In this document: piece by piece, positions 1-31,801 of the stretch
Layout of the letters: each line of letters starts with the position of its first letter
How positions within the stretch are numbered: position 1 is the stretch's first letter
Source of the DNA: a virus
DNA length: 31,801 nt
Virus record (IMG/VR): IMGVR_UViG_3300044645_000573
Coordinates: 1 to 31,801 of that record
Strand: one strand, 5' to 3'
The notes under the pieces: model-generated
Databases searched by the model: none
Told to the model about the DNA's origin: nothing
The model's input: only the letters and a program-made list of their open reading frames with translations
Program-made: the position numbers and the translations under genes

Positions 1-1
1 C

Positions 2-1372
2 GGCAATCGATTCTCCAAGTTCGATCGCATCTACTTCCCGTGGCAGTCATGCTGGCGTAGTCGGATGTACCCCATCCCCTCGCTAGTTCATCCTCAAGCC
101 GACGACAGTGGCAAGGCCCTGCTTCGGTTCGAGCGTGCGGTACCCCTTGGTCAGCACGGCCTGAAGTGGTTGCTCATCCACTACGGCAACCTTCTTGGGT
201 ATGACAAGAAGAACAACACGACATGCAGGCGAGAAGCACTGTCTCACCTCACTACAGAAGGAAGCGCGTGGGCTTCGGATCCTATGGTCCACACTGGGTG
301 GATGAATGCTGAGCGGTATGATGCTCCGTTCTGTTTGTTGGCAGCAGCAACAGAACTGCATCAGGTGTTCGTGCGATTGGGTAGGTACCCAACCATGGAT
401 GAGATCATGGCTGGTGGTATCGGTCAGGACTTCCCATCCAGTCTACCAGTCACCATCGATGGTTCATGCAATGGCTTGCAGCATCTCTCTGCCCTTGGGT
501 TGGATCCCATTGGTGCTGCTGCAACGAATCTGATTCCTCTCGCTGACCCAGCCGATGTCTATGACGCGGTACGCCGTGTTGTTGACAGCATGATCGAGCG
601 AGATGTTGCAGAGATCATGTACGAGGATCGTTTCCCAGATCCCAACGACTACCCGCCAGTTGCGTGGCGTGGTCGTGTGACCCGCAACACATGCAAACGC
701 GGTGTGATGACAACGCCCTATGGTGTCACACAACAGGGTATCTTCCTTCAGTTGATCGCAGACGGGTTCGCCAAGAACGTACCCGGAAAGGCAACCAACA
801 ATGCACGCTATCTCAAGCGGTGTATCCACGAGGCGGTGGGCACTGTCGTGGTGTCTGCTCGTGCTATCATGGACTGGCTACAGGCTGTGTCTGTGGTTCT
901 GTCGGATGACGACCGTGCTGTGTCTTGGGTTACTCCATGTGGGGTCCGCGTTACTCAACGGTATGTTGAGACTCGACGCAAGACTCTCGAAACAGTCTGG
1001 GGATCCCTCTCCCTTCAAGAGCCAAACGCGGATTGGTCCCTGTCACACCGGGATCAGTACCGGGGGATTGCCCCCAATGTGGTCCATTCGTTTGATGCTG
1101 CTCACCTTGTCCAGACTTTCAACTTGTTTGCACAACACGAACCGTACGCTGATGTCGTTGGGACGCACGACGCATTCACCACTCAAGCGGGTGCTATGGA
1201 GACTCTTTCCCGTATCACCCGTGAATCATTCGTGAGTATCTACTCCGAGGATTGGTTGGACAAGTTGTACCAGTACTTCCAGTCGCAGACAAAGAAGGAG
1301 ATCCCGAAGCCCCCGGCTCGTGGTGTCCTTGACATTCGACAGGTTCTTCTGTCAGAAGGATTCTTCCGATGA
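2..1372 (+). CDS. Phage single-subunit RNA polymerase, C-terminal part (T7 gp1-like), cut by window start
   Basis: This is the palm, fingers and C-terminal part of a T7-type DNA-dependent RNA polymerase, which transcribes middle and late phage genes from phage promoters. The frame is open to base 2, so the gene begins outside the window; the first ATG at 65 is internal. Visible motifs are DGSCNGLQH (catalytic Asp codon at 458, T7 Asp537), KRGVMTTPYG (Lys codon at 695, Tyr at 719, T7 Lys631 and Tyr639), the SWVTPCG strand before the specificity loop, IAPNVVHSFDAAHL, and THDAF (second catalytic Asp at 1169, T7 Asp812). The loop that reads the promoter in T7 is strongly diverged here, so T7 promoters are not expected. 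It ends EGFFR, unlike the T7 end FAFA. The ligase gene overlaps its stop by four bases (ATGA). Confidence 0.97.
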   Translation, partial: GNRFSKFDRIYFPWQSCWRSRMYPIPSLVHPQADDSGKALLRFERAVPLGQHGLKWLLIHYGNLLGYDKKNNTTCRREALSHLTTEGSAWASDPMVHTGWMNAERYDAPFCLLAAATELHQVFVRLGRYPTMDEIMAGGIGQDFPSSLPVTIDGSCNGLQHLSALGLDPIGAAATNLIPLADPADVYDAVRRVVDSMIERDVAEIMYEDRFPDPNDYPPVAWRGRVTRNTCKRGVMTTPYGVTQQGIFLQLIADGFAKNVPGKATNNARYLKRCIHEAVGTVVVSARAIMDWLQAVSVVLSDDDRAVSWVTPCGVRVTQRYVETRRKTLETVWGSLSLQEPNADWSLSHRDQYRGIAPNVVHSFDAAHLVQTFNLFAQHEPYADVVGTHDAFTTQAGAMETLSRITRESFVSIYSEDWLDKLYQYFQSQTKKEIPKPPARGVLDIRQVLLSEGFFR

Positions 1373-2427
1373 GCAAGAAGCCCCCTAAGGGGGAGTTCGT
1401 TGATAAGGTCATCAAGCAGAAACTCGGGAAGAAGCTGGTGCTGCTTGCACCCAACGTGTGTCTCACGGAAGAGATGTTCAACAACCTCGACCATGTGCCC
1501 GACCTGTGGCTTGTGTCCACCAAGTTGGATGGTTGGCGTTGTCTCATCACTGGTGATGGAGTGTTCACACGATCCGGTGAGACCATCCCGAATCCACTGT
1601 TCAACCTGTTACCCGAGATTCGCTCTATGGTGCAGTACTGCAAAGAGCAGCGGGTTATCTTGGATGGTGAGATTGTTGGGTTCCCATTCAATGAGTTGAG
1701 TGGGCTACTGCGTCGTCAGCACACCAGCATAGAGGATGCAGAGAAGATCGACAAACTGACGATTGGTTTGTTTGATTGTGTCTCGTACTCCAACTACTTC
1801 AACGGAGGACAGTACGCCCAATACTGGGCACGACAGAAGGATCTGTCGCGGTACTTGCTGGACTGGATGCGGTGGTCGGTTGGCAGTGTACTCAGGAACG
1901 GTGTGTTCTGGACAATCCAGCAGCACGGGGTAAGGGCGTGGCATGAGATCGAAACATGGTATGACCACGCAATCGAGCAGGGACACGAAGGATTGATTGT
2001 TCGCTCATCTGAGGGTGGGTATAAGCACGGTCGAGCAACGATCAATCAAGCAATCATCTTCAAGATGAAGCCAGAGGAAACGGTTGATGCACAGATCATC
2101 GAGGTTGTTCCACGGAAGGAACGAATCGATACCGCTCATGGTGCAGACAACAGCCGATTCTCTTTGTTCCGTGCCGAGAGGCGAACGCACAGAGCAGCAG
2201 CGTTCAAGGCAGTTGAAGCGGCGGGATCATTCAAGGTCCGAACCGCAGATGGATTGGAGTTCTTCACAAGTCTGGGCAAGATCGATAAGACCGAGCGTGC
2301 CCGACTGTGGGAAGATCGTGACAACCTACTGGGTCGGTGGGTTGAGATCGAGTGCATGGGGTATGGTGCTGTCACAGCACCTCGTCACCCAAGAGTGAAA
2401 CGGTTCCGACCTGACAAGGACAAGTAG
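1369..2427 (+). CDS. ATP-dependent DNA ligase (T7 gp1.3-like)
   Basis: This gene encodes a 352-residue nucleotidyltransferase that seals nicks in phage DNA using ATP; T7 ligase is of similar size (359). The conserved motifs are in order: motif I TKLDGWR with the adenylated lysine at about residue 52, motif III DGEIVGF near 99-105, motif IV EGLIVRS near 207, and motif V IIFKMKP with lysines near 232-234. The C-terminal third, with basic and aromatic residues and ending VKRFRPDKDK, fits the OB-fold. The ATG at 1369 overlaps the polymerase stop as ATGA and follows a purine-rich AGAAGGA, which implies translational coupling. Its position directly after the RNA polymerase is that of T7 gene 1.3. 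Confidence 0.95.
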   Translation: MSKKPPKGEFVDKVIKQKLGKKLVLLAPNVCLTEEMFNNLDHVPDLWLVSTKLDGWRCLITGDGVFTRSGETIPNPLFNLLPEIRSMVQYCKEQRVILDGEIVGFPFNELSGLLRRQHTSIEDAEKIDKLTIGLFDCVSYSNYFNGGQYAQYWARQKDLSRYLLDWMRWSVGSVLRNGVFWTIQQHGVRAWHEIETWYDHAIEQGHEGLIVRSSEGGYKHGRATINQAIIFKMKPEETVDAQIIEVVPRKERIDTAHGADNSRFSLFRAERRTHRAAAFKAVEAAGSFKVRTADGLEFFTSLGKIDKTERARLWEDRDNLLGRWVEIECMGYGAVTAPRHPRVKRFRPDKDK

Positions 2428-3185
2428 TGGACTATACACTCGTATTCTCTGATCCGCATACTCATGTTGGAGATGACCTGACACGGTTCGATCTTCTGAA
2501 TCGCTTCATCAAGAGCGATCGTCGCATCGGTCAAGTCATCTGTGGTGGTGACTTCTTGTCATTGGACTCGTGTTCAACGCACGAGATCCCCGGCTCATTG
2601 GCTGATCGTCAGAAACCCCTTCTCAAGGATGAGATCGCGGTTGGACTTGAAGCCAGTAGACGATTGACCAAGGGTCTTCAAACTCGTGTCCACTTCACCA
2701 TGGTTGGAGGAAACCATGAAGATCGACTGTGGCGTTTCATGTGCAAGCATCCGTCAGAGATGAGTGCAGAGAACCCCGGTGATCTGAAACATCTGTTGAA
2801 GTATGACAAGCACTGGGATGCGTACTACAACTACAAGGAGTTCTTTCATGGGTGGGGTTTCCAAGTCACCCACATACCGCATACCGTTATGGGTCGCCCT
2901 ATCGGGGGCAGCAACGCAAGTCGTACAGTGGGTCTGCATTCAGGTAGAGATACCCTGTATGGTCACTGTCATACCTTTCAGGTACTCACAGTACCGTTGC
3001 TGAATGGAGCAAAGAGAACAGTTGTGTCCCTTCCATCGTTCATGGAACCGGGATACGTGCCACCATATGCAAAGAACCTTATGACCGGCTGGTCGAATGG
3101 GTTCGTTGTGATTGGGCACAATGATGATGGAATCGATAGTGTTCGATATGTGTCGAACACTGAGTTGTCTCAGTTGATGGAGTGA
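2427..3185 (+). CDS. Calcineurin-like metallophosphoesterase
   Basis: This gene encodes a 252-residue protein with the whole dinuclear-metal phosphoesterase signature: SDPHTH near residues 8-13 (D-x-H), CGGDFLSLDS near 40 (GD-x-x-x-x-D), GGNHEDR near 93 and YGHCHTF near 177 (GH-x-H). The family hydrolyses phosphodiesters or phosphomonoesters with Mn or Fe/Zn. The substrate cannot be told from sequence; nucleic acid or nucleotides are the likely options given the replication-gene setting. It starts with GTG at 2427, overlapping the TAG stop of the ligase by one base, with AAGGA upstream. T7 itself has no such gene at this point. A DNA-repair nuclease role (SbcD-like) is possible but not shown: the protein is short and lacks an obvious extra domain. 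Confidence 0.9.
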   Translation: MDYTLVFSDPHTHVGDDLTRFDLLNRFIKSDRRIGQVICGGDFLSLDSCSTHEIPGSLADRQKPLLKDEIAVGLEASRRLTKGLQTRVHFTMVGGNHEDRLWRFMCKHPSEMSAENPGDLKHLLKYDKHWDAYYNYKEFFHGWGFQVTHIPHTVMGRPIGGSNASRTVGLHSGRDTLYGHCHTFQVLTVPLLNGAKRTVVSLPSFMEPGYVPPYAKNLMTGWSNGFVVIGHNDDGIDSVRYVSNTELSQLME

Positions 3186-3192
3186 AATCGTT

Positions 3193-4158
3193 ATGGCTAT
3201 GAGTTTCAACAAGAACAAGTCCGCCGCCAAGTCCACCAAGCCCGCAGCAAAGGCTCCGGCCAAGGCACCCGCCAAGGCTGCACCGAAGGCCGCCGCCAAG
3301 CCCGCACCCAAGGCACCCGCCAAGCCCGCACCCAAGGCACCCGCCAAGGCCCCGGCCAAGGCCCCGGCCAAGGCTGCACCAAAGTCTCCCGCGAAACCCG
3401 CACCCAAGGCGGCACCGAAGAAGCAGGCTTCCAGCAATCGCTGGGAGACCCCGGACTACAGTGAACATGCTGTTGTGCTGAATGAAGAGAACAATCTCGC
3501 ATTCGATCCGGCGGGTTCGATCTGCACGCCGATCGGTGAGTTCCAGTACGCTTGGGTTGGTGACAAGGTGGACGACAAGTTCGGCAAGGAGAAGCAGAAG
3601 ATCACCGTCATCTTCGATCCCGAGGATGCGGAACTTCCGCAGTTCGCTGAACGCCTTCAGGCATTCCAGTCTGCGTTCTTTGAATCGCAGGGTTGGGAAG
3701 TGCCCGACAGCGTGCCCTGCATCAATCAGGAGGACGACAAGTTCGAGGGTCGTCCCTTCATGGTCATCGCACGCAACGCCAAGCGGGATGACGAAGGCAA
3801 CGTGATCCCTGTCCCGCACTATGACGACTCGGCACAGTCGATCGACATGGTTGCATTCAGCGGCGATAAGGGTCGCGTCGAACTCAGCCTGTGTGGTTAT
3901 GCCACCCCGCAGAACACTGGTGTCAAGGCATTCCTCAATGCGGTGCAGATCCTTGAGGTTGGTGAACGCAAGAAGTCAGGCGGTACGTTCCGCAACGAGG
4001 GCACCGGAGCCGGTGCCTCATTCAGTAACAACAAGCCCAAGTTTGGTAAGGGCAAGGGCAAGGCCCCGGCTGCTGCCGAGGAAGAGGAAGTGATCGAAGA
4101 TGGCGAAGAAACGGAAGAGGGAGATGGATCCGACGAGGGAGAAGATCTCCCCTTCTAA
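3193..4158 (+). CDS. ssDNA-binding protein (T7 gp2.5-like) with N-terminal Lys/Ala/Pro repeat
   Basis: This is a 321-residue protein in three parts. Residues about 11-76 are a low-complexity run of AKAPAK/PAPKA units, very basic and probably disordered, like histone H1-type tails. Residues about 80-270 are a globular domain starting at SSNRWETPDY that fits a gp2.5-type OB-fold by size, position and tail. The last about 27 residues are strongly acidic and end EDLPF, a Phe-ended tail like those of T7 gp2.5 and bacterial SSB (which end in Phe and recruit replication partners). The role is to coat single-stranded DNA and recruit polymerase and primase-helicase. GGAG at 3179-3182 lies 10 bases before the ATG; a second ATG at 3199 is possible. 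T7 gp2.5 has 232 residues, so most of the extra length is the repeat head. Function is inferred from context and tail. Confidence 0.8.
   Translation: MAMSFNKNKSAAKSTKPAAKAPAKAPAKAAPKAAAKPAPKAPAKPAPKAPAKAPAKAPAKAAPKSPAKPAPKAAPKKQASSNRWETPDYSEHAVVLNEENNLAFDPAGSICTPIGEFQYAWVGDKVDDKFGKEKQKITVIFDPEDAELPQFAERLQAFQSAFFESQGWEVPDSVPCINQEDDKFEGRPFMVIARNAKRDDEGNVIPVPHYDDSAQSIDMVAFSGDKGRVELSLCGYATPQNTGVKAFLNAVQILEVGERKKSGGTFRNEGTGAGASFSNNKPKFGKGKGKAPAAAEEEEVIEDGEETEEGDGSDEGEDLPF
3241..3420 (+). repeat. In-frame tandem repeats encoding the Lys/Ala/Pro-rich head of the SSB
   Basis: The DNA is built from 12-base units of the type GC(A/C)CC(C/G)GCCAAG. Bases 3301-3324 and 3325-3348 are an exact tandem copy of a 24-mer, and 3349-3360 and 3361-3372 are an exact copy of a 12-mer. 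Because the unit is a multiple of three, copy-number change by slippage would lengthen or shorten the basic tail without breaking the frame. Confidence 0.85.
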
Positions 4159-4651
4159 AGGTGCAGTGTGGGGATTCAAGTTCCCCATTGAACCTGTCGC
4201 TGCATCCCGTCCACGAGTCGGACGATGGGCCACGTACTACGAAGGCCCATATCAAGACTTCAGGACGACGATGAAGGATCTAGTCCTCAAGGTGGTGGAG
4301 AAGAATCTTGGGCACCGCACGTTCGTTGACACCGCATTCGATGCGGCAGTCACGTTCATTGTGCAGCGTCCTTCCTCCACCACCTTGGGCTGGCCGGACC
4401 CTGACATCGACAACTACCAGAAAGCGATCTTCGATCAACTCAACCTCGTGTTGTTTGATGATGATCGCTGCATCGTTGGTGTCAACGCCGAGAAGCGTTG
4501 GACCAAGACGAACGAGAAGCCCGGAATCATTATCGAACTGACCAGCCTTGGTCGGTTCAAGGTACCACATGCCAAGACCAAGACGCGAGAACGGAGTGCC
4601 CGTGGGACGGGAACCGTGCCCCGCGTGTCAAAGCAACGGCGAGGACAGTAA
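4100..4651 (+). CDS. RusA-like Holliday junction resolvase
   Basis: This gene encodes a 183-residue protein. The RusA family core is clear: FKFPIEPVAASRPRVGR near the N-terminus, then PDPDIDNYQKAIFDQLN (acidic residues at about 102 and 104) and LFDDDRCIVG (about 120-122). These correspond to the metal-binding aspartates of RusA, which cuts four-way junctions as a dimer. It occupies the place of T7 gene 3 (endonuclease I) and should resolve recombination intermediates and debranch DNA before packaging. The ATG at 4100 follows GAGGAAG and lies within the last 59 bases of the SSB gene. A GTG at 4166 just after the SSB stop (AAAGG upstream) would give a protein beginning right at the family's usual N-terminus, so the true start is uncertain. 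The basic C-terminal tail overlaps the next gene. Confidence 0.88.
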   Translation: MAKKRKREMDPTREKISPSKGAVWGFKFPIEPVAASRPRVGRWATYYEGPYQDFRTTMKDLVLKVVEKNLGHRTFVDTAFDAAVTFIVQRPSSTTLGWPDPDIDNYQKAIFDQLNLVLFDDDRCIVGVNAEKRWTKTNEKPGIIIELTSLGRFKVPHAKTKTRERSARGTGTVPRVSKQRRGQ

Positions 4652-6392
4652 AGGCGATAACCTTGTTCGATACGACAACGGTTCGGCCTACTGCTTTGCG
4701 TGCAAACACACGGAGTATGAGATGAGCAGCAAGCCCGAATCAAAGAAGGTTACGCCGGTGACCCAGCCGACTGCAAAGAAGAAGCAGTTGTGTACCACCG
4801 GATCAATCAAGGCTTTGGTGGCACGAAAGATCACCAAGCCCACATGCCAGAAGTTTGACTACCAAGTCGTGACCACCAACGGCAAGGAGTGGCACATTGC
4901 CAACTATACCGACAAGGCCGGTAAGGTTGTGTGCCAGAAGTTGCGGTCACCTGATAAGAAGTTCACTTGGGTCGGTGACACCAAGCACATCGAGTTGTTC
5001 GGGCAACACCTATGGAAGAAGGGTGGCAAGCGTCTGGTCATCACCGAGGGTGAGATCGACGCACTCACCGTATCTCAGGTGCAGCAGAACAAGTGGCCGG
5101 TTGTCAGCCTCCCGAGTGGTGCGGCAGGGGCGGTAAAGGCGATCAAGGACAACCTTGAGTTCGTTGAGTCCTTCGAGACTGTAGTGTTGTGCTTTGACGC
5201 TGATGAGGCGGGTCAGAAGGCGGCAGTTGAGGTGGCAACACTTCTGACTCCCGGCAGGGCACACATCACACGGTTGGCTCTGAAGGATCCGAATGAGTAT
5301 CTGAAGAACGGGGATGTGGACGGACTCACTACCTGTTTGTGGAACTCGTCGCCTTACCGCCCCGATGGTATTGTCAACATCTCCGACATTGACATGACCA
5401 ACGAGAACAACCTCACGGTGATTGACTATCCATGGATGGCAATGACCACAGCGTTGTTCGGTCGTCGAATGGGAGAACTGTTGATCCACACATCCGGCTC
5501 TGGCATGGGTAAGTCAACCGTGCTTCGAGAGATGCTGTACCATGACATCTGGGCAGGGAACCGTCCCGGCCTCATGTTCTTGGAAGAGTCAGCACGACAG
5601 ACAGTGCAGTCACTCATTGCACTCGAACTGAACAAGCCGGTTCGGAAGATCATGGCGGCTCGTGCTGTGAATGCTGCAAGGAAGCAGCAGAAGTTGAAGG
5701 CCCTTGAGTTCAACGTCAAGGACGACCTCACGGACAAAGAGTATCAAGCAGCACACAAGAAGTTGTGCGATACCGGATTGTCGTTGTACGATCACTTCGG
5801 TTCGCTTGATGCTGATGATCTCATCCAGAAGATGAACTACATGGTCACTGCACTTGGGTGCAAGGTCATCTATCTGGATCACATTTCAATCGTGATCTCT
5901 GGTCTCGACTCAGGTAACGAACGCAAGGACATCGATGTGATGATGACCAAACTGCGTTCGTTTGTCGAGCGAACCGGATGCAGAGTGGAGGCGGTATGTC
6001 ATCTCACAAAGCCCGATGGTCAGCCATTCGAGGAAGGTGGACAGATCTCCCTGAAGGATCTTCGAGGATCCGGGTCGCTGTACCAACTCGCGGACGGATG
6101 TCTTGGGTACGAACGAAACCAGCAAGCACTCGATCCTGAGGAAGCGAACACGATTGTAGTTCGCAGTCTGAAGGATCGCTTTGCTGGTGTCACTGGCATT
6201 GTTAATGCCCTTCGGTACAGCCCTACGACTGGGCGACTCACTGAAGTTGAATGGGGACGCGACGAAGAAGGGAACATTGTGTTCGCTGATCTTCCCGAGA
6301 AGTCCAAGTCTAAGCAGTCGAAAGGAAAGTCATTCAAGAATGAACGAGACATCGAATACACCGAAGGAACAGACCAACTCGCAGACGATTGA
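4569..6392 (+). CDS. DNA primase-helicase (T7 gp4-like)
   Basis: This is a 607-residue bifunctional replication protein. The N-terminal zinc finger has C17-x2-C20 and C42-x2-C45, for primer-site recognition. The TOPRIM primase domain shows VITEGEIDALTV (Glu160) and CFDADEAG (Asp210, Asp212). The RecA-type ring helicase has Walker A GSGMGKS (Lys315), EES after strand 2, YLDHISIVIS (Walker B) and LRGSGSLYQL. It ends in an acidic tail (GTDQLADD), as in T7 gp4, although T7 ends in Phe. The ATG at 4569 has AAGG six bases upstream and keeps the zinc finger; a TTG at 4548 is also in frame but less likely. The first 83 bases overlap the resolvase gene in another frame. An internal start at 4722 may yield a helicase-only form. 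Confidence 0.96.
   Translation: MPRPRRENGVPVGREPCPACQSNGEDSKGDNLVRYDNGSAYCFACKHTEYEMSSKPESKKVTPVTQPTAKKKQLCTTGSIKALVARKITKPTCQKFDYQVVTTNGKEWHIANYTDKAGKVVCQKLRSPDKKFTWVGDTKHIELFGQHLWKKGGKRLVITEGEIDALTVSQVQQNKWPVVSLPSGAAGAVKAIKDNLEFVESFETVVLCFDADEAGQKAAVEVATLLTPGRAHITRLALKDPNEYLKNGDVDGLTTCLWNSSPYRPDGIVNISDIDMTNENNLTVIDYPWMAMTTALFGRRMGELLIHTSGSGMGKSTVLREMLYHDIWAGNRPGLMFLEESARQTVQSLIALELNKPVRKIMAARAVNAARKQQKLKALEFNVKDDLTDKEYQAAHKKLCDTGLSLYDHFGSLDADDLIQKMNYMVTALGCKVIYLDHISIVISGLDSGNERKDIDVMMTKLRSFVERTGCRVEAVCHLTKPDGQPFEEGGQISLKDLRGSGSLYQLADGCLGYERNQQALDPEEANTIVVRSLKDRFAGVTGIVNALRYSPTTGRLTEVEWGRDEEGNIVFADLPEKSKSKQSKGKSFKNERDIEYTEGTDQLADD
4712..4724 (+). promoter_or_regulatory. Internal ribosome binding site and ATG for a possible short primase-helicase form
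   Basis: GGAG at 4712-4715 lies six bases before an in-frame ATG at 4722, codon 52 of the primase-helicase and just after the last zinc-finger cysteine. T7 makes gp4B, which lacks the zinc finger, from an internal start at Met64 in the same way. Use of this site here is inferred. Confidence 0.5.
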
Positions 6393-6609
6393 GTCAATCA
6401 AGCCGATTCCGGCTATGGCACCCATGCGTCGTCCCAGCACAATGCAGGTAGACCACCTGTACAACAGTCAGCGGCTCTACGAAGCGAGTCTTGCAATCGG
6501 CACACTCACCGAGACTGTCAATGTGCTGGTCGCTGAGGTGCTGGCACTGAAGGCAACCGTGACGCGGCTTAGCACGCCGCCGACTCCGGCCACTGCCAAG
6601 AACAAGTAA
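6340..6609 (+). CDS. Small protein of unknown function (89 aa)
   Basis: I do not recognise this protein. It begins MNETSNTPKEQT, with AAAGGAAAG about ten bases before the ATG at 6340, and overlaps the end of the primase-helicase gene by 53 bases in another frame. The first about 40 residues are polar and probably disordered. The middle (about residues 45-78) is a helix with regular Leu/Val spacing (YEASLAIGTLTETVNVLVAEV), which may form a coiled coil. The end is Thr/Pro/Ala-rich with a basic tip (ATAKNK). The frame is open upstream to 6181, but that stretch is shadow sequence of the helicase. It lies between gp4- and gp5-like genes, where T7 also has several small genes (4.3, 4.5, 4.7). Confidence 0.7.
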   Translation: MNETSNTPKEQTNSQTIESIKPIPAMAPMRRPSTMQVDHLYNSQRLYEASLAIGTLTETVNVLVAEVLALKATVTRLSTPPTPATAKNK

Positions 6610-6637
6610 CCCCGCCGTTGTAGAGACACACGGTCAC

Positions 6638-6665
6638 CGACACCACGCCGAAAGGTTTGGTGTCG
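6638..6665 (+). terminator. GAAA-capped hairpin upstream of the 6672 gene (terminator or translation control)
   Basis: Arms 6638-6649 and 6654-6665 (CGACACCACGCC / GGTTTGGTGTCG) pair over 12 positions with one mismatch and one G-T pair, closed by a GAAA tetraloop at 6650-6653. Only ATTTCT follows, so termination would be weak. The AAAGG ribosome-binding-like sequence and a possible GTG start at 6660 lie inside the loop and 3' arm, so the hairpin may instead control translation of the next gene. Confidence 0.55.
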
Positions 6666-6671
6666 ATTTCT

Positions 6672-6920
6672 ATGAACCACCTCCTTTCCATCGTCCTTTG
6701 GTTTGTGATCCTGATCCAGCCTCCGCTCGAACCGAACACCGCTGAGCAGTGTGATCGGATCTACGCTGAGGTGTTGTCCTCCCTGTACGAGGCGTTCTGC
6801 AACAATCAGATTTCGTATGCAGTGTACCTTGACTGGTACCGATACAATCACAACCAATGGAAGCAGTGCCGTGCAGCCGCAAAGATCCACCCGGATTGGT
6901 GGATCGGAACACCGGAGTAA
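6672..6920 (+). CDS. Small membrane or exported protein of unknown function (82 aa)
   Basis: This protein matches no family I can name. It starts MNHLLSIVLWFVILIQPP, a single hydrophobic stretch that could be a signal peptide or an N-terminal membrane anchor. The rest is polar and aromatic (YLDWYRYNHNQWKQ) with three cysteines, which would suit an extracytoplasmic domain with a disulfide. The ATG at 6672 is chosen because it opens directly on the hydrophobic segment; GTG at 6660, with AAAGG at 6651-6655, is a possible earlier start giving 86 residues. It sits between the primase-helicase and DNA polymerase genes, and its stop lies just before the polymerase start. A role such as superinfection exclusion or membrane interference is only a guess. 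Confidence 0.65.
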   Translation: MNHLLSIVLWFVILIQPPLEPNTAEQCDRIYAEVLSSLYEAFCNNQISYAVYLDWYRYNHNQWKQCRAAAKIHPDWWIGTPE

Positions 6921-6923
6921 CGA

Positions 6924-8768
6924 GTGAGACTACTCTTTGACATCGAAGCAGATGGGCTGTTGATTGACGCTCAGAATGTTTGGTGTCTCTGTGCCAAAGA
7001 CATTGACACCGACGAGACCTATGCCTACGGGCCTGACGACATTGCCGATGGTGTGGCACTGCTTGATTCGGCAGAGTGTGTGATTGGACACAACATTGTG
7101 ATGTACGACATCCCTGTGTTGCGTCGGCTGTACGGTCTTAAGCAGAACAAAGCGATTGACACCCTGCTCATCAGTCGTCTATTGTGGCCGTGTCGAATCC
7201 TCAGTAAGATCAAGGATCACAAACTTGCATACTGGGGGAAGTTACTTGGCTTCCCCAAGATGGACCACACGGACTTCACCCGGTTCTCACCAGAGATGAT
7301 GACCTACTGTGGCAATGACGTTCAGTTGGGTCACCTGATCTACAAGTATCAGAAGATGAAGTGGGGTGGATGGGAGACCGCTATTCGTCTTGAGCATCGG
7401 GTTGCCGCGATCATCGCTGAGCAACTTGAGAACGGGATGAACATCAACCCAAGCAAGGCCGCTGAGTTGCACAAGGTCACTCAAGAGGCAGTAGAGCAGA
7501 TTACCAGTGAACTTCAGGAAGCACTGCCGGGTTGGACTCAGGTGATGAAGAAGCCCGCTGAGTACACAGCACGAGTGAACAACATCACATACAGTGCCGC
7601 AACCAAGGGTGCGTTGAAGCTGGAGTTGAAGGAGAACGGGATCCGGCCCTCAATGGTGGAGATCGTGGCAGGTCCACCCGAGGAACGGTATCATCCGTTC
7701 AACCCCGGATCTGGTCCTGACATCATCCGGGCATTCAAGGAGAAGTACAACTGGAAGCCCAAGATCTTCACTAAGGACGATAAGGGCAAACCAACGACCA
7801 CACCATCAACGGATGGTGACACACTTGAGAAGTTGACATTCCCAGAAGCGCAACCCATCCTTGAGTTTCGGATGTATCGGCATCGATCCACCTCAGCGAT
7901 GACATGGATTGACTCGATCAACCCCACTACGGGTCGGCTGCACCACAGTGTCATCACCAATGGTGCGGTTACCGGTCGCATGACCCACTCTGATCCGAAC
8001 ATCAACATCCCCAAGGTTCGATCGAACAAGGATGGCCCTGTTCTTGGACGAGAGGGTGAGTTCGGTTGGGAGTGTCGTGCGTGCTTTGAACCACGACAAG
8101 GTTGGTGGCAGGTTGGTGCAGATGCCAGTGGCCTAGAGTTGCGTATGTTGGCGCACTACATGGCAGAGTTCGATGGCGGCGAGTACGCCAAGATCCTACT
8201 CGATGGTGATGTGCATACGCACAACATGAAGGCCGCTGGTTTGTCCAGCCGCGATCAAGCCAAGACGTTCATCTACGGCTTCTTGTATGGTGCCGGTGGC
8301 GCAAAGATCGGCAAGATCGTGGGTGGTAGCAGAGATGATGGTGAAGCACTCAAGGCCAAGTTCCTTCGAGGTCTTCCTGCACTGGCTGCTCTGAAGGCCA
8401 GTCTTGAGAAGCATGTCGAGCGATTCGGATTCCTGTACGGCCTCGATGGTCGCAAGGTTCCGACTCGTGCTTCGCACTCAATCCTGAACACACACCTTCA
8501 GGGCGGCGGTGCAATCGTGATGAAGTACGCTACATGCTTCAGGCGGAACCGCATTGTAGAAGTGTTGGGTCCACCGAATACGGGTGTGTGGGGCGACCTC
8601 GCTATGATCCACGACGAGTGGCAAAGTGAGGCAAAGAAGAAACAAGACGCTGAAGCGATTGGCAAAGCATCTGTTGCGGCACTGCGTCGTACAGGTGAGT
8701 TCCTCAAACTTCGGTGTCGCTTAGATGGAGAGTACAAGATTGGACGCAACTGGGCAGAATGTCACTAA
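6924..8768 (+). CDS. DNA polymerase, family A (T7 gp5-like)
   Basis: This is a 614-residue replicative polymerase with a 3'-5' proofreading domain. The exonuclease motif FDIEADG (Asp6, Glu8) is at the N-terminus, with GHNIVMYD and IDTLLISRL following. Polymerase motif A is GADASGLELRMLAHY (Asp400), motif B is KTFIYGFLYGAGG, and motif C is IHDEWQ (Asp564). Its end, YKIGRNWAECH, closely mirrors the end of T7 gp5. It is shorter than T7 gp5 (704). The stretch matching the T7 thioredoxin-binding insertion (about residues 205-265) appears shortened and diverged, so use of host thioredoxin as clamp is uncertain. GTG at 6924 is preceded by GGAG at six bases. The next gene overlaps its 3' end. Confidence 0.97.
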   Translation: MRLLFDIEADGLLIDAQNVWCLCAKDIDTDETYAYGPDDIADGVALLDSAECVIGHNIVMYDIPVLRRLYGLKQNKAIDTLLISRLLWPCRILSKIKDHKLAYWGKLLGFPKMDHTDFTRFSPEMMTYCGNDVQLGHLIYKYQKMKWGGWETAIRLEHRVAAIIAEQLENGMNINPSKAAELHKVTQEAVEQITSELQEALPGWTQVMKKPAEYTARVNNITYSAATKGALKLELKENGIRPSMVEIVAGPPEERYHPFNPGSGPDIIRAFKEKYNWKPKIFTKDDKGKPTTTPSTDGDTLEKLTFPEAQPILEFRMYRHRSTSAMTWIDSINPTTGRLHHSVITNGAVTGRMTHSDPNINIPKVRSNKDGPVLGREGEFGWECRACFEPRQGWWQVGADASGLELRMLAHYMAEFDGGEYAKILLDGDVHTHNMKAAGLSSRDQAKTFIYGFLYGAGGAKIGKIVGGSRDDGEALKAKFLRGLPALAALKASLEKHVERFGFLYGLDGRKVPTRASHSILNTHLQGGGAIVMKYATCFRRNRIVEVLGPPNTGVWGDLAMIHDEWQSEAKKKQDAEAIGKASVAALRRTGEFLKLRCRLDGEYKIGRNWAECH

Positions 8769-9339
8769 CGATGCACGATGGCGGCGCGAGGGTGGGCTGT
8801 TTGGACAGAACATTCTGTTGTGCGATTGGTGCGATGTGCAAGCACAACTGAACTATGCAACTCGGATGTTTGAGTGTCCGGCATGTAATCGAAGAATGGA
8901 GGATCGTGAAGTTGAAGCGATGCTTGAACGTCCCCGTACGCCAGCACCTCGAAACACCGGCCCCAACTTCGTTGTCAAAGACAGCGGAGTACGATCACAG
9001 TTCTCGACTGGTTCAGTCAGGGACGCTCGGGAGGGCAAGGGCCGACCAGAACTCATCTCGCCCATTTACCTGCGACGACTTGCACAGCATTGTGAAGCCG
9101 GTGCGAAGAAGTACTCGCCGCGTAACTGGGAGAAAGGCCAACCGCTCTGCGAGTCGTACTACGGCTCAGCAAAGCGACACCTTGAGTCATGGCTTGAGGG
9201 TCTTAACGATGAAGATCACCTTTCCGCCGCCGCTTGGAACATTATGTGCCTCATCCACACTGAGGAAATGATTCGTCGTGGTCTCTTACCCAAGGAGTTG
9301 AATGACCGCCCGAGCTACGTCCAGAACCCCAAGCCCTAA
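8725..9339 (+). CDS. dATP/dGTP pyrophosphohydrolase-like protein with N-terminal zinc ribbon
   Basis: This gene encodes a 204-residue two-part protein. Residues 33-54 hold CDWC and CPAC, a C-x2-C...C-x2-C zinc ribbon. Residues about 110-190 carry the pattern KYSPRNWEKG, then KRHLESWLEG, DEDHLSAAAWN and IHTEEM. I know this pattern from the phage family annotated dATP/dGTP diphosphohydrolase N-terminal (DUF5664), a helical fold related to MazG-type nucleotide pyrophosphohydrolases. The expected role is cleavage of a dNTP or modified nucleotide to shape the pool for replication. The substrate is not shown by sequence. The ATG at 8725 overlaps the polymerase gene by 44 bases without a strong ribosome site; TTG at 8740, seven bases after GGAGAG, is a credible alternative. 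Confidence 0.75.
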   Translation: MESTRLDATGQNVTNDARWRREGGLFGQNILLCDWCDVQAQLNYATRMFECPACNRRMEDREVEAMLERPRTPAPRNTGPNFVVKDSGVRSQFSTGSVRDAREGKGRPELISPIYLRRLAQHCEAGAKKYSPRNWEKGQPLCESYYGSAKRHLESWLEGLNDEDHLSAAAWNIMCLIHTEEMIRRGLLPKELNDRPSYVQNPKP

Positions 9340-10090
9340 GCAGCGCGTTGCACTGATCGATGGTGACTTTGCAATCTATTGGACCGCGTACCTCAGTGAA
9401 GGTGAATCAGATGCCCAAGGATTTCTAGACAACCTCGATGGTGTGATCGAATCGTGGACCAAGAAGGCAGGATGCACCAAGGCTCACATCTGTCTCAGTC
9501 TGTTCAAGGTCAAGAACTTTCGGCACACATTGTACAAGGACTACAAGAAGTGCCGCAAGGGTCGTGAACTTCCCTCGTTCATCAAGGAAGGGTATGACTA
9601 CCTTGCTGGTCGTGGACACAAGCACTCAGTGATTCAGATCCTTGGCCTTGAGGCCGATGACCTCATGGGTATCGCAGCGACCACGGAGAACGCCAACAAC
9701 GAGTTCGTGATTGTCACAGTAGACAAGGATCTTCAGACGATCCCCGGCGAACACTGGAACCCACGGACGGGTGCAACCTGCAAGGTGTCCCCGATGGATG
9801 CACTTCGGAAGTTGTACACGCAGTGGCTCACTGGTGATGCCACGGATTCAGTGCCGGGCCTTCCCGGTGTTGGGCCGAAGAAGGCACAGAAGATCATCGA
9901 TGCTGTCACATCATACAAAGACCTCAATCGGTATGAACGAGAACTTTGTCGTGCTGTTCAAGAGGCGTACATCGATGCAGGACAGAAGAAGACCTACTGG
10001 TTGACCATGGGTCGTCTTGTCAAGATCCTCACCTCTCGTGAATGGGACCGCAAGAAGAAGACGTTCAAGATGTGGGAGCCTCCGGTATGA
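9302..10090 (+). CDS. 5'-3' exonuclease (T7 gp6-like, FEN/PIN family)
   Basis: This is a 262-residue metal-dependent nuclease that would degrade host DNA, remove RNA primers and assist recombination. Visible motifs are ALIDGDF (Asp20, Asp22), the basic helix region KDYKKCRKGRELPSF, LEADDLMG, VTVDKDLQTIPG, and the helix-hairpin-helix-like stretch GDATDSVPGLPGVGPKKAQKI that binds duplex DNA. The order fits the FEN superfamily and the position fits T7 gene 6. AAGGAG at 9292-9297 lies four bases before the ATG, which is inside the last 38 bases of the preceding gene. The first 14 residues are a short basic leader. The next gene starts in its stop (ATGA). Confidence 0.93.
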   Translation: MTARATSRTPSPKQRVALIDGDFAIYWTAYLSEGESDAQGFLDNLDGVIESWTKKAGCTKAHICLSLFKVKNFRHTLYKDYKKCRKGRELPSFIKEGYDYLAGRGHKHSVIQILGLEADDLMGIAATTENANNEFVIVTVDKDLQTIPGEHWNPRTGATCKVSPMDALRKLYTQWLTGDATDSVPGLPGVGPKKAQKIIDAVTSYKDLNRYERELCRAVQEAYIDAGQKKTYWLTMGRLVKILTSREWDRKKKTFKMWEPPV

Positions 10091-10644
10091 GTGCAGGCGA
10101 GAATGATTATTCTTCCGCCGTACAGGAGGAACCTTTCGTTGTGCGAGTGGTTCACGTTGTGTCCTCGATCAAGCGATCTTGGCGTGACGGATACTATGGT
10201 CACATCGTCTTCCTCCTGTTGTACTGGTTGTTCTACTCACGGTGGACCCATGTGCAGGGATGGTCATTCCATCAATACCGGATCTTCGATGCCGAGTTGG
10301 GTTCAGAGAATGTCTCTGGATACCCGATTGACGGTTTCTTTGATACGGTTAGTTGGTGGGATGTGAACTATGAACTCCACATCAATAGGTTGACCAACAT
10401 ACCAGAGCAGTACGCTTGTGACAGACTTCCGTTCTGTCTGAAGTGGTTCTTCTTTGGTGGTCCTCAACCCGTCACTTGTGCCAGTGTGGTTGCAAACTAC
10501 TTGGCACAGCAGATCGTATTGGATGAGAACAAACATGAACGACAGATTACAGCGGATTCGTGGCGATCTCTTGTCACGCCTCGCCAAGTCAAGAAGTTCC
10601 TTGACAAACACTACCCGCACACAGCCCTCCGCATGTCCGATTAA
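10087..10644 (+). CDS. Candidate permuted papain-fold (NlpC/P60-like) protein with a hydrophobic N-terminal segment
   Basis: This gene encodes a 185-residue protein starting with ATG at 10087 in an ATGA overlap with the exonuclease. Residues about 39-50 (HIVFLLLYWLFY) are hydrophobic and may be a membrane segment or a core strand. I see a layout like circularly permuted NlpC/P60 (YiiX-type) proteins: an early His (THV, His55) followed by RIFDAELG, then a Trp-rich middle, then a Cys in a helix start (PVTCASVVANYL, Cys131), and a late TPRQVKKFLDKHY like the family's C-terminal helix. Such enzymes cleave peptide or amide bonds in cell wall or lipids. This is an inference from pattern only. The protein is not one of the T7 set and lies just before the head genes, so a virion or lysis-related role is open. 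Confidence 0.6.
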   Translation: MSAGENDYSSAVQEEPFVVRVVHVVSSIKRSWRDGYYGHIVFLLLYWLFYSRWTHVQGWSFHQYRIFDAELGSENVSGYPIDGFFDTVSWWDVNYELHINRLTNIPEQYACDRLPFCLKWFFFGGPQPVTCASVVANYLAQQIVLDENKHERQITADSWRSLVTPRQVKKFLDKHYPHTALRMSD

Positions 10645-10804
10645 CCTGAACGAAGAGTTCATTCAGTGGTTGATCGATCGACTTGATCCGGTGGACTTTC
10701 TCGGGCGTGTCCCAACAGTAGACGAGTGTGTCACCCGACATGCTCAAGAGCGAGTTGTGCAGTTGCTCATCAATGAGTTCCAGACACAACAGAAGGGCAT
10801 GTAA
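10535..10804 (+). CDS. Small protein of unknown function upstream of the portal block (89 aa)
   Basis: The best-supported part is the C-terminal half (NLNEEFIQWLIDRLDPVDFLG to the end), a mainly helical sequence. The start is uncertain. ATG at 10535 gives 89 residues but overlaps the preceding gene by 110 bases and has only a weak ribosome site; ATG at 10523 is also in frame. A later non-ATG start (TTG at 10670) would avoid the overlap and leave about 44 residues. The stop overlaps the ATG of the next gene by one base, which supports real coupling. I do not recognise a family. Confidence 0.55.
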   Translation: MNDRLQRIRGDLLSRLAKSRSSLTNTTRTQPSACPINLNEEFIQWLIDRLDPVDFLGRVPTVDECVTRHAQERVVQLLINEFQTQQKGM

Positions 10805-10995
10805 TGAGTGCCATCTTTAGTCCCCCCAAAGCACCCAAGGTGAAGACCCCAACGCCAGAAGAGATTGCAGCAAAGGACCGTGCCCGACTACAGGCCGAGA
10901 ACGAGGCCATTCGTGCTTCGATCCTTGAACGCAACTCGACACCGCGTGGGGCCTTGTCACTGACCCAACCCGGATTGGCGGTACCGATTCAATGA
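10804..10995 (+). CDS. Small head-tail region protein (63 aa), possibly a T7 gp7.3-like virion protein
   Basis: This gene encodes a 63-residue protein, MSAIFSPPKAPKVKTPTP..., with a Pro/Lys-rich N-terminus, a charged helix (EEIAAKDRARLQAENEAI) and a C-terminal stretch with RGALSLTQPGLAVPI. Small proteins with a Pro-rich start and a short Ser/Gly/Leu motif at the end occur just before the portal gene in many podophages; T7 gp7.3, a tail component, is at the same place. Assignment rests on position and general form, not on a conserved catalytic feature. It begins one base before the end of the previous stop and ends in an ATGA overlap with the portal gene. Confidence 0.7.
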   Translation: MSAIFSPPKAPKVKTPTPEEIAAKDRARLQAENEAIRASILERNSTPRGALSLTQPGLAVPIQ

Positions 10996-12536
10996 ACGCA
11001 TACACAACCACAATCCTGTCTGAGTTCAACACTCTACAGGGTGAGGTGTCAGGTGCCCTCGCAACCAAGCGAGAGGTCGCCGCACTGTCGATCCCGACTG
11101 AACTTCCCCCAGAGAACTGGACACCGGATGCCGAGTTGGATCATCCTCTCTCAGGAACCCCGGCTGAATCAGCGCGAGTTCTGGTTCCGAACCTTGTGAA
11201 TGCAGTGTTGCCCACCAATGGCACCGGCATCTTCACTATTCGGATTGCTGATGCGATTGATCCTCGATTGAAGGTGATCGCCGCCAGCCTCGGAAACCAG
11301 TTGGCTGCTGAAGCCATGACTGTACTGAACGCATCGAACCTTCGGGCTTTGCTGCACGATGCTCTGCGGGCACTTGTGGTTGTTGGTGATGCCTGTGTCG
11401 AGCAGGTGAATGAGCGTCGATTCGTCATGCACAAGGTGGACAACTTCGTTGTGCATCGCATGAAGGATGGGCGTATCTATCGCCTCATCGTTCGAGAGTG
11501 GGTCGATTGGAAGACCCTTCCGGGCAACTACCTGATTGGTGATGCTCCTTCCATCAGTATCGGGACACGGCGAATGGAGCCGTTGTTCACGGAACTCAAG
11601 TGGAACGATGTCTCCAAGCGGTATGACAAGCGCGTTGAGTTCCGCAATCACATTGTCGAGCGTGGTGAGGTTGAGGTAATCAACTACTACCCACTTCGTG
11701 CAAGACAGCAGATCGGTTCTGATATCGGTGTCTCGATCTTCGAGGACATCATCGGAACCCTTCAAGGTCTTCAGTGTGCCGAACTCGCCTTGCTTGAAGG
11801 CTTGGCCTCAAACAGTGAGTTCCGTATTCTTGTGAATCCCACCGGCCTGACTCAGGTCGAGGATGTGCAGGACTCACGCAACGGACAGATCATGTCTGGT
11901 CGTGGTGAGGATGTGAACGTCACAGGACTCGGCAACGCAGTCCAAGTGCAGTTGGCACAGGCTGCGGTTGAGAAGTATGAGCGTGCTGTTCGATCAGCGT
12001 GTTCCTATGGTCGTGCCTATGCGTCCTCCAACCGAGACCGCGTGACAGCGGCAGAGGTTCAGGTGGATGCAAAGGAACGAGAGGGCGGTGTATCAGGCGT
12101 TCTCACAAACTTGAGCAGCGAACTGTTGATTCCGATGATCTTCCGTACGATCTTTCTCCTGAGGGAGAAGATCAAGGATCCGATCATGCTGGGCTTCGTC
12201 GCTGATATCCTCAAGGATCCTGATATGGTGCAACTAGCAACTGGTGTTGCTGCGTTGCATCTTGAGATTCGTGGTCTTCGACTCAGCGAAGTTGTCAACA
12301 CCCTTGTGCGGTTGCCTGAACCCGCATGGGCTGACATCGACTGGTCCAAAGTCACGCAGGAGTTGTTCAACTCTGCTGGATTCGTTGGATCAGAGTTCCT
12401 CAAGACCCCAGAACAGAAACAAGCAGAACAACAGCAGCAGATGGCTGCGACTGCTGGCAATGCAGCGGCACAGACTATGGGTGAATCCGTGTTGGATTCG
12501 CAACAGGTACCGCCGCAAGCCCAGCCAGCAATGTAA
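10992..12536 (+). CDS. Portal (head-tail connector) protein, T7 gp8-like
   Basis: This 514-residue protein is close to the size of T7 gp8 (536). It would form the dodecameric ring at one vertex of the capsid through which DNA is packaged and ejected. Recognisable points are the N-terminal helical region with SARVLVPNLVNAVLP, the wing region around ALRALVVVGDACVEQ and HKVDNFVVHR, and the Gln-rich, Ala-rich C-terminal tail (EQKQAEQQQQMAATAG) typical of the barrel end of T7-like portals. The start ATG overlaps the stop of the preceding small gene. It is followed after nine bases by the scaffold gene, with AAGGAG at its stop. Confidence 0.93.
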   Translation: MNAYTTTILSEFNTLQGEVSGALATKREVAALSIPTELPPENWTPDAELDHPLSGTPAESARVLVPNLVNAVLPTNGTGIFTIRIADAIDPRLKVIAASLGNQLAAEAMTVLNASNLRALLHDALRALVVVGDACVEQVNERRFVMHKVDNFVVHRMKDGRIYRLIVREWVDWKTLPGNYLIGDAPSISIGTRRMEPLFTELKWNDVSKRYDKRVEFRNHIVERGEVEVINYYPLRARQQIGSDIGVSIFEDIIGTLQGLQCAELALLEGLASNSEFRILVNPTGLTQVEDVQDSRNGQIMSGRGEDVNVTGLGNAVQVQLAQAAVEKYERAVRSACSYGRAYASSNRDRVTAAEVQVDAKEREGGVSGVLTNLSSELLIPMIFRTIFLLREKIKDPIMLGFVADILKDPDMVQLATGVAALHLEIRGLRLSEVVNTLVRLPEPAWADIDWSKVTQELFNSAGFVGSEFLKTPEQKQAEQQQQMAATAGNAAAQTMGESVLDSQQVPPQAQPAM

Positions 12537-12545
12537 GGAGTGCAG

Positions 12546-13313
12546 ATGGCGATTTCAGATGTGCTGTATAAGGCGTGCCTTGAACACTTCACCGCAAACC
12601 CCTCGGAGATCGATCCGAAGTTCGGCGGTGATCCAGCCAAGGCAGCAGCCGCATTCGCAGAATCGGGCAAGACGATGACACAGTTGTTTCAGGAGTTGGC
12701 TCAGATCAAGAAGACCACTCCCGCACCGGCTCCGTCACCGAACCCGACCGCCCCCTCGGGTATTCAGATCCCCGAGCCGCCGCGTGAGGACATCAATCAG
12801 ATCCTCACCCGCCTCAAGTCTGAGGTGGTAACCAACGGCGATGCGTCCAATGCAACCAAGGACGCACTTGTTCGTACAGGAGGGTACACCCTTGATTCGA
12901 TCGCAATGCTTGTTGCCGGTATTCGTACCGGTGCAACGCAGCAGATCAACGAGGCAGTCACTCTCCTTGGAACCAAAGACGAGTACGATCGCGTGATCGG
13001 ATTCGCAGCTACGCTCCCGGCAGCAGAGGTCTCGCACCTGCGTAATGCTCTGTCTGGTCCGGGTTGGCAGACCGTTCTTCTGGGTATTCAGGCGCGGATG
13101 GTCGCCTCTCGTGGTATCGGGACTTCTCGTGAGGGAACCCCGATCAACCACGTACCCGGAAACAGCGGCGTGACCAAGATGGTCTTCCTTGACTACAACC
13201 AGTATCTCGCGGCATTCCGCGATCCGAAGTATTACACGGATCCGGCGTATCGTGATGCGGTTGCTGTGGCTGCTGCCGACTTCATGACCAAGAATCCGAA
13301 GATGACGGGTTGA
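12546..13313 (+). CDS. Probable capsid assembly scaffolding protein (T7 gp9-like)
   Basis: This 255-residue protein lies between portal and capsid genes, the place of T7 gene 9 (307 residues). Scaffolds direct capsid shell assembly and are then lost. Sequence conservation in this family is low, so the call rests on position plus form: a Pro/Ala-rich, probably flexible segment near residues 60-80 (TTPAPAPSPNPTAPSG), helix-rich middle, and a C-terminal YLAAFRDPKYYTDPAYRDAV region, followed by a Lys-containing tip that could contact the shell. AAGGAG at 12535-12540 is five bases before ATG 12546; GTG at 12540 is too close to that site. A hairpin and a long non-coding leader follow. Confidence 0.8.
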   Translation: MAISDVLYKACLEHFTANPSEIDPKFGGDPAKAAAAFAESGKTMTQLFQELAQIKKTTPAPAPSPNPTAPSGIQIPEPPREDINQILTRLKSEVVTNGDASNATKDALVRTGGYTLDSIAMLVAGIRTGATQQINEAVTLLGTKDEYDRVIGFAATLPAAEVSHLRNALSGPGWQTVLLGIQARMVASRGIGTSREGTPINHVPGNSGVTKMVFLDYNQYLAAFRDPKYYTDPAYRDAVAVAAADFMTKNPKMTG

Positions 13314-13321
13314 TCTCCCAT

Positions 13322-13356
13322 CCTTCCATCCCCGAAAGGTGGTGGAAGGGTTTCAC
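13322..13356 (+). terminator. GAAA-capped hairpin after the scaffold gene
   Basis: Arms 13322-13333 (CCTTCCATCCCC) and 13338-13349 (GGTGGTGGAAGG) form a 12-position stem with one C-T mismatch and one T-G pair, closed by GAAA at 13334-13337. GTTTCA follows. It begins nine bases after the scaffold stop. The short T run makes it a moderate intrinsic terminator candidate. Confidence 0.6.
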
Positions 13357-13364
13357 TCACTCCG

Positions 13365-13400
13365 GTCGAGGCACTGCTTGTCGCGGTGCTTCGGCTTTCT
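13365..13400 (+). terminator. Second hairpin with T-rich tail, tandem to the first
   Basis: Arms 13365-13377 (GTCGAGGCACTGC) and 13383-13395 (GCGGTGCTTCGGC) pair over 13 positions, three of them G-T, with loop TTGTC. TTTCT follows directly. It lies 15 bases after the previous hairpin, making a tandem terminator pair likely. Confidence 0.6.
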
Positions 13401-13405
13401 AACCA

Positions 13406-13436
13406 GTGCCACAGCCTCCATCTTGGGCTATGGCAC
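13406..13436 (+). other. Third leader hairpin
   Basis: GTGCCA (13406-13411) pairs with TGGCAC (13431-13436), and AGCC (13413-13416) with GGCT (13426-13429), separated by one C-A mismatch, with a nine-base loop. No T run follows, so it is more likely a leader RNA structure than a terminator. Confidence 0.45.
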
Positions 13437-13496
13437 GAATACTTCGGTAAACGTCACATCACCTGATGCACAGGCGTGATTGGTTCCGATGAGGAT

Positions 13497-13531
13497 CTCA
13501 CAGGCGTAAGAGCCTTGAGTTCCTTTCTCTC
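13497..13531 (+). other. Fourth leader hairpin with pyrimidine-rich tail
   Basis: CTCA and AGGC (13497-13500, 13502-13505) pair with GCCT and TGAG (13512-13519) with one bulged C and loop GTAAGA. TTCCTTTCTCTC follows at 13520-13531. It may be a weak terminator or a processing structure. Confidence 0.4.
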
Positions 13532-13605
13532 ATCAACCCGCTGGGCAACCACTCGGGACATGAGAATCAATGTTTGGCGACTGAGGCTGTCGAGGCTCCT
13601 TTGAG

Positions 13606-13671
13606 AAGGAACAACCGAGACAACAACCGAAGGCGTTTGTTGTTCCTTTCTTTCTTTATAGGAGATCTAAC
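13606..13671 (+). promoter_or_regulatory. Inverted repeat and T-rich ribosome binding region before the capsid gene
   Basis: AAGGAACAAC (13606-13615) is perfectly complementary to GTTGTTCCTT (13639-13648). The spacer holds CAACAA (13621-13626), which could pair with TTGTTG (13638-13643) instead, so two folds compete. Then comes TTTCTTTCTTTATAGGAG, with GGAG at 13661-13664 seven bases before the capsid ATG. The sequence CTTTCTTTATAGGAGA here recurs with one change before the tail fibre gene. It could shape transcript processing, promoter use or capsid translation. Confidence 0.5.
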
Positions 13672-14706
13672 ATGATCTTTGCTCCTATGGCTAACAGTGC
13701 GTCCAACGGTGGCGTTGACCGCACGGGCCTTTACCTCCCCACGTACACTGGTGAGGTTCTCACGTTCTTTCAGGACAACCTTCTTCTGACCGGCCTCGTT
13801 GATGCGAAGCCCGCAGTCAAGGGTTACGAAGTTCAGTTCAGTCGCTTCGGTCAGGTCAACTCTGAGCAGCACGAGTTGAATGCCGAGATTCTCGGTACCA
13901 ACGCTGAACAGGCGAAGGTGTCGTACTACCTCGACAAGCGTGCCATCATCTCCGCAAACACGATGGATGATGTGGAGAACGAGCTTGCCCAGTGGGAGAC
14001 TCGTTCCAAGTTGGCGGCTGAGCAGGGTGCGGAAATCGCACGCCGAATGGAGAAGCGAGTCGCTGCTCTGATCTGCAAGGCTGGTCTCACTGCCGCCATC
14101 TCGGGTACTTCGTTCCCCGGTGGTGGTATCGGTGGTACTGGTGCTGTGAAGCTGAACACGAACTTCACCAGTTCGGATCCCACGGTGTCCAGTGCCGCGA
14201 TCTGTAAGGCCATTGATGATTGGCTGATCTGGCGCGATCAGGCCAACCACCCCGATGGCGAGATCTACTGTGTGATTCCTCCCCAGCAGTGGCACGGTCT
14301 TCGCAACTTCAACGGCGTGATCTACGTCGCCGCGAACATCAGTGCTACGGCTGCTGCTTCGGCTACGGGCCTGAATCCCTTCATGCCCAACCTGTCGGTG
14401 GGTGCGTCCCGTAAGGACTTCCTCCTGTACAAGGGCGTGAAGATCTACCAGAGCAACTTCATCCCCAGCACGAACACGCTGACCAGCGGGTATCTGGACG
14501 AAGCCAACACCTACGGCGGCGACTTCACCAAGGTCTTCGGTGCGATCTGGCAGCGTGAGGCTGTCGGCTTCGTCACCGTGCGTGCCCCCAAGGTTGAGGC
14601 GTGGCGTACCCCCAGTCGTCAGAACGAGACTCTGATGACCTCGATGATGACTGGTGGTGGTGCGGTTCGTTGCGAACTGGCTTGCACCCTCACCCACACC
14701 GCTTAA
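13672..14706 (+). CDS. Major capsid protein (T7 gp10-like)
   Basis: This 344-residue protein (T7 gp10A has 344) is the HK97-fold shell subunit. Points of agreement are the N-terminal TYTGEVLTFFQDNLL region, FSRFGQV followed by a loop, and the helix-rich spine with VSYYLDKRAIISANTMDDVENELAQ and ARRMEKRVAALICKAG, followed by a Gly-rich turn. Codon use is visibly biased to a few codons (CGT, AAG, AAC, GGT), as expected for the most expressed gene. The GGAG at 13661-13664 supports ATG 13672; ATG 13687 is a later alternative. No slippery sequence with a long second frame, as for T7 10B, is evident at the 3' end. A separate small gene follows after 33 bases. Confidence 0.93.
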   Translation: MIFAPMANSASNGGVDRTGLYLPTYTGEVLTFFQDNLLLTGLVDAKPAVKGYEVQFSRFGQVNSEQHELNAEILGTNAEQAKVSYYLDKRAIISANTMDDVENELAQWETRSKLAAEQGAEIARRMEKRVAALICKAGLTAAISGTSFPGGGIGGTGAVKLNTNFTSSDPTVSSAAICKAIDDWLIWRDQANHPDGEIYCVIPPQQWHGLRNFNGVIYVAANISATAAASATGLNPFMPNLSVGASRKDFLLYKGVKIYQSNFIPSTNTLTSGYLDEANTYGGDFTKVFGAIWQREAVGFVTVRAPKVEAWRTPSRQNETLMTSMMTGGGAVRCELACTLTHTA

Positions 14707-14708
14707 TC

Positions 14709-14723
14709 GTTTGCTCAGCAAAC
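14709..14723 (+). other. Short perfect hairpin between capsid and the 14740 gene
   Basis: GTTTGC and GCAAAC pair with a three-base loop TCA, right after the capsid stop. There is no T run. It may protect the capsid mRNA 3' end or be chance. Confidence 0.35.
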
Positions 14724-14739
14724 AGAAAGTCCATCACTC

Positions 14740-15147
14740 ATGGCAAACGTATTCACGAAGGCAGGTGTCAGTGCGACCCTGCCCAGTTCCAATCAGTCCA
14801 ACGATCGACTCGTTGCTCCCGGCTACCCCGCTGCCGGTGATATCTGGGTAACCGATATCACCAAGGCACAGTGTAAGAACCGCGTGGTCGAGTTGTTCCC
14901 TATCACCTCGAACGCCACGCACCTCAACAACTACGGCAAGGTCGTGTTCGACTCCGCTGGTGCGATCTCGGCACTGCCTTCGGGCTCGGGCTTCGTGGCT
15001 GTTGCCGCGATGTCCACCGCGAACAAGTGCAACATGGGATTCACGACCATCAACGGCGTTGAGTACCTGTCGGTCGCGTTGCTCGGCACGCAGTACAATG
15101 CTGTGGCCGCAACCGCTGGCTCGCTGGTCCTCAAGTTCGTTGCGTAA
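14740..15147 (+). CDS. Small probable capsid-associated (decoration-like) protein, 135 aa
   Basis: I do not recognise a named family. The 135-residue sequence is rich in Ala, Gly, Ser, Val and Thr, with alternating hydrophobic patterns (SGFVAVAAMS, EYLSVALLG, GSLVLKFVA) that suggest an all-beta fold. It has the same strong codon bias as the capsid gene (CGC/CGT, AAC, AAG, ACC) and lies between the capsid gene and the strong terminator, in the one block expected to be most transcribed. That supports an abundant virion component such as a head decoration protein or surface knob. T7 has no such gene; its minor capsid 10B is made by frameshift. The ribosome site is weak (AGAAAG about ten bases upstream). 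Confidence 0.7.
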   Translation: MANVFTKAGVSATLPSSNQSNDRLVAPGYPAAGDIWVTDITKAQCKNRVVELFPITSNATHLNNYGKVVFDSAGAISALPSGSGFVAVAAMSTANKCNMGFTTINGVEYLSVALLGTQYNAVAATAGSLVLKFVA

Positions 15148-15164
15148 CATCTCAACATCTACAT

Positions 15165-15200
15165 GCCCCTACTTATGCGACAGCAAGGTAGGGGCTTTTA
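15165..15200 (+). terminator. Strong intrinsic terminator after the capsid block
   Basis: GCCCCTAC (15165-15172) and GTAGGGGC (15188-15195) form a perfect GC-rich eight-base-pair stem followed by TTTTA. Its place, right after the capsid genes and before tail tube A, is that of T7 T-phi. Confidence 0.85.
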
Positions 15201-15213
15201 CCGAAAGGAAACC

Positions 15214-15825
15214 ATGACAACTATGCTTCGATGGTCTCGGCTCAGTGCCGTTAATGCCATCCTCCGTGCGGCAGGTGAGGCCCCCGTCAACAGTCTTGAG
15301 TCAGGTGTCAATGACACCCTGATTGCGGAGGCTGTGCTTGATGAACACACTCTGCGTTGGCTCACAGCAAACAACATCGTATCGTCCACGTTCATTCAGG
15401 AGTGGACACCGGATGATGATGGGTTCATCAACCTCCCAACCGGCACACTGTATGCCAAGCCCACTGATCCAGACATGCCCTATGTCCAGCGAGGATCCAG
15501 TCCCACACGATTGTGGAACGTGACCGACAACACCTACGTGTTTGAGGAAGCAGTTGAACTGAGGGTGACCGTGGGTGTGTCCTTTGAGGAACTCCCTGTC
15601 TCATCGCAGCAGGCCATCGTTGACTCAGCGCGGGTTGAGTATCAGATGTTCCAGCAAGGCGATCCCGCAGTTCACGCACTACTTAGCAATGAGGCAATGC
15701 GAAGTCGCATTGTCGGTATTGGCAAGGATGCCTCTGCTGATGGTAAGACCGTCTTTGATTCCAAGCACAGCAACGCATACAAGTGGGCGTTGATTCGACG
15801 CTACTCACCCGGAGGCCGTTCGTGA
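15214..15825 (+). CDS. Tail tubular protein A (T7 gp11-like)
   Basis: This 203-residue protein (T7 gp11 has 196) would form the adaptor ring between portal and the rest of the tail. The N-terminus LSAVNAILRAAGEAPVNSLE closely resembles the [20 protein letters not shown] of T7 gp11. Also visible are LRWLTANN, INLPTGTLYAK, RLWNVTDNTYVF and the end DSKHSNAYKWALIRR. AAAGG at 15204-15208 is five bases before ATG 15214. The frame is open back to an ATG at 15163, but that would place the terminator inside the coding region and is rejected. The next gene starts in its stop (GTGA). Confidence 0.93.
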   Translation: MTTMLRWSRLSAVNAILRAAGEAPVNSLESGVNDTLIAEAVLDEHTLRWLTANNIVSSTFIQEWTPDDDGFINLPTGTLYAKPTDPDMPYVQRGSSPTRLWNVTDNTYVFEEAVELRVTVGVSFEELPVSSQQAIVDSARVEYQMFQQGDPAVHALLSNEAMRSRIVGIGKDASADGKTVFDSKHSNAYKWALIRRYSPGGRS

Positions 15826-17930
15826 CTACACCAGTGAATATCCCCTCGATGATCTCGGGGGTCTCCCGTCAGCCCTCAGACCAGCGGCTTGCTTCTCAGG
15901 TTGAGGAAGCGGACAATGTGACGCTGAAGCTGACTCGCGGCTGCGAGAGGCGTAACGGCACCAGACCTATCTGGTCTGCTGCCTCTGATCGAGCAGTCAA
16001 CATCGCGCCCTCAGCAGACAACTACTGGATCAGATTCCTGCGAGATGAGACTCGTATGTATCTGATCTGCATCAATCCCACAGCCTCATCCGGCGACACC
16101 GTTCGTGCTGTGAATCTTGCCACTGGTGATCTCGTGACTGTCACCTATGACACAACGTATGGTGACCCCAAGACCTATCTCAGGACTGGAACAGGTAAGT
16201 TGCGGCACACCGTGTCCGGTGATACCACGATTGTCTCCAATGGCAATGTAACGCCGGCCCTCAGTGGTTCGAGTACCTCGTACACCTTTGGCGGCAAGTC
16301 GGTTGATGATTCGACTTGTACTCACTTCAAGGCGACATACCTTGACTTCGACAACCCGCCGACAGTCAACGGTGAGTATTGGTATGCACAGAAGGACTCG
16401 GTTGGATGGCCCGCTGGGTACTATGTGTCACAGAATGTTGGTACCGCTGGTCCGAAGTACAAGCGGATACGCACACCTGAAGCCAACTACACCATGGACC
16501 CGCTGACTATGCCGGTGAAGATCTTCTTCAACGGTTCATCGTTTGTGGTTTCCTGTATTCAGTGGGGTTCTCGGCTAAGCGGCGACAGTGTGACCAACCC
16601 CAGTCCAGACTTCACTGGACAGGCCATCAATGCGATCACCTTTCACGGAGATCGGCTGTACTTCGGTTATGCCAATCGAATCTGGGGTTCTCCAATGGGG
16701 GACTACTGGAACACATGGCTTGACAACTGGCAGGTAGTTGGGGACACGGACTTCGTATCTGGTCTTCTCCCGTCTGAAGGTGTCTCGTTTGTTTCCGACC
16801 TTGCGTCCTTCGAGAACGGCCTCGTTGTCTTCGGCACCAATGACCAACAGTTCCTTGTGACCACCACCGATGGTAGTCCCATTGCACCCGGAACATTTGG
16901 TATCATTCCATCCACAAGAGAGTCGCATTCATCTCTGGCTCGTCCCCTGTACTTGGGTAAGGCTCTGTACTGGGTGAGTTCACTGAACACCAAGTTGATG
17001 GAGTACCGCTATACCGGAAACGGTCTGGTGAATATGGCTATCAACTGTTCCTCCCATGTGAACGGCTATCTACCAGCAACTCCAATCATGCTTTCAGCAT
17101 CATCGACGTATGGGATGATCTTCCTGTCGTCGTCCGATGCACCGAGTACGCTTCATGTTCACACCCTCTTGTTGATGGGTGAGCAGAAGGTTCAATCGGC
17201 GTGGTCTAAGTTTGCTTTCAATGGTGATGTGGCTGTTCACTGCTGTATGGGTGACTCGCTGTACTTGCTCTTGAAGAGGTTGGGTAAGTACTACCTAGAG
17301 TATGCGTCGTTGGCGGACACGACAACCGACTCGTTGCTTCCGGTCCATGCCAGAATCGATGGGGCATACGCTCTGTACGGCACGTACGATCCGGTAGCAA
17401 ACGAAACAGCGTGGGCCTTGGAGTTCACCGATGAGGCTGTTGACACTGTTGTTCTCACTGAAGAGTTCACGGGTCGCGGCGGTATCTCCGTCAGTGTTGA
17501 GAACAACGGCGGAACCGAAGTGGTCGCCACTGGGGACTACTCGTCAGGTCTTGTCTATGTCGGGCGATCCTTCGACTCTCGTGTTCGATTGAGTCCGCCT
17601 GTTGTCAAGGACCAGAACGGTGCCGCCAAAGTGGGCATCACCACAATCGTCACCATGAGCCTGAACATCATGGAGTCCGGTTACTTGGATATCGTCAAGA
17701 CACCATATAGGCGCGAACCGTTCACGTACACATACACCACCCTTGAAACAGGTGTGTCCATGTTTGGTGTCATCTCGTTGTTGTCCGGTGTTGAGACAAT
17801 CACCACCGCAGTAGGAATGAAATCCAACGCCAACAACACAATCGATATCACGAGTTCATCACACCTTCCATTCCGTGTGACAAGCGGGGCGTTCAACGTC
17901 CGCTTCACACCTAGCAGGAGACCAATCTAA
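15822..17930 (+). CDS. Tail tubular protein B (T7 gp12-like)
   Basis: This 702-residue protein (T7 gp12 has 794) would form the tail nozzle. The opening VNIPSMISGVSRQPSDQRLASQVEEADNV is the typical start of gp12 proteins, with the ISGVSRQP motif and then CERRNGTR. The body is beta-rich with many Gly/Thr/Asp turns, consistent with the nozzle's beta-propeller fold. GTG at 15822 has GGAGG at 15811-15815 six bases upstream and overlaps the stop of tail tube A as GTGA. A GTG further upstream at 15783 is in frame but inside the previous gene. The last base is shared with the next gene. Confidence 0.93.
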   Translation: MTTPVNIPSMISGVSRQPSDQRLASQVEEADNVTLKLTRGCERRNGTRPIWSAASDRAVNIAPSADNYWIRFLRDETRMYLICINPTASSGDTVRAVNLATGDLVTVTYDTTYGDPKTYLRTGTGKLRHTVSGDTTIVSNGNVTPALSGSSTSYTFGGKSVDDSTCTHFKATYLDFDNPPTVNGEYWYAQKDSVGWPAGYYVSQNVGTAGPKYKRIRTPEANYTMDPLTMPVKIFFNGSSFVVSCIQWGSRLSGDSVTNPSPDFTGQAINAITFHGDRLYFGYANRIWGSPMGDYWNTWLDNWQVVGDTDFVSGLLPSEGVSFVSDLASFENGLVVFGTNDQQFLVTTTDGSPIAPGTFGIIPSTRESHSSLARPLYLGKALYWVSSLNTKLMEYRYTGNGLVNMAINCSSHVNGYLPATPIMLSASSTYGMIFLSSSDAPSTLHVHTLLLMGEQKVQSAWSKFAFNGDVAVHCCMGDSLYLLLKRLGKYYLEYASLADTTTDSLLPVHARIDGAYALYGTYDPVANETAWALEFTDEAVDTVVLTEEFTGRGGISVSVENNGGTEVVATGDYSSGLVYVGRSFDSRVRLSPPVVKDQNGAAKVGITTIVTMSLNIMESGYLDIVKTPYRREPFTYTYTTLETGVSMFGVISLLSGVETITTAVGMKSNANNTIDITSSSHLPFRVTSGAFNVRFTPSRRPI

Positions 17931-18463
17931 TGGTCACTACGACCATTGCTGTTGCTGCTGTCTCAGCGGCGGCTGCAATGAAGGCATCTTCCGATGCCAA
18001 TAAGGTCGCATCACAGAATCAGAGAAACGCAATCGCGGCACAGAAGTCAAATGAGGCTCTGGCTGCTGTTGACACCGCCAACAAGATTCAAGCCAACGCA
18101 CGCACACAGGAGGCACGACGCAAGGCTCGTCGCTCCGTACTGACCTCTCGTGGTCTGTCCGGTGGTGCTTCGGCCTTGGCCCTCGACAACGCAGATATTG
18201 CCGGATCCCTTGGGAACCAGACCGCTATCCTGTCCGATCTGGATCGGGTACGGGCTGGGCTTGCTATCGATACCGGAAACCGTGTTGGTCAGTACCAGTC
18301 TCAGAAGTCAAGCGTGGGCTTGAGTGGTTTGACTGGTGCCCTTCAGGGTGCGGCCATGGGTATGCAGATGGGTCAGGCGTTTGGCGGCGGTGGAGGCGGA
18401 GGCGGTGGGGAAGACTACATGACCCCTGAAATGCTGAAGGCAAGAGAGGCGGTGGGGTCGTGA
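17930..18463 (+). CDS. Internal virion protein (T7 gp14-like)
   Basis: This 177-residue protein (T7 gp14 has 196) would, as in T7, be ejected and form the channel portion in the outer membrane. It has an Ala-rich, weakly hydrophobic N-terminus (TTIAVAAVSAAAAMKAS), a Gln/Asn/Ala-rich helical middle, SVLTSRGLSGGASALALDNADIAG, and a long glycine run near residue 155 before an acidic end. The pattern of many small residues and Gln matches gp14. The order gp12-gp14-gp15-gp16 supports it. ATG at 17930 overlaps the TAA of the previous gene by one base. Confidence 0.85.
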   Translation: MVTTTIAVAAVSAAAAMKASSDANKVASQNQRNAIAAQKSNEALAAVDTANKIQANARTQEARRKARRSVLTSRGLSGGASALALDNADIAGSLGNQTAILSDLDRVRAGLAIDTGNRVGQYQSQKSSVGLSGLTGALQGAAMGMQMGQAFGGGGGGGGGEDYMTPEMLKAREAVGS

Positions 18464-21363
18464 GTCAAGTAGTATCTCCAACTTCATTCCTTGGTGGCAA
18501 CATCACACCACAAGGACAGACAATCCTACCTTCGGGCGGGCTACTTCCTCAACAGGAAGTCTTCAGAGGTCGAGATCAGTTGTCCGAACTGGTCAACGCC
18601 CTGTCCAATGTCGGTGGTGCTGTTGCTCAGGTTGTCGAACGCAACCGGATTGATAAAGCACAGGCAGAGGCAAAGAAGGATCAGGAACAAGCAAAGATCC
18701 GACAGGCCAAGTCAGAAGAGGAACGCATCGCGGCTCAGCAAGAGCGTGAGAAGTACACCTCATACGAGCAGGGGCTTGCTCAGGCTAGGGCCAAGAGCGT
18801 CGAAGACGGGAACCCCGGCGTTGTTCGGGACTATCTTGCCGCGTTCCGCGGTTCTGATGTCTCTGAAATCAACATCCATGCCAACAGTGCATGGGCACAG
18901 ACGCAGCAAGGCATTCTTGATGACCAGAAGCGTGCCCTGATCGACCAGCGAGAGGCTGAGGCCAAGGCCAAGGCTGATGTTTCGGCACACAATAACGGTG
19001 CCCGACAGATTGCTGAGCGAACAAGCACAACACTGAAGACCGCATTCACGGATGAGTCCTCTCCGCTGTTCCAGCAGATCTCAGAGATGCGTGGCTCCGT
19101 CAAAGACCAGCGTGCTGCGATCTTCAACGCACTGTTGGAGGGTATCTCTCAGGATCCCGAGACAAGTCACAACGGATATTTCGACGGTAAGACGCTGGAT
19201 CCCTCCATGCGTGACTACCTTGAGATCCAGACCAACGAGATCCACACCAAGATCATCGAGCATCAAGCAAAGATTGACCGCGAGGTCAATGAGACAATCC
19301 GAACTGAGGCTCTGGACAACGCATCGGCGGTGTTTAGAGAGAACCCAGCCGGGTTGTTCGGCTATCTGTTCGATGATGGAGGTGTGTACGACTCAAAGGA
19401 TGTCAAGGAACCCGAGTTCAACGCTGCTGTCAGTCGCGCCATGGACACACTCATGTATCCCGGCAAGGACAACATCACCAACGGTGAACAGTTGCACGAT
19501 GTCGTGATGCGAATGCGGGAGTTCGAGTCGTACCTCTCAACCAAGTTCGGTGATCGCTTCAATGCCGACACCGATACTCGAATGCACTCACTCAAGCAGG
19601 TCGTGTCGGATGTATCCCGCACCTACATCGAGGCCAATGGTCCAAACTACATCAAGGATCGTGCCGCCAACCTGATGGTTCCACGAGATAACAGCAACTC
19701 AGATGCCATGAACCTTGCCGTGAAGTTCTGGCAGGATGCTGGCGGAATGGTTCCAAAGGGCATCGACCTTCGGACATTCACTGTTGAGAACATGCTCCCA
19801 ATCGACCACGCGGGACACCCAAATGCGTATCTTCAGAAGGTCAAGGAAGGTATCATCGATTCTTTGGACAAACTCGAAACCGAGGCGAAGAAGACGGAGT
19901 GGTATGAGAAGAAGCGAACAACGATTTCTTCACGAGAAGCCTTCCTGTCTTCGGTGTACGACTCAGGAATAAAGCCTAGTGTCGATGAGTTGCGTACTCA
20001 CGCCAATGATCTCACTGTGCTGGGATCGTTGAACAGTCTTGCCAGCACTGACATGACTAAACAGCGTGAGCCTAATGTACACTCACGGATTGTACAGGCC
20101 CAGACGCAACTGGCCCTTGGTATTGGATTGACCAGAGAAAGCATGTTGAACACTTTGCGGTCTGACGACCCGAAGTTGTTTAAGCAGAAAGTTGAGATTT
20201 ACCGTGCCGCATCAGACCTTGACGCAGAGATCTTTGGGTTGGGTTATTCAGAGGCCATGGCTCCAAACGCCATGGCTGGTCTGTTATCTGATGACCCGAC
20301 CGCCTTTGCTTCTTCTATGGGCTTCGTTCTTTCTGGTGGTGGTGTCGCTGGTGCGAACTTCACCAACACAATCAGAGAGAGCGGACTTGATGATGCGAAA
20401 CGATCCACAGCCGTCGCACTGGCAGTTGTGGCAGAAGCCAACTACACAAGAGGAATCGTGGACGCGACGAGTTGGTCTGCTCTACAGAATCTCAAGAACA
20501 CTGCCCTCAACGGATCCTTCGTTGAAGTGAGTCCGAACGACAGGAAGGACACGCGCCTGAATGTCGGAGACTCACATCGTGCTACGCTTGACAGCAATAT
20601 CAAGCGTGCATTGCAGGAGGCTGTTGGAAGTGGGAAGATTGTTGATGTTCGTGGGATGAACCCGTTCATCTCCGCACTCCCTAAGATTGCCGCAGACTAC
20701 ATGGCCTACGGAATGGATCGACCCGCAGCGTGGAAGGCCGTGATGCTCGACATGAAGACCTCTGGCTTTGCTATGCAGTACGATAGTGAGGATGAATCAC
20801 TGACTGTCATCCGTGATCCACACAATCACTTCACTGATGCGAAGCACGCATCTGAGCAAGCACGCCAGATGCTTGACTCTCCGCTACCAATGCCACTAGT
20901 CGGTGATGCTCAGCGAATGTTTGCACCCATCGGCAATCCCGCTGACCTGAAGGGGAAGTCGATGTGGGAGATCCTGAAGTACAACGACAAGTCTCTGCCT
21001 GATCTGAAGGATGTGGACATTCGTGTCTACTATGCCGATGATGTTGCCATGCAGCGTTCCAGTGCAAAGGCATTCATGATTCAGAGTCTTGCTGATGTTG
21101 TGCTTGGTGGTGGTGGACTTGTCCAGTACCGAATCAAGGGATCTACTGGATCATTCACAACCATCAAGACCAGTGCCGAGGCCGGTGATGGTCGCCCTAT
21201 TCGTTGGTCTAACTCCGCACCCAAGGTTGCATACCCGCGTCCGAAAGAGCGTGGGGTCATCAACTATGACTTTGGTGGTGCATTGGACAACCTGATGAAC
21301 CCGACAAGAGGCTATGACTTCAACGCCGCTTGGGAGAACCTCATCAGTGCAGGTAAGCAGTAA
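18460..21363 (+). CDS. Internal core protein (T7 gp15-like)
   Basis: This 967-residue protein (T7 gp15 has 747) would be a core protein ejected into the periplasm to build the DNA conduit with gp16. The N-terminus is Gly/Pro-rich, then residues about 60-110 form a charged coiled coil (KAQAEAKKDQEQAKIRQAKS, then EEERIAAQQERE). The rest is long and helical with no enzyme motif that I can recognise. GTG at 18460 overlaps the gp14-like stop as GTGA, with GAGAGG upstream. Identity rests on position, length and helical character. A terminator follows directly. Confidence 0.82.
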   Translation: MSQVVSPTSFLGGNITPQGQTILPSGGLLPQQEVFRGRDQLSELVNALSNVGGAVAQVVERNRIDKAQAEAKKDQEQAKIRQAKSEEERIAAQQEREKYTSYEQGLAQARAKSVEDGNPGVVRDYLAAFRGSDVSEINIHANSAWAQTQQGILDDQKRALIDQREAEAKAKADVSAHNNGARQIAERTSTTLKTAFTDESSPLFQQISEMRGSVKDQRAAIFNALLEGISQDPETSHNGYFDGKTLDPSMRDYLEIQTNEIHTKIIEHQAKIDREVNETIRTEALDNASAVFRENPAGLFGYLFDDGGVYDSKDVKEPEFNAAVSRAMDTLMYPGKDNITNGEQLHDVVMRMREFESYLSTKFGDRFNADTDTRMHSLKQVVSDVSRTYIEANGPNYIKDRAANLMVPRDNSNSDAMNLAVKFWQDAGGMVPKGIDLRTFTVENMLPIDHAGHPNAYLQKVKEGIIDSLDKLETEAKKTEWYEKKRTTISSREAFLSSVYDSGIKPSVDELRTHANDLTVLGSLNSLASTDMTKQREPNVHSRIVQAQTQLALGIGLTRESMLNTLRSDDPKLFKQKVEIYRAASDLDAEIFGLGYSEAMAPNAMAGLLSDDPTAFASSMGFVLSGGGVAGANFTNTIRESGLDDAKRSTAVALAVVAEANYTRGIVDATSWSALQNLKNTALNGSFVEVSPNDRKDTRLNVGDSHRATLDSNIKRALQEAVGSGKIVDVRGMNPFISALPKIAADYMAYGMDRPAAWKAVMLDMKTSGFAMQYDSEDESLTVIRDPHNHFTDAKHASEQARQMLDSPLPMPLVGDAQRMFAPIGNPADLKGKSMWEILKYNDKSLPDLKDVDIRVYYADDVAMQRSSAKAFMIQSLADVVLGGGGLVQYRIKGSTGSFTTIKTSAEAGDGRPIRWSNSAPKVAYPRPKERGVINYDFGGALDNLMNPTRGYDFNAAWENLISAGKQ

Positions 21364-21368
21364 TCAAT

Positions 21369-21405
21369 CCTCCCTGTCCGAAAGGATGGGGAGGGTCTTC
21401 TCTTT
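21369..21405 (+). terminator. GAAA-capped terminator between the gp15- and gp16-like genes
   Basis: Arms 21369-21379 (CCTCCCTGTCC) and 21384-21394 (GGATGGGGAGG) pair over 11 positions, two of them G-T, closed by GAAA. TCTTCTCTTT follows. It lies six bases after the gp15-like stop. AAAGGAG at 21407-21413 then serves the gp16-like gene. Confidence 0.75.
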
Positions 21406-21417
21406 GAAAGGAGAACT

Positions 21418-24400
21418 ATGTCACAGACAGTTACGCAGGATCGCATTGGCGCGGTGTTGAACACACCGGAACGCCCCGAGCCGGGACCGAGTACGTTCTA
21501 CGGGTCCAAGTTTGAGCCGCCCGAGATGCACCTTGACCTTGAGACCGGCCTTCCCAAGCGAGGTCGGGCACCTCACGGACTCATTGATGAGTTCAAGGCT
21601 TCCCGCCTCAACCCCATGGGCGAAGAGGTTGGGCTTGAATACTTCGGCGGTCCCCGGATCCTCACCGGATCTGGTGTCTATCGCAAGTGGACGAATGAAG
21701 CACTGTTCACGAACCGCATGGCCTCGATCAATGCCATGACAGAAGATGAGCGGAAGTCCAACGGTATTGCCGATTGGAATGGCACATTCAAGACAGGTCT
21801 TGAGCAGTGGAAGAACAAGTACACAAACACTGAACGTCAACTTACTGGTTGGACTGATGAAGAAGTCGCAACCATGGGTGGCCCAGAGAAGGTTGATGAG
21901 CAGTTCCGCATGTGGTCTCAGGCGTACTTCGCTGAGCAGACCCTCAATGATCCTGCCATTGCTGACGAGGGGTGGCTCCGGTGGGCTGCTACGGGCATTC
22001 CCGGCCTTGCTGCCGATGTCTTTGGTGATCCCAGCACCTATGCCACGGTTGGTGCGGCAGCACTGACCAAGGTCATAGCCAAGCCGTTGACCAAGGAGTT
22101 CGGCAAGCTGGCCGTTCGTCAAGCCGGTAAGTCAATGTTCCGCAACACGGCTCTGCGTGAGGTTGCTGGATCTCTCATCAGTGCCGATGCGAAGTTGCAG
22201 TCATCCAAGTTGGCAAAGGTTGTTGACTCTCTCTACGTGAGTCACTGGTTGCCTGATGCTGTTGGGCAGAACGTGACGCAGACCTATGGTCAGTACATGG
22301 GTCTCAAGAGCAAGTTGGCTGCGGCTGAGCAGGATTACACCGATCTCCCTGAAGCACTTGGCATGGCGGGGTTGTTCGGTATGGGCTTCGCTGCACTTGG
22401 TATGGGTGGCACCTATGTGGCTAAGAAGTGGAAGGACAAGGCTGCGGCATCCAAGGCTATGCGCCCTATCCCCGCTTCGGTCGTACAGGCTGGTCCCGTT
22501 CCGACCCCCGGCCCACACGCACCGACTCAGACCGCATTGAATGTGCTTCACGCCGGTGCGATCATGGACAATCTGAAGCGCATCACTGGTGATCCTCAGA
22601 CCATGCTCCACCTCTGGGGCGACACGAACAAGTGGAACCGATGGGACCGCCTGTTGGGTACCACGGTTGCTGACCCCATGCGTCTGGTCCGTCTGCTTGA
22701 GAAGAACGCTTCGATGGAAGAGGTTCAGGCATGGCATGACGATCTCGACATCCGTGCCGACTTCGCGGAGAAGGCCCTCGCGGCAGGTAAGCCGTTGCCA
22801 AATGCAAGTTCTCTTGTGTCTCGACTCTGGGCACGCCACTCGACCAAGAACAATCTCATGGGAACCATTCCCGTGTCAGCGTTCCCTCAGCGTGGTGGTC
22901 TGTCTTCTCCTATCTCCCCCAATGCCAACGCAACGGTGAGCAAGACGGGACGAGCCAGAGTGTTCTTCAACGGTGGATTCCCGGTGTTCGACAAGGTTGG
23001 ACCGAAGAAGATGGTATCAATGCCGAACGGTGTTGGTGTCGAACTTCCCAAGCACATCCTCATCGATGCCTCGGATACCACCAAGGCTCTGTACATGCTC
23101 GGAGCAACCCCCACACCCGGCAAGGGTCGTGTGCTGTGGGATCACCTCCGTTCGCAGTTCCCCGCATTGAATGATTCCGAGATCGCGGGTCTCGCAACCA
23201 AGACGCGCCAACTGGTGCGGCACGAGATCGATCAGGTTCTTGAGCAGCAGGGGTCGTATGACTCACCTATTCATGTGCTAAGTGACTCGTGGTCAACGCT
23301 GCTTGGCTCCATGGATCGTGATCCGATCACTGGTAAGGTCATTCGAACTCTTCAGGATCGCTTCCAAGAACTCGAACACTCCCCTGAGCGGAAGCGATTC
23401 CGTGATGAGGCTGTGGCTCGGTTCGGTTCAACCTCTGTTGACAACGAACTTCGCATTGCCGATGTGATTGTCATGCAGATGGCAAAGTCAACTGGTGAGT
23501 CTGTAGACAAGATCTACAGTCAGTTCTCCGCACAGGATGGCCCTGCTGGTGCCAACGCACTCTTCCAGTTCTACTCATGGCACGGAACCGGTGCAGAACG
23601 CATTGCTCAGAAAGGCGGCTTCAGCACTGACTACATCGGTGATGGTGAAGGCAACCAGATGTTTGGTTGGGGTCTGTACTTTGCGGATAAGGACACGACT
23701 GGTCTGCATTACAGGCAGATTGGCTTGGATAAGAAGGGGTCACAACTTCAAATCCTAAACTCATCTGCTCTTGTGTTTGCTCCTGATATTGAAGATCTTT
23801 CCACGAACGTCCAAGAAGATCTCTACAATCTACTCGATGTCGTGCGAGTGTTCTCATCTAGCGACAATGAGATGGTAGTCATCCAGCGGGGACTCGAATC
23901 GATTACCAAAATCAACCAGAACAGGGCGTATCTGGAATCGACCCTAAACAAGGTACTCTCTTCCGCCAATGGGTTAGACAAGGCAGATATTGATGGTTCA
24001 CTTCACAATCCTGTTCTTAAGCCAACAATCTACAACGAGTTAAACAACGCCTCTTTTAGATACGCATTCGGAGACTCAACCCGGATCGTTGACGCATTGG
24101 ACGAGTTGTTTGACACCTTTCACGATTCCAGTATATTCGATGCGTCGCGTGTTAGTGAGGATTGGATTGACTACAAACTCAGCGATGGTGGAAGATCGCG
24201 CGTTAGGAAAGAGATTCTGAAGTTGGGTGGAGTGATACAAGAACTTCTACACAAAGCCAAGGATCTTGATGCTAAAGAACTAGAGAATCGCTTCTATAAT
24301 GCGATTGAAAGACACAACGAAGAGGCGCGAAGCCACACACCTACCGCCTCTCTCTACAGAGTTGAACACATCCACGAGAAGGAGGACTATGCAATCTGGG

Positions 24401-27400
24401 ATGCACCTCTAGACGATCAACCTGCTCGAACCAAAGAGGTCATCAAGAAGTTGATGGGTATTGAGGAAGACCCCAACTCCAAAAGCTCTCTTACAGAGTG
24501 GGATGCCTTTATCGCCATCCTGCAGTTCAATGGTGTGTCCACATTTGATAACTTCTACCGAAACATGGCAGTTGTCCTCGACCGAGTGCTGGCTGAGCCA
24601 GATAGACAGTGGCAGGAGTACTCGCTGTTTGATTCGGTGAAGAACTCCCCAATGTACAAGCGGGCCATCTCCGATGGTTTCCGTCTTCACATGGAGTCCA
24701 CCGGCTCCAAGGGCAACAGTTCCGCAGACAAGCGCATGTCACTCCTTCTGGTGGAAGAGGGTCTTCCGGGTCATCGATTCTTGGATCAAGGGTCTCGTCG
24801 CAGCAAAGCATGGGATGATCCCAAGGCCACCTTCAACACTGTTGTGTACAACGGCGGTGCTGTCCGGGCAATCGCTGAACAGTTGTGGCAACGCAACGGC
24901 GGCACAGGTATGCCAATGGCCTCGTACGAACTGGTCAATGGTGCCCAGAGAATCGTCCGGGCACTACAGAACCCCGACCACTCGTCCTTCGTTCACGAGA
25001 TGGGTCACGCCTACAAGGATATGGTCGCAGTCTACAACCCGGAACTGCATAGCCGCATCAAGGTCGCCCTTGGCGGTACCGCACATGGTCCCGTCACTAC
25101 AGCAATGCACGAACACTGGGCGCGTGCGTGGGAAGCCTACAGGCGTGAAGGCCGTGCCCCGACGAAGTACCTGAAGCAAGCCTTCAAGGACTTTGCTCAG
25201 TTCATGGTTGACATCTACAAGACGATCATTGGTACACCACTGGACAACAAACTCAGTCCGCAACTCCGCAAGTTGATGGATGAGATGGTTGTCCAGTTCG
25301 AGAAGGATCTGGATGACTATGGCAAGAAGAAGCAGATTCCTCCGAATCTGATGAACCCTACCACTCGTCTGGATGAAGCACTGAAGGCAGTCAAGTTGGC
25401 GCACGAGGCTCGAATCGGTTCACTGAACTCCGGTGAGACTGACAAGGACCAGTTGCAGGCTTTGGATGCTGCTGTTGGTGTTGCCAACAAGACGCTGGCG
25501 GAAGTCAACACACCCAACGCTGATAATCCGTTGGCTAACTACAACCCCAACGCACCTCTACAGGACATCATCGGCGTTGTGCCACTGGCAGCGCGTGGTG
25601 AGAAGCAGGATGTTGTGAATACTGTGAAGATCCTGAAGAACGCCCCCATACTTTCCTCAAAGGATGGCAAGGCATGGCTCAGTTCATATCTGACCAACAA
25701 GGCTCTTGCAGCGGTCAGCAAGGTCGGCAACAAGTTCCTGTCTACTGGTCGATACGAGATCGTGGCAAACTCTGTTCCGGCTATCCGTGCCCTCGGTGCG
25801 TGGATTGCTGATGTGGGTCCGGGTGCCAAGGCTGCTGCTGGTCTGTTCGAGAAGTCATTCTTGAATCTGGCTGCTGCTGCCCATGCTGCTCGTAGAACTG
25901 CTGGTGAGTTCAAGGAGAAGTACCGCACCCTGCTTGAGAAGACAGGATGGGATGAGACTCAGGAGAGAACGATCGTTCGTTCGATCATGCGTCAGTTGGC
26001 TGGTATGGCTCAGGGTCCGATGACCGCAGATGAAGCGGCTGTTCACTCGATGATGCGGGAGTATCTTGACTACTGGGGTAGTGCCGCTGTCGAAGCAGGA
26101 ACCATCGGTCACCTTGACGAGAACTACCACCCGATCAGTATCCTCAAGTCGCAGCATCACAGGCAGGGTGAAGTGATCGATGTTGTCTTTGACAACTGGA
26201 AGACAAAGTTCACCGCGCCCGATGCTCCGCTGCATCGAAAGACCCTGAAGCAATTGGGTTGGATTGAGAAGAAGCCGGATGGTTCATGGGGCAGGCGAGC
26301 CGATATTCTCCCCAGCCCTACAGGAGGAACTCCTGTTCCAATGGGCACATTGATGGATCTCCCAGATCAACCCAGTGTCCCCGGCACAAGATCCCTCCGT
26401 GAACTCTACCTTGAGGCTCTGTTGGATCCAACCACAGACTCCAAGGGTGTACCTGCTCGTGGCCTTCTGAAGGAAGCATGGGCATCAGTACACAAGGCAC
26501 TGGGTCATGCAGAGGTCGATACCTATGTCCCCGAGGCAGTCCACGGTCTATCCGTGGATCACACTCAGGCCCGTAGGATTGAACGCTCTGTCTGGTTGGA
26601 CCCAAGGTTGGAAGAGTTCATTGACTACAACATTGAGAACATCGTGGATGACTATGCCACGACTCTTGGTGCCAAGGTCAAGATTCAGGAATCAACCAAT
26701 GCCTTCGTCAAGGAACTGACCGGAGTAGACCGCAAGGACATCTCCGCAGAGAATCTGGTTGCTGCCATCAAGGATCAGGTGTTGATGAACACCGAACCCG
26801 GTGAGGCACGTAGGAAGGTGGAAGAGGCTTTCTCCTTCATTGAAGGTAAGGTCAGCTTCATCACCAGAAACGGTATTGCAACCGACCCAGCCCGAGACAT
26901 GGGTTGGGCTAACACAATGTCCAGCATTGCAATCAATCTCTCACAGAGTGCGATTGCTGGTAGGAACTCCGCTCAGCAGATCACTGTTGAATGGACAACC
27001 ATGTTGGCGAATGCTGCGTTCTCAAATGGCGTTACTGGTGTGCGTGACTTTGTTGTAGGTGTACTCCGCAGTGCCTCGGGTGATGAACTCAAGGGGCTGT
27101 ACCAGCACACCGAATATATGCGCTCACACACCCAGCGAATGATCTACGACATGGATCAGGACAACTCGGTTGTCCGCTCATGGTCAGACGCAGCAATCAA
27201 GAATCCGTTAAATCGAATCAAGGAGACAGCAACCAATCAACACACCTCAGGAATGCGGCGTGTTGGTGAGACTCTCGTGGCGGTGACCAATGGTCTCTCG
27301 CAACTGAGTCGCGGACTGGCCCTTGAGTCTCAGGTCAACCGCTTCACGCAGAACATGGCAGCAAGCATTGAACATGCCAAGATGTCCCGTACCTACCGCA

Positions 27401-28338
27401 AGGGGGCATGGGAGAAACTGTCGAATGCACTGCTTGCGGACCAAGCACGCCTTGCAAGTCTGCCACAGAAGGAAGCTGAGAAGGCATTCCGTGGTCATGC
27501 TCGTACGGCTGGGTTCGGTTCCGACTACTTGTTCGCTCAGCGTCTACTCTCGGCTGGTCTTCTCGATCCAGAATCCATTGCGGGTCTGAATCAGTTGAAG
27601 AACTTGGCGAGGGAAGATCTGTTCACGACCAAGAACGGAATCAACTATGATGCGATGAACCGTGCCGGTGGACTCACACGAGGGTTCTCCAATCGTCGTG
27701 AGTTGCTGGGATTGATCGACAAGGTGAAGGCTTTCGTGGAAACCGAGATCGACTCTCGTGCCACCAAGGTCTCCGTGCTTGACACCTTCACGGCTGGTGC
27801 CTCTGCCAAGGATCGCTTGGCTATGGCCTACACCTCGTTCGCACGAACGTGGTTCAACCGCACCATGATGGAGCGTCTGGGCAACCAGAGGCTTCATACC
27901 GCGGTGGGTGTGCTTGGCTTCACCCTGATGGCAGAGGTGTTGTACAACGCGCTCAATCGTATCGTCTATGACGGTGCGACGAAGGAAGATGAGATCGCTA
28001 AGTGGGAAGAGAATCCCGGTGCCACATTCTTGGACACGATGTCCCGCAGCAACTTCCTCGGAAGTGCGAACATCCTGACCCGTGTGGCAGCAGGTATCAT
28101 TGCCGAACAGCGATTCTCTGCTCAACCGAACTATCCCGAGACTGTGGCGTATCGTACGCTCAGTTCTCTGGCAAAGTTGATGGTGTCCTATAGTGACGAT
28201 GTTGAGATGACCGCAAAGGACTGGAAACAGATCAATGCGGTTGTCCCGGCTCTGAACAACTGGCTCCTTCAAACCGTGGCTCGGGCAACCGGCTACAAGG
28301 GCATCGCAGGTTGGATGACCGGAGAAGAAGCAGATTAA
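21418..28338 (+). CDS. Giant internal virion protein (gp16-like) with PARP-type ADP-ribosyltransferase and zincin metallopeptidase modules
   Basis: This protein has 2306 residues; T7 gp16 has 1318. Residues 1-700 are helical, with a hydrophobic segment near 315-335. Residues about 715-1150 hold a PARP-like ART pattern: WHGT (His722), GDGEGNQMFGWGLYFAD (Tyr754), LYRVE (979-983) with IWDAPLDDQ, GSRRSK near 1125, and TVVYNGG near 1141. This matches the ART domain of phage polyvalent proteins. Residues 1190-1260 carry VHEMGH (His1193, Glu1194, His1197) and MHEHWARAWEAY (Glu1232 as probable third zinc ligand). The C-terminal about 1000 residues are helical with a hydrophobic stretch (GFTLMAEVLYNAL) and resemble other long podophage core proteins. 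There is no clear transglycosylase motif. As the last core protein it should be ejected into the host. The core-protein role is inferred from order and size; the ART and zincin are seen by motif. Confidence 0.88.
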   Translation: MSQTVTQDRIGAVLNTPERPEPGPSTFYGSKFEPPEMHLDLETGLPKRGRAPHGLIDEFKASRLNPMGEEVGLEYFGGPRILTGSGVYRKWTNEALFTNRMASINAMTEDERKSNGIADWNGTFKTGLEQWKNKYTNTERQLTGWTDEEVATMGGPEKVDEQFRMWSQAYFAEQTLNDPAIADEGWLRWAATGIPGLAADVFGDPSTYATVGAAALTKVIAKPLTKEFGKLAVRQAGKSMFRNTALREVAGSLISADAKLQSSKLAKVVDSLYVSHWLPDAVGQNVTQTYGQYMGLKSKLAAAEQDYTDLPEALGMAGLFGMGFAALGMGGTYVAKKWKDKAAASKAMRPIPASVVQAGPVPTPGPHAPTQTALNVLHAGAIMDNLKRITGDPQTMLHLWGDTNKWNRWDRLLGTTVADPMRLVRLLEKNASMEEVQAWHDDLDIRADFAEKALAAGKPLPNASSLVSRLWARHSTKNNLMGTIPVSAFPQRGGLSSPISPNANATVSKTGRARVFFNGGFPVFDKVGPKKMVSMPNGVGVELPKHILIDASDTTKALYMLGATPTPGKGRVLWDHLRSQFPALNDSEIAGLATKTRQLVRHEIDQVLEQQGSYDSPIHVLSDSWSTLLGSMDRDPITGKVIRTLQDRFQELEHSPERKRFRDEAVARFGSTSVDNELRIADVIVMQMAKSTGESVDKIYSQFSAQDGPAGANALFQFYSWHGTGAERIAQKGGFSTDYIGDGEGNQMFGWGLYFADKDTTGLHYRQIGLDKKGSQLQILNSSALVFAPDIEDLSTNVQEDLYNLLDVVRVFSSSDNEMVVIQRGLESITKINQNRAYLESTLNKVLSSANGLDKADIDGSLHNPVLKPTIYNELNNASFRYAFGDSTRIVDALDELFDTFHDSSIFDASRVSEDWIDYKLSDGGRSRVRKEILKLGGVIQELLHKAKDLDAKELENRFYNAIERHNEEARSHTPTASLYRVEHIHEKEDYAIWDAPLDDQPARTKEVIKKLMGIEEDPNSKSSLTEWDAFIAILQFNGVSTFDNFYRNMAVVLDRVLAEPDRQWQEYSLFDSVKNSPMYKRAISDGFRLHMESTGSKGNSSADKRMSLLLVEEGLPGHRFLDQGSRRSKAWDDPKATFNTVVYNGGAVRAIAEQLWQRNGGTGMPMASYELVNGAQRIVRALQNPDHSSFVHEMGHAYKDMVAVYNPELHSRIKVALGGTAHGPVTTAMHEHWARAWEAYRREGRAPTKYLKQAFKDFAQFMVDIYKTIIGTPLDNKLSPQLRKLMDEMVVQFEKDLDDYGKKKQIPPNLMNPTTRLDEALKAVKLAHEARIGSLNSGETDKDQLQALDAAVGVANKTLAEVNTPNADNPLANYNPNAPLQDIIGVVPLAARGEKQDVVNTVKILKNAPILSSKDGKAWLSSYLTNKALAAVSKVGNKFLSTGRYEIVANSVPAIRALGAWIADVGPGAKAAAGLFEKSFLNLAAAAHAARRTAGEFKEKYRTLLEKTGWDETQERTIVRSIMRQLAGMAQGPMTADEAAVHSMMREYLDYWGSAAVEAGTIGHLDENYHPISILKSQHHRQGEVIDVVFDNWKTKFTAPDAPLHRKTLKQLGWIEKKPDGSWGRRADILPSPTGGTPVPMGTLMDLPDQPSVPGTRSLRELYLEALLDPTTDSKGVPARGLLKEAWASVHKALGHAEVDTYVPEAVHGLSVDHTQARRIERSVWLDPRLEEFIDYNIENIVDDYATTLGAKVKIQESTNAFVKELTGVDRKDISAENLVAAIKDQVLMNTEPGEARRKVEEAFSFIEGKVSFITRNGIATDPARDMGWANTMSSIAINLSQSAIAGRNSAQQITVEWTTMLANAAFSNGVTGVRDFVVGVLRSASGDELKGLYQHTEYMRSHTQRMIYDMDQDNSVVRSWSDAAIKNPLNRIKETATNQHTSGMRRVGETLVAVTNGLSQLSRGLALESQVNRFTQNMAASIEHAKMSRTYRKGAWEKLSNALLADQARLASLPQKEAEKAFRGHARTAGFGSDYLFAQRLLSAGLLDPESIAGLNQLKNLAREDLFTTKNGINYDAMNRAGGLTRGFSNRRELLGLIDKVKAFVETEIDSRATKVSVLDTFTAGASAKDRLAMAYTSFARTWFNRTMMERLGNQRLHTAVGVLGFTLMAEVLYNALNRIVYDGATKEDEIAKWEENPGATFLDTMSRSNFLGSANILTRVAAGIIAEQRFSAQPNYPETVAYRTLSSLAKLMVSYSDDVEMTAKDWKQINAVVPALNNWLLQTVARATGYKGIAGWMTGEEAD

Positions 28339-28341
28339 CCA

Positions 28342-28382
28342 CACCGAGGCTCCTTAACTGGGGCCTCGGTGCTTTCTTTATT
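28342..28382 (+). terminator. Intrinsic terminator before the tail fibre gene
   Basis: CACCGAGGC (28342-28350) and GCCTCGGTG (28363-28371) pair perfectly, and CC with GG inside extends the stem across one T-G pair to a six-base loop. CTTTCTTTATT follows. It lies three bases after the gp16-like stop. Confidence 0.85.
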
Positions 28383-28393
28383 GGAGACAAACA

Positions 28394-30439
28394 ATGCTCA
28401 GCAGTGTAAGATATGTATTGACTTCACCGGCTCCGGTGACGTTCTCGTTTGGTTCGTTGGAACTGTTGCCGGATGAGATGGTCAGTGAGGATACGCAGAT
28501 CAATGTGACTCTGAACGGCTCCCCTTTGACCATCACCACTGACTACACCGTCAATGAAGCCACAGATCAGATCACCATCGTTGGTGCCACTGCTGCTGGA
28601 CTTGGTGATGGTGATGTCGTCATCATCTCTCGTGAGACCAAGAAGGATGTGCCGTATGTCACGTTCGTCAACAACAGTCTGATCACTGCTGATGACTTGA
28701 ACCTGACCACGTTGCAGACATTCTTCATCGCACAGGAAGCGTACGACCTCGCGTCGAATGCTTTGCAGAAGGATCCCACTGAAACCTATTGGGATGCCAA
28801 GGGCATCTCGATTGAGAACGCATCACCCGCGACCACGGGAAACGGTCTGGTCACCAAGAATCAGGTCTACGATATCATGGGCGGTGCAGAGACCGCATCC
28901 GTGGATTCTGTTGAAGAGTGGTGTCTTACTGGTGACGGTATCCTTGACACCTTTGCTCTGCCCGGAATCAGGCAACCTAGCACATCGTGTGAGTATCTGG
29001 TGACCATTGATGGTCACCTAATCCACTGTACGTGCCCCACGGGTGGCTCATGGTCAAGTTCACCACACAGTAGCGGATCCGGTTCACTGTCTGAGGCACA
29101 GGCAACACTGGTGGACGACACATTCCCAACCGGAGTGTGCATCACGAGTGGCCCAACGGCTGCTGCAACAATCGTCACTAACCTGACTGCGTTGAAGACC
29201 AGCCTTGAGGCTGAGCATCTGACTACCGGCATGAACTACGGCATCGCGGCATCCAGCGAGTTCTATGGAACCTTGGATGATGCGATCGCGTTCTTCACCA
29301 CGGGTGCTGGTGCCGCTGGTAACGGATACTACAAGTACTGCCCGTCTGATGTCTCGATCATCCCGATCGCATACAACATCGACTCGACTGCACGTACCAT
29401 TGAGTTCTCCTATCCACCCAAGGCTGGTTGGAAGATTCAGGTTCGTGCATGGGTTGGTACTGTCCGTGCTGACTTCGCTGAGGAATCCATCAATGGATCC
29501 GCTCTGCGTAACGCCACGGTTACCTATGACAAGTTGACCGCAGATGCAAACTTTGCAGCCGTATATCGGTTCGTGGTGTTTGACACCAACGGGTTGGCTT
29601 CTGTGTCCACAATCTCCAGTGCCCACATCGTTGGGTTCGACACCAGTGTTCGACTCAATCGGTTGGATCAGATGGCTGTGCCTACGGCCAGCGTCAGTTT
29701 GAACTGGCAGAAGATCACTGCCCTCACAAGTGGTACGACCACCTATGAGGCCGTGAACTACGGACAGTTGACGGGTGCAGTCAGCACAATCAACTCCACC
29801 ATCTCCGTTCTTCAGAGCAACGTGTCTGGTCCGCAGAACGCGGGCTTCGATCAGAACTATGCAGGTACCCCAAGTGACCTGTTCTTCCAGAACTCGTTTG
29901 ATTCACGATCCGCTATCACACCGCCATCACTGTGTGATGTGACGAAGTGGCGAGGTGTTGTCTGCAAGGAAGCACGCAGGACATCAGCATACCGAGCCGC
30001 CAACAAGGATCTTGATGATCCGGTGCTGAAGTATTTCGTACCGCGCCGTGTGACACTGGTGTGCTACGGTCGATTGTACAATGTGGATGCCTCGGGTAAC
30101 CCCACTACTCAGTTCTCTGGTACTGACCTCAACCATGTGTTCCGCTTTGAACGCTGGGACGAAAGCGCTGATGTTGGTTTCTATCCCTATGTGAGTGTTG
30201 CGTCGGGTGTGTATAAGTACCTGTTGTCTCCCGCTGAGTACGCCAAGGATGGTGCGGATCGTGAGAATGGGAACTCCCTGCCGGGCGGTGCATCAGCCTA
30301 TCTCGAAATCGAAACAACTGCACCCTTCCGTACTTGGTTGTGTTTCGAGGATGGAAGCGGGAATCCCCTTGCTCTGTGCAAGGCGGCAACCCCTGCAACG
30401 CGCGGTGTGATTCAGATCATCGCAGAAAGAGGTTTGTAA
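28394..30439 (+). CDS. Tail fibre protein (T7 gp17 N-terminal domain)
   Basis: This 681-residue protein (T7 gp17 has 553) would be the receptor-binding fibre. Residues 1-150 match the gp17 tail-attachment domain in layout: VRYVLTSPAPVTFSFGSLELL, ITTDYTVNEATDQITI, DVVIISRET, ITADDLNLTTLQTFFIAQEAYDL and DAKGISIENA. The middle includes a Gly/Ser-rich segment and probable beta-helical or triple-stranded repeats (YDKLTADANF, YEAVNYGQLTGAVSTINSTI). The last about 180 residues (from FQNSFDSRSAI) look like a distinct globular tip with aromatic and Arg residues and probably contact the host. GGAG at 28383-28386 precedes ATG 28394. Its stop shares one base with the next gene. Confidence 0.92.
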   Translation: MLSSVRYVLTSPAPVTFSFGSLELLPDEMVSEDTQINVTLNGSPLTITTDYTVNEATDQITIVGATAAGLGDGDVVIISRETKKDVPYVTFVNNSLITADDLNLTTLQTFFIAQEAYDLASNALQKDPTETYWDAKGISIENASPATTGNGLVTKNQVYDIMGGAETASVDSVEEWCLTGDGILDTFALPGIRQPSTSCEYLVTIDGHLIHCTCPTGGSWSSSPHSSGSGSLSEAQATLVDDTFPTGVCITSGPTAAATIVTNLTALKTSLEAEHLTTGMNYGIAASSEFYGTLDDAIAFFTTGAGAAGNGYYKYCPSDVSIIPIAYNIDSTARTIEFSYPPKAGWKIQVRAWVGTVRADFAEESINGSALRNATVTYDKLTADANFAAVYRFVVFDTNGLASVSTISSAHIVGFDTSVRLNRLDQMAVPTASVSLNWQKITALTSGTTTYEAVNYGQLTGAVSTINSTISVLQSNVSGPQNAGFDQNYAGTPSDLFFQNSFDSRSAITPPSLCDVTKWRGVVCKEARRTSAYRAANKDLDDPVLKYFVPRRVTLVCYGRLYNVDASGNPTTQFSGTDLNHVFRFERWDESADVGFYPYVSVASGVYKYLLSPAEYAKDGADRENGNSLPGGASAYLEIETTAPFRTWLCFEDGSGNPLALCKAATPATRGVIQIIAERGL

Positions 30440-31134
30440 TGAAGAAGGCGTTTGCGGTGATCCTGTTGATGCTCCTGTTTGTGACCACTGGTTGCTTCAG
30501 TTCTCCGTCAACCAATAAGCACGGAGACAACATCCGTGACTATGCGGTTGATGTAGATCAGGCGGCTGAGCGGATCCGTGAACTGGAACATGGTGTGCTG
30601 GAGAAGACCGAGAAACTCCACACCGAAATCGCTGTGGCTATGAAGGCTATGGATGATGTCGCTCCGTTTGTTCCCGAAGAGAATCGTTCTCTTGTCTACG
30701 ATGCCAAGGTTCACATGATGACCGCAGACGAACTGCGATCCTCGATCGTGGCCGATGTGTTTGCTGTTGACAAGAAGGCAACCGAGATTGCCAAAGCAGT
30801 GAAGGGTGTGAAGAAGGAATCCGGCAAGGTCCGCGATGCTCCCTCGTTTCTCTCCGACATCCTTGTCGGACTCAAGTGGCTGTTGTTTGTCATTGTCGGG
30901 ACCGTAGTGCTGGCACTGGGCTGGCGCTTCGGTCTCGACAAGTTGATTGCTGCCTTTGCCAAGATCCTCGCGGGTTGGGTTGAGTGGCTTGGAAGCATCC
31001 TCCATCGCAAGTTGGATGGTCCTGCCAAGTTGTTCGTTGAGGGTAAACCCTCTGAAGCCCTTGCTGCTCTGCGTGCGACCGATGCCGCATTCGACAAGAT
31101 CTTCAAGGAGGCCAAGGCCAATGCCAAAGGATGA
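30439..31134 (+). CDS. Phage lipoprotein with a second membrane segment (possible unimolecular spanin)
   Basis: This gene encodes a 231-residue protein. The N-terminus is a lipoprotein signal: MKK, a hydrophobic run, then TTGC (Cys19) followed by FSS. Residues about 30-140 are a charged helical segment (AAERIRELEHGVLEKTEKLH) likely to form a periplasmic coiled coil. Residues about 147-167 (WLLFVIVGTVVLALGWRFGL) are a membrane segment, followed by an amphipathic region and a short basic tail. An outer-membrane lipid anchor joined to an inner-membrane segment is the plan of u-spanins (T1 gp11), which fuse the two membranes at lysis; the long tail after the membrane segment is unusual. ATG 30439 overlaps the fibre stop by one base; a longer frame back to 30334 is rejected. 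It is next to the holin candidate, which supports a lysis role. Confidence 0.75.
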   Translation: MKKAFAVILLMLLFVTTGCFSSPSTNKHGDNIRDYAVDVDQAAERIRELEHGVLEKTEKLHTEIAVAMKAMDDVAPFVPEENRSLVYDAKVHMMTADELRSSIVADVFAVDKKATEIAKAVKGVKKESGKVRDAPSFLSDILVGLKWLLFVIVGTVVLALGWRFGLDKLIAAFAKILAGWVEWLGSILHRKLDGPAKLFVEGKPSEALAALRATDAAFDKIFKEAKANAKG

Positions 31135-31318
31135 TTGGGAGGCACACCGTATGCACGTAGTCGGATCTATTGATCGTCTTGAGAAGAAGATCGAGGGCCT
31201 GATTGACCGTGTGCAAGACATGCAGACCAAGGTTGGGGTGGCCTCCATTATTGCCTCGGTGTTGTCCAGTGTTACCCTGACGCTGGCCGTTCAGTTCATT
31301 GTCAAGCGAGTGATGTGA
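31121..31318 (+). CDS. XhlA-like holin or lysis protein (65 aa)
   Basis: This is a small membrane protein with a charged heptad helix (IDRLEKKIEGLIDRVQDMQ) followed by one C-terminal membrane segment (VASIIASVLSSVTLTLAVQF) and a basic end (IVKRVM). This is the XhlA (haemolysin/holin-associated) layout. It sits where T7 has its holin (17.5), between fibre and small terminase. AAGGAGG at 31105-31111 is nine bases before ATG 31121, and a second in-frame ATG at 31151 has GGGAGG at 31137-31142 eight bases upstream, so two forms differing by ten residues are possible. The first start overlaps the lipoprotein gene by 14 bases. The stop overlaps the terminase start. Confidence 0.78.
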   Translation: MPKDDWEAHRMHVVGSIDRLEKKIEGLIDRVQDMQTKVGVASIIASVLSSVTLTLAVQFIVKRVM

Positions 31319-31689
31319 TGCCCAAGCGAAAGCCTGTAAAGAGATCTCCCGTTCCCAAAGACCCAACAGTTGCCCTGAAGGAGCGGGTTCTCATCACCCC
31401 CGAGTTTGAGTTCGATGACCTTCCCTTGAAGGATCTTGAGATCATCCATCGGAAGGTGCTGGACTCATTGAAGAAGGTTGACACTTCTCTGAATGACACT
31501 CTCCGAAGAGTGCTTGTTCAATGTATCACCCAAGACCTCCACGATCCCGAGAAGTGTACGCCCGGTCTGTATCAGGCTGCACTCAGGTTGATCGGTGAGG
31601 AACTTGGTGGTGCTGATATGGAAGGTGTTGTGACAGGAATGAAGGTGAAGGAACTGACAAAGAACCTTCCTGAGTTCGATGACGATTGA
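31318..31689 (+). CDS. Terminase small subunit (T7 gp18-like)
   Basis: This 123-residue protein (T7 gp18 has 89) would recognise the concatemer and regulate packaging by the large subunit. It has a basic, Pro-rich N-terminus (PKRKPVKRSPVPKDP), a helical body (LKDLEIIHRKVLDSLKKVD, GLYQAALRLIGEELGG), and an acidic end (PEFDDD). Its location directly before the large terminase and after the holin is the T7 order. ATG 31318 overlaps the TGA of the holin gene; GTG 31315 is a less likely start. Sequence similarity in this family is low, so the call relies on order. Confidence 0.82.
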   Translation: MPKRKPVKRSPVPKDPTVALKERVLITPEFEFDDLPLKDLEIIHRKVLDSLKKVDTSLNDTLRRVLVQCITQDLHDPEKCTPGLYQAALRLIGEELGGADMEGVVTGMKVKELTKNLPEFDDD

Positions 31690-31693
31690 TTCA

Positions 31694-31723
31694 GATCACC
31701 ACTGCCTAAAGGTGGTGGTGATC
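31694..31723 (+). promoter_or_regulatory. Hairpin overlapping the ribosome binding region of the large terminase gene
   Basis: Arms 31694-31706 (GATCACCACTGCC) and 31711-31723 (GGTGGTGGTGATC) pair over 13 positions with two G-T pairs and loop TAAA. ATTT follows, then ATG 31728. The only purine-rich sequence that could bind the ribosome (AAAGGTGG) is in the loop and 3' arm, so the structure may lower terminase translation or act as a weak terminator. Confidence 0.6.
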
Positions 31724-31727
31724 ATTT

Positions 31728-31801
31728 ATGACAAACATGCAGCATCCCTTGCCAGTCTTGGCAAAGGACTTCAGGAAGTTCCTGCACATGGCGTTCCAGT
31801 C
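31728..31801 (+). CDS. Terminase large subunit, N-terminus only (T7 gp19-like), cut by window end
   Basis: Only about 24 codons are visible, starting MTNMQHPLPVLAKDF and continuing RKFLHMAFQ. The VLAKDFRKFLHMAF stretch resembles the beginning of T7 gp19 (a DF-x-x-FL helix before the ATPase core). Position after the small terminase supports the assignment. The ATPase and nuclease domains lie outside the window. Confidence 0.75.
   Translation, partial: MTNMQHPLPVLAKDFRKFLHMAFQ

Follow-up and report, generated by a model that had tools for sequence, protein, structure and literature searches.

A divergent ART-PolyVal domain next to a zincin in the gp16-slot protein of a T7-like podophage

To our knowledge, there is little experimental proof of a virion-delivered ADP-ribosyltransferase (ART) outside T4. 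The experimental case, T4 Alt, is an ART that is packaged in the virion and injected alongside the DNA (PMC5512222). For polyvalent proteins, Iyer et al. (2017 and 2022) predicted such delivery, with virion packaging and processing by peptidases (PMC5512222, PMC9503650). The prototype that they cite is the virion RNA polymerase of Roseovarius Plymouth podovirus 1, in which an ART lies within a giant ejected podophage protein. A virion-delivered ART is an established idea and not a new one, and the genome described here fits it as a divergent new example. If a virion delivers an ART, the host is modified ahead of any phage gene being read, at a time when host defences are active and T7-like phages need the host RNA polymerase.

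The giant protein and its place in the late module

The window analyzed here is a stretch of 31,801 nucleotides (IMG/VR record IMGVR_UViG_3300044645_000573), for which the original prediction had proposed a PARP-like ART inside a gp16-like ejected core protein. The genes run in the order of a T7-like late module (portal, scaffold, major head protein, tubular protein A, nozzle, 177-aa, 967-aa and 2306-aa proteins, and fibre), as follows.

2..1372, plus strand: C-terminal part of a T7-type single-subunit RNA polymerase, cut off by the start of the stretch
10992..12536, plus strand: portal (head-tail adaptor), phrog_449
12540..13313, plus strand: scaffold/head assembly protein, phrog_1052
13672..14706, plus strand: major head protein, phrog_267
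15163..15825, plus strand: tail tubular protein A, PF17212
15783..17930, plus strand: tail nozzle/tubular protein B, PF25675 and phrog_457
17930..18463, plus strand: 177-aa protein at the place of gp14 (internal virion protein), without a significant match to any family
18460..21363, plus strand: 967-aa protein at the place of gp15, without a significant match to any family
21418..28338, plus strand: 2306-aa giant protein, a single ORF in the gp16 position, putative polyvalent/ejection protein
28394..30439, plus strand: tail fibre with a T7 gp17-type N-terminal domain, PF03906

The 2306-aa protein, which is preceded by a ribosome-binding site (AAAGGAG, 21407-21413), lies in the gp16 slot of this T7-like podophage. 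Like T7 gp16, it is large, stands between the gene in the gp15 slot and that of the tail fibre, and is the last of three consecutive late genes. The two differ in that neither sequence similarity to T7 gp16 nor an N-terminal transglycosylase, which T7 has, was found in the 2306-aa protein with Pfam, PHROG, NCBIfam, or PDB. T7 gp16 is described with a basic C-terminal tail, which is missing here, where the protein ends in GEEAD. The term gp16-like is thus borne out by position in the module and not by sequence. No peptidoglycan hydrolase was detected in the 967-aa protein.

The gene order was also surveyed in relatives. The Pfam model Phage_nozzle lacked the sensitivity for this survey, and the upstream genes were therefore clustered and then sampled with PHROGs. 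Of the ∼45 other contigs that extend far enough upstream, ∼24 have the ART protein behind a nozzle, an internal virion protein, and a gp15-size gene. Profiles of the internal virion proteins of these relatives gave no match to the 177- and 967-aa proteins of this phage.

Within the giant protein, the ART and a zinc peptidase lie between two long regions, and the layout is given below.

21418..23559, plus strand: N-terminal region, residues 1-714, without detected relatives and with a single hydrophobic peak at 313-331
23560..23721, plus strand: N-terminal half of the ART, residues 715-768, with the His722 strand and GxGEGxQxFGWGLYFA containing Tyr754
23722..24345, plus strand: helical insert of ∼208 aa, residues 769-976, between ART strands 2 and 3, longer than in most homologues
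24346..24873, plus strand: C-terminal part of the ART, residues 977-1152, matched by the profile, with the motifs from LYRVE to Asn1140 (LYRVE, W994-D995, Q1001, S1108, G1115, G1118, D1123, S1126-R1127, and Asn1140)
24955..25305, plus strand: zincin-like metallopeptidase, residues ∼1180-1296, HEMGH, phrog_9880 match with E 9e-17
25306..28335, plus strand: C-terminal region, residues 1297-2306, without detected relatives and with a hydrophobic peak at 2161-2179

No close relative of the full-length protein emerged when its C-terminus was compared with viral contigs, its ART-zincin part with genome contigs, or its N-terminus with phage records. The zincin sits directly C-terminal to the ART, with HEMGH at residues 1193-1197 (24994-25008) and a presumed third zinc ligand, Glu1232 (25111-25113), conserved in 28/28 sequences. 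This is the HExxH motif with a downstream Glu ligand, and H1193, E1194, H1197, and E1232 are all conserved. The original prediction had overlooked the peptidase right behind the ART. Two unrelated enzymatic domains, ART and zincin, are found in one 2306-aa protein beside virion genes, as in polyvalent proteins (Iyer et al. 2017).

The ART domain and its third catalytic position

The predicted domain, 23563-24870, corresponds to residues 716-1151 of ORF 21418-28338, and every motif named for it was found at the expected residues. These are WHGT (721-724, with His722), GEGNQMFGWGLYF (743-755) and FGWGLYFAD (with Tyr754), followed by LYRVE (979), IWDAPLDDQ (DDQ at 999-1001), LDQGSRR (GSRR from 1125), and NTVVYNGG (VVYNGG from 1142). 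The codons of His722, Tyr754, and Asn1140 are 23581-23583, 23677-23679, and 24835-24837, respectively.

An HMM was trained on 64 ART domains found in other phage contigs, with this phage's own stretch left out. The 2306-aa protein scored 115.2 bits (E 8e-35, among 302 sequences), the top score among 300 shuffles was 3.4 bits, and the motifs are thus beyond chance. The C-terminal half of the ART scored 58.9 bits by itself, and the score was still 58 bits when the diagnostic GEG..GWGLYFA motif was masked. PF18760 (ART-PolyVal) matches 62 of the 65 alignment members. The same Pfam model did not match this protein, and the Pfam PARP model aligned with residues 717-768 only, at a sub-threshold E of 0.07. 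By themselves, these two Pfam models would have left the ART call undecided.

Identity to the relatives is about 18-28%, and all family-invariant columns are kept (G741, GEG, Q747, GWGLYFA, Y765, S1108, G1115, G1118, S1126, R1127, N1140, and V1142). It should be noted that some columns were used to select the homologues (GEGxQ, GWGLYFA, SR, and N or T plus V at 1140/1142), while H722, Y765, S1108, G1115, G1118, and the preference for N rather than T at 1140 lay outside the selection. His722 and Tyr754 align with columns conserved across all homologues compared. The domain is a divergent member of ART-PolyVal, split by a long helical insert, and its assignment to the ARTs of phage polyvalent proteins was correct.

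Structure prediction, proposed as a check, agreed. The 636-aa model of this phage's own protein is of moderate quality (pLDDT 69.6), and its BFVD matches are ART-PolyVal proteins (E 3e-10 to 1e-6). Against the PDB, the fold search with this model returned helical chance matches only, because the insert and the zincin dominate it, and a compact homologue was therefore folded instead (pLDDT 87). The top PDB match of the homologue was 9k3a_B (E 1e-5, probability 1.00, with modest TM-scores of 0.40/0.11), followed by tankyrase, RES toxins, PARP1, NatRT, and diphtheria toxin. The 9k3a_B chain is ORF27 of Anabaena phage A-4L, from the solved pre-ejectosome of this cyanophage (A4). No sequence similarity was detected between 9k3a_B and the ART profile, so this match is one of fold; PDB sequence searches with the 2306-aa protein or the family profiles also gave no matches. 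The models indicate that the family has the ART fold.

Strand 5 starts with an invariant Asn (Asn1140 here). The column is Asn in all 52 homologues compared, and the residue is therefore a family trait and not a sign of decay. Just past strand 5, 41 of 51 homologues have an Asp, where this phage has Asn1145; Asp1123 is located after strand 4. Asn1140, and not a Glu, most likely fills the third catalytic position, with the equivalence to PARP1 Glu988 drawn from motif comparison and strand order, not from superposition. The label PARP-type accordingly suits the H-Y layout and the fold but most likely not the third position: the catalytic Glu of the PARP H-Y-E layout, which serves polymer formation, was not found, and Asn1140 stands at the motif-equivalent position. 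With Asn in place of Glu, the domain is more likely to carry out mono-ADP-ribosylation, or to act as an NADase, than to make polymer as PARPs do, and since the residue is neither Glu nor Asp, activity is not assured.

Instead of transferring ADP-ribose to proteins, the domain could deplete or edit NAD+ as an NADase, or modify nucleic acid, and a third position other than Glu would suit this. The fold matches include RES and NatRT toxins, which act on NAD+. We consider this reading unlikely: Iyer et al. assigned the polyvalent ARTs to a clade akin to ARTs that modify proteins (PMC5512222), although the present results fit either activity. It is also unlikely that the ART is folded yet catalytically dead and retained for structure or binding within the ejection protein. 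The Asn at the presumed PARP Glu position, the long insert, and the strong divergence could be read in that way, but the family-invariant residues, including His722, Tyr754, Ser1108, and Asn1140, are all kept in a protein for which no relatives could be detected over the 700 and 1000 aa on either side, and an Asn shared by the whole family is not a lesion of this copy.

Probable virion delivery and proposed mode of action

Virion delivery of this ART is likely by analogy, because of the gp16 slot, the ∼24 other contigs with the same order, the ART and peptidase of Caudoviricetes sp. vir555, and the A-4L pre-ejectosome chain. Taken together, we favor, as the probable reading, an ART-PolyVal domain and a zincin in a giant gp16-slot ejection protein that is packaged, ejected, and ADP-ribosylates the host early. 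The 2306-aa protein would be packaged in the head and exit the virion with the DNA. The zincin may then cleave the polypeptide after ejection, perhaps releasing the ART, which would transfer single ADP-ribose units from NAD+ to a host macromolecule in the first minutes, ahead of phage gene expression. The target could be a defence protein, a translation factor, or, as with T4 Alt, the RNA polymerase of the host.

Because the gene belongs to the late structural module, its product is made late, and this would also allow an ART that acts late on host or virion proteins within the producing cell, with the virion copy incidental. We find this improbable, since the repeated joining of an ART to the gp16-slot protein among unrelated podophages and an ART-fold chain in the A4 pre-ejectosome fit delivery better, and T4 Alt is itself a packaged and injected ART (PMC5512222). 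That the protein is an unpackaged, cytoplasmic late protein merely at the T7 gp16 position would agree with its lack of homology to T7 gp16 but is improbable given the synteny conserved across many podophages and the A-4L counterpart in a solved pre-ejectosome.

Comparison with known systems

By profile, the domain belongs to the same family as ART-PolyVal (PF18760, Tox-ART-HYD2 clade; Iyer et al. 2017, PMC5512222), whose polyvalent proteins also pair an ART with a zincin in one giant late-module protein and were likewise predicted to be packaged and injected. This copy differs in being too divergent for the Pfam model and in carrying the ∼208-aa insert, and this subfamily has Asn at the strand-5 position, for which PMC5512222 gives Asp (H-Y-D). 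T4 Alt differs in its ART clade, in phage morphology, and in being a stand-alone internal protein. The Roseovarius Plymouth podovirus 1 protein is an N4-type virion RNA polymerase, and its match to this ART subfamily is short and weak. In phiGT1, the ART is a stand-alone protein (gp5), unlike the fused ART here.

The vir555 protein gp54 (BK063671) likewise has ART and zincin in one giant protein and is a member of phrog_9880, which this phage's protein also matches. Its gene lies directly behind tubular protein A, nozzle, internal virion protein, and a gp15-size gene, and ahead of a tail protein. Identity between the two proteins is ∼26% across the zincin and the C-terminal half of the ART and 40% along a short N-terminal ART stretch, and similarity was not detected elsewhere in gp54. 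The vir555 record assigns an archaeal host.

The same slot holds the same zincin in Bordetella phage BPP-1 Bbp10, Pseudomonas phage AF gp16, and Cobetia phage Carin1 gp32, in which this profile found no ART. Carin1 gp32 has a PBECR5 nuclease and AF gp16 has LPD22/LPD23, and these differing domains suggest exchangeable cargo around a shared zincin. Tentatively, and with some doubt, the gp16 slot may be a general effector-delivery platform in which the shared zincin frees such cargo from the ejection protein once the latter is past the envelope, with an ART subfamily that has an unusual His-Tyr-Asn site. The cargo would be the ART here and in vir555, the nuclease in Carin1, and other domains in AF and BPP-1.

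A-4L ORF27 is, like this protein, a giant protein behind a gp15-position gene, and its ART-fold domain carries YHGT and GSGTYF. Its ART lies near the C-terminus, unlike here, and Pfam domains were not found in it. ORF27 is built into the virion pre-ejectosome, and this link between ART-PolyVal, the gp16 slot, and a solved pre-ejectosome makes the delivery question testable in cultured podophages.

Homology and fold of the ADP-ribosyltransferase domain

The original prediction was a PARP-like ADP-ribosyltransferase (ART) domain inside a gp16-like ejected core protein, and every motif on which it relied was found at the predicted residues of a 2306-aa protein. The features under discussion are as follows.

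21418-28338 (+): 2306-aa protein, one uninterrupted frame with a good ribosome-binding site
Residues ~715-1152: ART domain
Residues 1180-1296: zincin metallopeptidase domain (HEMGH 1193-1197, Glu1232)

A Pfam search of this protein returned only a sub-threshold PARP hit (E 0.07, residues 717-768), and the model PF18760 (ART-PolyVal, the ART family of phage polyvalent proteins) gave no match. The N-terminal motif is widespread in phages, as at least 120 stretches in viral contigs match GEGxQx[FY]GWGLYFA. We aligned homologues that combine this motif with a C-terminal SR...[NT]xV; 62 of the 65 aligned sequences match PF18760. Against a profile built from 64 homologues, with the window left out, the window protein scored 115 bits (300 shuffles, ≤3.4 bits), and the remainder still scored 58-59 bits when the N-terminal motif was masked or removed. 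Based on these scores, we regard homology to the ART-PolyVal family as settled at the sequence level.

Structure prediction likewise supports an ART fold. The AlphaFold2 model of residues 690-1325 (pLDDT 69.6) is more confident in the ART strands and zincin region and less so in a long helical insert. Its matches among viral structure models are ART-PolyVal proteins; a fold search against the PDB gave noise only. The model of a compact 215-aa homologue, L065 (pLDDT 87), matched ART-superfamily structures in the PDB. The top match, at E 1e-5 and probability 1.00, was 9k3a_B ("Cyanophage A4 pre-ejectosome"), followed by tankyrases, RES toxins, PARP1, NatRT, and diphtheria toxin, all with weak E values (0.02 and above) and TM-scores of ~0.3-0.5.

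The 9k3a_B chain is ORF27 of Anabaena phage A-4L, matched over all 1717 aa. ORF27 is annotated "tail protein", and its gene directly follows ORF28 ("internal protein", gp15 position). ORF27 has no sequence similarity to the ART profile used here; its own motifs are YHGT at residues 1425-1428 and GSGTYF starting at 1444. The fold search gives no target coordinates, and we infer that this region is the part matched by L065. An ART-fold domain in a gp16-slot protein thus belongs to a solved virion structure; the A4 pre-ejectosome paper (PNAS 2025, PMC12002296) is cited by PMC12810830 and PMC12324425.

Active site

Every family-invariant residue is kept in the window ART. In PARP1, the motif NEYIVYD includes the catalytic-site Glu988. 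Comparison with this motif suggests that the third catalytic position is probably Asn1140, a column that is Asn in 52/52 homologues compared. For polyvalent ARTs, Iyer et al. described an Asp in strand 5 (PMC5512222). In most homologues, an Asp comes just after strand 5; at this position the window has Asn1145 and several relatives have Ser or Asn, so a catalytic role for it in the subfamily is unlikely. The PARP-type assignment holds for the H-Y layout and the fold, but the third position is most likely Asn rather than Glu. A probable His-Tyr-Asn site would argue against ADP-ribose polymer formation and favor mono-ADP-ribosylation or NAD+ cleavage.

The gp16 slot and the adjoining zincin

The window, 31,801 bases of a virus record, comes from a T7-like phage. 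Its 5' end falls within a single-subunit RNA polymerase gene, which is followed by genes for ligase, primase-helicase, DNA polymerase, and exonuclease and by a late module in the order portal, scaffold, major head protein, tail tubular A, nozzle, 177-aa, 967-aa, and 2306-aa proteins, and a tail fibre whose N-terminus is of the T7 type. Since none of the genes searched was recognised as a terminase, the record is probably an incomplete genome.

T7-type ejection proteins are encoded in the order gp14-gp15-gp16, and T7 gp16 has a transglycosylase and a basic C-terminal tail (PMC8954989). Of the ~45 contigs in which the ART gene is preceded by 2.5 kb or more of sequence, ~24 distinct ones have a nozzle-like gene upstream of the ART giant, usually separated from it by a ~170-290-aa gene and then a ~500-900-aa gene directly before the giant. 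By PHROGs, sampled upstream genes encode tail protein (phrog_394, phrog_376) and internal virion protein (phrog_418). Caudoviricetes sp. vir555 shows the complete gene order, with ART and zincin joined in one protein. The window's 177- and 967-aa proteins have no recognisable kinship to their counterparts in relatives, so "gp16-like" stands as a slot assigned by order and size.

No peptidoglycan hydrolase was detected in the gp15-slot (18460-21363) or gp16-slot (21418-28338) proteins; one is annotated or matched near the equivalent point in BPP-1, AF, A-4L, phiGT1, and Carin1. Other arrangements were also observed. Sulfitobacter phage phiGT1 gp5 (L159 4918-6081, 186 bits), annotated hypothetical, is a stand-alone ART of this family encoded between portal and scaffold genes. 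Contig L046 has two such domains ~980 residues apart in one 4747-aa frame (motif matches 4438-5403 and 7375-8346). The L001 giant (6623-10228) has an HNHPSG motif upstream of its ART, as in JAB/RadC-type domains.

The zincin HExxH is kept in 14 of the 15 relatives aligned over that part, and the Glu1232 position is Glu in 28/28. This zincin domain is also present in giants that occupy the gp16 slot in Pseudomonas phage AF, Cobetia phage Carin1, and Bordetella phage BPP-1, from which the window-type ART is absent; the Carin1 giant has a PBECR5 nuclease. In BPP-1 Bbp10 (L162 9664-15822), zincin and slot are as in the window, with no ART by profile. Peptidases of this kind were proposed to process polyvalent proteins (Iyer et al., PMC5512222, PMC9503650). 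A common, putatively self-processing peptidase with exchangeable cargo fits these observations.

Proposed virion delivery and comparison with known systems

With homology, family fold, gene position, conservation, and a structural precedent in hand, a course of events can be proposed. The 2306-aa protein would be packaged inside the head and exit the virion together with the DNA, perhaps with cleavage by the zincin it carries, and the ART may then modify a host macromolecule at the onset of infection.

Delivery of an ART by the virion, as originally suggested, is not a new idea. T4 Alt is a known virion-packaged ART (PMC5512222), and Iyer et al. (2017, PMC5512222; 2022, PMC9503650) predicted others among polyvalent proteins, including those of podophages. 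The window ART is a divergent addition to this class. The present analysis adds evidence from sequence for a copy overlooked by Pfam, the zincin next to it, the repeated presence of the family in gp16-slot proteins, its link to 9k3a_B, and the Asn at the putative third catalytic position of the subfamily.
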